IMG/VR virus record: IMGVR_UViG_3300042922_000826
Location: 1 to 42,274 of that record
Length of the DNA: 42,274 nucleotides
DNA from: a virus
Direction: 5' to 3' (one strand)
Numbering within the stretch: the first letter of the stretch is position 1; each line of letters starts with the position of its first letter. The translations under genes and the position numbers were made by a program. Below the pieces are notes generated by a model. It had not been told where the DNA came from. It saw only the letters and a list, made by a program, of their open reading frames with translations, and did not search any database. Shown here in pieces: positions 1 through 42,274 of the stretch.

Positions 1-70
1 AGGGCGGCCAGGCCGAAAGGTCTTGTGGGACGATGCGCTCGAGCGCGTCGAGCTCGTCGGTGTTGTGCAT
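1..70 (-). CDS. Duplicate 5' fragment of XhlA-like lysis gene
   Basis: The ATG on the minus strand at 68-70 opens the same frame as the gene at 41930-42217. Only the first 23 codons are present because the window ends. It is the copy carried by the terminal repeat, not a separate gene. Confidence 0.9.
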   Translation of the reverse strand, partial: MHNTDELDALERIVPQDLSAWPP

Positions 71-127
71 GCGCCCCCCCTTACAGGCTGTAGCCGGGCG
101 AGTAAGGCGCCCAGGTGTTGTTGATGC
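1..127. repeat. Left copy of 127-bp terminal direct repeat
   Basis: Bases 1-127 are identical to 42148-42274. The copy holds the first 70 bases of the XhlA-like lysis gene and the 3' end of the metalloprotease gene. An exact 127-base overlap matches a common de Bruijn k-mer size, so it is best read as the closing overlap of a circular assembly and not as a biological terminal repeat. Confidence 0.97.
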
Positions 128-968
128 TCTGGTGCCAGTCACGCTCGGCCGTCTGGGCCACCAGCACGCCGTCCGTAGCCCGGCGGAACTCCCACCAGCC
201 GGCGGCCGCGTCGCCCTGGTGCTGCCAGCGCAGCGTGCCCGGCAGCATGCCGAACTTCCGAACGAAGGCGGACAGCCCGGGCAGCAGCTGCATGCGCTTC
301 TTGAGGCCGGCGATCGTCAGCGGGCAATTGAAGCCGGGCAGGACCGGGTCCATGGTCGTGCCGCTCTCGCCGCGCGTGCAGTCGATACCCAACAGGGCGC
401 GGTAGGCGTTGGCGAACTGCTCGGCTGGGGACTCCTGCTGACCGCTGGCCTGCCGCCAGGGGAAAACCTGCGGGTCGTAGGCCGCGCCGCTCTGGGCGAA
501 TAGGCGCTCGAAGTGGACTTCCACCTCGCGCAGCGCCGGCACGCCGACCCAGAGCCAGGCCAGCTGGTGCAGCGCGTGGCCCATCTCATGACTCAAGGCC
601 GCCGGCATGCGGTAGCCGTTGGCCCCGTCCGTCGTCGGGTCGATGTAGGGAATCCAGATGTGGCGCTCACTTCCGTTTACGGGGCCCCGGCAGTAGGCGC
701 CGTGCGAAGCGTCCCAATCGGTGGGGCGCGGCAGCAGGCCCGACCAGATGTGCCAGGTGCCGCCTTTGAGGACGTCGCAGGGGCCGACCAGGGCGCCGGT
801 TGAGTCGCATCGGCAGTAGGCTTCAAGGGCGTCGGCGAGCAGCTGATCCTCCATGGCCTGGTAGTAGCTGAAGGGGCCGCACTGCTGGGTCAGATTGTAG
901 GCGTTGTCGTAGTGCCTGATGAGGGTGACGCCCCACTTGAGGGCTTGCGTGAAGTCGCGTTGGGCCAT
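81..968 (-). CDS. HEMGH-motif zinc metalloprotease-like virion/lysis protein
   Basis: Protein of 295 aa. The ATG at 968 is chosen over an upstream start at 986 because GGAGGT lies six bases before it. A zinc-protease motif HEMGH is visible at residues 127-131, inside a segment reading SHEMGHALH. A later Glu (about 183, in AEQFANAYRAL) could be the third zinc ligand, as in gluzincin-type proteins. There are many cysteines (about 30, 52, 54, 64, 93), which would suit a disulfide-bonded extracellular protein. The gene lies between the tail-fibre genes and the lysis cassette and directly follows a terminator, so it may be transcribed separately or as read-through. No signal peptide is visible. 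The zinc site is seen; the target (host envelope, peptidoglycan peptide or a virion protein) is unknown. Confidence 0.75.
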   Translation of the reverse strand: MAQRDFTQALKWGVTLIRHYDNAYNLTQQCGPFSYYQAMEDQLLADALEAYCRCDSTGALVGPCDVLKGGTWHIWSGLLPRPTDWDASHGAYCRGPVNGSERHIWIPYIDPTTDGANGYRMPAALSHEMGHALHQLAWLWVGVPALREVEVHFERLFAQSGAAYDPQVFPWRQASGQQESPAEQFANAYRALLGIDCTRGESGTTMDPVLPGFNCPLTIAGLKKRMQLLPGLSAFVRKFGMLPGTLRWQHQGDAAAGWWEFRRATDGVLVAQTAERDWHQSINNTWAPYSPGYSL

Positions 969-986
969 GGGCACCTCCAAGGGCAC

Positions 987-1008
987 AAAAAAGCGCCCTG
1001 GAGGGCGC
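987..1008 (-). terminator. Rho-independent terminator after the fibre-assembly gene
   Basis: On the minus strand a GCGCCC-TCCA-GGGCGC hairpin (993-1008) is followed directly by six T (987-992). It lies just after the stop at 1014 and 18 bp before the metalloprotease ATG. Confidence 0.85.
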
Positions 1009-1013
1009 GGCTG

Positions 1014-1409
1014 TTACAGGGTGGGCTTCGGGAAGCGGGCCTTGATGGCCTGGCGTGTGGCGACGACCGCTTTCCACTCCGGGCTGTCGATGCCTTTGGC
1101 GAGCGCGTCGAGCTGGTCTCCCATGGGAATTTCGGCCTCGTAGGCCGCTGCGCGAAGCACCCGGTAGGACGGAGGAATGGGCGGCGGTGGCGCGGGCGGA
1201 GGGCCCGGCTGGTAGCCCTCCAGCGTGGTACGAATGGCATCGAGCGTTTCCGTGTCGGGGTCTTCACCGGCTTCGGGTGTCTTAATGAGAATTTGTCCCT
1301 GCTCAACGAACAGGCAGATGGTGGCGCCGACGCCGTAGGGTTTGAGCATGGGGTAGAGGTCGCACAGATCGAGGTGCTCGGGGGCAGGGTGCGTGAGGTG
1401 TGTCTTCAT
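1014..1409 (-). CDS. Tail fibre assembly-like protein
   Basis: 131 aa. The C-terminal half has the pattern RAAAYEAEI-MGDQLDALAKGI, which resembles the RxxAYPxxGDQLDALWK repeat common at the ends of phage fibre and fibre-assembly (DUF4376-like) proteins. A proline-rich stretch lies near residues 67-80. It starts three bases after the stop of the fibre-like gene upstream and ends at a terminator, so it closes the main structural transcript. The role in fibre folding or attachment is inferred from this motif and from position. Confidence 0.55.
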   Translation of the reverse strand: MKTHLTHPAPEHLDLCDLYPMLKPYGVGATICLFVEQGQILIKTPEAGEDPDTETLDAIRTTLEGYQPGPPPAPPPPIPPSYRVLRAAAYEAEIPMGDQLDALAKGIDSPEWKAVVATRQAIKARFPKPTL

Positions 1410-1412
1410 GGG

Positions 1413-1931
1413 CTACCTCTTGAACTCGATGGCCGCCAGGAATGTCTGGGCGTTACCTCCGGACACCGCGACGTTGATGTTGCTCTGAAAGGCGCCGGTG
1501 GACCTGAGGCGCAGCTTGATAGTGTGGGTGCCAGCACCCAGGCCTGTCTCAATGCGCCAACCGCTGGCAGGGCACGGCGCAGTGCTTGAGCCGGTCTGTC
1601 CGAACGCGTAGTCGGTGCCGTTGATGTTGAGCGCTATGGCACCCCGCGACGTGCTGTCCGTCGACGTGTGCGGGATGTTGGCGTAGATCACCAACGTCGT
1701 GCCGGCGTCCTTGGTGACGGTCAAGGTGAGCACGTCGATGAAAGTGGTTGATACCGTCGTCGCCGAGGCGGCCAAGATGGACGAGACCGTTACCTTGGTG
1801 GCGGCGTTCGTCGCCAGCTTGGCTGTGGTGATCGCGCCGTCGGGCGGCGACTGAATGCCGGCCTCGAGGTTGTTCAGCAGGGCCGCGGTGATGATCTCGT
1901 CGTCCGTCCATGTGTGCGGTGCATACGGCAT
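1413..1931 (-). CDS. Tail fibre / receptor-binding-like structural protein
   Basis: 172 aa. The N-terminal WTDDEIITAALLNNLEAGI resembles the short segment (W.dgeiita..LN.iE.gi) found at the start of many phage fibre and baseplate proteins. The rest is rich in Thr, Ser, Ala and Gly with alternating hydrophobic residues, consistent with a beta-rich C-terminal domain. GGAGAACAGC precedes the ATG. It lies between two other distal-tail genes. The receptor-binding role is inferred, and no receptor can be suggested. Confidence 0.5.
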   Translation of the reverse strand: MPYAPHTWTDDEIITAALLNNLEAGIQSPPDGAITTAKLATNAATKVTVSSILAASATTVSTTFIDVLTLTVTKDAGTTLVIYANIPHTSTDSTSRGAIALNINGTDYAFGQTGSSTAPCPASGWRIETGLGAGTHTIKLRLRSTGAFQSNINVAVSGGNAQTFLAAIEFKR

Positions 1932-1940
1932 GCTGTTCTC

Positions 1941-2450
1941 CTATGCTGCGCCCCAGGTCAGGTCCCAGGTGAAGGTTACGGCGATCGCCAACGTCTTGGG
2001 GATCGCCTCGCCGAGAATCACCCGGCAGTACATGGTGCCGCCGACCTCGGCATTGAAGATGGCCGCCTCAGTGAGCGTGTGCCCGTTGGCGACGCCCGAG
2101 CTGAGGTAATACTTGATCGTCAGCTTGCCGGCGCCCTTGGTGCGGGTCGCAAACGCCTCACGCGCCACCTCGGCGCCGAGGGCTGTGTCCCCAGGCAGCA
2201 CGGCCGTGCTCGAAGTGCCCACGGCGAAGTGCGATGGGCCGGCCACGGCGTCGCCGTACATCAGGTCCCGGATGAGGTTCAGCCCGGAGCCGACCACCAG
2301 GTTGTGCACCTGCTGCCGCCCCAGGTGCTGGCCTGTAGCGACGTCCCAGGTGTCGGCGGTGACGTTCACCCGGGCGAGCGCGAGCTCCACGCCGGTGAGG
2401 GAAAGGGAGACGGCCAGGAAGGCCTGCCGCACCCGCTGCCAGAATTTCAT
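1941..2450 (-). CDS. Distal tail structural protein
   Basis: 169 aa from the ATG at 2450, whose A overlaps the TGA of the upstream hub gene (TGATG). A TTG one codon earlier is possible. The segment FAVGTSSTAVLPGDTALGAEV resembles a motif seen in phage tail-fibre proteins that share a (V/F)GtGsTa...DTaL pattern. A hydrophobic stretch at residues 11-26 could be mistaken for a signal peptide, but the gene sits within the tail module and the stretch is short. Translation is probably coupled to the hub gene. Confidence 0.5.
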   Translation of the reverse strand: MKFWQRVRQAFLAVSLSLTGVELALARVNVTADTWDVATGQHLGRQQVHNLVVGSGLNLIRDLMYGDAVAGPSHFAVGTSSTAVLPGDTALGAEVAREAFATRTKGAGKLTIKYYLSSGVANGHTLTEAAIFNAEVGGTMYCRVILGEAIPKTLAIAVTFTWDLTWGAA

Positions 2451-3880
2451 CAACCCACCTCGCTGTAGTTCACGCGGGCATGCCCCACTCGGTTCTCGGG
2501 GGCGGTGGTCGTGTAGGTCAGCACCTCGGAGGCGGTGACCGCCTGGGTGCTGGTGCGCATCGAAACCACCACCTCGTTCTCACGGATGACGAAGCGCCGG
2601 CCCATGCGCGTGAGCGCCCGGAAGAACTCCTCCCAGCCGCCTAGGTTGCTGCCGTCGAGCGCCTTGACCGTGTAGCGCAGGTCGCGGCCGAACATGTCGC
2701 CGAATGAGACCGACTCGATCAGGAACGAGCCCGACAGGTCATGCAGCGAGTTGGCGATCGTCAGGAGCTGACCGGCGGCCAGGCCGGGGACGTCGGTTTC
2801 GAAGGTGACGATGCGGGGGATCCGGCCGTACTTCTCAATCAGCCCCCGCGCGCCTTGCTCGGCCTGCTCGGTGCTGTTGACGGCCGGGAAGTCCTCGACG
2901 CGCTCATGAATGCCCGTGCCACCTTCGACGGCCTGTCTTTCGGCTATCTGGGCGTCATCCTGGGCGGCCAGCACGATCGGGAACTCGCCCCGATAGATGA
3001 TGGTGCCGATGTTCGCGGCGGTCAGCTTGGTCGCGCTGTCGTCCTGGGTGATGGCCGCCGTGCCCTTGTTCCAGTAGAAGTCCTTGCCAGTGTCCACGCC
3101 GCCGATGCCGAACGTCTTGGGGACGCCATCCAGCAGGATGCTTGTCGGCACCGCGCCCACGGGCCACTTGAGCGGCCAAACCCGCGTTTCACCGTCCCCC
3201 TTGAACGTCTCGGTCAACGGGTCGGTGAGGTCCTTGCCCGCGCGGATGATCTGCTTGTTGCGGTACTGCTCGCGCGTGCGCCTGACCTTCATTTTCCGGA
3301 AGTTGCCGGAAGTGTCGGTCAGGGCGAACGGCGCGGCGTTGGTGTCCCGCGAAACGAAGTGCAGGTCTTTGTTGTAGTCGATGTACCAGATGTAACCGCT
3401 GAGGTCGGCCAGGTCGTTGAAGGCCTCGGCGACGTACTGGTAGTTCCAGACGGCCTTATCGATGATTGGGCCGTCCTGCACGTTCGCCGTGGTGATGCCC
3501 TCGCCGGCGAGGAAGCTCGCCACGATGTCGAGCACGATGTCGCCCAGGGTCTGGCCCGGCGCTTCGTAGGCCTTCGCGACCAGGCGCTGGTTGCAGATGG
3601 CGTTGTAGTCGACGCACGGCACACGGAAGAGCAGGGCGTCCCAGCTGCCCGGGACGTCCTCTTCCTCGTAGTCGTTCACGAACCCGGCAAACAGGCGCGT
3701 GCCGTCGCGGGTGATCACTACCTCGGCGCCGATTGTCGGCCGGTACGTTCCGTCCTCGCTGACCAGGTCGAACGAGGCAGTGTTGCGTCCGTTGAGGCGG
3801 TCCTGCACCTTGAGTGAATCCACGCGGACCAGCGGGGTCGTATCGACCCCGCCGATCGTGAATGTGATGGCCATGGCCAC
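2450..3880 (-). CDS. Phage tail hub / baseplate protein (Tal or gp27-like)
   Basis: 476 aa, placed directly after the tape measure gene in transcription order, where siphoviruses usually encode distal-tail and tail-associated proteins. The N-terminus has beta-rich segments (DRLNGRNTASFDLV, GTRLFAGFVNDY) like the gp27/Tal fold that binds the tail tip. No lysin or peptidase motif is visible. GGAGGT lies just before the ATG; the in-frame ATG six bases later has more usual spacing. Function is inferred from order and fold-like patterns. Confidence 0.65.
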   Translation of the reverse strand: MAMAITFTIGGVDTTPLVRVDSLKVQDRLNGRNTASFDLVSEDGTYRPTIGAEVVITRDGTRLFAGFVNDYEEEDVPGSWDALLFRVPCVDYNAICNQRLVAKAYEAPGQTLGDIVLDIVASFLAGEGITTANVQDGPIIDKAVWNYQYVAEAFNDLADLSGYIWYIDYNKDLHFVSRDTNAAPFALTDTSGNFRKMKVRRTREQYRNKQIIRAGKDLTDPLTETFKGDGETRVWPLKWPVGAVPTSILLDGVPKTFGIGGVDTGKDFYWNKGTAAITQDDSATKLTAANIGTIIYRGEFPIVLAAQDDAQIAERQAVEGGTGIHERVEDFPAVNSTEQAEQGARGLIEKYGRIPRIVTFETDVPGLAAGQLLTIANSLHDLSGSFLIESVSFGDMFGRDLRYTVKALDGSNLGGWEEFFRALTRMGRRFVIRENEVVVSMRTSTQAVTASEVLTYTTTAPENRVGHARVNYSEVG

Positions 3881-3886
3881 CTCCTG

Positions 3887-6800
3887 CTATCCGACGCTGA
3901 CGCCGAGCTCTCGGAGCTGACGAACCAAGCGCTCTCCGGCCTCGGCATCGTCCACCCGCATCTCGATCGAGATGTAGGTATCGCCGCCGCGGCTTGGGCC
4001 GCCGCCGTAGCCGATCTGAGGGGTGTGGGCGGCGATGCCTTGGCCCATCTGGGAGAACACCGCCGGGGAGAGCGGCACCACCGCCTCCTTGTGCTTGCCT
4101 TCGCCTACCATAGCGAGCGTCGGCGAGCTAATCACGCCGCCCTCGGCGAGGAAGGGAATCTGTGCCACGTTCGGCGACCAGTGCTTGCCGCCCAGGCCGG
4201 GAATCCAGTCCGGGACGGTGAAGCCGATGCTGTTGAGCGCACGAATGAAGAAGTTCAGGCCGCTGATGACGGCGTTGACCATCCCCTTGATCGTGCCAAG
4301 GATGCCGTCTGCGATGCCCACGGCCATCATCTTCAGCCCCTCGACTAGCGCCTGGCCGGTGATGCTCATCAGCGTGACGAAGACCTCCCAGGCCTTCTGT
4401 GCGCCTCCGAGCGAATCGACGATCGCCTTGGAGAACACAACGAAGCCCACGACAGCGGCCACGGTCCCGGCCACCACGCCAGCGATAACGGCGCCCACGG
4501 CCGTCGCGGCGGTGCCAACGACGCCGAAGGCCGTCCCGATGGCCTCAAAGGCCGGCAGGACGAACGCATGGAGCGACTGCGCCGAGGTGCCGATCTGGAC
4601 CAGGGCCAGGGCGAAATTGCCCGCCTTGACCGTTGCGTCGAGGAAGCCCTCGCCCACCTCAATGCCGAGCGTTTCCGCTACCGTTTTGAGGCCATCCCTC
4701 AGGCCAGTGACGGCCGAGAGGATGTCGGTTGTCGACTGCTTGAAGGCGCCCATCGCCGCCGTCGCGCTCATCTGCGCGGGCGGGATCTCCGCGAGTGCCT
4801 GGCCGACGCCCTCAAAGGCGGTCTGTGCCTGCGCCCCGCCGATGCCCGCCAACTCGCTCAGCGCCCCGTTGTAGAGCTTGGCCTGCTCGGCGTTCAGGTC
4901 GAAGCTGGCGCCGAGGCGCTTGGCCTTGACGTCCGCCTCGATCAACCCATCCGAGAGCTTGGCCATGATCTTGTCGACGTCGGTCGTCTCCTCCTTCACG
5001 TCCTCGGCCGCCTTGCGGTAGCCTTTCCACTGCTCGGTTAGCTTCAGCACGATCGGGTTCGTCGCGCCCATGCTCTGTCGCAGAACGTTGATGGTTTTCT
5101 CCAGCGCTGAGGCGCTCTCGCTGTTGACGTTGATCGTGTCACCGAAGAGAGTCGCTCGCTCGCGGATGTCCTTCAGTTCTCGATTCAAGCCCGTCAGCGC
5201 GCTGGCGTTACCGGAGAACGCCTTTATCGCTGCCTGGCCGTTGTCGAGCGCCTCCATCTGCTCTTGTAAGCCCTTGAGCGTCTTCACTAGACCCTGAAAG
5301 CGCTTATCGGTTGGGGCAACGCCCTTCTCCGTCAAGCCTTTCAGGCCGTCCGTCAGCGCGGCGATCTTCTTGGGAACGGTGTCGAGCACCGACCAACCGC
5401 CCAGCGCGGCGGTCATGTCGATGCCCTTCAGCTTGCCGCCGATGTCCCCGAACGACTTGCTGATGTCCTCGGCGTGCTTCTTCGCGTCGTCGGCCGCCTT
5501 CTTGGCTGCCTTGCTCATGCCGGCCGCCGCATCCGCCACGCCGGCCGCGCCGGCCGCCGCGTGCGCAGGCAGTCCGCCGAACCCGGACTTGACCTTGGTC
5601 GTGAGCTGGCTCATGAAGCCGCTCACGTCCGAGACCATGCCGGACACCGACGAGCCGACGCCAGAGGCCATGACCTGGATGTGAGGCACGACCATCTGCG
5701 GCAGGCTGGTGACCGTGTTCGCCACGTTGCCGGCCAGCTGCTTCAGTGGCGCCTTGGCGGCCTCCGGCAAGAGGTTGAATACAGCCTTGTAGGGGGCGAT
5801 CAGGGTGTTGAACGCGGCCAGCGCCACCTTGACGAAGAAGTCCCAGACGGAGCGGGCCACGTTGCCGAACGTCACGAGCGCCCCACGGAGACCGTTCAGG
5901 AGGCTGTTGAACCCGGCCTTGAGCCCGTCCCAGTTCTTAATGATGAGGTAGGCAGCCGCGCCGATGGCCGCAGCCGCGGCGATCAGCGGGACGAACGGCA
6001 CCGCCGCCGCGACCGCTGCCGAGACGAGGCTGCCCAGGGCGGGGATCACCGCCAGGGTGACGGCGGCGCCGATGCCGATCACGGCCGCCTTCATCTCAGG
6101 CCCGAAGAGGCTCCAGAGGCCATCGAAAAGGCCCTTGTCGGCGATCGCCGTCGACAGGGCGTTCATCGCCTCGGCGCCGGTGTCGGCCATCATCTTGAGG
6201 GCCGGCATGAAGTTCTCGAAGATGGCGTCGCCCAGGTTTTCGAGCGCCGCCGATGACTTCTCGACCGAGCCCTTGAAGGTCTTGCCGAAGGCGTCGGCGC
6301 TTCCGCCGAACTCCTTGTTCAGCTCCTTCAGGATGATCTTCTGAGCTTCCATCGTGCGACCCGACTCCTGCAGGGTCTTGATGGTTTCCTTCTGACCCTC
6401 GGTGAAGGAGACGCCCACCTTCTGGAGAGCGGACACGCCCTTGACGGGGTCGTTGAGCGCCTTGCCCAGCTGCATGGCCGAGCTGGTCGCGTCCTGGCCC
6501 AACGCCACGGACATGTCGGCCATGATCCTGGTGGTCTGGTTGAAGATGTCGTTGCCGGCGCCCACGCCGTTCTTGATGTTGGTGAAGGTGAGAAGCAGGT
6601 TCTCGCCCTTCTGAATCATCTCGCCCGACACGCCGGTCGCGGCCTCGATGGAGTTGGCGAGATCGCTCATCTGCTGAGCCGTGACGCCCGCCGCGCCGCC
6701 GGTCGACTTGATGGCCGCGGCGGTCTGGGCGTTGATCTGCTCGACCTCGGCTAGGTGGTCGATCGCCCCCTTGGCGAAGTCGACCAGCCCGGAGCCGATC

Positions 6801-6946
6801 GCCTGCAGGCCGTCGGCGATGAGCTCGGCGCTCACCAGGGAGGGGATGAAGGACTTTTTGAGGCCGTCAGCCGCCCGGTCGATGGCCTGCGTGAAGTCCG
6901 CAGTGTCCGCGCTCAGCGTGACGTGAAGGCGTGCCGCTTCGGCCAT
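3887..6946 (-). CDS. Tape measure protein
   Basis: 1019 aa, the longest gene of the window, located after the tail assembly chaperone genes as in most long-tailed phages. The first 120 residues (SADTADFTQAIDRAADGLKK and following) are typical of tape measures. Two very hydrophobic alanine-rich blocks (about residues 285-340 and 800-860) may insert into the host membrane during DNA entry. The middle is helical and rich in Ala, Lys and Gln. Taking the usual 0.15 nm per residue, the tail would be about 150 nm, which implies a siphovirus. No lytic domain is seen. Confidence 0.93.
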   Translation of the reverse strand: MAEAARLHVTLSADTADFTQAIDRAADGLKKSFIPSLVSAELIADGLQAIGSGLVDFAKGAIDHLAEVEQINAQTAAAIKSTGGAAGVTAQQMSDLANSIEAATGVSGEMIQKGENLLLTFTNIKNGVGAGNDIFNQTTRIMADMSVALGQDATSSAMQLGKALNDPVKGVSALQKVGVSFTEGQKETIKTLQESGRTMEAQKIILKELNKEFGGSADAFGKTFKGSVEKSSAALENLGDAIFENFMPALKMMADTGAEAMNALSTAIADKGLFDGLWSLFGPEMKAAVIGIGAAVTLAVIPALGSLVSAAVAAAVPFVPLIAAAAAIGAAAYLIIKNWDGLKAGFNSLLNGLRGALVTFGNVARSVWDFFVKVALAAFNTLIAPYKAVFNLLPEAAKAPLKQLAGNVANTVTSLPQMVVPHIQVMASGVGSSVSGMVSDVSGFMSQLTTKVKSGFGGLPAHAAAGAAGVADAAAGMSKAAKKAADDAKKHAEDISKSFGDIGGKLKGIDMTAALGGWSVLDTVPKKIAALTDGLKGLTEKGVAPTDKRFQGLVKTLKGLQEQMEALDNGQAAIKAFSGNASALTGLNRELKDIRERATLFGDTINVNSESASALEKTINVLRQSMGATNPIVLKLTEQWKGYRKAAEDVKEETTDVDKIMAKLSDGLIEADVKAKRLGASFDLNAEQAKLYNGALSELAGIGGAQAQTAFEGVGQALAEIPPAQMSATAAMGAFKQSTTDILSAVTGLRDGLKTVAETLGIEVGEGFLDATVKAGNFALALVQIGTSAQSLHAFVLPAFEAIGTAFGVVGTAATAVGAVIAGVVAGTVAAVVGFVVFSKAIVDSLGGAQKAWEVFVTLMSITGQALVEGLKMMAVGIADGILGTIKGMVNAVISGLNFFIRALNSIGFTVPDWIPGLGGKHWSPNVAQIPFLAEGGVISSPTLAMVGEGKHKEAVVPLSPAVFSQMGQGIAAHTPQIGYGGGPSRGGDTYISIEMRVDDAEAGERLVRQLRELGVSVG

Positions 6947-6949
6947 GCT

Positions 6950-7518
6950 CTACCTGCCCTTCTTCCCCTTGGCCTTTTGCTTTTTGGCCTGCTGTTCGGC
7001 TTCCCAGTGGCGCTGCTTCTGGAGCGCGATCAGCTCGGTCAGCTCGACCGAGTCGATGCGCTTCAGAAGCTCGCTCGCGGTGCACCCCCAGCGGTCGGCG
7101 ACCTCTAAGACGAAGCGCCGCTCGGGGTTTCGGATGAGTTTCCCTGGGCGGTCTCCACCGCCTTTTCGCCCAGGCCGGAGAGGCTAATCACCTTCAGGGC
7201 GATGCGCTGCAGCGTTTCGCCGTTCTTCTCGCGCAGCGCGTCGATGTCGTCCGCGGTGAAGAGGCGCTCGCCGGTCTGCGGGTCGCGCGCGCCGTCCACG
7301 ACGAAGTCGTTGATGAGCGGCACCATCGCCTTGTTGGTGGCGACCTTGGACGCCTCGCCGTCGCCGCCCCCGCCGTTCTGGAAGACGGCCTCGAGGAACT
7401 TCTCGCGCGTACGGCCGCTCATGCCGGTGACCTTGATGGTGACGCCCCACTCGGGGATGGTCATCGACTCGGACTTGATGTCGGAAGCGGCCAGGATCTT
7501 GGCTTTCAGGGTGCTCAT
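6950..7518 (-). CDS. Tail assembly chaperone, -1 frameshift product (GT-like)
   Basis: Made from the 7518 start by a -1 shift at the slippery heptamer at 7138-7144. The frame-0 part gives 127 residues and the -1 frame adds 62, for a 189-aa product. The extension reads KLIRNPERRFVLEVADRWGC, then a second helical part with SVELTELIALQKQ and a very basic Lys-rich tail ending at 6950. Lambda gpG/gpGT-type proteins bind the tape measure while the tail tube polymerises, and this gene pair sits exactly between the major tail proteins and the tape measure. The extension has no start codon of its own with a good ribosome site, which supports expression only by frameshift. Confidence 0.85.
7105..7518 (-). 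CDS. Tail assembly chaperone, unshifted product (G-like)
   Basis: 137 aa. The conserved-looking core is TIPEWGVTIKVTGMSGRTREKFL followed by a helical segment DIDALREKNGETLQRIALKV, a pattern common in siphovirus tail assembly chaperones. The last ten residues (after AQGN) are read only without the -1 shift and are Ser-rich. GGAGAACACCTC precedes the ATG. It should be the major product and act with the shifted form on the tape measure protein. Confidence 0.85.
   Translation of the reverse strand: MSTLKAKILAASDIKSESMTIPEWGVTIKVTGMSGRTREKFLEAVFQNGGGGDGEASKVATNKAMVPLINDFVVDGARDPQTGERLFTADDIDALREKNGETLQRIALKVISLSGLGEKAVETAQGNSSETPSGASS
7138..7144 (-). promoter_or_regulatory. Programmed -1 ribosomal frameshift slippery site GGGAAAC
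   Basis: On the minus strand the frame-0 codons CAG-GGA-AAC form the heptamer G-GGA-AAC, the X-XXY-YYZ pattern. After a -1 slip reading resumes at CTC-ATC-CGA and stays open to 6950. The unshifted frame stops at 7105. Confidence 0.88.
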
Positions 7519-7535
7519 GGTGAGGTGTTCTCCTT

Positions 7536-7949
7536 CTACGCGTGGGTCGCGCGGGTGACGTCGCCGGTGATCTGGAACTCGGCCGAGGCCGTCGCCACGT
7601 CGCCGACCGGGTTGGAGCCCGAGTAGTCGGTGCAGATGGCCGCGCCGGTGTACTTCACGGCGCCCGAGGCGGTGCCGGCGGGCGAGATCTCGAAATTGAC
7701 CTGCTTACCGAGGATGCCGTCGATGTGCGCGTCGAGCACGGGGTCCCAGACGTATTCCTGGCTGAAGGTGCCATCCTTCAGGCCCGGGATGTAGGTCTTG
7801 GCGTCCTTGCCGAACGTGGTGGTCTCGTGGGTGTCAGCCTGGCGGGACAGGTCCTCGCTGCTGACGTACTGCGAGACGTCGGTGAGGGTCGTCGGCGCGG
7901 CCGAGGTGCCGAGCTTGACGACCGTGGATTTACCGTGAGAAGCGGCCAT
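7536..7949 (-). CDS. Major tail protein paralogue 2
   Basis: 137 aa from the ATG at 7949, with GGAGG placed seven bases upstream. The segment ADTHETTTFGKDAKTYIPGLKDG closely matches the equivalent segment of the neighbouring 238-aa protein, and this layout (KGK..V..S.D.sR.aDt.ettt.G...k.y.pGlkd) is typical of tail tube subunits. It lacks the C-terminal domain of its neighbour. It may be the bare tube subunit, with the longer protein acting as a decorated tube protein. Confidence 0.8.
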   Translation of the reverse strand: MAASHGKSTVVKLGTSAAPTTLTDVSQYVSSEDLSRQADTHETTTFGKDAKTYIPGLKDGTFSQEYVWDPVLDAHIDGILGKQVNFEISPAGTASGAVKYTGAAICTDYSGSNPVGDVATASAEFQITGDVTRATHA

Positions 7950-7960
7950 GGGGTATCCTC

Positions 7961-8677
7961 CTACTTCCTGGCGAAGGTGACGGCGAACGTGAACGACGGC
8001 GTGGTGCCGCCGATCGTGTGAATCGCGCGCACGTAGCGGTTGACGGTGCCCGTGCCGGTCAGCTGCTGGGAGCCGGCGGCGGTGATGGCGGTGAAGGTGC
8101 CGAGGTCGACCCATGTGGTGCCGTCGACGCTGTGCTGCACCTTCACCGTGTTGGTCGGCGTGGTGCCGGACACGACCGTGCAGTGCAGATTAGCAACCCA
8201 GCCGGCCGTGGTGGCCGCGGTGTCGTCCTGGGTGGTGCCGTTGCCGGTGGCGGTCTTGGCGCTGAGCGGGGAGAGCACCACGCCGCCCCAGATGCCCTCG
8301 TCACCCTGGAACTCGGCGCTCACGCTCACGATGTCCGAGACGGGGCTCGAGGTGTCGTAGCCGGTCAGCTCCGCGCGGCCGATCTTGGCGCGGCCGCCCT
8401 GGGTCTGGCCCTGGAGCAGCAGCGAGACGATCTGACCGGCCGTGGCGCCGAGGGCGCTGGCGAGGACCGGGTCAGTGGAACCGGCGGCGGTCTCATGCAG
8501 GCCTTCCGCGCTGATGCTGCCGTCTTTCAGGCCGGGGATGTAGGTCTTGGAGTCCTTGCCGTAGGTGGTGGTCTCATGAACGTCGGCGGTGCGGCTCCAG
8601 TCCGCGCTGTTCAGGTAGGTCGACAGGTCGAACTGGTCGACCAGGAGGGCCGTGCCCTTGCCGTGCTGTGCTGCCAT
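7961..8677 (-). CDS. Major tail protein paralogue 1 with C-terminal Ig-like domain
   Basis: 238 aa. Residues 1-125 are homologous to the 137-aa protein encoded 11 bp downstream (shared TADVHETTTYGKDSKTYIPG pattern). After about residue 140 comes a Thr/Gly-rich beta domain (VKVQHSVDGTTWVDLGTFTA, then VNRYVRAIHTIGG) that looks like the discoidin/Ig-type surface domains often appended to phage tail tube proteins. Both copies keep open frames and good ribosome sites, so both are probably used. Confidence 0.8.
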   Translation of the reverse strand: MAAQHGKGTALLVDQFDLSTYLNSADWSRTADVHETTTYGKDSKTYIPGLKDGSISAEGLHETAAGSTDPVLASALGATAGQIVSLLLQGQTQGGRAKIGRAELTGYDTSSPVSDIVSVSAEFQGDEGIWGGVVLSPLSAKTATGNGTTQDDTAATTAGWVANLHCTVVSGTTPTNTVKVQHSVDGTTWVDLGTFTAITAAGSQQLTGTGTVNRYVRAIHTIGGTTPSFTFAVTFARK

Positions 8678-8680
8678 CGG

Positions 8681-8863
8681 TTAACCCTCCTCGGTGGCGA
8701 TCGGCGCGGACGGCTCGCCGTCGGGCTCGATGTAACCCTGCTCTTTCAGCCAGTCGACGGACTCGGCCGGGAGGTCGTCGACGATGTCGCCCGGCTCCGC
8801 CCGCTTCTCGTTCGGGCCGTAGTTCATGCCCGCGAGCACGCGGAACTTCTGCTTCTTGGCCAT
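8681..8863 (-). CDS. Small tail-module protein
   Basis: 60 aa from the ATG at 8863, seven bases after GGGAG. It reads MAKKQKFRVLAG then an acidic segment with the pattern RAEPGDIVDDLPAESVDWLKEQGYIEP. This pattern (eaGd.v.lpe...wl...G.Ie) recurs in short phage head-tail proteins, but I cannot name the family. It lies between the tail completion genes and the first major tail gene and is translationally close to both. Confidence 0.6.
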   Translation of the reverse strand: MAKKQKFRVLAGMNYGPNEKRAEPGDIVDDLPAESVDWLKEQGYIEPDGEPSAPIATEEG

Positions 8864-8865
8864 GT

Positions 8866-9204
8866 TCAATCTCCCTTGTGGTCGAAGCCGCACGCCAAGC
8901 ACCGCCAGGCGTGCGGGTGGGTCATTGTGGCGATCGCGCGGCGCCGCTCCTTGGGGTGCCGGCAGACGTCGTCGTCGGGCTCGGGTGGCGCCTCAATGGG
9001 CGGCTCATCCGGCGCGGCGGTAGGGCCGTCGCCCCAGGCCTCGAGCAGGACGATCGCCGCACCGATCGCGGCCGCCGCGCTTGCCGCCGCCTGGGGGGCG
9101 ATGCGGTTCTCAGGCTTGGCCTGGTCCAGGTCGGGCAGCAGCGCGGCCAGGTACTGAATGCCGGCTTCGGCGCTGCGGAGCTGGGCGATGATGACGTGTT
9201 CCAT
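8866..9204 (-). CDS. Hypothetical protein with C-terminal Cys motif
   Basis: 112 aa. It starts at an ATG sharing one base with the upstream stop. The N-terminal half is alanine-rich and helical; the middle is Pro/Asp/Glu-rich; the C-terminus has C-x(18)-C-x2-C-x2-DH residues (CRHPKE..., RCLACGFDH) that could make a small zinc site. Sitting between the tail-completion protein and major tail protein genes, it is probably virion-associated or an assembly factor. Function unknown. Confidence 0.6.
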   Translation of the reverse strand: MEHVIIAQLRSAEAGIQYLAALLPDLDQAKPENRIAPQAAASAAAAIGAAIVLLEAWGDGPTAAPDEPPIEAPPEPDDDVCRHPKERRRAIATMTHPHAWRCLACGFDHKGD

Positions 9205-9599
9205 CAGTTCCCCTCGTGCCAGACAAAGAAGTCCAGGATGGTCGTGTAGACCCCCGCGTCGGGCTCGTCGTCGTCGAGCTCGTTGTCGAGCTGGATGCCC
9301 GAGACGGGCACGCCGCCGGGGCCGCCCAGGAGTCCCGTGAAGCCCTCCAACGCAGCGATCACCTGGTCGGCCACCGCCTTGGCGTCGGCGTAGCTCTTGC
9401 CGCAGCAGTCGACCTGGATGCGGGGCTTGCCGGTGCTGCCCCCGAAGGTGCGGACCCGGGCGCCGCTCACCCGGCGGTAGGTCACCGCGGGGAAGGCGCA
9501 CCCCTGGGGCCGCTTGTACGGGTAGATGCGATCGCCCACGACGGCCATCAGGCCCGCGTGGGTGCTCAGGTGGTTGAAAAGAGCCTGTTCAAGCCTCAT
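9204..9599 (-). CDS. Tail completion / tail-terminator protein (DUF3168-like)
   Basis: 131 aa from the ATG at 9599, which overlaps the stop of the gp10-like gene (ATGA). The pattern MRLEQALFNHLSTHAGL, then DRIYPYKRPQG and FPAVTYRRVSG, then I.VDCCGKSYADAKAVADQV matches the DUF3168 family, which includes lambda gpU-like tail terminator proteins. It would cap the tail tube and help join it to the head. The call rests on motif pattern plus order. Confidence 0.75.
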   Translation of the reverse strand: MRLEQALFNHLSTHAGLMAVVGDRIYPYKRPQGCAFPAVTYRRVSGARVRTFGGSTGKPRIQVDCCGKSYADAKAVADQVIAALEGFTGLLGGPGGVPVSGIQLDNELDDDEPDAGVYTTILDFFVWHEGN

Positions 9600-10057
9600 G
9601 CGCGGTACTCCGACTGGGCTATCAAGCCCTTGAGCACGCGCCGGAACTCCTCGAGCGCCGCGTCGCGGTTCTCGTCGAAGGCCGGGCGCATGTAGGGGCG
9701 AGCCTTCATGCCCTTGGTGGTGTAGAACTTGCCGCCGGAAACGAACACCCAGGGCGTCTTGCGCCCGTTTCCGCCCTCGGCGAAGATGCCGGTGCCGTAT
9801 TCCAGCCATTTGCCGTACTCGACGGTGGGGCCGATCGTGGCGATGACCTTGCCGTCGCTGCCGGTCGCGACCTCGATGACGATCGAGCGGCTCAGCGTGC
9901 GGGTGCGCTTCGGGGACTTCTCCTTGGCGGCGTTCTGAATCTTGAGCGCGCCGGCATGGAGAGCTTTCTCCATCAGCTGCGGCGCGGCGGGGCCCAGGGC
10001 ATCGAGGCGCGCGGCCAGATCCTTGCCGCCCAGCACCTTCATGGTCACCTTGGGCAT
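9596..10057 (-). CDS. HK97 gp10-like head-tail joining protein
   Basis: 153 aa. Features of the HK97-gp10 family are visible: a helical N-terminus (DLAARLDALGPAAPQLMEKA), the A..iqn.Ak...P.rTg.L..Si pattern at 42-60 (here KSPKRTRTLSRSI), then V.YGKWLEYGTG and ARPYMRPAFDENRDA near the end. Proteins of this family occupy the head-tail interface. Overlaps the next gene by four bases, suggesting coupled translation. Confidence 0.85.
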   Translation of the reverse strand: MPKVTMKVLGGKDLAARLDALGPAAPQLMEKALHAGALKIQNAAKEKSPKRTRTLSRSIVIEVATGSDGKVIATIGPTVEYGKWLEYGTGIFAEGGNGRKTPWVFVSGGKFYTTKGMKARPYMRPAFDENRDAALEEFRRVLKGLIAQSEYRA

Positions 10058-10067
10058 GGGCGCCTCC

Positions 10068-10424
10068 CTACTCGATCACCTCGCAGATCAGCGTGGTCAT
10101 CACGTCCTGGCTGTCGTGCAGGACGCCTGTGACGTCGTAGGCGAAGATGCCGACGATCGCCCGCATCTTGCTCTTGATGAGCGGGTAGTGGCCCTGCAGG
10201 AGCACCTTGTAGGTGTTGCGCGTGTAGGTCGCACCGGCCCTCTTGGCCTCGGTGGCGCTGGCGGGCGAGACGACGCAGGGGATGGCGATATGCCCGGCCT
10301 TGTCGACCCACTCGCCGTTCTCGGCGCCGTAGGAGTCGCGGCCGGCGCCCTCTTCCTGGATGGTCACCGTCTTGTTGTAGAGGAACCCCAGGCTGTCGAG
10401 GATTGAAGGATCGATCAGGCCCAT
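10068..10424 (-). CDS. Head-tail adaptor / head closure protein
   Basis: 118 aa. It begins at the ATG of a TAATG overlap with the upstream connector gene. The pattern TVTIQEEGAGRDSYGAE..GEWVDKAGHIAIPCVVSP, then R....TYKVLLQGHYPLIKSKMRA is typical of SPP1 gp16/HK97-type head closure proteins, which bind the connector and accept the tail. Confidence 0.72.
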   Translation of the reverse strand: MGLIDPSILDSLGFLYNKTVTIQEEGAGRDSYGAENGEWVDKAGHIAIPCVVSPASATEAKRAGATYTRNTYKVLLQGHYPLIKSKMRAIVGIFAYDVTGVLHDSQDVMTTLICEVIE

Positions 10425-10759
10425 TAGCAGCCCCCCAGGTCGACGATGGCGAAGGCGTCGCCGGAGTCGGCGACCTGGGCGCGCAGCGACGCCGCGTGAT
10501 TCCGCAGCGAGGCGGCCACAGCCGGGCCGTCGGTGCCGATGTCGCCCAGCTTCAGCTTCTTGAGCGTCAGCGTCTGCGAGCTGGCGATCGTGTCGAGCGC
10601 CTCGGCCGCGGCGAGCTTGACGTCGCCGTCCTGCAGCTCGAGGAACGCGTCGATCTCGGCGTCTTGAAAGATTTGCTTGGCCGTGTCGGCGGTGTCGGTG
10701 TCCTTGATGATGAGGCGCACCTTGCCGGCGTCGGTGGCGGGGTCGTAGGTGAAGGCCAT
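10424..10759 (-). CDS. Head-tail connector protein (gp6-like)
   Basis: 111 aa. The N-terminus MAFTYDPATDAGKVRLIIKDTDTA followed by FQDAEIDAFLEL, then an Ala-rich helix with AAAEALDTIA is the standard layout of gp6-like head-tail connectors that form a ring beneath the portal. It ends with DLGGC, its stop joined to the next start. Confidence 0.75.
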   Translation of the reverse strand: MAFTYDPATDAGKVRLIIKDTDTADTAKQIFQDAEIDAFLELQDGDVKLAAAEALDTIASSQTLTLKKLKLGDIGTDGPAVAASLRNHAASLRAQVADSGDAFAIVDLGGC

Positions 10760-10762
10760 GGC

Positions 10763-10933
10763 CTAGGTCGCCTTCTTGCGCGTGGTGGCTTTCGGCTCCT
10801 TCAGCTCGGCGAGGGCCGGCTCGGTGATCGCCGAGGCCTTCGCCGCCTGCGCGGTGTTCAGCTTGACCAGTTCCTCGTGAATGGCCTTGAGGTATTGCTC
10901 GGTGCCGTTGATCGGCGGGGGCAGGTTGGACAT
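10763..10933 (-). CDS. Small basic protein between capsid and connector genes
   Basis: 56 aa, MSNLPPPINGTEQYLKAIHE through a Lys/Arg-rich end TTRKKAT. GGAGGG sits six bases before the ATG. GC-rich third positions and tight packing between the neighbours support a real gene. Many phages have a similar short Pro/Gly-start protein with a YL..I...L...N.. helix at this place. Function unknown. Confidence 0.65.
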   Translation of the reverse strand: MSNLPPPINGTEQYLKAIHEELVKLNTAQAAKASAITEPALAELKEPKATTRKKAT

Positions 10934-10952
10934 GGGGAACCCTCCATGGGAA

Positions 10953-10982
10953 CCAGCAGGGGAGAGGCCTCTCCCCTGCTGG
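10953..10982 (-). repeat. Perfect 15-bp-arm palindrome after major capsid gene
   Basis: Thirty bases form a perfect inverted repeat with no spacer (centre GG/CC at 10967/10968), just downstream of the capsid stop at 10991. No T-tract follows on the minus strand. It could be a partial terminator or an mRNA-stabilising hairpin that favours the capsid message. Confidence 0.8.
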
Positions 10983-10990
10983 TGAGTGGG

Positions 10991-12148
10991 TTACGAGCCG
11001 GAACCGTTGGAGGCCACGGCCGCCTTGGGGTCCATGGTGGTGCCGCCCAGGACGTGGCGGACCTTGTACTCGACGGAGTCGGTGTCGAAGTCGCCGTCGA
11101 GCGGGTTGACCACGCCACCGCCGACCCGGCGGGCGTTCGGCTCCTTCATGAAGATCTCGGGCTCGACGTGGCCACGCAGGAAGCCCATTTCGAGAGCCGG
11201 GCGGCCGACGTTGGGGTCCTGGAACAGGAACCACGACGTGTTGCCGTTGGTGGTCGCGATGTTGGGGATCTCGTAGTTGACCACCAGGCGCACGGCGTTC
11301 TTCATCCAGTTCTGCGCCACGATCTTCTGCCCGGCGGTGCCACCCGCCTCGGTCATCTCGATCTGGAGCGCGTTCAGGATGTTCTGCGCGGTGATCGCCA
11401 GCGCGGGCGGCACGACCAGCACGGCGGCCGTGATGTTGATGGGGCGCCCGTCCGAATCCTTCTGGGCGGCCAGCACCTGCATGGCGGTCTGGAGGCCGGC
11501 CACCGACAGCGCGGGGTTGCCCGTCACGACGTTGCCGTTGCCAGCGGAGAAGAAGGTGGTGTCGGGACCGGTCGCGCCGACGAAGAGGTCGGTCGCGAAG
11601 TACTCCTCGGTGCGACGGGCAGCGATCGCCAGGTCGCCGGGCGCGTCGCGCAGGGCGTCCAGGTCGTCGTTGACGAGGGCCTCCCAGCTGAAGTCCATCC
11701 GGGCGCCGTACTTCTCGACCGCGTACTTGTACTCGGCCTCGCTGTAGGCGCGGACGGGGTAGCCGGCTTTCTCGCCGACCTTCGACATCAGGCCTCGGCC
11801 CCCGTTGATGCCCTTGCGGGACACCTCGCGGAAGTCGCGCACGGTGGCGACCTTCACGTAGGCGCTGTACGTGGGGGCGATCTCGCGGTACTTCGCGAGC
11901 AGCATGCGGTCGATGATGTCGCCGAAGAGGATCGGGAAGTCGGAGGTCGTCATCGCCTCCTGCAGGTAGTGCATGTTCTTCTTGCCGGCGTAGACGTCCG
12001 CCACGAGGGTGACCGCCTCGGCCAGCACCGCCAGGTACTGGGGGGTGCGCATCCGGCGGATGCGGGAGCCGTCCGCGCTGGTGAAGACGGCGCGGGTGCG
12101 CTGCTCCTCGGTGCGGATGGACTCAACGACTTGCAACAGTTCAGCCAT
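10991..12148 (-). CDS. Major capsid protein
   Basis: 385 aa with the order expected for an HK97-fold capsid gene (after protease/scaffold and decoration genes). The N-terminal helix region (AELLQVVESIRTEEQRTRAV) is followed by LLAKYREIAPTYSAYVKVATVRDFREVSR and Y.AR.DFSWEALVNDDLDALRDAP, patterns common in HK97-type major capsid proteins that assemble with a separate protease/scaffold. The C-terminus holds VEYKVRHVLGG. A strong hairpin follows the gene, consistent with high expression. Confidence 0.88.
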   Translation of the reverse strand: MAELLQVVESIRTEEQRTRAVFTSADGSRIRRMRTPQYLAVLAEAVTLVADVYAGKKNMHYLQEAMTTSDFPILFGDIIDRMLLAKYREIAPTYSAYVKVATVRDFREVSRKGINGGRGLMSKVGEKAGYPVRAYSEAEYKYAVEKYGARMDFSWEALVNDDLDALRDAPGDLAIAARRTEEYFATDLFVGATGPDTTFFSAGNGNVVTGNPALSVAGLQTAMQVLAAQKDSDGRPINITAAVLVVPPALAITAQNILNALQIEMTEAGGTAGQKIVAQNWMKNAVRLVVNYEIPNIATTNGNTSWFLFQDPNVGRPALEMGFLRGHVEPEIFMKEPNARRVGGGVVNPLDGDFDTDSVEYKVRHVLGGTTMDPKAAVASNGSGS

Positions 12149-12163
12149 GTTCTTCGGGCCTCC

Positions 12164-12511
12164 TTAAGTGCCGAGGATGACGTCGATCGTCGACGTCGTC
12201 CCGGTGGTGACGGCCCCCATGGCGTAGCCAAAGCGGACCCCGGTGTCTTTCTTGCTGAGCTTGGGCGTGTCAGCGGCGACGTGGTACAGGATGTCGCCCG
12301 CGGCCACGGCCACGTTGCCGGTGCCGTTGACGCCCTTCACCGAGAGGGTGAAGACGCCGTCAAACTGCACGGTGGCGTTGCCGGCCGCGTCGCGGGTGGT
12401 CAGCGCCACACCGGGACGGTTGCCGTAAACGACGGGGTCGCCGGAGACGGTGCCGACGGGCACGGGCACGACCAGCGTCTTGGCGCTGTCGAACTTCTTG
12501 TTGGTGGCCAT
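12164..12511 (-). CDS. Capsid decoration / cement protein (DUF2190-like)
   Basis: 115 aa, a beta-rich small protein: VPVGTVSGDPVVYGNRPGVALT, VQFDGVFTLSVKG, VAAGDILYHVAADTPKL, RFGYAMGAVTTG and a C-terminal TSTIDVILGT. This succession is the DUF2190 pattern of capsid stabilising proteins. It lies between the protease/scaffold and capsid genes. Confidence 0.8.
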   Translation of the reverse strand: MATNKKFDSAKTLVVPVPVGTVSGDPVVYGNRPGVALTTRDAAGNATVQFDGVFTLSVKGVNGTGNVAVAAGDILYHVAADTPKLSKKDTGVRFGYAMGAVTTGTTSTIDVILGT

Positions 12512-12514
12512 GTG

Positions 12515-13960
12515 TTAGTTCCTCCCCTGCGCGGCAGCCTTGGCCGCGCTCTCGCTCAGGCCCAGCTCGGCGAAGCCCTCGGCCATACGGCTGACAGCCA
12601 CTTCCGGCTTGACCTCATCGGCTGCGCTCTCCTGGAGCGACTCGCCCATGCCGACGATGGCGCCGGCGCCACCCAGCTGCGCCAGGTAGGCGCCCTCCGC
12701 CTTGGCCGACTCTCGGACAGCGGCGGTGGTCGCCTCGACGTCGAGCGCGCCGTCCTTGATGATGGGCTGCACGCTCTCGGCCAGGCGGGCGCGGCTGGCG
12801 TCCGGCAGGTTGATGCCGGCCAGCACGCCGCGGGCCAAGTCCTTGGCGTCGCGCTTGAGGTTGCCCTCGAGCAGGGTCTTCAGCATCCCCTGCAGGGCGG
12901 TGTTGCTTTCGTTCAGAGTCTGGAGCTGCTGGCGCTCCGCGTCGGTCATGCCCATGGTGTTGGATTCCTCCATGCTCGCTGCGGAGCCCGCGCTCGCGGT
13001 GCCCCCCGTGTGCCGTTGCTTCGCCGCCTCGCGCAGCGAAAGGATCTTGCCGCCGCGCCCCGCGTCGGTCACGAAGTCCACGCTCTTGGCGTAGGCGATC
13101 GCCTCGATGATCGGGCCCTTACGGCCCTCGGCCTCGCCGTAGACCGGCTTGCCCATCGCTCGAATGCTCACGCCGATGTCGGCGGCCAGGGCGTCGATGT
13201 CGGCGCGCCAGCTCTCGATCACCTTGGCGTCGGCGTAGAGGCCGGGGCCGTCCGCGCCGTTGTCCTCCCACCGCGCATCGCTCGCCAGAACGGCGACGAG
13301 GTCTTCGATGCGCCCTTCGGGTCGCTCGGCTTCCTCGGTAGGCGTCATGTGGTTGGAGAACATCTTGAGGCCCTTGCGGAAGGCCTTGGGGCCATCCCGC
13401 TCGAGGACCTCCTTGGAGTAGTAGCCGGTCGAGCCCCAACCCGGGTCGATGAGCTTCACCGCCACCGTGCCGTCTTTGCGCACGGCCTTCTCAACCAGCG
13501 GGACGAACTCGAGGTCGAGCGCCTGGCCGGCCTCGGTCACCTCCGTGACGCCCTTGTCGGTGTACGAGAGCTCGACCTCAACGGCCGCGCCGATGGTCAC
13601 GCTCTCGCCGTCGACGGTGTAGGGGGCGCGGTAGAGCCGGCCACCCACCTCGAAGACGCAGGTGTCGGCGAACAGATCGCGCACCCACGGGTAGAGGTAG
13701 ACGTCCATGCCGGTGGCCGACTGGGCCTCGGCATTCAGCTTGGTCCGGATGGCCGCGGCGACCCGCTGCCGAAGAGCGTCCAAGGTGTCGGCCAGGCGGA
13801 GCGCGGCCTCAGCCACCACGACGGTCGCCGATTCCTTGGTCTCGCCCTCGACGCCGTCCTCCGTCTCGGCGATCATCGCCTCGATGGTGGCCTTGAGGGT
13901 CTTGAGGCGCTCCACGTTGCGCTTGGCGAATTTCTTGCCCGCCTCGCTCAGAAGTTTCAT
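12515..13960 (-). CDS. Prohead protease fused to scaffold domain
   Basis: 481 aa from the ATG at 13960, which overlaps the upstream stop (ATGA) and has GGGAG upstream. The central part (about 150-300) contains FSNHMTPTEEAERPEGRIEDL and, later, IGVSIRAMGKP. The His in SNHMT and the Ser in GVSIRA fit the catalytic pair of phage prohead serine proteases. From about residue 330 the chain becomes helical and charged (ERQQLQTLNESNTALQGML...), as in scaffolding domains. A single gene thus seems to supply scaffold and maturation protease, with the scaffold removed by self-digestion. The catalytic assignments are inferred from motif likeness. Confidence 0.82.
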   Translation of the reverse strand: MKLLSEAGKKFAKRNVERLKTLKATIEAMIAETEDGVEGETKESATVVVAEAALRLADTLDALRQRVAAAIRTKLNAEAQSATGMDVYLYPWVRDLFADTCVFEVGGRLYRAPYTVDGESVTIGAAVEVELSYTDKGVTEVTEAGQALDLEFVPLVEKAVRKDGTVAVKLIDPGWGSTGYYSKEVLERDGPKAFRKGLKMFSNHMTPTEEAERPEGRIEDLVAVLASDARWEDNGADGPGLYADAKVIESWRADIDALAADIGVSIRAMGKPVYGEAEGRKGPIIEAIAYAKSVDFVTDAGRGGKILSLREAAKQRHTGGTASAGSAASMEESNTMGMTDAERQQLQTLNESNTALQGMLKTLLEGNLKRDAKDLARGVLAGINLPDASRARLAESVQPIIKDGALDVEATTAAVRESAKAEGAYLAQLGGAGAIVGMGESLQESAADEVKPEVAVSRMAEGFAELGLSESAAKAAAQGRN

Positions 13961-14805
13961 TCGTCCGCTCCCTTCGCTCGCATGAGCAGGTCGCACCGGC
14001 AGCCGGGGAATCGCAGGGGGCGATCGTCGCCGCTCGGGAAAGGGTCATCCAGAGGAATCCAGCCGGCGTCCTCGTTCTCCTGGCAGCCATCGGAGACCTT
14101 GCCGTCGCCGATGGTCGACCAGAGCTTCTCCATGTCGATGCCGGCGTCGGCCAGCTCGCGGGCCGCGGCCACCTGGCCCTCGCAGTAGGCCTCGCCGATC
14201 TCCGTTACGGCGATCAGGTGAGCCCGGCTGTCGATGTGGTCTTGAGGCTTGCCGATCGCGAATTCCTCGTAGCGGTCGGTGATGGCCTGGGCCAGCCTGT
14301 TGTAGCTCCAGCCCTGCTCGACGCCCTCGGTGATCACCGTCCGGAGATAGTCCCTGGTGGTGTCGTTGATGCCGGTGACGCGCTCGGCGGCCCGCCCGTC
14401 GAGGAAAGCCTCGGCGCGCGGGTTCTTGAGGTCGAAGCCGATGCCGGCGCCGGCCTCGGCGATCACGGTCTTGGCACCGCGCAGGACCGCGCGGGTGGTC
14501 TCGGAGTCGATCGGGCCGGTGAACAGCTCGAGCTCGTCGTCGGCCGCCTCATCGAACAGCCCCTCCCAGTCCTCGTTGCGGACGGCCTCAGTGAGCCGGC
14601 GCGCCTCTTCGGTCTCGGTCGGGAACTTGTCTTCGAGCGCCTTGAACTTGGCGAGGAAGGCCTTGCCCTGGGCGCGAAACGCCTTGGCCATGGCCTTCTG
14701 TAGCCGCTTCTCCAGCCGCCCACGCTCCTTTTGGGTGCGCGTCTTGGCGATCGCCTCCATCAACTGCCGGCAGGCCGCCAAGACGGCAGCGGGGTCACGC
14801 AGCAT
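13957..14805 (-). CDS. Phage Mu gpF-like minor head protein
   Basis: 282 aa. The C-terminal half has the family signature: AVTEIGEAYCEGQ, then LWSTIGDGKVSDGCQENEDAGWIP, DDPFPSG and a final FPGCRCDLLMR. These minor head proteins attach to the portal and take part in head assembly or DNA ejection. The N-terminus is a basic helical region. It overlaps the portal gene by 11 bases and the protease gene by four. Confidence 0.9.
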   Translation of the reverse strand: MLRDPAAVLAACRQLMEAIAKTRTQKERGRLEKRLQKAMAKAFRAQGKAFLAKFKALEDKFPTETEEARRLTEAVRNEDWEGLFDEAADDELELFTGPIDSETTRAVLRGAKTVIAEAGAGIGFDLKNPRAEAFLDGRAAERVTGINDTTRDYLRTVITEGVEQGWSYNRLAQAITDRYEEFAIGKPQDHIDSRAHLIAVTEIGEAYCEGQVAAARELADAGIDMEKLWSTIGDGKVSDGCQENEDAGWIPLDDPFPSGDDRPLRFPGCRCDLLMRAKGADE

Positions 14806-16483
14806 CGGGCGCCCCCTGGGCGGCCTCCGCCAGCTTCACCACCGCCGCCTCGAGCTTGCCGAGGGCGAGCGCCTCCCGTGAGGTAAGCGCGTCGTCCTCT
14901 TCGTCTTCTTCCTCCGGATCGCCTTGCATCGCCGCCTGGCCCATCTTCATGAGCTTGGCGGCCTTCTCGGCGCGCACCTCTTCCCAGTTGTCGGGGAAGA
15001 GGTCACCGATCAGCTGGTCGACCTCGTCCTCGCCGAGGGCCACGAGCAACATGCGCGTCATGGTCTTCAGGTCGAGGCCGGCCGGCGACTGGCCGTTGAG
15101 CGTGCCGGCCGCGATGATGGCGTCGATCTTCGCCTTCACGTCCTTCTCCAGTAGGTCGGGGAAGTCCACGTCGACGTGGGTGTTGAGGTCGCCGAAGTCG
15201 ACGTCCTCTTCATTCCAGTCGTTGCGGAACACCGCGGCCCGCCCCGCGAGCACGCCACCCGGAGCCCGGGCGGAACATTCGAGGACGAAGTAAAGGATCT
15301 CCGACAAGACGTTCTGCCAGAGCCGCTGGCGCCCTTTGAACTTGAGCTCCATCGGCCGTTCCATGCTCGTGGCCGTGGCCAGGTTGCCGGTGGAAGGGTC
15401 GCCGAAGTAGTGCTCGTAGATGCCGAGCCCTGCACAAACCATCAGGAGCAGCCGACGGCCGTCCTCGGCCGAGGTGGTGGCGCCGGCTGTGCGAATGGGG
15501 CTGATGCTCTGGCCCTCGCCGGCCACGAACGCCGCGCCGGCAGCCGGGGCCGGTGCGCTCTCGGTGGCCCTGGTGCCGGCCTGGAGCTTGGAGGACGCGG
15601 CGGCCACGCCGCCCTTGCCCCCCTTGGTCTTGACCTCCCAGGCGAAGCGCGCGTAGCTCCTCACGATGGTGGCCCAGTTCTCCAGGAACTCCTTGTAGGC
15701 CTTCGCCCAGTCGAGCGCCGCGTAAACCTCGCTGACGCCGAACTTCATGTTGGGCAGCTTGTTCACGGCGACGTGGTAGACGGGGGTTTCGTACTCCACC
15801 CGCGCACCGGCGATCGTGCGCGGGTGACCGCCGGCCGGGCGATGCCGCCAGTCGGGGTAGTAGATGGTCTCCTGCTTGGTGCCGTACGTCCCGCGCGCGG
15901 TGTCGAACCAGCGCTTTGTGCGGGTCCGCTTGTAGTACCAGACTTCCTTCGCGTCGTCCGGATTCGTGACCGTGTCCTCGACCTCGGCAAACGGGATTGA
16001 GCGGACGCGCACCGCGCCGGTGTTCCGGTTGATGAAGAAGACGAAGAACAGGTTGGCGTCGATCTGCAGGGCGTCTTCTTGCTGGCCCATGGCCTCGAGG
16101 CTGGTCAGCTCGGCCTGGTTCTTCGGGTCGTCGAGAAACGCCTGAATGACCGTGTTGACGTCCGGGTCTCGCCCCTGGACGTTGATGCCCAGGCCGAAGA
16201 CGTAGGACGTCTGGATGAACACCCCGCGCTTGATGAGCGGGTTGTGCAGCCAGAACAGGCGCGCGCGCCGGGTGATCTTGCGCAAGGCCTCACGGCTGAA
16301 GTCGTTGTCCGTGTCGCCGCCCAGGCGCTGCCAGCCGTCGTCCTCCATGTGGAGCTCCAGCTCGGCCAGGCGCTCCTGCAGCAGGTCGATCGTGTCGTCC
16401 CGTTGGGTGAGCGCCTCACGCGTGATGACGCCTTCCGGCGAGACCTCCGGGCCGCGCCCGAAGAGCCTGTCGATGATGCGCAT
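14795..16483 (-). CDS. Portal protein
   Basis: 562 aa from the ATG at 16483, following GGGAGG. The sequence has the portal pattern: ITRRARLFWLHNPLIKRGVFI near residue 70, then INVQGRDPDVN and a wing/stem region with IPFAEVEDTVTNPDDAKEVWYYKR, and a helical crown with NLATATSMERPMELKFKGRQ. The C-terminus is acidic (DPEEEDEEDDALTSREALALG). It is located between the terminase and minor head genes as usual. The dodecamer would form the DNA channel and bind the terminase. Confidence 0.9.
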   Translation of the reverse strand: MRIIDRLFGRGPEVSPEGVITREALTQRDDTIDLLQERLAELELHMEDDGWQRLGGDTDNDFSREALRKITRRARLFWLHNPLIKRGVFIQTSYVFGLGINVQGRDPDVNTVIQAFLDDPKNQAELTSLEAMGQQEDALQIDANLFFVFFINRNTGAVRVRSIPFAEVEDTVTNPDDAKEVWYYKRTRTKRWFDTARGTYGTKQETIYYPDWRHRPAGGHPRTIAGARVEYETPVYHVAVNKLPNMKFGVSEVYAALDWAKAYKEFLENWATIVRSYARFAWEVKTKGGKGGVAAASSKLQAGTRATESAPAPAAGAAFVAGEGQSISPIRTAGATTSAEDGRRLLLMVCAGLGIYEHYFGDPSTGNLATATSMERPMELKFKGRQRLWQNVLSEILYFVLECSARAPGGVLAGRAAVFRNDWNEEDVDFGDLNTHVDVDFPDLLEKDVKAKIDAIIAAGTLNGQSPAGLDLKTMTRMLLVALGEDEVDQLIGDLFPDNWEEVRAEKAAKLMKMGQAAMQGDPEEEDEEDDALTSREALALGKLEAAVVKLAEAAQGAPDAA

Positions 16484-16494
16484 GGCGCCCTCCC

Positions 16495-17853
16495 TTAGTA
16501 GTCTGGCCCGATCGCCACCGGGTCGTAGTACTCCACAACTTCGTCGGCAAGCGCCTCCAATTCGAGCATCAGCTCGGTGAGCAGCCAGACCAGGGCGTCG
16601 AGGCGGTCCGGCGACTTCTCGCCGGTCGTCGGGTCCCAGTTGCACATCTGGTCCTCGAGCAGGGCGAGAGACCCAAGGTGATGCACCTTGCGCTGCTCAT
16701 AGAGGCCGGCGATTGGCTCGGCACGTGTCTGCTTGCCCCGGCTCGCGTGCACGGCCTTGTAGGGGATGTGCTTCCCGACGGTGCGGAGGTTCGCCTCGAC
16801 CAGGTCGCCGCCGTTGTTCACCTCGGCGACCACCCGATCGGCCTCTTGGACCTCGTAGGTGTTGACCACCAACTCAGCCCACTCGGCGGGCGTGTACTGG
16901 CCCGAGACGTCGTCAATGACGAAGCCGTGAAGCTCAGGGTACCCCTTGCAGGAGCACCACCCGATGCCGCCGGCCACGATGCCGGTTTCGTCCGAGGTAG
17001 CCTTCGCCGAGACCGCGGGGTCGACCGCCACAGCCTTGCGGATGAGGGGCGGCAGCTCCCGGACCATCAGGTCTTCAATCTGCTTGCGCTTCCAGAGCGC
17101 GCCAGGGTTGTCGTCGAGAATCTCGGCGTGCAGCTCCTGGCGGCCGAGGCGCGTGCCTTCGTACTTGCTCCTCACCTTCGCGAGGAAGCGGGGCGCGAGG
17201 TTTGCCTCGTTGTCGTAGGTGCTACCGCTCACAACGATGGTGTCGGGGTCGGCGACGAGCTCGCGCACCTCCTTGGTGGGGCGAGGCGTCGTCGTCACGC
17301 AAACGCGGGGGTCGCTGCCAAGGCGCAGGCCAAAAATGAGGTTGTCCCAGGTGTCGCGGGCGTAGCGCCAGGCGGCCTTCTCGTCACACCAGGCCGTGTC
17401 GTGCTGTGGTCCGCGGAGGCGAGCCGGCTCCTCGGCCGAGTAGCATGTGGCGATCGCGCCATTGGGCCAGGTGAGGCGGCGCTTGGACGGCTCGTAGATC
17501 GGTCGGTTCCACGGGGGGCATACGGCGAGCAATCCGCTTTCGCCCTCTACCATGACGTCACGGACGTCGGCGGCGGTCGGGCCGACCAGGGCTATGCGGC
17601 GGGCGCCATGCACCTCGACGCGCTCACGGACCCACTCGGCGCCGGTGCGGCTCTTTCCGAAGCCGCGCCCGGCGAGCAAGAGCCACACGAACCAGGCGCC
17701 GGGAGGCGCGATCTGATTGCCGCGCGCCCAAAGGCCCTTCCAGTCGTAGAGAAGGGCCTCGGCCTCGTCGTCCGAGAGTTCAGCCAGCGCTTCCAGAATC
17801 TGGTCGGGGCTTAAGCCGCGCAAGGCGCTCAGCAAGTCGCTGCTTTGCATCAT
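16495..17853 (-). CDS. terL: Terminase large subunit
   Basis: 452 aa. Walker A LAGRGFGKSRTG lies near residues 60-72, a Walker B-like DTAWCDEKAAW near 153-163, and a coupling motif VTTTPRPTKEV after it. The nuclease half shows AVAVDPAVS (first acidic), EVNNGGDLVE (second) and KSPDRLDALVWLLTE (third), which is the RNase H-like pattern. It overlaps the small subunit gene by about 70 bases. The motor packages DNA; whether the phage uses cos or headful packaging cannot be told from the sequence alone. Confidence 0.94.
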   Translation of the reverse strand: MMQSSDLLSALRGLSPDQILEALAELSDDEAEALLYDWKGLWARGNQIAPPGAWFVWLLLAGRGFGKSRTGAEWVRERVEVHGARRIALVGPTAADVRDVMVEGESGLLAVCPPWNRPIYEPSKRRLTWPNGAIATCYSAEEPARLRGPQHDTAWCDEKAAWRYARDTWDNLIFGLRLGSDPRVCVTTTPRPTKEVRELVADPDTIVVSGSTYDNEANLAPRFLAKVRSKYEGTRLGRQELHAEILDDNPGALWKRKQIEDLMVRELPPLIRKAVAVDPAVSAKATSDETGIVAGGIGWCSCKGYPELHGFVIDDVSGQYTPAEWAELVVNTYEVQEADRVVAEVNNGGDLVEANLRTVGKHIPYKAVHASRGKQTRAEPIAGLYEQRKVHHLGSLALLEDQMCNWDPTTGEKSPDRLDALVWLLTELMLELEALADEVVEYYDPVAIGPDY

Positions 17854-18376
17854 TCACCTCGACCTGCATGGGCCCGCCGTTGGGGCCGGAAACCTCCTGC
17901 TTCTCGGGAGCGTTCCATCCGAACATCTTGGTCAACTGGCCGATGGCGCCCAGCTTGTCATGAAGCTTGATGCGCTTCGACCCGCCGGCCTCGGTGATGC
18001 TCTCCGACACCTCGGCCACGACCCGGCCGTCCACAGGGGGGCGATCGTCGGCGTCGTCATCGTCTTCCGGGTTGGAGGAACGCAAGGTCACGCCCTGAGG
18101 CCCCCACTCGACGAAGTCCGTCATGTCCGCGAACGCGATCCGCTTCAGCTCAACAGCAACCATCACGGCGGACAGTCCGGCCCGCTCGGCCACGTCGGCC
18201 TGGGCCTTCTTGATTGCCGCCTTCACCCGCGGGTCCTGCAGCAGCTTGTAGGCCATCTGCTTGGCGGTCTTGGGGCTGTAGCCGGCCCGGATGGCCGCCG
18301 CGGTCCCGTTGCAGTCGATCGGGTATTCCCACGCGAAGCGCTGCGCCATCGGCGCGAGAGGTTTCTCTTTCGCCAT
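17780..18376 (-). CDS. terS: Terminase small subunit
   Basis: 198 aa from the ATG at 18376, with GGAGGT five bases upstream; an in-frame GTG/ATG extension further up lacks this. The N-terminal RFAWEYPIDCNGTAAAIRAGYSPKTAKQMAYKLLQDPRVKAAI is the classic terminase small-subunit HTH region (terminase_2 family). The middle holds an acidic EDDDDADDRPP stretch. It would recognise the packaging start and recruit the large subunit. Confidence 0.92.
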   Translation of the reverse strand: MAKEKPLAPMAQRFAWEYPIDCNGTAAAIRAGYSPKTAKQMAYKLLQDPRVKAAIKKAQADVAERAGLSAVMVAVELKRIAFADMTDFVEWGPQGVTLRSSNPEDDDDADDRPPVDGRVVAEVSESITEAGGSKRIKLHDKLGAIGQLTKMFGWNAPEKQEVSGPNGGPMQVEVNDAKQRLAERLARLKPRPDSGSAG

Positions 18377-18535
18377 GCCGCACCTCCAAAAATTGCTCGG
18401 CAGCCGGTGCCGCACCGGCTTGTCCACCTGGTTCTGAGGAGACGTCTCCTTTCGAGAGAAAGTCACCCAGGCGGCTTCTCACGGGCGCCCCATTAAAGCC
18501 CCGGCCCCTACTGGGGAACCGAACGAATCACACAG

Positions 18536-18673
18536 TTACAGGAGCCGGCCCTTGTAGGTGGCCTGGGCCAGCTCGGCCTCGAGCTCGGGCGCGACCACCA
18601 GTCGGCGGGCGATCGCCTTCGCTTCCGGGTCGCGCTCAGGCTTGCGGCGCTCGGCCGCCGGCTCAGCGGACAA
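18536..18673 (-). CDS. Small hypothetical protein (TTG start)
   Basis: A 45-codon frame, beginning at a TTG that overlaps the stop of the upstream gene, ends at 18536. Third codon positions are almost all G or C, like the real genes around it, and unlike the other frames here. The protein is Glu/Arg-rich with EAKAIARRLVVAPELEAELAQ and ends ATYKGRLL. Start and existence are uncertain. If real, it lies at the head of the late operon just before the terminase. Confidence 0.45.
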   Translation of the reverse strand: MSAEPAAERRKPERDPEAKAIARRLVVAPELEAELAQATYKGRLL

Positions 18674-19220
18674 GGGCCCGGCTCTCGTACTCGACCTGCA
18701 CCGCCACGGGCACCTGGTCGATGGGCACCCAGCGCACCTTGTGCCAGCCGTCGGAGAGGGCGAAGTCCCAGAGCGGGAACTCGGTGGCGCCGGCTTCCTT
18801 CCATGCCTTCACGGCGTCCCGGTCGGGCACGGCGCGGCGGATGGCCGCCCAGCTGCCTTCGAGGATGAAGCTGCGACCGTCATCCAGGAGCACGCTCACC
18901 CGCGCGGCGTTCCCGCCCCACTCGTGCGCTTCCACCAGGTGCGTGCGCATCGCGGCCCGGTCGTTGCCGGCGTTGCCGTGGGCGGCGTCGTCGGGCACGT
19001 AGGCCCGGAACTCGTCGGCCTCGAAGGTCTCGATGGAGTCGCGGACGAAGACCGGCTCGGCGCTAACCTGGACGGTGGCCGCGGCACGATCGCCGAAGTA
19101 GAGCGGGTGAAGCTCGCGGGGCGCCGCCACGGGGGCGACGACCAGGGCGAGGGAAGCCTTGCGGTTTTCGGCTCGGGTCTTGGCGGCCGAGACGCCGCGG
19201 GATGGTTTCGGAAGTGCCAT
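18663..19220 (-). CDS. Hypothetical protein, first full gene of late operon
   Basis: 185 aa from the ATG at 19220 after AAGGGG. The N-terminal 30 residues are basic; the rest looks globular with LLDDGRSFILEGSWAAIRRAV and FPLWDFALSDGWHKVRW. I do not recognise a family. It lies directly downstream of the candidate late promoter and terminator and upstream of the terminase, where HNH or packaging helpers are sometimes found, but no HNH motif is visible. Confidence 0.7.
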   Translation of the reverse strand: MALPKPSRGVSAAKTRAENRKASLALVVAPVAAPRELHPLYFGDRAAATVQVSAEPVFVRDSIETFEADEFRAYVPDDAAHGNAGNDRAAMRTHLVEAHEWGGNAARVSVLLDDGRSFILEGSWAAIRRAVPDRDAVKAWKEAGATEFPLWDFALSDGWHKVRWVPIDQVPVAVQVEYESRALVR

Positions 19221-19244
19221 TTCGCGCCCCTTTCGGCCAACATG

Positions 19245-19278
19245 AACAACAAAAGACCCGCCGCTTTCGAGCGACGGG
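19245..19278 (-). terminator. Terminator inside the late leader
   Basis: On the minus strand a 9-bp stem (one G-U pair, loop CGAA; 19257-19278) is followed by TCTTTTGTTGTT. It lies between the candidate late promoter and the first late gene, so it would end late transcripts unless read through. Confidence 0.75.
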
Positions 19279-19305
19279 CACAAGGACCCCTTGGGGTAGG
19301 CCTAA

Positions 19306-19335
19306 ATCGTAACCCCTTTTGTGCAAATCGAACAA
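19306..19335 (-). promoter_or_regulatory. Candidate late promoter
   Basis: Minus strand: -35 TTGTTC at 19330-19335, an 18-bp spacer, and -10 TACGAT at 19306-19311. The -35 overlaps the SOS-like motif at 19327-19342. A 12-bp palindrome ACCCC-TT-GGGGT lies close to the expected start of transcription. Confidence 0.5.
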
Positions 19336-19342
19336 GGGTTCT
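19327..19342 (-). promoter_or_regulatory. SOS-box-like operator AGAAC-N3-TGTTCGAT
   Basis: Minus strand AGAACCCTTGTTCGAT. The core GAAC-N4-GTTC matches the LexA box type of Gram-positive and several other phyla. It shares 13 of 13 fixed positions with the site at 35974-35989. Confidence 0.6.
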
Positions 19343-19351
19343 AAATAATTC

Positions 19352-19675
19352 TTAACGGACAGGCGTCAGAAGCCAGGCCAGGATGTTCGGCTTGGCTCGC
19401 TCGACTAGGTTGCGCACGGCCGTCGCGCTGATGTTCATCTGGCGGCCGGCGCGGGCGTAGTTGTAGCCCTCGCGCTTGGCGATCGCCTCCGCGTTGCCCT
19501 TCTGCACGTAGAAGAGCACGCACTCGAGCGGCAGCGCCCAGAGGACCTGGCACATCGCCTCGGCCTGCTGAGGTTCCAGCGTGATGACGGCCTGGACGAT
19601 CTCTTCCGGGGTGAACGCCCGGCCGTTCGCCCGGGTCTTGGTGAACTCGCTGAGAAGCTCATAGAGCGCAGACAT
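19352..19675 (-). CDS. Small HTH protein, candidate late regulator
   Basis: 107 aa; GGGAGG lies four bases before the ATG. The C-terminal half (AIAKREGYNYARAGRQMNISATAVRNLVERAK) looks like a sigma-region-4-type helix-turn-helix, as in phage late activators and antiterminators. It is the last early gene, just upstream of the candidate late promoter and leader terminator. A role in switching on late transcription is inferred from this position; I cannot assign it to a named Q or ArpU family. Confidence 0.6.
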   Translation of the reverse strand: MSALYELLSEFTKTRANGRAFTPEEIVQAVITLEPQQAEAMCQVLWALPLECVLFYVQKGNAEAIAKREGYNYARAGRQMNISATAVRNLVERAKPNILAWLLTPVR

Positions 19676-19746
19676 AAAACCTCCCCTATTTCGTTTCCGG
19701 TTTGGTAAGATCCTGAGGGCGGGCAGGCAGCCTGGATGGAGCAGCG

Positions 19747-20187
19747 ATGACGACAACTGAATCGATTCAACTAATCACTGCGATCGGCCTGGGCGGCTTC
19801 ATCAGTACTCTCGTGAACTTGTACTTCAATACGTCGAACGCACGTAAAGACCGCGAGTTCGACGAGAAGAAGGCCGCATACAGTGCGTTTCTCGATGCTT
19901 ATCAAGCTATCGAGTACAAGGGCTTCACTGAAGTCAAAGAGCCATCCATGCGATTCCGGGCACTCCTAAACGCTACCGATCGCATCGTCTTGGTCAGCTC
20001 ACCGCAGATCGTGAAGGATGCGGTAGCCGTTGTTAAACTTGTCCACAGCGCCTTTGACCCCGACTTAGATGATGCGGCCAGGGATGAGCTCGACGGAAAC
20101 CTCGGAGCCGCCTACAACACCCTCCGAAACGCAATGCGTCAGGATCTAAACATCAATACTGAGCCGCTCGAGTTGAAGGCGCGCTGA
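19747..20187 (+). CDS. Membrane-anchored moron protein
   Basis: 146 aa on the plus strand inside a minus-strand region. An N-terminal hydrophobic segment (ITAIGLGGFISTLVNLYF) is followed by a charged stretch ARKDREFDEKKAAY and a helical cytoplasmic-type domain. Codon use is visibly less GC-rich than the flanking genes. It has its own ribosome site (GGAG) and an AT-richer upstream region, and its 3' end overlaps the convergent RecU-type gene by 35 bases. Such isolated, differently composed genes are often lysogenic conversion or superinfection exclusion genes, but the function is unknown. Confidence 0.75.
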   Translation: MTTTESIQLITAIGLGGFISTLVNLYFNTSNARKDREFDEKKAAYSAFLDAYQAIEYKGFTEVKEPSMRFRALLNATDRIVLVSSPQIVKDAVAVVKLVHSAFDPDLDDAARDELDGNLGAAYNTLRNAMRQDLNINTEPLELKAR

Positions 20188-20731
20188 GCTTCTCCGTCAT
20201 CCCGGCGATCGCCGCCACTAGGTCGAGCCCGCCGCGGTCCTTCACCACCGCCGCGCAGCTCTGCTTGAACACCTCGAGGGGGATGGACGGCGCCGCCTTG
20301 CCGCCCAGGTAGCGCGCCCGGTCGGCCTGCTCCCAGTACGGGGCCAGCACGGGCCAGGTGAGCGCGAAGTAGCGCGCCCCGTCCGGCAGATCGGAGAACT
20401 CGACGAGCAGGAAGGCGATCGCCCCGCGCTCGTGCGCCTCGCGTAGCCGCCGCGCCTGGTGGGGCTTCACCGTGCGCTTGGGGTCGACGGGGAACGACTT
20501 ACCCTTGGTGCTCTTGGCGTCGAAGGTGACGCGCCGGCCCCAGAAGTCGCCCGAGAAGTCGAGCCCGCCCTTGGCGACCAGGCGCCCTCGGGCCCGGCCC
20601 TGGCCGTCGACGGTGCCGGCGAAGCGGGGCGAGCCCTGCTCGATGTCGAGGCCCTCGGCCTGGTAGTCCTTAGCTCGCCGCCTTACGAGCGCTTCGAGCG
20701 CCGCGCCGGTGCTTTTCGTCTTGGCTGCCAT
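20153..20731 (-). CDS. RecU-like Holliday junction resolvase
   Basis: 192 aa from the ATG at 20731. The pattern GLDFSGDFWGRRVTFDAKSTKGKSFPVD, followed by KPHQARRLREAHERGAIAFLLVEF, matches the RecU fold: the D...F.AK residues are the nuclease metal site (PD-(D/E)xK type). It probably resolves recombination or replication intermediates before packaging. The gene overlaps the upstream gene by 62 bases. Confidence 0.82.
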   Translation of the reverse strand: MAAKTKSTGAALEALVRRRAKDYQAEGLDIEQGSPRFAGTVDGQGRARGRLVAKGGLDFSGDFWGRRVTFDAKSTKGKSFPVDPKRTVKPHQARRLREAHERGAIAFLLVEFSDLPDGARYFALTWPVLAPYWEQADRARYLGGKAAPSIPLEVFKQSCAAVVKDRGGLDLVAAIAGMTEKLSAPSTRAAQY

Positions 20732-21125
20732 GTTGCTCTTCCTCCTCCGCCCAGCTGGCGGCGATCGCCCCCTTGTAAACGTCACCTGGTCGCGCCGTCT
20801 CCCAGAAGTCCGCCGGCAGGCCCAGGTGCTTCGGCGCCGGCATCCAAACGCGGCCGCAATGGCTGTAGCTGTCCCACATCGGCCCGCTCGGGAGCACGAT
20901 GACCTTGCAGGTCGGGCACACGCAGGCGGTCGTGCGCGGCAAACGCCGGATGCTGGTGCCCGCCGAGATGAGCTCGAGCAGGGCAACCATCAGCTGGCCG
21001 CCCAGCTGCTCCCACTCGTCGTCGCTCAGCGCCTCGGGGTTCTTGGTGAGCGGCAGCCCGGCGCGCAGGGCACCCACGGCAGCCGTTTGCTGCAGGCGCA
21101 AGTGGTCTTTCATCGGTTCGGTCAC
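20670..21125 (-). CDS. Hypothetical protein with Cys motif upstream of RecU
   Basis: 151 aa from a GTG at 21125 with GGAGG eight bases upstream. It has helical N- and C-terminal parts and a CVCPTCK segment (about residues 68-74) followed by a later Cys, possibly a zinc site. The 3' end overlaps the resolvase gene. The tail is very charged (EEEEQHGSQDEKHRRGARSARK). No family is recognised. Confidence 0.65.
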   Translation of the reverse strand: MTEPMKDHLRLQQTAAVGALRAGLPLTKNPEALSDDEWEQLGGQLMVALLELISAGTSIRRLPRTTACVCPTCKVIVLPSGPMWDSYSHCGRVWMPAPKHLGLPADFWETARPGDVYKGAIAASWAEEEEQHGSQDEKHRRGARSARKAAS

Positions 21126-21161
21126 TTCGCTTTACCTCCTGATGGCAAGTTGTGCGTCGAA

Positions 21162-21201
21162 TCACATCCAAGCCTAGCGGTAAGTGCTGGTCTTGGATGT
21201 G
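21162..21201. repeat. Inverted repeat in intergenic gap
   Basis: Ten-base arms CACATCCAAG and CTTGGATGTG separated by about 18 bases, in the 159-bp gap before the gene at 21125. A hairpin or operator is possible. No T-tract follows. Confidence 0.5.
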
Positions 21202-21284
21202 TCACGCTTCATCTCATCGGCCTGTAATGCCCGTCATCACTGGGCTACAGAGTATTATTCGTCCGTAAAACTTGGATCGCAGCG

Positions 21285-21659
21285 CTAACCGCCCTCCCGG
21301 GTCGCCTTCTTGCGGCGCAGGAACGCCCGCGCCTCCGTCTCGGTCACCGTCCGCAGCCGGCGGTACTGGGTGATGTTGCCGGCTTCGTCCCGGGCGGCGA
21401 CTTCCACCAGCACGAGGGCCTGCTCGGCCTGGTCGTGCACGGCGGCGCGGGTGAGCTGCGCGAGCTCGCGTTCATTCGTGGTCATGCGGTTGTTCCTCCG
21501 GAAGATGCATGCGACCTGGTAGGCAGCCATGCCGGTCTTGAGAACCTGCCAAGGGGTGGCAGCGTCGCCAGCCTGGTAAAGGCCAAAGACAGCGCAGATG
21601 AAGATGGCGACCTTGGCGATCGCCGCGGTGAGCGGGCGAGGGAAGTTGGTAGAGGCCAT
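21285..21659 (-). CDS. Hypothetical protein with internal start
   Basis: 124 aa from the ATG at 21659. The N-terminal part has one membrane-type segment (VAIFICAVFGLYQAG). A second ATG at 21485, with a better ribosome site (GGAGG at nine bases), would give only the soluble C-terminal half: MTTNERELAQ... ending in RRKKATREGG. Either a fused product or two proteins from one frame are possible. Function unknown. Confidence 0.55.
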   Translation of the reverse strand: MASTNFPRPLTAAIAKVAIFICAVFGLYQAGDAATPWQVLKTGMAAYQVACIFRRNNRMTTNERELAQLTRAAVHDQAEQALVLVEVAARDEAGNITQYRRLRTVTETEARAFLRRKKATREGG

Positions 21660-21798
21660 GGGGTTCGGGTCCTTTGCTCGGGTCGAGCGTGAGCGGCTCA
21701 CTGGCCGCTCAACAGTTCTAACCTGAGCATATTGGTGAAAAGTGGGACGATCCGAGTGGACCCAGAATGTTAAGCACCCTTAACCTGTGCGCTTGATC

Positions 21799-22071
21799 CT
21801 ACTTCCTATCCGGGGCGCGCTCGCCCATCAAGCCCGACAAGCGCCAGACCCGCGTGAACAACACGGCCGAGTCTGGCCGCTCCGATTCATCGGTCAACCA
21901 CTCCCGCACGGCCTGGCGCAGTTCGCGCAGTTGCGCAACCTCGGCCAGCAATTCAGGAAACTGCCAACTCTCAAGCACGCCCAGCACGACCGCCCCGCCG
22001 CCATCAGGGCGGGTCTCGACCAGTTTTTGTAACGAGGCCAACCGGGCCTTGGATGACTCAACGTCAACCAT
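21799..22071 (-). CDS. Hypothetical early protein
   Basis: 90 aa; GAGGT precedes the ATG. Helical, with two Leu-rich stretches (LASLQKLVETR, ELLAEVAQLRELRQAV). It is the last of a run of small early genes before a 139-bp gap. No family recognised. Confidence 0.55.
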   Translation of the reverse strand: MVDVESSKARLASLQKLVETRPDGGGAVVLGVLESWQFPELLAEVAQLRELRQAVREWLTDESERPDSAVLFTRVWRLSGLMGERAPDRK

Positions 22072-22084
22072 CGGATACCTCTAC

Positions 22085-22318
22085 CTATCGGGAGTCGCGG
22101 ATGCCGGCGGCAACCGCCTTGCGAATGTCGTCGGCCTCGGGCTGGGCCATATAGATTTGGTCGATCTTGTCGAGGATGCGCCAGAGCACCCGAGCGATGT
22201 GCAAGAGCTGCCAGCACACCACCCACCGGGGGTCGCCAGCGCCCTGGAATCGCTCAATCCAGTAGACCGGCTGCTCTGTCGCCTGTTGGCGTTCTTCCGC
22301 CTCGGTAATCGCGGCCAC
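22085..22318 (-). CDS. Hypothetical early protein (GTG start)
   Basis: 77 aa starting at a GTG after GGAGG. It has a Trp-rich centre (DPRWVVCWQLLHIARVLWRIL) that could be a membrane-associated or packing helix. No known family. Part of a run of short minus-strand genes. Confidence 0.5.
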   Translation of the reverse strand: MAAITEAEERQQATEQPVYWIERFQGAGDPRWVVCWQLLHIARVLWRILDKIDQIYMAQPEADDIRKAVAAGIRDSR

Positions 22319-22342
22319 GGGGGCCTCCTTTCTGCTTGCTTC

Positions 22343-22633
22343 TCAACCGAGAGGCTCTGGACTACCAGCAATCCGGCAGCGGCTGGTCGCTGAACCGGGT
22401 CGTGCGCGTCGGGACGTCGGGGCGATCGCCGCCCAGGCTCGCGCGTCCCCCGCCGGGTGGGGTTCCTCGACCTCGAGGCCGTAGCTGCCGCCGAGAGCCA
22501 GCCCGTTGATGACGGGCAGCTCCGGCAGCGTGAGCAGCTGGGCCTGGGCCTGGTCGAGAGTCAGGCCCGTGGCGAGGGTCTCGGCGCCGCCGAGAAACGG
22601 GCGCCAAACGACGCGATATGTGGCCTCGGTCAT
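22343..22633 (-). CDS. Small protein with probable 3' frameshift
   Basis: 96 aa as read. The first 70 residues look normal; the last 26 do not. From about 22424 a -1 shift gives DVPTRTTRFSDQPLPDCW and a stop, with 17 of 18 codons ending in G or C, against 11 of 18 in the read frame. This indicates a one-base loss in a C run or a shift site, next to a GCGATCGC octamer (22422-22429). Function unknown; its start overlaps the end of the upstream gene. Confidence 0.55.
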   Translation of the reverse strand: MTEATYRVVWRPFLGGAETLATGLTLDQAQAQLLTLPELPVINGLALGGSYGLEVEEPHPAGDARAWAAIAPTSRRARPGSATSRCRIAGSPEPLG

Positions 22634-22836
22634 TGCTGGCCCTCTTCCTGCGGCGATCGCTCCTGCTGTTTCTTGTGCGAGGCGATGAGCTGCTCAGCAA
22701 GCGCCGAGGCCTCTTCAATCTGGGCGATCGGCACCCAGAGAACGGCGAACGCGGGCTTGTCGTCCAGGGCCATAGTCCCGAAGCTCGGGCCGCCGTCATT
22801 GAGAATCTGCGCCATCTTGGCGACGTCGATGTTCAT
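22630..22836 (-). CDS. Hypothetical early protein
   Basis: 68 aa, MNIDVAKMAQILND..., with PAFAVLWVPIAQIEEASALAEQL and a basic/acidic tail. Ends four bases inside the next gene (ATGA). A GCGATCGC octamer lies directly before its start. No family recognised. Confidence 0.6.
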   Translation of the reverse strand: MNIDVAKMAQILNDGGPSFGTMALDDKPAFAVLWVPIAQIEEASALAEQLIASHKKQQERSPQEEGQQ

Positions 22837-22848
22837 GGCGATCGCCCC

Positions 22849-23118
22849 CTACTTCCGGTTCCGCTTGCGCGCCGCGCGGGAGGCCTTGGCCTTGGCCTTG
22901 TCGCGCGCCTGCATGCCGACCTTGGTGTAGCCCGAGCGGGTCTTGTGGCCGCCGTAGTACTTGGCCTCTTCGCGCCGCTTCAGCTCGGCGACATCGAGCG
23001 TCTCGGTGCGAACGACCAGGCCGTCAGGGATGCTCTCGTCGATGTGGATCGGCCCCTGCGCCTGGAGCGGCGCGATCAGACCCAAGGTCGCCATCTGGGC
23101 GTAGGTGTTGCTGTTCAT
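22849..23118 (-). CDS. Basic hypothetical early protein
   Basis: 89 aa. The C-terminal third is very basic (MQARDKAKAKASRAARKRN...), suggesting nucleic-acid binding. The middle contains YYGGHKTRSGYTKVG. It is divergent to the small plus-strand gene at 23278, with the 159-bp gap between carrying likely promoters. Function unknown. Confidence 0.6.
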   Translation of the reverse strand: MNSNTYAQMATLGLIAPLQAQGPIHIDESIPDGLVVRTETLDVAELKRREEAKYYGGHKTRSGYTKVGMQARDKAKAKASRAARKRNRK

Positions 23119-23277
23119 GGTGTACTCGCTTTCTGCCCGTCGTGCGGGCGGTTGGGCTTGCGGCGATCGCCGCGCTATTCACGTACCGTTCAGAGAAGCA
23201 CGCGGTTCAGTCTTAGCCCCGGTTTAAGACAGGTAGCGCCGGGCCGGGGCTATATCGGGGCCAAGGAGGGACCGCCC

Positions 23278-23487
23278 ATGCCTCAGCCCATTCTTTCCAT
23301 CACGACCATCCAAGACGGCGATCGCCAGGTGCTCTGGGGCTCGCTGCTTCTCGAACTGGAGGCCGCCGTTAGCGCAGTGATCACCGCGCGGCGCGACCAG
23401 CTGACCGACGCCGGGCTGTACCTGGCCGCCCACGAATTGCGGCTCGAGCTGAGCGACGTGCTGCTCGACGGTGCCGAGGGAGGGTAA
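23278..23487 (+). CDS. Small plus-strand moron-like protein
   Basis: 69 aa, starting with MPQPILSITTIQDGDRQVLW, with a Leu/Glu/Ala-rich helix and acidic end. AAGGAGGG sits six bases before the ATG, a strong ribosome site. It is alone on the plus strand between minus-strand early genes, so it has its own promoter, probably in 23180-23260, where GTCTTA and TAAGAC form a small inverted repeat. Function unknown. Confidence 0.65.
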   Translation: MPQPILSITTIQDGDRQVLWGSLLLELEAAVSAVITARRDQLTDAGLYLAAHELRLELSDVLLDGAEGG

Positions 23488-23504
23488 GGCAGGCGATCGC
23501 CGCG

Positions 23505-24536
23505 CTACGCTCCGCCTGCCATCAAGCCGTCGAATAATCCCGGCCGCAGGCGCAGGCAGTGCGGGCTGAACCAGATACGCTCGCGCTTGCGGTTGTCCTT
23601 GCGCCCCGTGTTTCCGAAGCTGGCGTAGCCGCCCACGGATTCCCACGCGTAAACGTCCCAGCCCAGGTCCTCGAGCTCGTTGTGCTCGCCGTCGTAACCG
23701 CATAGGGCGATGCGGAACATCGGGTCGTTGCCGTGGGCGATCGCCCAGGCTCGCACGGCATGCGCCACGTCGCCGTCCTCAACGTTGTACGTGGTCATGT
23801 TCCGGCCGGTCTCCCTCGAGTAAGGCGGGTCGAGAAGTACTCCCGTCCGCCCGACCTGCGTCGTGCCGCACGGCTTGAGTACTCGGGTCCAATCGCCACA
23901 GCAAACGCGCACTCGACGAAGGCGATCGCACAGGTCGAGCATGTACAGTTCAAGGTCAGACAGCCCATGACGATGCACGCCGCGACCGCCGCGGCACAGC
24001 TGGGGGCGCTTGCTGTGCACGCCCATGGGGTGGGCGTTGGGCACCTGGTTGTAGACGGCTCGCCGATGAACGCCCTTGCCCGGCGCCAGGTCCGGCAGCT
24101 TGCGCTGCTTGGCGCGCTGGTCCGTGCACCACTCGCCACCGATCCACATCGAGAGCCCCCACACCCACCAGCCGGCGATCCGGGCGTCGTAGTACTCGGG
24201 GTCTTCGCGGCAGAGGTCGACCAGCGGGCGCCCCTTCTCCACGAGCCAGAGGTGCCGAGCCTTAAGGTCCACCTCGTTCACAGGCCAGTCAGCGTAGTGG
24301 GCCACGGCTTCCGGGTCGGCCTGGACGGCGCGCCAGAAGTTCGCCAGGTAGGCGTCAAGGTCGTTCACCGTCTCGATGCGCGGCGCCGTCGGCCGGCCGA
24401 GCAGCACAGCGAGCGATCCGGCGAAGGGCTCGACGTAGTTCGGCACGTCGCCGAAGCGCTCCCAGACTACATCGGCCACCCGGCTCTTCCCCCCGAACCA
24501 GGGGAACGGAGCTTTCAGCGTCGCCGGGCTGCTCAT
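23505..24536 (-). CDS. D12-class DNA adenine N6-methyltransferase
   Basis: 343 aa from the ATG at 24536, overlapping the upstream stop (ATGA). The N-terminal motif FPWFGGKSRVADVVW is the SAM-binding FxGxK motif of the D12 class (Dam, DpnM, T4 Dam); the next expected motif, PNYVEPFAGSLAVLLGR, is present, and the catalytic DPPY is in VLLDPPYSRETG. The target base is adenine; the target sequence cannot be read from the protein. GATC is typical for the class, and this genome is very rich in GCGATCGC, which contains GATC. It likely protects phage DNA or marks it for regulation. Confidence 0.92.
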   Translation of the reverse strand: MSSPATLKAPFPWFGGKSRVADVVWERFGDVPNYVEPFAGSLAVLLGRPTAPRIETVNDLDAYLANFWRAVQADPEAVAHYADWPVNEVDLKARHLWLVEKGRPLVDLCREDPEYYDARIAGWWVWGLSMWIGGEWCTDQRAKQRKLPDLAPGKGVHRRAVYNQVPNAHPMGVHSKRPQLCRGGRGVHRHGLSDLELYMLDLCDRLRRVRVCCGDWTRVLKPCGTTQVGRTGVLLDPPYSRETGRNMTTYNVEDGDVAHAVRAWAIAHGNDPMFRIALCGYDGEHNELEDLGWDVYAWESVGGYASFGNTGRKDNRKRERIWFSPHCLRLRPGLFDGLMAGGA

Positions 24537-24850
24537 GCGCGCTCCCCCGACGTGTGCTCCTTGCGCCGCTTGGCGTACCACTCGATGTCGTAGCACTTCT
24601 TGCACATGCCCCGGGCGTAGAGGGGCCGGCCGAGGGGACAGGGGCAGGTCCCGACCTGGCTGCCGCTAGGGCTGATAGGCCGGGCAGGCACCGCGCCGGG
24701 CACCAGCGAGTAACGCTTGCCGGTGAGCACGGCGCGGGTATGGTGGTCGCTCAGCCCGTAACGGGCGGCGATCGAGGTGGGGTTCTCGCCGGCACGCCGG
24801 GCGGTACGCATCTCGATCACCTGGGCGACGGATAGTTTCGCTTGGGACAT
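24533..24850 (-). CDS. HTH and zinc-finger protein
   Basis: 105 aa from the ATG at 24850 (GAGG six bases upstream). The N-terminal part SVAQVIEMRTARRAGENPTS-IAARYGLSDHHTRAVLTG is a helix-turn-helix of the type found next to phage HNH proteins. The C-terminal Cys residues (CPCPLGRPLYARGMCKKC) may bind zinc. It overlaps the methylase start and may be its partner or regulator. Confidence 0.7.
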   Translation of the reverse strand: MSQAKLSVAQVIEMRTARRAGENPTSIAARYGLSDHHTRAVLTGKRYSLVPGAVPARPISPSGSQVGTCPCPLGRPLYARGMCKKCYDIEWYAKRRKEHTSGERA

Positions 24851-24972
24851 TTGGGGCCTCACTTTCGAGATAACAGCAATTATCAGGCGTCCCGCAATCC
24901 GGCTCAGGGAGCCGACGACGGGCGCATCTATTAGGTTTCCAGGTTTGTTTATCCGGCGACGGATCGCGCGCC

Positions 24973-25008
24973 CCCGAATCGCCCTGGTTTTCTTCCAGAT
25001 AATTCGGG
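24973..25008. repeat. Imperfect hairpin in 163-bp intergenic gap
   Basis: Arms CCCGAAT and ATTCGGG with an inner CCTGG/CCAG pair around a TTTTCTT loop, downstream of the gene ending at 25014 and before the HTH gene. It may be a weak terminator or a protein-binding hairpin. Confidence 0.5.
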
Positions 25009-25013
25009 GCGGG

Positions 25014-25148
25014 TCACTTCGCCGTGTACGATTTGGCGAACTTGGTGTCGAGCACGCCGGCCGGCGTCTGGGCCCGCTCGACGTGGGCCTGGCAGTAGTC
25101 GCCCTCGCCCCGGAACTTCCGGAAGCAGAACCGGCAGCTCGAGGTCAC
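25014..25148 (-). CDS. Small Cys-rich zinc-finger-like protein
   Basis: 44 aa from a GTG that overlaps the upstream stop (GTGA). It carries SCRFCFRKF (C-x2-C) and later YCQAHVERA, a possible C-C-C-H zinc site. The same frame is open upstream through 25826, so it could be the tail of a longer ORF; the GTG start coupled to the 85-aa gene seems more likely. Confidence 0.5.
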   Translation of the reverse strand: MTSSCRFCFRKFRGEGDYCQAHVERAQTPAGVLDTKFAKSYTAK

Positions 25149-25826
25149 GCGCGCCGGGCGATCGCCGGGGCCATGGTCATCAGCTCTCCGATGCGGTGCA
25201 TCACCAGCAATTTTTCGCGCCGGTACTCTTGCATCATCCGAAGGTCTTGGTAACGCCACGGCAGGTAGTCCAGGTCGGGGTAGCGGCGGAGGACCGACCG
25301 GCACAGCCCGCCGTTGTCGTTGCAGACCTGCGCCGTCACCGTCCGCACGCCCTTGCGCGCCAACGGGCCGTGGCACACGACGCACATACACTCGATCACC
25401 ATCGAAACTGACCTCCCGCCCATTTGCCCTGGGCGCATATCCTGGCTTGGGCCCGCGTTTGCCGACCTCCGCACCTTCCCGGCGGCGCTTCTCGGCCATT
25501 CCCTCGCGCGCCTGGCGCCGATGCTCCTCGAGGGCCGCCGGGTCGGCCTTCACCTTGACGTGGTACTCGCCCCGCCGGCGATCGCGGGCGTAGGCCTGCC
25601 GGTGGCACGTCGGGCACCGGTCGGGTCGCTTCGGGTGCGGCTGCATCGCCTTCCCGCAATCCATGCAGGTCGTCTGGGGCTCGGCGGCGATCGCCGCGCT
25701 TCCCTCGCGGCCGGCCTGGAGGATGGCCTCCCAGACGTAGGGCACCGACTCGGTCGGGATGCGCGCTTGCTCCAGGAGCACGCCGAGGATGCGCAGCGCG
25801 CCGCTCGACGAGAACCGTTCCGCCAT
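25014..25826 (-). CDS. Zinc-ribbon protein; frame runs on after a probable frameshift
   Basis: The ATG at 25826 opens a 270-aa frame. Residues 1-135 look real: C54-x2-C57...C71-x2-C74 (TCMDCGKA, RCPTCHRQA) make a zinc ribbon, followed by a basic region and KRGPKPGYAP. After that the read frame is Pro/Arg/Gly-rich and overlaps a better 85-aa gene. A -1 shift near 25435 gives APQGKWAGGQFRW and a stop at 25396, overlapping the next start. So the gene is probably about 143 aa with a one-base loss, and the downstream part is an open but non-coding frame. Confidence 0.5.
   Translation of the reverse strand: MAERFSSSGALRILGVLLEQARIPTESVPYVWEAILQAGREGSAAIAAEPQTTCMDCGKAMQPHPKRPDRCPTCHRQAYARDRRRGEYHVKVKADPAALEEHRRQAREGMAEKRRREGAEVGKRGPKPGYAPRANGREVSFDGDRVYVRRVPRPVGAQGRADGDGAGLQRQRRAVPVGPPPLPRPGLPAVALPRPSDDARVPARKIAGDAPHRRADDHGPGDRPARVTSSCRFCFRKFRGEGDYCQAHVERAQTPAGVLDTKFAKSYTAK
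25145..25402 (-). CDS. Small Cys-rich protein
   Basis: 85 aa from the ATG at 25402. It begins MVIECMCVVCHGPLARKG, with CMCVVC and, later, CNDNGGLC, a zinc-finger pattern. It has high GC at third positions in its own frame, so it is the real coding frame here rather than the long overlapping frame. GGGAGGT lies upstream of the ATG. Confidence 0.65.
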   Translation of the reverse strand: MVIECMCVVCHGPLARKGVRTVTAQVCNDNGGLCRSVLRRYPDLDYLPWRYQDLRMMQEYRREKLLVMHRIGELMTMAPAIARRA

Positions 25827-25828
25827 GC

Positions 25829-26416
25829 TCAACCTCCCTTCTGCGCACGCCAGTACGCGGACCAATAGGGCGACGGCCGCACCGGGTTCGGCGTCGGAGC
25901 TGGGCGCTGATACCGCGCCGTCTGCTCGGCCACCCAAGCCGGCGTCACCGTCTCGGGCTCGTTCATCGCCCAGCCGGCGAGCCGCTCGTATTCCCGCCGG
26001 AGCGACTCGGGGTGCTGCGTCTCGGTCTTCTCTTGACCGTTGACCTTGGTCACCACCTTCACCCCGCCGTGCTTCCACGCCGCGGCGATCGCCTCCAGCA
26101 CCGGCGCGATCGCCGGCGGGAAGGCCTTCCGGCAGTCTTTCCAATGCTCTGCCGGGTTGGAAACCCGCTTGGTGTCTCGGTGCCACGGCGCGGAGTCGGC
26201 GGGTAAACTTTTGTCACCCGCACCCGGCCGGCTGCCGCCCAGGCTTAGCGCTTCAAGAGCCGCGATGAACGCCTCCCGGTTCGCCGCCACCAGAGCCCGC
26301 TTTTCGTCTGTGTACGCCCCCGGGTCCGCCTTGAACTTGAGCTTCCCGTCGGCGGCGAGGTAGAGCACCACCCCGCCGCGCGCCAGGTCGTTCAGCATCT
26401 CGAGGGCGGTGCTCAT
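25829..26416 (-). CDS. TubC_N-like protein partnered with the primase
   Basis: 195 aa. The first 60 residues have the TubC N-terminal docking-domain pattern: MLNDLARGGVVLYLAADGKLKFKADPGAYTDEKRALVAANREAFIAAL. In phages this domain is often fused or adjacent to replication primases, where it probably mediates protein contact. The C-terminal part (LRREYERLAGWAMNEPETV) is helical. ATGA overlap with the prim-pol gene argues for coordinated expression. Confidence 0.7.
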   Translation of the reverse strand: MSTALEMLNDLARGGVVLYLAADGKLKFKADPGAYTDEKRALVAANREAFIAALEALSLGGSRPGAGDKSLPADSAPWHRDTKRVSNPAEHWKDCRKAFPPAIAPVLEAIAAAWKHGGVKVVTKVNGQEKTETQHPESLRREYERLAGWAMNEPETVTPAWVAEQTARYQRPAPTPNPVRPSPYWSAYWRAQKGG

Positions 26417-29109
26417 GCGTCACCTTCCTCGAACAGTTTCAGGAAATGGGGGTTTGGGGTGTTTTGGGGGTTGGTTTCGCCTTGCTCATGTAATTTAGCG
26501 TTCTCTTTCTGCGATTTCTCCTGCGTCGAAGAAGAAGAACCCCCATAACCCCCAAAACCCCCATCGACTTTCACGACCTTCCAGTAGACCGACTTGTGAA
26601 GCACCCCCTCCTTTACCAGCCGGAATCCGCCCTCGATGCGCTTTTCGTACTTGGCGAGCCAGCGTCCAAGGCGTTTGGGGCTGATCTCGCTACCGGCCCC
26701 GGCGACCTCCATCAACGCCGCCTGCAGCTCTGCGTTCTCGCTAAGCCGTGAGAGCCCGATGATCTCCTGAGCCGTGCACCTGCCAGACCCGACCGCGGCA
26801 TGCCAACCGGCCAGCACCGCTACCAGGCCCGACCTCACCGTGTCCGATGCCTCGAGGTCCGCCCGACAGAGGCACGGGTCAGCCATGCCGACCCACACCA
26901 GCGCCGATCGCACCAGGGCGCTCCACGCTTCAAAGCGACCGTAGGGGGCGATGTCCTGTTTTGGTCGCCCCGCCACTTCGTAGGCCCGGAGGATCGTCAG
27001 CGCCGCCGGCACGAGCTCGCCCCGCTGCTCGGGAATCAGACTGTGCAGGTTGACGTCGAAGTCCCGTTCCTCCGGCCGCTCGATCTGGGGGTCCAGGTCG
27101 CAGCGCATCACGCGGGTGGTGAGGTCGCCGATGAACGTCAGGTTGTTGCCGGTGGCCAACCAGGTCACCGAGGTCGGGGCGCTGGCGGTTTTGGTCGCGC
27201 CGAGCACGCGCGCCGTCCAAGTCTCCTGGGTCAGCACCGTGCACATCGCATCCGAGGCCCAGGCCGCCGAGATGTTGTCGACGCAAACCACCGGGTCGCC
27301 TTCCATCAGCACGGCCAGCAGCCGCTTGCCTTCCTCTTCCGGGTTCGCTGCCGGCGTCATCACCGAGGCCCGCCGCCCGGTGGCGAACAGGCTCACGACG
27401 TCGGCCAGCAGGCTCTTGCCGCTGCCCATCTTCGGCGCATTGAACGCGAAGAGCGGGCTCGTCGGGATGCTCCGGCGCACCAGCCCGGTCAGAATTGCCG
27501 CCACGGCGATCGCCTCGTCGTGCCGCTCCTCGAAGGGGAAGCCCTTGAGCAGCGACGTGATGCGCTCGAGCGCCTTGACCGCGTCTTCCCGTGTTGGGTT
27601 CTCGGGCACGGGCACGAACTGCGTGCGGCCCGGGTTGAAGAGCAGGCCCGTCTCCGGGTCGTAACCCGGATCTTCGAGCACCGTCCCGTCCGGCCGCAGC
27701 GTCGGCGCCTCGATGATGCCGAGCAGCGGGGGCACGTTCCACTGGCCGTCGCGGGCCATGTAGGTGCGCGCCACCACCACCGGGCAGTCGATGACCTTGA
27801 GCCGGTCCATTCGGCCGTCGTAGCGCTTGAAGATCGCCGCCTTGGTGAAGGCCTCGACCAACCAGGGCTCTTCGACCTCGCGCACCAGCATGGTCCCGTC
27901 GCCGCGCTTGATGCCGCGCAGGGTCATCTGGGCCTGGCGGATGGGACGCACCAGGCGCCCGCCCCGCTGGTAGACCTGGATGCCCGAGTGCATCAGCGCG
28001 ACCTCGGCCTCGGTGACGATTCGGTCCAGCTCGCCAGCCTGCACCTCGATGATGGGCCGGGGGCCCTCGCCGCTGGTGCCCGTGCCGTCCGAGTCGTACC
28101 CGTCGCCGTCGCCGCCCTGGTCGTCCTCCTCGTCGGCCAGCTCTTCGGCGCGCGCCTCGTAGTCGGCCAGCAGATCCTCGTTGAAGTCCTCCGCCGGGGG
28201 CGCGGGCTTGCGCTGCTTCGGCGGCGCCGGCACCTCGCGGTCAGGCGGGGGCGGGGGGTCGAGAGGCTCGTTGACGCCCTTGCGCCACCCCGAGTTGAAC
28301 GTGGCCGCGGCGCTGCGCAGCCCGTCGTCGTCGATGAGCCCGCAGCGGTCGGCCGCGGCCATCAGCGCGTCATAGGCCTCGCTCTCGCTGATACCGCACG
28401 ACGCCGCGAACCGGGCCGTGCGGTAGGCCGCCCAGTTCAGCTTGCCGTTGCGGCCGCCGCTCGTCGTCTCGGCCAGCTCCTTGGCCTGGGACTCCAGCAC
28501 GCCCAGCCCGTACTTGCGTGCGCGCTGGTCACCGATGTCGGTCACCGTCGCCGCGGGCTTCGCCGGCTTGTACTCTTCCCGCTTCGTCAGCAGCTCGAGC
28601 AGCCAGGCCGGCGCGGGGGCGATCTCGGTCCACTCCGGGTCGCTGGCCCACTCGTAAGCGCAGCCGGTGTCGGGGTGGATGCTAGGCGGGGCGACGATCT
28701 GGCCGCCGTTCCCGCGGATGTCGAGCTTGGCGCCCAGGTTCTTGGCGCTGTTGCCGAGATCCGTGCCCTCGGGGAATTGAAACAGGATGTGGCGCCCGCC
28801 GCCGCCCGTCCGCCCCTCGAGCGTGGCCGGCAGTGCCCCGTGCTCGGCGATGAGCTTGGAGAGGGATTGCTCCCCCTCCGGCCCGTCGACGTCCAGGACG
28901 AAGAACCCGCTGCGCTCGCCAGTGGCGATGCCGATGTTGGTCTCCCCGAACTGGTGCATCCAGGCGAGGATCTGACGCTCATCGGTGGTCGCGTGGTTGG
29001 GCCAGTCCTTGATGCGCGGGCGCTTGCCCTGCAGAGGGACGACGGCCCAGCCGTGGCGGCCGTATCGGATGGCGGCCGCGGCCATAGGGTGAAGTGGCTC
29101 AGTCGCCAT
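26413..29109 (-). CDS. Prim-pol primase/helicase replication protein
   Basis: 898 aa. The N-terminal 200 residues are an AEP-type prim-pol domain: FVLDVDGPEG (metal-binding DxD, residues 73 and 75), GRTGGGGRHILF (His 107) and LDIRGNGGQIVAPPSIHPDTG. From about residue 500 there is a helicase ATPase domain, with Walker A NAPKMGSGKSLLADV near 556 and Walker B-like PVVCVDNISAAW. The central linker is acidic. It probably primes and unwinds phage DNA. No separate polymerase gene is seen, so the host replicase is likely used. The C-terminus has Gly-rich and Asn/Pro-rich tracts encoded by G-rich repeats. Confidence 0.9.
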   Translation of the reverse strand: MATEPLHPMAAAAIRYGRHGWAVVPLQGKRPRIKDWPNHATTDERQILAWMHQFGETNIGIATGERSGFFVLDVDGPEGEQSLSKLIAEHGALPATLEGRTGGGGRHILFQFPEGTDLGNSAKNLGAKLDIRGNGGQIVAPPSIHPDTGCAYEWASDPEWTEIAPAPAWLLELLTKREEYKPAKPAATVTDIGDQRARKYGLGVLESQAKELAETTSGGRNGKLNWAAYRTARFAASCGISESEAYDALMAAADRCGLIDDDGLRSAAATFNSGWRKGVNEPLDPPPPPDREVPAPPKQRKPAPPAEDFNEDLLADYEARAEELADEEDDQGGDGDGYDSDGTGTSGEGPRPIIEVQAGELDRIVTEAEVALMHSGIQVYQRGGRLVRPIRQAQMTLRGIKRGDGTMLVREVEEPWLVEAFTKAAIFKRYDGRMDRLKVIDCPVVVARTYMARDGQWNVPPLLGIIEAPTLRPDGTVLEDPGYDPETGLLFNPGRTQFVPVPENPTREDAVKALERITSLLKGFPFEERHDEAIAVAAILTGLVRRSIPTSPLFAFNAPKMGSGKSLLADVVSLFATGRRASVMTPAANPEEEGKRLLAVLMEGDPVVCVDNISAAWASDAMCTVLTQETWTARVLGATKTASAPTSVTWLATGNNLTFIGDLTTRVMRCDLDPQIERPEERDFDVNLHSLIPEQRGELVPAALTILRAYEVAGRPKQDIAPYGRFEAWSALVRSALVWVGMADPCLCRADLEASDTVRSGLVAVLAGWHAAVGSGRCTAQEIIGLSRLSENAELQAALMEVAGAGSEISPKRLGRWLAKYEKRIEGGFRLVKEGVLHKSVYWKVVKVDGGFGGYGGSSSSTQEKSQKENAKLHEQGETNPQNTPNPHFLKLFEEGDA

Positions 29110-29118
29110 GGGGTCCTC

Positions 29119-30381
29119 CTACCAGTCGAAGTCGGTGTCATCGGCGCTCGGCGGGCTTCCGGCGCCGACGCCGGTCAGTTGCGGTTCAGGGTCGAGGGCG
29201 GGCGCTTCCGGCTCGAGCTCCGGCGTGGGGGCCGGGGCCAGCTGGCGCAGCGCGTCGCGGTGGTGCGTGCCGGTCGAGCCGTCGAGGAAAAGAATGCGCG
29301 CCATGGTGCCGCCGGGCGGGATGTGGTCGATGTGGCCAACCGCCACCGTGCCGTCGGCGACGTGCACCAGGACGGCGACCTTCTCGCCCACCTCGAAGTC
29401 GGCGGGGGGAAGCGGGTTGAACTCAGCCAGGGCCCGGCTCATCGCCTGCACCTCAGCCGGCGCCGCCGGGTTGGGGAAGGCCGTCGTGTGAGGCGGAATC
29501 GGGTCGAGCTTCTCGTCGAGCGGCACGCCGTTGACGGTCATAGCCACCTTCGGCTCGGGTTCTACTGCTTCGGCCGCCGGGGCGCCGCCTTCCAAGAGCC
29601 CCGCATCGCGCTGGCGCTTGTACTCCTGCGGGTTCACGTTCTCGACGGTGCCCAGCGCTTCCTGCTCAGTCTTCCAGGCGGTGTACTCCTCACGGGTCAC
29701 GCCCGCCGGCCATCCGATGGACGCGACCGGCGAAGTGTTTTCCTCGGCCGCCGGCTCGTCGGCCTTCTTCTTGCGGGTGCGCTTGGCGGGCTTCTCCGCC
29801 GGCGGGTCGCCCGGCTCGTCGCCGCTGCGGTGCACCAGCTGCTCCGCGCTCGCCCAGGTCTGGCCGCTGCTGCTCTTCGGCGGCATCTCGTAGTACTCGA
29901 CCAGGAAACGGCCGGTCTCTGGGTCGTCGCCCCGGATGACGCCGGGGGCCTTCGTCTCGCCGTCGGGCCAGGTGCATGTGACCAGGTCGCCGGCCTTGAA
30001 CTCGCCCGCTTGGGCGCTCCCGTTCAGCAGCTGCGCGCCCAAGCGGCGGACGTCACCCTCGAGCATGGCGATGCGCTGGCCCCGTCGAGCGAGCTCGGCG
30101 GATACGGCGGCCGGCAGCGTGTCGTCCGGAACCGCGCTGATGAGGGCCGCGACCGCCAGCAACGTGGCGTCGCGCTGGTCAACGGATTTCTCCAACTCCC
30201 GGATCTGGAAACCAGCAGCCTTCACCTCGGCCAGCAACTCGTTGACCTGGTCCTGCAGCTCGGCGGCGACCCGCTGCTCGACGCTCGGGGCAATGGGCGG
30301 CTGCCCCGCCCCGTCATAGCCCAGGGCCGCGAAGATGGCGGCCCGCGTGGGGCCGTTCACGATGATGTTCGTCTCAGGCAT
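29119..30381 (-). CDS. Coiled-coil protein with acidic C-terminal tip
   Basis: 420 aa. A coiled-coil (about residues 35-70, ELQDQVNELLAEVKAAGFQIRELEKSV) is followed by two small beta domains that each look KOW/Tudor-like (EFKAGDLVTCTWPDGETKAPGVI and FEVGEKVAVLVHVADGTVAVGHI). A Lys-rich linker, AKRTRKKKADE, and many Pro/Glu stretches join them. The chain ends DDTDFDW, which recalls the acidic-hydrophobic tips of SSB-type proteins. It lies between the recombination-like and primase genes, so a replication scaffold role is possible, but the family is not recognised. Confidence 0.6.
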   Translation of the reverse strand: MPETNIIVNGPTRAAIFAALGYDGAGQPPIAPSVEQRVAAELQDQVNELLAEVKAAGFQIRELEKSVDQRDATLLAVAALISAVPDDTLPAAVSAELARRGQRIAMLEGDVRRLGAQLLNGSAQAGEFKAGDLVTCTWPDGETKAPGVIRGDDPETGRFLVEYYEMPPKSSSGQTWASAEQLVHRSGDEPGDPPAEKPAKRTRKKKADEPAAEENTSPVASIGWPAGVTREEYTAWKTEQEALGTVENVNPQEYKRQRDAGLLEGGAPAAEAVEPEPKVAMTVNGVPLDEKLDPIPPHTTAFPNPAAPAEVQAMSRALAEFNPLPPADFEVGEKVAVLVHVADGTVAVGHIDHIPPGGTMARILFLDGSTGTHHRDALRQLAPAPTPELEPEAPALDPEPQLTGVGAGSPPSADDTDFDW

Positions 30382-31771
30382 CGCCTTCTTCCTCCGTCGT
30401 CGCTGCGGGCTGCAGGCCCTTCAAGTGGGTGATGAATTCGGTGATCTCGGCCTGGGTCAGCTCGAGACGGCTGAACTTGCCGAAGCGCTTATCGAGGAAC
30501 GCTTTGCCCTCGGTCGGGCCCCACCCGATGCGCTTCATCTCTTTGGTGACCTGGTCGATCTGGGCCTTCGTGGCGAGCTTGTCCGCGTCCGGGTCCGCCG
30601 GCGGGGCTGGCGGGTCCTCGCCCGCCTCGTCTTCCACCAGCTCGGCGGTCGTGTCGATGACCTCGCCGGTCTCTCGGTCCGCCCCAGTCGCCGCGGCCTC
30701 GGCGTCGATCTTGGCCTGGGCGAAGTCGAGCAGCGCGCGCCGGTCGTCCTCCGTCGAGTTCTCCAAGAAGATCTTGAGCGACGAAGTGGCCTTGTTGGTG
30801 AACTCGAGCAGCAGCTCGGCGCGGCCCTCGTCGGTGCCCCAGTGGGTCTTGCCGGTGATTCCGAAGAAGCCCTTGCGGCACTCGGCCGCGTCCAGGGGCA
30901 CCGTCAGCAGCTCGGCGTCGAACTCGGCAATCACCTCGTCGAGCGTCGGCGCCGGCGGCAGGGCCGCGATCGCCGTCGAGGGGAGCAGCGCGGCCGAGTC
31001 CATCGCGATCGCCCGGAAGGCGCCTGCGTCCATGACCACGCCACCCGGCGGCTTCACCGTGAACGAGAAGAGCGGCACTGCGCGCTTGGTGCCGGTGGGG
31101 TCGGCCACCTTGGGGTAAATGAGCCGGACCTCGAGGGGGAAGCCGGCCACCGGGCCGCCGGTGCGCGCCGACAGCTGACGGATGCAAGCCAGGAAGTTGT
31201 TGGCCGTCTTCGGGCTGGTGCTGCGCACGCGGTAGGCACCGAGGCCATCGGGCCAGTAAACCTCAGGGCGGGGCGTCCCGGTGGAAAGGTCCCAGCGGGC
31301 GAGGAAGAAGGCGATCTCATACGTCACCTTGGTCGCCTTGTCCTCGACGATCCGCTTGAACTCCGGCGAGCCTGCAGGGTAGAACTGGCGCGAGCCATCC
31401 GCTGCGATCGTGGTGATGCCGTTGGCGTCGCCGTGGGCTTCCAGCCGGCTCTTGCCTTCCTTGCGGTAGTGCTGGAAGAAGCAGTCGCCGAGGCGATCGG
31501 ACGGAAGGGTGATCGTCAGAACCTTCCCGCCACCCTCGGCCAGCGCGGCCGCCAGGCCCGGGGCACGATCGGAGGGGTCCGAAATGTGAATGGTCCCGTC
31601 ACGGCTCACTTCGGGGTTGCCGGCGGCGTTCTTGAAGCCGGCGCTGACGCAGGCGATGAAGTCGGGGCGCGCCTCGGGCGCGTCTTCGTACTTGGTGAGC
31701 AGCTCGAACCCGTCGAAGGGGTCGATGGGCACGGCAAGATGGCCGGCCCCGTTGGTCGTGGTCAGGTTCAT
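30374..31771 (-). CDS. Unknown 465-aa early protein; possible recombination factor
   Basis: It has a globular N-terminal 300 residues with a compact segment TYEIAFFLARWDLSTGTPRP and YWPDGLGAYRVRSTSPKTANNF, then an acidic linker, then a C-terminal Lys/Arg-rich helical region (KLATKAQIDQVTKEMKRIGWG...KGLQ) that resembles the C-termini of some phage recombination proteins. Since the phage uses a serine integrase, a recombination directionality factor is needed somewhere; this early gene is one candidate, but I cannot verify it. GAGAGG lies just before the ATG. Confidence 0.5.
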   Translation of the reverse strand: MNLTTTNGAGHLAVPIDPFDGFELLTKYEDAPEARPDFIACVSAGFKNAAGNPEVSRDGTIHISDPSDRAPGLAAALAEGGGKVLTITLPSDRLGDCFFQHYRKEGKSRLEAHGDANGITTIAADGSRQFYPAGSPEFKRIVEDKATKVTYEIAFFLARWDLSTGTPRPEVYWPDGLGAYRVRSTSPKTANNFLACIRQLSARTGGPVAGFPLEVRLIYPKVADPTGTKRAVPLFSFTVKPPGGVVMDAGAFRAIAMDSAALLPSTAIAALPPAPTLDEVIAEFDAELLTVPLDAAECRKGFFGITGKTHWGTDEGRAELLLEFTNKATSSLKIFLENSTEDDRRALLDFAQAKIDAEAAATGADRETGEVIDTTAELVEDEAGEDPPAPPADPDADKLATKAQIDQVTKEMKRIGWGPTEGKAFLDKRFGKFSRLELTQAEITEFITHLKGLQPAATTEEEGDA

Positions 31772-31782
31772 AGGGTCCTCTC

Positions 31783-31811
31783 TTGTAGGGGGCGCCTCGG
31801 TGCGCTACAAT
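31783..31811 (+). promoter_or_regulatory. Candidate plus-strand promoter centred in a dyad
   Basis: -35 TTGTAG (31783-31788), 17-bp spacer, -10 TACAAT (31806-31811). The -10 lies in the loop of a perfect 10-bp-arm inverted repeat (31795-31821), which may be an operator. Confidence 0.5.
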
Positions 31812-31821
31812 CGCACCGAGG
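31795..31821. repeat. 10-bp-arm inverted repeat around the -10
   Basis: Arms CCTCGGTGCG and CGCACCGAGG with loop CTACAAT, in the gap between the genes ending at 31771 and 31840. On the minus strand it would form a hairpin in the leader of the 465-aa gene. Confidence 0.8.
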
Positions 31822-31873
31822 GCCTAATTGCTTGGGGTCTCACTCGCCCGCCGTGTCACCGGCGGGTTTTTCT
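31818..31873 (+). ncRNA. Candidate small antisense RNA
   Basis: From the promoter at 31783-31811 transcription would start near 31818 and end at the terminator 31847-31871, giving about 50-55 nt. There is no ORF in it. Its 3' half is antisense to the end of the 124-aa gene and its 5' half lies opposite the leader of the 465-aa gene, so it could pair with the minus-strand transcript or act in trans. Based only on promoter, terminator and lack of ORF. Confidence 0.4.
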
Positions 31874-32214
31874 TCGTCCAGCTGGGCCAGTTCGTCGCGC
31901 TTGCGCTCCAGCCAGGCCGTCCGGTCCTTGACGGCATCGTTGCGGTAGATGCGAACGTTGGAGCTGTCGCCCCGGGGTATGGGAATCGGGCCGCGCCCCA
32001 GGTGCTGCGCACGGGCGCTCGCGACGATGGTGCCGACCAGTTCCGGCTCGAGGCCGCCGAAGGTGCCGTTCCGCTCGAGCACCTTGCCGGTGGTTAGGTC
32101 GATGCTCAGCTTGGCGCCCGAGTCGTCCGACTGTACGGTGATGTAACCGCGCGGGTCGGAGGTGCTGAACAGGCCCCGGCTCATGCCCGGCGGCCAAATG
32201 CTCTCGGCGCTCAT
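31840..32214 (-). CDS. Hypothetical early protein
   Basis: 124 aa. It has GYITVQSDDSGAKLSIDLTTG and a C-terminal charged helix LERKRDELAQLDEEKPAG. The ATG overlaps the upstream stop (ATGA). No family recognised. Located just upstream of the 465-aa gene, with the plus-strand terminator lying over its end. Confidence 0.6.
   Translation of the reverse strand: MSAESIWPPGMSRGLFSTSDPRGYITVQSDDSGAKLSIDLTTGKVLERNGTFGGLEPELVGTIVASARAQHLGRGPIPIPRGDSSNVRIYRNDAVKDRTAWLERKRDELAQLDEEKPAGDTAGE
31847..31871 (+). terminator. Plus-strand terminator of the candidate small RNA
   Basis: Stem CCCGCCG / CGGCGGG with loop TGTCAC, then TTTTTCTT on the plus strand. It overlaps the 3' end of the gene on the opposite strand. 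Confidence 0.65.
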
Positions 32215-32579
32215 CGGCCGACCCGCCGGGGCTCGGAGAACTCGTTGAGGGCCCGCTCAGCCGCCGCCATGCCCTCTCGATTGAGGCCGAAACCGCCGTC
32301 CTTGCGGACTTCTTGCATCCAGCGGCTGTAGAGGTCGCGGTAGGTCTCCACCCGGCGGGTGTCCAGCCGCGCCCGGGGTGTGTGCCGGCCATCGCCCGTG
32401 GCGACCAACTCGATCTCGATCGCCGCGTCGCGACGAAGGAACAAGATGTCCGAGCCGTTGAAGCCGGGAAGGTCGACCCAGGCTCCGCTGGCGGCGCGAA
32501 TCGCCTCAACCGCCTCAGAGCGACGAGAGCGGGTGGCGGCCGAGCGCCAGCCTGGGGCCTTTGCAGTCTGCTTCGTCAT
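32211..32579 (-). CDS. Hypothetical early protein
   Basis: 122 aa from the ATG at 32579. Basic N-terminus, then WVDLPGFNGSDILFLRRDAAIEIELVATG, a beta-rich segment, then a helical C-terminus with ETYRDLYSRWMQEV. Its start is joined to the upstream stop and its stop to the next start, so translation is likely coupled. No family recognised. Confidence 0.6.
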   Translation of the reverse strand: MTKQTAKAPGWRSAATRSRRSEAVEAIRAASGAWVDLPGFNGSDILFLRRDAAIEIELVATGDGRHTPRARLDTRRVETYRDLYSRWMQEVRKDGGFGLNREGMAAAERALNEFSEPRRVGR

Positions 32580-32887
32580 GCCGCTTCCTCCATCAGGGGT
32601 AGGCGCTGCGCTTCGATGAAGCGGGCGCGAAGGTCGCTCAGCAGCTCCCAATCCTCCCGGATGCGCCGGCGGACGGAAGCGGTGCGGGTGGTCTCCTGCT
32701 TGCGCAGAATCCAGCGGTGCCAGGCGATGCGCCGGAGCAGCCGGCCACGCTCGGTGGGGAACTCGGCCACGATCGCCGGCACCAGGCGGCGGGTCTGGCA
32801 GAAGGTGCAGTGCAGTAAGCGGCGATCGCCGTGAGGCAGAGCGTGCACCTCGCCACTGCAGAAGGCGCAGGTCAGACTACGCGCCAT
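32576..32887 (-). CDS. Zinc-ribbon early protein
   Basis: 103 aa from the ATG at 32887. The N-terminus MARSLTCAFCSGEV followed by HCTFCQTRRLV gives a C-x2-C...C-x2-C zinc ribbon. The rest is a long basic/acidic helix (RRIAWHRWILRKQETTRTAS, then a DLRARFIEAQR part). Zinc binding and DNA or RNA contact are likely; the role is unknown. It overlaps the upstream gene end by 11 bases. Confidence 0.65.
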   Translation of the reverse strand: MARSLTCAFCSGEVHALPHGDRRLLHCTFCQTRRLVPAIVAEFPTERGRLLRRIAWHRWILRKQETTRTASVRRRIREDWELLSDLRARFIEAQRLPLMEEAA

Positions 32888-33215
32888 GGGGACCTGGCCG
32901 CCAGCTGCGCTCGCGGCGCTTGAAGTCGGTGATGGCACTGCGCTCCTTGTGGCGGTTCTCGTCCTGCTTCTCCAACTCGGCGAGCCGGGGGATGATCTCG
33001 GCGAGCGCCTCGTCCAGGAGCAGGGCAACGGCCGGGTCGGTGTTCTTCTCGGCGATGAGCTCGAGCTTGCGTTTCAGGTTGGTCAGGTGCATCAAAACCT
33101 CGTAGTCCTGTTGAAGGTCATCAAAATTCAAGTCGCGCTCGACGGTGTCGCGTTCCCGCTGCAGCTTGGCTTTCGGCGGCTTCTCCGTGAAGTAGGGGAG
33201 CGGTGCAGTGGTCAA
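32877..33215 (-). CDS. Coiled-coil early protein (TTG start)
   Basis: 112 aa from a TTG with AAAGGAGG placed six bases upstream. It is mainly helical (LTNLKRKLELIAEKNTDPAVALLLDEALAEIIPRLAELEKQ) with a basic end. It is the first gene after a 72-bp gap likely to hold an early promoter. No family recognised. Confidence 0.6.
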   Translation of the reverse strand: MTTAPLPYFTEKPPKAKLQRERDTVERDLNFDDLQQDYEVLMHLTNLKRKLELIAEKNTDPAVALLLDEALAEIIPRLAELEKQDENRHKERSAITDFKRRERSWRPGPHGA

Positions 33216-33287
33216 TGGGGCCTCCTTTCGTCTTAACCTTTTCTTAGGGTGTAACTTTAACCAGGCAATCAGGGGTTAGAGTGGTCG

Positions 33288-33539
33288 CTATGAAGAAGCG
33301 AACTTCCCGCCTTCGCGGGCCACCAGGGCGATCGCCCGCCGTCCCAGCCGTTTCAGATGCCCCTCTTGCTCGAGGCGCTGAATGTGCCTGGTTGCCGTGA
33401 AACTGGACTTGAAGCCGAGGGCGGTACCGACGTCTCGCACGGAGGGCACGACATTCCGGGTTTGGATTTGCTCGGTGATGTAGGCCAGGACGGCCGCGCG
33501 GTTCTTCGCGCCGAGCTCGCGCTTCGGGTTGCGCTTCAT
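33288..33539 (-). CDS. LexA-type winged-helix protein lacking the protease domain
   Basis: 83 aa from the ATG at 33539, overlapping the upstream stop (ATGA). The segment AVLAYITEQIQTRNVVPSVRDVGTALGFKSSFTATRHIQRLEQEGHLKR follows the LexA N-terminal winged helix (L..I......G.pPS.reI....Gf.S......hl..Le..G.i.r). There is no C-terminal self-cleavage domain; the protein ends after REGGKFASS. It could bind GAAC-N4-GTTC boxes of this phage constitutively. The binding target is inferred. Confidence 0.72.
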   Translation of the reverse strand: MKRNPKRELGAKNRAAVLAYITEQIQTRNVVPSVRDVGTALGFKSSFTATRHIQRLEQEGHLKRLGRRAIALVAREGGKFASS

Positions 33540-33676
33540 CCGGGCTTCTTCACCTTGGCCGGGGGCTCCGGCATGGCGTCGGCCCGGTCGAAAACCTGGA
33601 ACAGCGCGTCCCAGTCCAGTTGGCGGCGCTCCCCATCGAAGGGGCGCAACGCCGGTGGGGTGCTGGTCTTGTCCAT
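33536..33676 (-). CDS. Small early protein
   Basis: 46 aa, MDKTSTPPALRPFDGERR then QLDWDALFQVFDRADAMPEPP and a Lys-rich end. AAGGAG lies seven bases upstream of the ATG. It is coupled to the LexA-like gene through an ATGA overlap. It was identified from its ribosome site, codon use and gene packing. Function unknown. Confidence 0.6.
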   Translation of the reverse strand: MDKTSTPPALRPFDGERRQLDWDALFQVFDRADAMPEPPAKVKKPG

Positions 33677-33717
33677 GTGCGTCTCCTTTCTCCCGTCCGC
33701 CACGCGGCGGACGTAAA

Positions 33718-33776
33718 CGAGCGCCCCGGAATCGAACCGGGCACAGCACAGCTGGGCGGCACCTGCCGCGCGCTCA
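33718..33776 (-). other. tRNA-like remnant (acceptor and T-arm)
   Basis: On the minus strand a complete T-arm (CCCGG-TTCGATT-CCGGG) is followed by an acceptor 3' half GCGCTCG that pairs with TGAGCGC about 59 bases upstream. Between lie only 28 bases, too few for full D and anticodon arms, and no anticodon loop is evident. It could be a decayed tRNA or a tRNA-mimic. It is inside the 226-bp gap before the Cro-like gene. Confidence 0.4.
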
Positions 33777-33902
33777 AGGTTGCTGTTGTGGGCGCCGTCG
33801 CGCCGGGCTGAGAAAGTGCGGGTTGATTGCCCTCCGGCACGGCTGCCGGGCTTCGCTCGAGGCGGTCAGACCTCTCGGGGCGTGGTGTGTTGAGTCGGCG
33901 GG

Positions 33903-34127
33903 CTAAACCGCCTCGCTTACACTATCGTGTAAATTGTTGTCAAAAAAAATGGAGGGTGGGACGCCGAGCGCCTTCGCGATCTTCTCGAGGTTCCTCGTTG
34001 TAGGGTTACCACGAGGACCCAAGATATTAGAAATCGCAGACGTCGCCAGGCCAGTCCTTGCCGACAATTCAGCGATGGTCACCTTCCGGCGAGCCATCTC
34101 GGCTCGGATAGAAGAGGGCTGGAACAT
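33903..34127 (-). CDS. Cro-like XRE repressor
   Basis: 74 aa (a GTG three codons upstream is possible). The HTH runs through RRKVTIAELSARTGLATSAISNILG, followed by the typical NPTTRNLEKIAKALGVPPSIFF of XRE proteins. It is the first minus-strand gene, facing the plus-strand repressor across a block of operators, which is the layout of a Cro gene. Its own 3' end contains one operator copy (33917-33932). Confidence 0.85.
   Translation of the reverse strand: MFQPSSIRAEMARRKVTIAELSARTGLATSAISNILGPRGNPTTRNLEKIAKALGVPPSIFFDNNLHDSVSEAV
33917..33932. promoter_or_regulatory. Immunity operator O1 inside the Cro-like gene
   Basis: TTACACTATCGTGTAA, a near-perfect palindrome of the TTACAC-N4-GTGTAA type, in the last codons of the Cro-like gene. 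Confidence 0.6.
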
Positions 34128-34148
34128 TCCTGTCACCGTCCTTTCGTC

Positions 34149-34240
34149 TTACACAATAGTATAAAAGACCTTCCCTGTCAACACTATTGTGTAAATTTCT
34201 TACACCACACTGTAAGAGCGCGTTGCTACTATAGTGTAGA
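34149..34240. promoter_or_regulatory. Immunity operator block (four sites)
   Basis: Related palindromes at 34149-34164 (TTACACAATAGTATAA), 34179-34194 (CAACACTATTGTGTAA), 34200-34215 (TTACACCACACTGTAA) and 34225-34240 (GCTACTATAGTGTAGA), spaced 30, 21 and 25 bp apart. They lie between the divergent repressor genes, as in lambda-like switches. Confidence 0.7.
34153..34181 (-). promoter_or_regulatory. Early lytic promoter for the Cro-like gene
   Basis: Minus strand: TTGACA (34176-34181), 17-bp spacer, TATTGT (34153-34158). The -10 lies in the operator at 34149-34164 and the -35 next to that at 34179-34194, so repressor binding would block it. Confidence 0.7.
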
Positions 34241-34267
34241 AAGGTTGCTTGCTGAGAGGTGCTGTAC

Positions 34268-34759
34268 GTGGTTGAGAGCCTGGGCGAATTTGCTTCCCGT
34301 AAGAGGGGCGCTCGCTCGCGCCAAGATGTATGTGACCAGGCGAAGAGAAAGGGCTATGACATCAGTCAGGCCTATATCCAGAAGATCGAGACAGGAGAAA
34401 CCAAGAGCCCCTCGCTGGATAAGCTCGACGCGCTGGCCGCCGGCCTAGGGGTCGATCCTGATTACCTGGTGGCCCTGGCGCGCGGGAAAGACCCTGAGGC
34501 TGTCGCGCCTGAATCTGGGTCAGCACTCGCCTACCTTGATGAGCTCGCCGACCTCGCTCACCCTCCCTCGCTCGAAGAGCGCCGCATCATCAAGGAGGCA
34601 GAATCGTTGAGCCTCTTCATCGGCATGTTCACCGAGCCTGGCTTCTGGTCGATGGCACCCGAGACCCGCCGCCGCTTTTTCCGAGACGTAGAGGGCGCCA
34701 TCGACGAGGCGCGCGACATGTACCGCCGCATGGGCAAGGAGCTGCCGAATGGATCTTGA
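34268..34759 (+). CDS. CI-like XRE repressor
   Basis: 163 aa from the GTG at 34268 (GAGAGG eight bases upstream); an earlier GTG at 34259 is in frame but less well placed. The N-terminal HTH is RKRGARSRQDVCDQAKRKGYDISQAYIQKIETGETKSPSLDKLDALAAGLGVDPDYL. The C-terminal part is acidic/helical, with no LexA-type peptidase residues. Downstream genes on the same strand are the lysogeny functions, so it is probably the prophage repressor. Because it lacks a cleavage domain, its removal may depend on a partner such as the ImmA-like product that follows. Confidence 0.8.
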   Translation: MVESLGEFASRKRGARSRQDVCDQAKRKGYDISQAYIQKIETGETKSPSLDKLDALAAGLGVDPDYLVALARGKDPEAVAPESGSALAYLDELADLAHPPSLEERRIIKEAESLSLFIGMFTEPGFWSMAPETRRRFFRDVEGAIDEARDMYRRMGKELPNGS

Positions 34760-35228
34760 TGAGATCTTCGCGCCCGAGGTGGAGCGGTACAGTATCACCA
34801 TCCTCGACCGCCAGCCGATCGCCAACGCCTCGTTCGTGTACGCCTATCCGTGGGGCGAGTTCCGGCTCAAGATTCGGGGCGACCTTTATGGTCCGGCCCG
34901 CCTCGAGGCCGCGGCCGTCCAGGTGGGGCGCATCGCCCTGGGGCACGACTTCAAGCGCTCCGGATGGAAAGACGAGCGCCGGAATCGCCGGGAGTGGCTG
35001 GAAGCGCAGCAATGGGCGGCCCGTCGACTGATACCGTGGCGGATGCTGAGTTGGGCCTTCCGTGAGCAGTGGGAGCCGTGGGAGTTGGCCGAGACCGCCG
35101 GTGTGACCGAGTGGCTGGCTTGGCTCGCGTGGAAGGACTGGAAGGAGAAACGAGGTGGCCTCGTGACGCTTCCGCCCCGAGTGAACGCGCCGGCCTGGGC
35201 CGAACCGCAGGACTCGCTTTTTTTGTAG
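34749..35228 (+). CDS. ImmA/IrrE-like protein that lost its zinc site
   Basis: 159 aa, overlapping the repressor by 11 bases. The region VQVGRIALGHDF matches the HELGHIALGHD zinc-protease segment, but H-E-x-G-H has become V-Q-V-G-R (about residues 57-61). The following helix with AQQWAARRLIPWRML corresponds to the EREANxFAaeLLmP segment, and ELAETAGVTEWLAWLAW to the usual C-terminal helix. So it has the fold pattern but no HExxH. ImmA normally cleaves the repressor encoded next to it; here it probably acts as a non-catalytic partner. Assignment is by pattern, not by search. Confidence 0.55.
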   Translation: MDLDEIFAPEVERYSITILDRQPIANASFVYAYPWGEFRLKIRGDLYGPARLEAAAVQVGRIALGHDFKRSGWKDERRNRREWLEAQQWAARRLIPWRMLSWAFREQWEPWELAETAGVTEWLAWLAWKDWKEKRGGLVTLPPRVNAPAWAEPQDSLFL

Positions 35229-35259
35229 TTGTTATGTTGACAGAAAGGTAAGATTCTAG

Positions 35260-35925
35260 ATGTTCAAGCAAACACTCCTCGGGCTGGTTGCCGGCGCGAT
35301 GCTTCTGGCGTCGTCGGGTTGCTATGTGGCTTCGACCCACTACGACATGGGTTTGGCCGAGGTCGAGCGTCCGGCGAAGGCTAAGCAGCGCTTCGGCGAG
35401 CAGAAGATTGTCCGCGGCGAGGAAGGGGGCGTTCAGAAGTACTTCTTCGAGGATGAGATGGTCAAGATCGCCTGGGTTCCAGGCACAGAGGGAATTTCGT
35501 TCGCTCTCCATAACAAGACCAAGCACTCGATCAAGCTCCTCTGGAATGAAGCGGTGTTCATCGATCCTCAGGGCACGAGCCACAGGGTCATGCACAACGG
35601 TGTGAAGTTCAATGACCGCAACGGCGACCAACCCGCCACCGTCATTCCCCGACTTGGTAACATCAGCGATAACATTGTATCCGTCGACCAGGTTCGCCTT
35701 GCCGGCGAGGCTGGTTGGATAACAGATGACTTCCTGCCTACGCCGATTGCGTTCAGCGAGGTTCAGGCCGAGGAGTTCGCGGCCCAGGTCACTCCGTACA
35801 TCGGCAAAACGTTCCAGGTGCTCCTGCCCCTCCAGATTGAGGATGTGACGAACGAATACATCTTCTCCTTCAAAATCTTGGATGCTCATATTCGCCCCAA
35901 GGTGAAGGCGCAGCGCGCTCAGTAA
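35260..35925 (+). CDS. Probable lipoprotein, lysogenic conversion candidate
   Basis: 221 aa. The N-terminus MFKQTLLGLVAGAMLLASSGC is a signal peptide with a lipobox-like end (SSGC), the Cys at residue 21. The mature part is beta-rich (ISFALHNKTKHSIKLLWNEAVFIDP) with no known domain. Codon use is less GC-rich than the phage average. It is in the lysogeny block and is followed by a terminator. Such phage lipoproteins often exclude other phages or alter the envelope. The host membrane location is inferred. Confidence 0.75.
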   Translation: MFKQTLLGLVAGAMLLASSGCYVASTHYDMGLAEVERPAKAKQRFGEQKIVRGEEGGVQKYFFEDEMVKIAWVPGTEGISFALHNKTKHSIKLLWNEAVFIDPQGTSHRVMHNGVKFNDRNGDQPATVIPRLGNISDNIVSVDQVRLAGEAGWITDDFLPTPIAFSEVQAEEFAAQVTPYIGKTFQVLLPLQIEDVTNEYIFSFKILDAHIRPKVKAQRAQ

Positions 35926-35935
35926 ACCAAGCATC

Positions 35936-35961
35936 AGCCAGGCCTAGCCGCCTGGCTTTTT
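35936..35961 (+). terminator. Terminator after the lipoprotein gene
   Basis: Stem AGCCAGGC / GCCTGGCT with loop CTAGCC, followed by four to five T. It closes the repressor-lipoprotein transcript. Confidence 0.85.
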
Positions 35962-35973
35962 CAGACCCGCAAA

Positions 35974-35989
35974 AGAACATATGTTCGAT
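35974..35989 (+). promoter_or_regulatory. SOS-box-like operator AGAAC-N3-TGTTCGAT
   Basis: AGAACATATGTTCGAT. The core GAACATATGTTC is a perfect 12-bp palindrome and fits the Bacillus LexA/DinR consensus except for one flank. It overlaps a possible -10 (TATGTT) 17 bp after TTTTTC, just ahead of AGGAGG and the integrase operon. Confidence 0.65.
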
Positions 35990-36001
35990 CAGGAGGCAAG
36001 C

Positions 36002-36154
36002 ATGTCCGAACAGCTACAACACCTGGTTCTCATCGAGTTGTTCCGTGAAGCCGAGCGGTTGAGCGGCGCGCACAACAAGACCCGGGCCGCCCAGGCGCGC
36101 CGGCAGGCGAAGGCCCTCGCCCGCCAGGAAGCTCAGCGATGCGCCCAAGCCTGA
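36002..36154 (+). CDS. Small basic protein, first gene of integrase operon
   Basis: 50 aa, MSEQLQHLVLIELFREAERLSG then a very basic tail (AAQARRQAKALARQEAQRCAQA). AGGAGG is placed five bases upstream. It overlaps the next gene by 16 bases. The Arg/Ala/Gln-rich helix suggests nucleic-acid contact, perhaps as a small excision or DNA-binding helper, but no family is recognised. Confidence 0.65.
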   Translation: MSEQLQHLVLIELFREAERLSGAHNKTRAAQARRQAKALARQEAQRCAQA

Positions 36155-36483
36155 TCGCCCCGAAGGCGAAAGTGGTCCCGTTCCTTCGCAAGCTCCTGGC
36201 CGACGGCGAGGCCCTGGCGGCCCAGCGCCCCGCGACGCTGGAAGAGTGCTACGCCCTGAGCGAGGCGGGCACCCAGTGGGTGAACTGGGCCGGCAAGGTG
36301 CTGCGGCGCGCCTTTGATGAACAGCCCTTCTGGCTCCACATGTTCCACAACCCGAAGGACATGCCAGGCTGGCCGGACGGGCCGATTACCCTCGAATTCA
36401 TGGAGACCTACCGCCAGGCCAGTTGGCGGCACAAATTGGAGTTGATGCGGCAAGCGATCGCCGCTGCGGAGGCAAGCCAATGA
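36139..36483 (+). CDS. Hypothetical protein in integrase operon
   Basis: 114 aa. It has PFLRKLLADGEALAAQRPATLEECYALSEAG, then WVNWAGKVLRRAFDEQPFWLHMFHN. It starts inside the upstream gene and its TGA overlaps the integrase ATG (ATGA), so the three genes are likely co-translated. No family recognised. Might modulate integration, by context only. Confidence 0.6.
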   Translation: MRPSLIAPKAKVVPFLRKLLADGEALAAQRPATLEECYALSEAGTQWVNWAGKVLRRAFDEQPFWLHMFHNPKDMPGWPDGPITLEFMETYRQASWRHKLELMRQAIAAAEASQ

Positions 36484-38084
36484 CCGAGCCGAAACGCGCC
36501 GTCGCCTATCTGCGGGTCTCTACCGGCATGCAGGAGCGCGACGGCGTCTCCCTCGAGGCCCAGCTCGACATGGCCCGGCGCTTCTGTGAGTACCGGGGCC
36601 TCGAGATGGTAGGCACCTACACCGACGTGATGAGCGGCAGCGACGATCGCCGGCCGGAGCTGGCGAAGCTTGAGGCGGACCTCGCGCGCAAGGCCTTCGA
36701 CGCTGTGCTCGTCTACAAGGTCGACCGTCTCAGCCGCGACTCGGCCCACTACCATGCCCTGCTGCAGCGCTTCGCCCAGCACGACGTGCGCCTAGCGTCG
36801 CTCACCCAGGACATCGACGCGACCACCAGCTTCGGGAAGTTCGTCATGTCGGTGCTGATCGCCGCGGCCGAGATGGAGGCCGGCCAGACCGGCGATCGCG
36901 TGCGCGACTCCTACCGGCAGCGCGCCGAGATGGGGCGCCCCCTGATGGGCGGCCCGGCGACGATCGGCTACAGGTACGTCCGCCGGCACATCAACGAGGC
37001 GGGCGAGCGCGTGCCCGGCCGCCTCGAGGTCGACGTCACCCGCGCGGCCATGGTGCGCTGGATCTTCGACCGCTTCATCGAGACCCACAACATCTACCAA
37101 GTCGTGGTCGAGGCCGCGGCGCTCGGCTACACCATGCCGTCGGGCCGGCCCTTCAACCGCCAGGGCGTCTACCGCATCTTGCGAAACCCCATCTACCGGG
37201 GCGAGTATGTCGCGCTCAAGACGCGCACCGAGCGAGTCGGGGGCAAGAAGCGCATCGTCAAGCTACCTCGCGACCAGTGGTTCCGGGGCGAGCGCACCAT
37301 GCCGGCTATCGTCGAGGACGAGACTTGGGAGCGCGCGCAGGTGCTCCTGGACGAGAATGCCAAGGAAGCACCCCGCAGGGTGGCCGCGCGCGGCCGCAAC
37401 GCCTGGACCGGCCTGCTGAGGTGCGCCGGCTGCGGCAGCACCCTCGTGCGCGACTCTAGCCCCGGGAACGTCGGCAAGAAGGGCGTGAGGCTCTACAGCT
37501 ACATCTGCCACCGGCCGCGCGCCTACGGCCACGACAGCTGCCCCGCGATCGCCCGCGTGTCAGAGGCCTTCCTCGACAAGCGAGCCTGGCCGGCGATCGC
37601 CGCCGCGCTTGACCCCATCGTCACCGCCAAGCGCTCGACCGCCAGCCGGAAGCCGGGCCGGCCGGTGCGCGCGCGCAACGTCGACCAGGAGCTCGCGGCG
37701 CTGCGCGCGAAGCTCGCCCGGGTGCAGGCGGCGTTTGAAGATGGCGACTACGGCGAGGACCTCGCCACGGCCCGGCGCATCAAGCGCGAGAAGCAGGCCG
37801 AGATCAAGGCCGCGATGGAGGCCATCCAGGCGGCCAGCAAGGGGCCCGTCGGGGCGCCCGAACCGCCCAGGGTTGCCGGAGGCCTCATGGCCTACTGGGA
37901 GCGATTGGAGAGCGAGCCCGGCGCCAGGGGGCAGATGCTCCGGGAGCTGGTGCACGGCATCGAGGTCCGCAAGGGTTTCATCCGGGTAAAATTCGCCGAG
38001 ACCAACCACCCCGACTGGCCCGACGAGATCGAGCTACCGATCACGGTGATGAATTCTCGACATGCTCGAAACCGTGATCTATAG
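36480..38084 (+). CDS. int: Large serine integrase
   Basis: 534 aa from the ATG at 36480. Resolvase domain about 1-145: AVAYLRVSTGMQERDGVSLEAQ with the catalytic Ser14 and DRLSRDSAHY. It is followed by a recombinase domain (IFDRFIETHNIYQVV, RILRNPIYRGEYV), a zinc ribbon near 315-350 (RCAGCGSTL...YICHRPRAYGHDSCPA) and a C-terminal coiled coil (ELAALRAKLARVQAAFEDGDY). It would integrate phage DNA at attB without host cofactors; reversal needs a directionality factor. It is in an operon with the SOS-like motif, which could tie excision or integration to DNA damage. A candidate attP lies downstream. Confidence 0.93.
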   Translation: MTEPKRAVAYLRVSTGMQERDGVSLEAQLDMARRFCEYRGLEMVGTYTDVMSGSDDRRPELAKLEADLARKAFDAVLVYKVDRLSRDSAHYHALLQRFAQHDVRLASLTQDIDATTSFGKFVMSVLIAAAEMEAGQTGDRVRDSYRQRAEMGRPLMGGPATIGYRYVRRHINEAGERVPGRLEVDVTRAAMVRWIFDRFIETHNIYQVVVEAAALGYTMPSGRPFNRQGVYRILRNPIYRGEYVALKTRTERVGGKKRIVKLPRDQWFRGERTMPAIVEDETWERAQVLLDENAKEAPRRVAARGRNAWTGLLRCAGCGSTLVRDSSPGNVGKKGVRLYSYICHRPRAYGHDSCPAIARVSEAFLDKRAWPAIAAALDPIVTAKRSTASRKPGRPVRARNVDQELAALRAKLARVQAAFEDGDYGEDLATARRIKREKQAEIKAAMEAIQAASKGPVGAPEPPRVAGGLMAYWERLESEPGARGQMLRELVHGIEVRKGFIRVKFAETNHPDWPDEIELPITVMNSRHARNRDL

Positions 38085-38119
38085 TGGAGTTGCGGGCGCG
38101 CGCCTACCGCTGGTTTTAA

Positions 38120-38161
38120 TTTTATAGTGGGACCTGTACCAGTACAAATCCAGCGTTAAGC
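38120..38161. promoter_or_regulatory. Candidate attP for the serine integrase
   Basis: An imperfect dyad centred on CA at 38140-38141, with perfect inner arms TGTAC/GTACA. About 12 of 20 positions on each side match. It starts 36 bp after the integrase stop, the usual place for attP of large serine integrases. The crossover dinucleotide would be the central pair if so. Confidence 0.45.
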
Positions 38162-38197
38162 CGCCGCGCTACAACCCAGCAGGCACGGGCAATTGAA

Positions 38198-38234
38198 GCA
38201 AAACCCCCGCTCCAAGTTGGAGCGGGGGTTTTGC
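38198..38234. terminator. Bidirectional terminator after the integrase module
   Basis: An 18-bp perfect inverted repeat (38198-38215 and 38217-38234) with a stem centre CCCCCGCTCC / GGAGCGGGGG and T/A runs on both flanks. The stem core is the same as in the terminator at 40832-40860. Confidence 0.85.
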
Positions 38235-38237
38235 TAT

Positions 38238-38281
38238 ATAGGCTATAGCCTATTGACTCCATAGGCCATAGCCTATATAAT
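38238..38281 (+). promoter_or_regulatory. hicA promoter with twin palindromic operators
   Basis: -35 TTGACT (38253-38258), exactly 17 bp, -10 TATAAT (38276-38281). Palindrome ATAGGCTATAGCCTAT (38238-38253, perfect) precedes the -35, and ATAGGCCATAGCCTAT (38261-38276, one mismatch) fills the spacer. They are probable HicB operator sites. Confidence 0.85.
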
Positions 38282-38287
38282 ACTCAT

Positions 38288-38467
38288 ATGACAGGCAAAC
38301 AGCTGGTCAAGCTTCTAGAGTCGAATGGCTGGACACTAGACCGCATCAAAGGCAGTCACCACATCCTCAAGAAAGGAGGGGCAGCAATCTCAGTCCCGGT
38401 TCACGGAAACACAGACCTCAAGAAGGGCACCGAGGCCGCCATCTTGAAACAAGCCGGCCTCAAGTGA
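38288..38467 (+). CDS. hicA: HicA-type toxin
   Basis: 59 aa: MTGKQLVKLLESNGWTLDRIKGSHHILKKG..., a short dsRBD-like mRNA interferase of the HicA family with the key His in GSHHIL. The ATG is only seven bases after the -10, and no ribosome site precedes it, so the mRNA would be leaderless or nearly so. It is the toxin partner of the HTH-bearing HicB protein 65 bp downstream. It lies inside the accessory cassette and is probably used to maintain the prophage or block competing phages. Confidence 0.88.
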   Translation: MTGKQLVKLLESNGWTLDRIKGSHHILKKGGAAISVPVHGNTDLKKGTEAAILKQAGLK

Positions 38468-38473
38468 ACCGAG

Positions 38474-38491
38474 GGCCCCCGAGAGGGGGCC
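38474..38491 (+). other. GC-rich hairpin between hicA and hicB
   Basis: GGCCCCC-GAGA-GGGGGCC stem-loop seven bases after the hicA stop. There is no T-tract, so it is not a canonical terminator. It may modulate the hicA/hicB ratio. Confidence 0.6.
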
Positions 38492-38532
38492 TACTCCCCT
38501 GTGATTGCGCCCCATAGCTAAAGGAGAGCCCC

Positions 38533-38961
38533 ATGCAGCACTTCGCCTACCCCATCCGTTTCGAGCCCGCCGACGAGGGCGGTTACTGCGTGCAGGGCCT
38601 GCCGCCCATGGAGGGCGTCATCAGCGACGGCGAGACCCTCGACGAGGCCAAGGACATGGCCAAGGACGCCCTCACCGGCGTGCTGGCCACCCTGCTCGAC
38701 CACAACTTGCCCATCCCCCGGCCGGTGCCCGCCGAGGGCCCTGACGTATACGCCATCAGCCCGGACTCGCATGTGGCGATCGCCGTCCTGCTGCGCTGGG
38801 CGCGCGAGGATGCCGGCCTCACCCAGGGGGAGGTCGCGCAACGCCTCGGCATCAAGCAGCCCTCGTATCAGCGCCTCGAGAAGCCGGATGCGAACCCGTC
38901 GATCCAGACGATCGCCCGCGCCTTCAAGGCGATCGGCCGGGAGCTCCACCTCGCGATCTGA
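38533..38961 (+). CDS. hicB: HicB-type antitoxin with HTH
   Basis: 142 aa. The N-terminal half has the HicB fold pattern (FAYPIRFEPADEGGYCVQGLPPMEGVISDGETLDEA). The C-terminal half is an XRE HTH (LLRWAREDAGLTQGEVAQRLGIKQPSYQRLEKPD). AGGAG precedes the ATG. It should neutralise HicA and repress the operon through the twin palindromes upstream. Confidence 0.9.
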   Translation: MQHFAYPIRFEPADEGGYCVQGLPPMEGVISDGETLDEAKDMAKDALTGVLATLLDHNLPIPRPVPAEGPDVYAISPDSHVAIAVLLRWAREDAGLTQGEVAQRLGIKQPSYQRLEKPDANPSIQTIARAFKAIGRELHLAI

Positions 38962-38979
38962 TCTTGCTCTCCCGTCTTC

Positions 38980-38995
38980 CGAAAAAATGTTCGAT
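38980..38995 (+). promoter_or_regulatory. Third SOS-box-like site (imperfect)
   Basis: CGAAAAAATGTTCGAT keeps the right half TGTTCGAT and the left GAA of the AGAAC-N3-TGTTCGAT motif, with two mismatches. It lies just before the -35 of the next operon. Confidence 0.4.
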
Positions 38996-39002
38996 CTACT
39001 TC

Positions 39003-39031
39003 TTGATTTTCCGTCACGAATGAGGTAGAAA
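39003..39031 (+). promoter_or_regulatory. Promoter of the XRE-ImmA pair
   Basis: -35 TTGATT (39003-39008), 17-bp spacer, -10 TAGAAA (39026-39031), upstream of the TTG start at 39070. Confidence 0.5.
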
Positions 39032-39069
39032 AAGAAGAAGTATCGCTTACACGGTAGAGAGGATGTAAT

Positions 39070-39711
39070 TTGAGTACGAAGCTGATTCGCAACACCAGTG
39101 ACATCAACAGCGAGCTGGCCCGACTTGGGGTGCCCGCTGAAGTTCTAAAGGATGCGGCCCTCGCCTGGCTCAACGGAGCAAGCAAATTTGGCTCGCTGGT
39201 TCCTGCACAGGTGCCGGGGATCGCGGCTTGGGGTGAAGCGGTCGGAACTTTGCGCGAGCTTCTCTGCCAGCGCGGATGGGTGTCGTCTGAGTCGCGCGGC
39301 GGCTTGGCTACGGTCACCAACCCTGAGAACAACATCTCCATCGGGGTGGTTCGTGGCGACGAGAACACTGGCTTGTCGGGCAATGCAATGTCGTTGCGCC
39401 GCCGTGGCCCGGCCACGGTCGCAGTTGTCGAGCAGAACATCGAGCAGTTGAGCCTGTTTGCCGGTAAAGACTTCGGTGTCCGCCCCGCTGTCAAAGACGG
39501 GACGACCTGGGTTCTCCTCCTGCATCGGACCGAGTCCGAGCTGCGCTACGAGCTTTCCTTGCCCACCAAAATCGGCCAGGATGGGCGCATCGTGGACTTC
39601 AAGGTGCGCCTTCAGTTCGATGCCATTCCCCTGCACACCCCGGTTATCGTCGACCCCATGGCAGATGCGCCTACGGTGGACATCACGATCCTTCGAAAGG
39701 CGTCCGAATAG
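39070..39711 (+). CDS. Unknown protein paired with XRE-ImmA
   Basis: 213 aa from a TTG with AGAGAGG seven to nine bases upstream. It starts MSTKLIRNTSDINSELARLGVPAEVLKDAALAWLNGAS. The middle carries NPENNISIGVVRGDENTGLSG and RRRGPATVAVVEQNIEQLSLF, then a beta-rich end IVDFKVRLQFDAIPLHT. No signal, membrane segment or catalytic motif is recognised. The gene is followed nine bases later by the XRE-ImmA gene, also TTG-started, and forms a two-gene unit closed by a terminator. By analogy with other XRE-ImmA pairs, it could be the toxin, sensor or effector. That is inference. Confidence 0.75.
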   Translation: MSTKLIRNTSDINSELARLGVPAEVLKDAALAWLNGASKFGSLVPAQVPGIAAWGEAVGTLRELLCQRGWVSSESRGGLATVTNPENNISIGVVRGDENTGLSGNAMSLRRRGPATVAVVEQNIEQLSLFAGKDFGVRPAVKDGTTWVLLLHRTESELRYELSLPTKIGQDGRIVDFKVRLQFDAIPLHTPVIVDPMADAPTVDITILRKASE

Positions 39712-39720
39712 GAGCGACCA

Positions 39721-40818
39721 TTGGCTTTCAACCCCTCCCGCTTGACTCTCGCGCGAAAACGACGCGGGATGACAAAGAAGTCCCTGGCGGAAGCACTGGG
39801 TGTCACTGACCGCAGCGTCACCGCCTTTGAGGCCGGAGAGTTTCCTCCCAGTGAGGCGAATCTTCCCGTGCTGGCAAAGGTCCTTGGCTTCCCCGAATCC
39901 TTTTTCTTCCAAGAAGACCTCGAAGAACTTAGGGCAGAAAGCGTGAGCTTTCGAGCCCTGAGTTCGATGACCGCCGGAAAGCGCGACGCTGCTCTCAGCG
40001 CTGGTGCATTCGCAGTTGCTCTCAACACCTACCTGGAGTCTAAGTTCGCCCTTCCTGGTGCAAACGTGCCTGATTATAGGGGGCACGATCCTGAGGCGGC
40101 CGCGATGGCGCTGCGTGCCCACTGGTCGCTCGGCGAGTTGCCTATCAAGAACGTAATTCACTTACTGGAGGCCCAGGGTATCAGGGTCTTTTCCCTGGTG
40201 GAAGAGTGCCACGATGTGGATGCCTATTCGCTTTGGAAGGACGGCACGCCGTTCATTTTCTTGAACACGATGAAGAGTGCTGAGCGCAGCCGATTTGACG
40301 CCGCGCACGAACTCGGGCATCTGGTGCTTCATCGCCATGGCCAGCCTGCTGGCAAGGAACCGGAAAGAGAAGCTGATGCTTTCGCCTCAGCCTTTCTAAT
40401 GCCGAGGGGGAGCATCTTGGCGCACCCCATCGCCTACCCAACGCTCAGCAATTTGGTCGTTGCAAAGCGAAGCTGGGGGGTCTCAGTGGCTGCGCTCACG
40501 TATCGTCTGAAGCAGCTGAATCAGATCTCCGAATGGACCTACCGCACCCTCTTCAAGGAAATCTCAATGAAGGGATGGCGTAAGTCCGAACCCAATGAGG
40601 GGCCACGGGAATCATCCCTCTTGCTTGCTAAAGTTCTGGCAGCACTCAAGGAAGAAGGCGTCTCAAAGCAGGACCTCGCCCGCCATCTTCACTTGCGCCT
40701 CGCAGATTTGGAGAAGTTCGTTTTCGGGTTAGTGATGGTCGCCGTCCCGGGTGGCCGAATCGAAGAAGAGAAGCAGGCTACAGGGAAGGCACCACGCCCT
40801 GATTGGAAGGTGCTGTAG
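39721..40818 (+). CDS. XRE-ImmA fusion regulator/protease
   Basis: 365 aa from a TTG after AGGAG. The N-terminal HTH is ARKRRGMTKKSLAEALGVTDRSVTAFEAGEFPPSEANLPVLAKVLGFP. The C-terminal half is an intact ImmA/IrrE zinc peptidase: H196-E197-L-G-H200 in DAAHELGHLVLHRH, with the further ligand in EREADAFASAFLMP. Proteins of this type sense a signal, often DNA damage, and cleave a partner repressor. Its likely partner is the 213-aa protein. It differs from the main prophage ImmA-like protein, which lacks the HExxH. Confidence 0.85.
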   Translation: MAFNPSRLTLARKRRGMTKKSLAEALGVTDRSVTAFEAGEFPPSEANLPVLAKVLGFPESFFFQEDLEELRAESVSFRALSSMTAGKRDAALSAGAFAVALNTYLESKFALPGANVPDYRGHDPEAAAMALRAHWSLGELPIKNVIHLLEAQGIRVFSLVEECHDVDAYSLWKDGTPFIFLNTMKSAERSRFDAAHELGHLVLHRHGQPAGKEPEREADAFASAFLMPRGSILAHPIAYPTLSNLVVAKRSWGVSVAALTYRLKQLNQISEWTYRTLFKEISMKGWRKSEPNEGPRESSLLLAKVLAALKEEGVSKQDLARHLHLRLADLEKFVFGLVMVAVPGGRIEEEKQATGKAPRPDWKVL

Positions 40819-40831
40819 GCCCTAAGACGAA

Positions 40832-40860
40832 AGCCCCCGCTCCGATCCGGAGCGGGGGCT
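40832..40860. terminator. Bidirectional terminator between XRE-ImmA and holin genes
   Basis: A perfect 13-bp stem (AGCCCCCGCTCCG and its complement) with a 3-base loop and A/T runs on both sides. It serves the convergent XRE-ImmA and lysis operons. Its core matches the terminator at 38198-38234. Confidence 0.9.
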
Positions 40861-40881
40861 TTTCTTTGCACGCTGCGAACG

Positions 40882-41184
40882 TCAGACGGCGGTCGCCTTT
40901 TTGTAGAGACCGAACGCGCCGGCGGCCACGAAGAGGGTCTTGCCCGCCTCGATCAGGACGTTGACCGCCCGATTCCAGTCGTAGGCCGCGAGGTTGCCGG
41001 AGTAGTAGGCGATCGCCACCTCGAGCACGACGGTCAGCACGGACGACAGGATGCCAAGCACGACGATCAGGCCGGTGGTGCTTTTGCCCTCGAAAGGGAT
41101 CGGCGCTTTCTTGCCCCACTCAGTGAGCAGAGCGACCACCGGGCCGATGACGAAAGGCAGGAGCTGCAGGATGGTCTGATTCAT
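40882..41184 (-). CDS. Holin-like protein
   Basis: 100 aa from the ATG at 41184, with AAAGGAG upstream. There are two hydrophobic segments (LLPFVIGPVVALL about 9-20 and LIVVLGILSSVLTVVLEVAIA about 39-59), plus a third weaker one near 84-94, and a Lys-rich end. It lies next to the endolysin in the lysis cassette. It would form membrane lesions to release or activate the endolysin. The class (I or II) is not certain. Confidence 0.7.
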   Translation of the reverse strand: MNQTILQLLPFVIGPVVALLTEWGKKAPIPFEGKSTTGLIVVLGILSSVLTVVLEVAIAYYSGNLAAYDWNRAVNVLIEAGKTLFVAAGAFGLYKKATAV

Positions 41185-41195
41185 GGGGTCTCCTT

Positions 41196-41933
41196 TCAAA
41201 AGACGAGCGGGCCGTCGGCCAGGCCGAAGTCCTTGGCGATGTTGTAAGGGCGCCCGTGCACGATGCCCTTCCCGAGGGCGATTGTGAGCTTGCGCGAGAG
41301 AACGTCGGCCGCCCACCGGCCGCCCTGGGGAGCAACGGTGCGCGCGAGGGCCTCGAGCTTCTGGGGCTCGGCCAGCTTCCGGCCGACAGTGGCCGCGGCG
41401 TAGCGCGCCCGGGAGCCGGGACCGATGCTGCCCATCTGAACGCAGATGTCGAAGAGCAGCGCGAGGGCCCGCTCGGTCTTGAAGCCGAAGGTGGCCATGT
41501 AGCCCCGGGCCCGGTTCATGTAGGGCGCGGCGTGCCGGCGCTGGAGCTTCTGAAAGCCCGGCTCGGCGGAGATCGCCTTGAACGCCTTTACCCAGTGCGG
41601 CAGCAGACGGTGTCCGGAGTCCTGGCGTCCCTCGGCCCAGGCGACCGCGCCGTCGGGCCCGAGCTCGCGGCAGACGCGCAGGATGTCGGGCGCCAGGTTC
41701 ACCGTCTGACTGTTGAACGGGGCGGTCTCCACCGGCTGGGTGAAGCAGCGCACGAACGTGGCCGGCCCCTCGGCGTACATCGCGAGCAGGAGGGGCTGCA
41801 AGGTGCCTCGGCCCAGGTTCCACTGCAGGAACCCGAAGCTGATGCCCTGGCCGTCGAAATTGCCCGACAGGGCCCCGTAACCGCCGCCCTCGAAGGCAGC
41901 GGTGATGGCGAAGCATTTCTCTTCGGTGGTCAT
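41196..41933 (-). CDS. Chitosanase-type endolysin
   Basis: 245 aa from the ATG at 41933. The N-terminal FEGGGYGALSGNFDGQGISFGFLQWNLGRGTLQPLL is a recognisable lysozyme-like fold motif (Glu15 likely catalytic), found in phage and bacterial peptidoglycan hydrolases. No signal peptide or cell-wall-binding repeat is visible, so it depends on the holin. It overlaps the upstream XhlA-like gene by four bases (ATGA). Confidence 0.8.
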   Translation of the reverse strand: MTTEEKCFAITAAFEGGGYGALSGNFDGQGISFGFLQWNLGRGTLQPLLLAMYAEGPATFVRCFTQPVETAPFNSQTVNLAPDILRVCRELGPDGAVAWAEGRQDSGHRLLPHWVKAFKAISAEPGFQKLQRRHAAPYMNRARGYMATFGFKTERALALLFDICVQMGSIGPGSRARYAAATVGRKLAEPQKLEALARTVAPQGGRWAADVLSRKLTIALGKGIVHGRPYNIAKDFGLADGPLVF

Positions 41934-42217
41934 ACCAGCTTTCTCCCTTGTGCAATGGCGATCGCGATGTAGGTGACGAGCGCGGTGCCGAGGCCTGCCG
42001 CCCACTTGATGACGGCCTCCAGCAGCTTTAGGCGCCGCTCGTGGTCCTTGACGGTGTCCTTGAGGCCGTTGTCGCCCTCGATCGTGTGGTGGATGGCGTC
42101 AACCTGGCGGCCGATGCGCTGCACCTGCAGGTAGAGCGCCTGCGCGTAGGGCGGCCAGGCCGAAAGGTCTTGTGGGACGATGCGCTCGAGCGCGTCGAGC
42201 TCGTCGGTGTTGTGCAT
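41930..42217 (-). CDS. XhlA-like lysis accessory protein
   Basis: 95 aa. A coiled-coil (IHHTIEGDNGLKDTVKDHERRLKLLEAVIKW) is followed by one transmembrane segment (AGLGTALVTYIAIAIA) and a basic tip. This is the layout of haemolysin XhlA-type lysis proteins, which help the endolysin reach the wall. The gene crosses the terminal repeat. It is the first gene of the lysis cassette. Confidence 0.72.
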   Translation of the reverse strand: MHNTDELDALERIVPQDLSAWPPYAQALYLQVQRIGRQVDAIHHTIEGDNGLKDTVKDHERRLKLLEAVIKWAAGLGTALVTYIAIAIAQGRKLV

Positions 42218-42274
42218 GCGCCCCCCCTTACAGGCTGTAGCCGGGCGAGTAAGGCGCCCAGGTGTTGTTGATGC
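42148..42274. repeat. Right copy of 127-bp terminal direct repeat
   Basis: Exact copy of bases 1-127. Removing one copy joins the XhlA-like gene (41930-42217) to the metalloprotease gene at the left end, restoring a continuous minus-strand late operon. Confidence 0.97.

Follow-up and report, generated by a model that had tools for sequence, protein, structure and literature searches.

Directly behind the repressor gene of a temperate siphovirus-like phage lies the gene for a diverged, protease-dead homologue of ImmA, in a standard lysogeny module. The phage is known from an IMG/VR virus record of 42,274 bases with 66% G+C, analysed over its whole length and referred to here as the window. Its terminal 127 bases are identical (1-127 and 42148-42274), which points to a complete genome, circular or circularly permuted, of about 42.1 kb. 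Terminase, portal and tape-measure genes were recognised by sequence on the minus strand. A late gene on the same strand (81-986) encodes an HExxH-like motif, LSHEMGHALHQ, in a product without a Pfam match. The nearest relative of the genome (L002, a terminase relative) is 88% identical to it in DNA sequence along the longest piece; it matches window positions 6505-26061 only and stops short of the immunity region. The module is made up of the following features:

33903-34136, minus strand: Cro-like HTH protein, divergent from the repressor (HTH_3, E = 3.2e-9).
33917-33932: operator-like palindrome TTACACTATCGTGTAA, at the 3' end of cro.
34149-34164: operator-like palindrome TTACACAATAGTATAA, over the -10 of the leftward promoter.
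34179-34194: operator-like palindrome CAACACTATTGTGTAA, overlapping the -35 of the leftward promoter.
34200-34215: operator-like palindrome TTACACCACACTGTAA, from the palindrome count.
34259-34759, plus strand: XRE/CI-like repressor, 166 aa (HTH_3, E = 1.4e-8), with no peptidase domain and no AAH motif.
34736-34741, plus strand: AAGGAG, ribosome-binding site of the ImmA-like gene by sequence, inside the end of the repressor gene and seven bases before the start.
34749-35228, plus strand: ImmA-like protein, 159 aa, catalytic residues lost (phrog_87, hhalign, family HMM and codon usage).
35260-35925, plus strand: lipoprotein gene, with a signal peptide and a lipobox-like SSGC, between the ImmA-like gene and the integrase.
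36474-38084, plus strand: large serine integrase (Resolvase, E = 2e-32; Recombinase, E = 3e-20).

The reading frame at 34749-35228 was confirmed as real, encoding 159 aa on the plus strand directly 3' of the XRE repressor gene. It starts within the last codons of that gene, with an overlap of 11 bp. An open frame alone means little at 66% G+C, as an antisense frame of 327 aa that overlaps the gene is also open. Codon usage favours the gene's own frame in both halves (log-odds of 0.335 and 0.169 per codon), the five alternative frames having lower log-odds, and the G+C content by codon position resembles that of the neighbouring genes. With codon usage, positional G+C and translational coupling kept, the frame looks functional as a gene. 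Its translation lacks HExxH, as originally predicted; a frameshift concealing the motif was ruled out from the translations of the other two frames over the motif region, which have no HExxH.

The proposal that the protein is an ImmA relative was borne out by three profile comparisons. It matches the phrog_87 "metallo-protease" profile with E = 8.7e-7 (residues 65-136 on profile positions 94-169). A family HMM, built from 90 unique canonical relatives from named phages, one plasmid and IMG/VR, gives it 22.7 bits, where the maximum of 5000 shuffles is 4.5 bits and the reversed sequence is not reported. Alignment to the family with hhalign gives E = 5.6e-7 over residues 64-141; by tblastn, a Paenibacillus homologue shares 33% identity over the same residues (E = 0.02, weak on its own). 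Common to the protein and its relatives are G65-H66, G72 and NRxxxLxA..WA..LIP, and the surviving C-terminal helical half, ELAETAGVTEWLAWLAWKDW, is an HTH-like element in the family. Searches of Pfam, NCBIfam, PADLOC and PDB sequences gave no match for the protein. For PF06114 (ImmA/IrrE peptidase M78) this extends to E <= 5, while the canonical relatives L131, L018 and L024, used as positive controls, match it with E = 6e-11 to 3e-6. The pattern surrounding the motif, said by the original prediction to be kept, is kept C-terminal of about residue 64 and not elsewhere. On these comparisons, the protein is best classified as a remote ImmA relative.

The active site is altered at the following positions:

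34917-34931, plus strand: V57-Q58-V59-G60-R61, the alternative motif register (translation, and AlphaFold helix spacing against a canonical model).
34932-34946, plus strand: I62-A63-L64-G65-H66, where sequence methods place EExGH/HExGH; the His remains, but the first ligand and the catalytic Glu do not.
34995-34997, plus strand: Trp83 instead of the third metal-ligand Glu (in KQE), from the alignment to the 90 relatives.

In the relatives the motif reads E-E-x-(G/A/M)-H, with both Glu and His invariant in 90 of 90 unique sequences, as is the third metal-ligand Glu. The 37 unique frames found by patterns outside the motif (C-terminal patterns) all have EExxH. In Listeria MpaR, the motif EELMH is required, and the H54A mutant abolishes cleavage and induction (PMC6872733). 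The motif His aligns to H66 in 61 of the 62 pairwise alignments covering the motif, and the phrog_87 match begins at G65. An AlphaFold model of the protein, built from an alignment of ImmA relatives, reached a medium pLDDT of 69.7, against 95.5 for a canonical relative by the same procedure. In the target model, of low confidence here, a helix spans 49-63 and the next begins at 76; in the canonical control a helix spans 43-59, with H56, and the next begins at 70. By the helix spacing of this low-confidence model, register 57-61 would be slightly better supported than 62-66. The statement that H-E-x-G-H is replaced by V-Q-V-G-R therefore stands in that the usual motif is lost, but the relatives have E-E-x-G-H rather than H-E-x-G-H, and the register it implied agrees with the helix spacing but not with the sequence methods, which choose H66. 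Since residues 54-66 contain neither Glu nor Asp, and the whole protein has one His and no Cys, no register restores an active site, and the protein is predicted to be catalytically dead in any of them. That it is a dead ImmA homologue is highly probable. A faster divergence of the catalytic half, apparent at first, was not significant against members unselected by the N-terminal pattern (z = -1.8).

The repressor would be 163 aa long if translated from the second GTG (34268), which is preceded by GAGAGG. It has one HTH and no peptidase domain was found, which supports the predicted arrangement of a catalytically dead ImmA beside a repressor without a cleavage domain of its own. MpaR cleaves the phi10403S repressor between the A and H of TIAAH (PMC6872733), and an xAAH motif is present in the reading frame directly upstream of 81 of the 90 relatives, the remainder including some wrongly picked frames. 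A profile search of the present repressor for the AAH tail gave no reportable match (shuffles reach 5.5 bits). The tripeptide LAH at residues 98-100, considered as an AAH remnant, is isolated, is not matched by the tail profile and may be coincidence. With the ImmA-like protein dead and the repressor without AAH, both halves of the cleavage circuit appear to be gone, and the loss of cutter and cut site is consistent with a switch that has given up cleavage by ImmA. A search for relatives of the repressor returned none. A match of the repressor to capH (PADLOC, E = 3e-8) was judged to be driven mainly by the HTH, because the ImmA-like protein has no CapP-like match.

The genes are ordered Cro, divergent CI/XRE repressor, ImmA-like protein, lipoprotein and integrase. 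The succession of repressor and ImmA-like gene is common to the nine compared phages, and the switch layout is similar in phages Diane, A118, YPHTV-1 and phiEf11. Palindromes of the form TTACACNATNGTGTAA occur at four sites in or beside the intergenic region, compared with 0.07 expected by chance in the whole window. The sole promoter-like site is leftward (34181-34153), its hexamers being overlapped by two of the four palindromes. Downstream of cro, a minus-strand gene (33288-33539) encodes a LexA DNA-binding domain (PF01726, E = 8.4e-10) but no peptidase domain; its product may compete for the SOS boxes of the host.

Three known systems invite comparison. MpaR of the Listeria monocin and gp35 of phage A118, of the EExxH type, also lie directly behind a CI-like repressor; they belong to the same family by phrog_87 and their C-terminal half is homologous to that of the ImmA-like protein, which unlike them has lost EE..H and the third-ligand Glu, next to a repressor without TIAAH. 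The ImmR/ImmA pair of ICEBs1 and the phi105-type switches likewise form a two-gene operon of repressor and ImmA, but their cleavage mechanism cannot operate here, as the ImmA-like protein has no HExxH. The lysogeny module of Streptococcus phage TP-J34 consists of int-ltp-ORF3 metallo-proteinase/rad-crh-cro (PMC3952083). The order of cro, repressor, ImmA-like protein, lipoprotein and integrase is the same, with operators in the divergent region; unlike TP-J34, the window phage has a serine integrase and its protease is dead. The lipoprotein (35260-35925) is the positional counterpart of TP-J34 ltp, although sequence similarity between the two was not found. Its family matches are weak (best phrog_26452, E = 0.008) and no relatives of it are known; it is a candidate for superinfection exclusion.

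Lytic growth in ordinary ImmA modules starts once the repressor has been cut by ImmA, in Listeria at an AAH site. In the present module the operon, the coupling and the C-terminal HTH-like half remain, but the repressor has lost its AAH site and the ImmA-like protein three of its four active-site residues; the simplest reading, likely but unproven, is that binding was kept and cutting lost. If the protein has any function, it would have to exert it by binding. The best explanation, which we favour tentatively, is that a diverged member of the ImmA family has lost proteolysis and been kept as a stoichiometric partner of the phage repressor, acting by binding it and so changing its binding to the operators. 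The ImmA-like protein could be an antirepressor, stripping the repressor from the DNA after a signal, or it could stabilise the repressor, as the original prediction suggested; we infer both the binding and the direction of its effect. As Koberg et al. reportedly described in 2015, Rad of TP-J34 forms a complex with the repressor Crh that prevents operator binding, which by analogy may serve as a precedent for action by binding. The stronger claim, that a pseudo-ImmA controls lysogeny purely by stoichiometric binding, as a non-cutting antirepressor or co-repressor, the cut site of the repressor having been lost simultaneously, is rather doubtful.

The main and serious rival of the partner reading, a real possibility if not a probable one, is that the gene is a relic. 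The ImmA gene and the cut site of the repressor would have lost their function when the switch passed to other control, for instance by an antirepressor or by low spontaneous induction, and the gene would now be drifting or be retained by its position in the operon. Consistent with such a remnant, three of the four catalytic residues are lost, PF06114 no longer matches, the C-terminal strands appear to be missing and the repressor has no AAH tail. The isolation of the dead form, which is shared by no relative found, fits as well: no close relatives of the protein were detected in IMG/VR, phages, plasmids or genome contigs, and none with the same catalytic loss in IMG/VR, the phage and plasmid collections, GTDB contigs or 783 sampled Pseudomonadota genomes. 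Two candidate relatives, L016 and L135, were rejected as antisense or in another frame. However, a drifting gene is at odds with the intact frame, with the codon usage of a functional gene in both halves, with the preserved ribosome-binding site and overlap, and with a C-terminal half that is still recognisable. On the partner reading the gene would be under selection. The dead form is known as a single sequence without close relatives, which weighs against that reading.

A second alternative is cleavage in trans, either by RmrA of the same genome or by an ImmA-type protease that the host or another prophage supplies; the ImmA-like protein would then be a bystander or an adaptor. The genes of the RmrT-RmrA pair are:

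39070-39711: RmrT (PADLOC, E = 2.2e-44), paired with RmrA.
39721-40818, plus strand: RmrA (PADLOC, E = 5.6e-152), with an HTH and a peptidase M78 domain with intact HELGH (PF06114, E = 4e-21).

Listeria phage phi10403S offers a parallel: lacking an ImmA of its own, it relies for induction on MpaR, which another element encodes; it does, however, retain TIAAH (PMC6872733). The window phage has no AAH site of the kind cut by MpaR, only the isolated LAH, which speaks against cleavage in trans by an ordinary ImmA. RmrA is the catalytically intact ImmA-domain protein of the genome and shares an ImmA/IrrE-type domain with the ImmA-like protein, but it differs in its intact HELGH, its fused HTH and its RmrT partner, and similarity between the two proteins was not detectable. 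RmrA, the protein to which the XRE-ImmA of the original prediction corresponds, more likely serves a separate defence module, as the antitoxin of a RosmerTA pair. Cleavage in trans is thus unlikely. The RosmerTA pair (39070-40818) is phage-borne and adjoins the lysis genes; a second toxin-antitoxin pair (38288-38961), between the integrase and RosmerTA, consists of HicA (PF07927, E = 3.6e-21) and HicB-HTH (phrog_497, E = 3e-21).

The protein might also not descend from ImmA at all, being of an HTH type with only the C-terminal helices in common. Significant similarity is confined to residues 64-141, and the N-terminal half, which aligns poorly, is weakly modelled (pLDDT 50-70); the confident helices run from about 76 to 135, residues 141-159 are disordered (pLDDT < 50) and the last strands of the fold appear to be missing. 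A fold search with the model also returned small HTH matches. The nine best PDB matches, on the other hand, are to the ImmA/IrrE family, namely PprI/IrrE and a Mycobacterium tuberculosis transcriptional regulator (6cyy, 6cz6, 6d2s and 6cyj), which we take to be RamB, with a probability of 1.00, TM scores of 0.50-0.57 and E >= 3e-3 throughout for a model of pLDDT 69.7 that came from an ImmA alignment. The structural similarity to ImmA that the original prediction called for was thereby seen, in a medium-confidence model; as the model depends on the ImmA alignment, the fold search supports an IrrE-like fold but is not independent proof of it. The gene also occupies the ImmA position of all compared phages, and the residues conserved in the family, from G65-H66 to the NRxxxLxA..WA..LIP pattern, are those of ImmA relatives, making an origin outside the family very unlikely.

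That the protein retains protease activity through an unusual metal site is barely credible: H66 is kept in the sequence-based register and E82 and E85 flank W83, but the residues for an HExxH/EExxH pair or a catalytic Glu are lacking, and H54A alone kills MpaR (PMC6872733).

The usual account of ImmA-type switches is proteolysis. A module that has lost both the enzyme and the cut site, and has kept the operon and the partner gene, would allow what ImmA does by binding to be told apart from what it does by cutting. With a natural mutant of this kind, whether induction needs cleavage would become directly testable.
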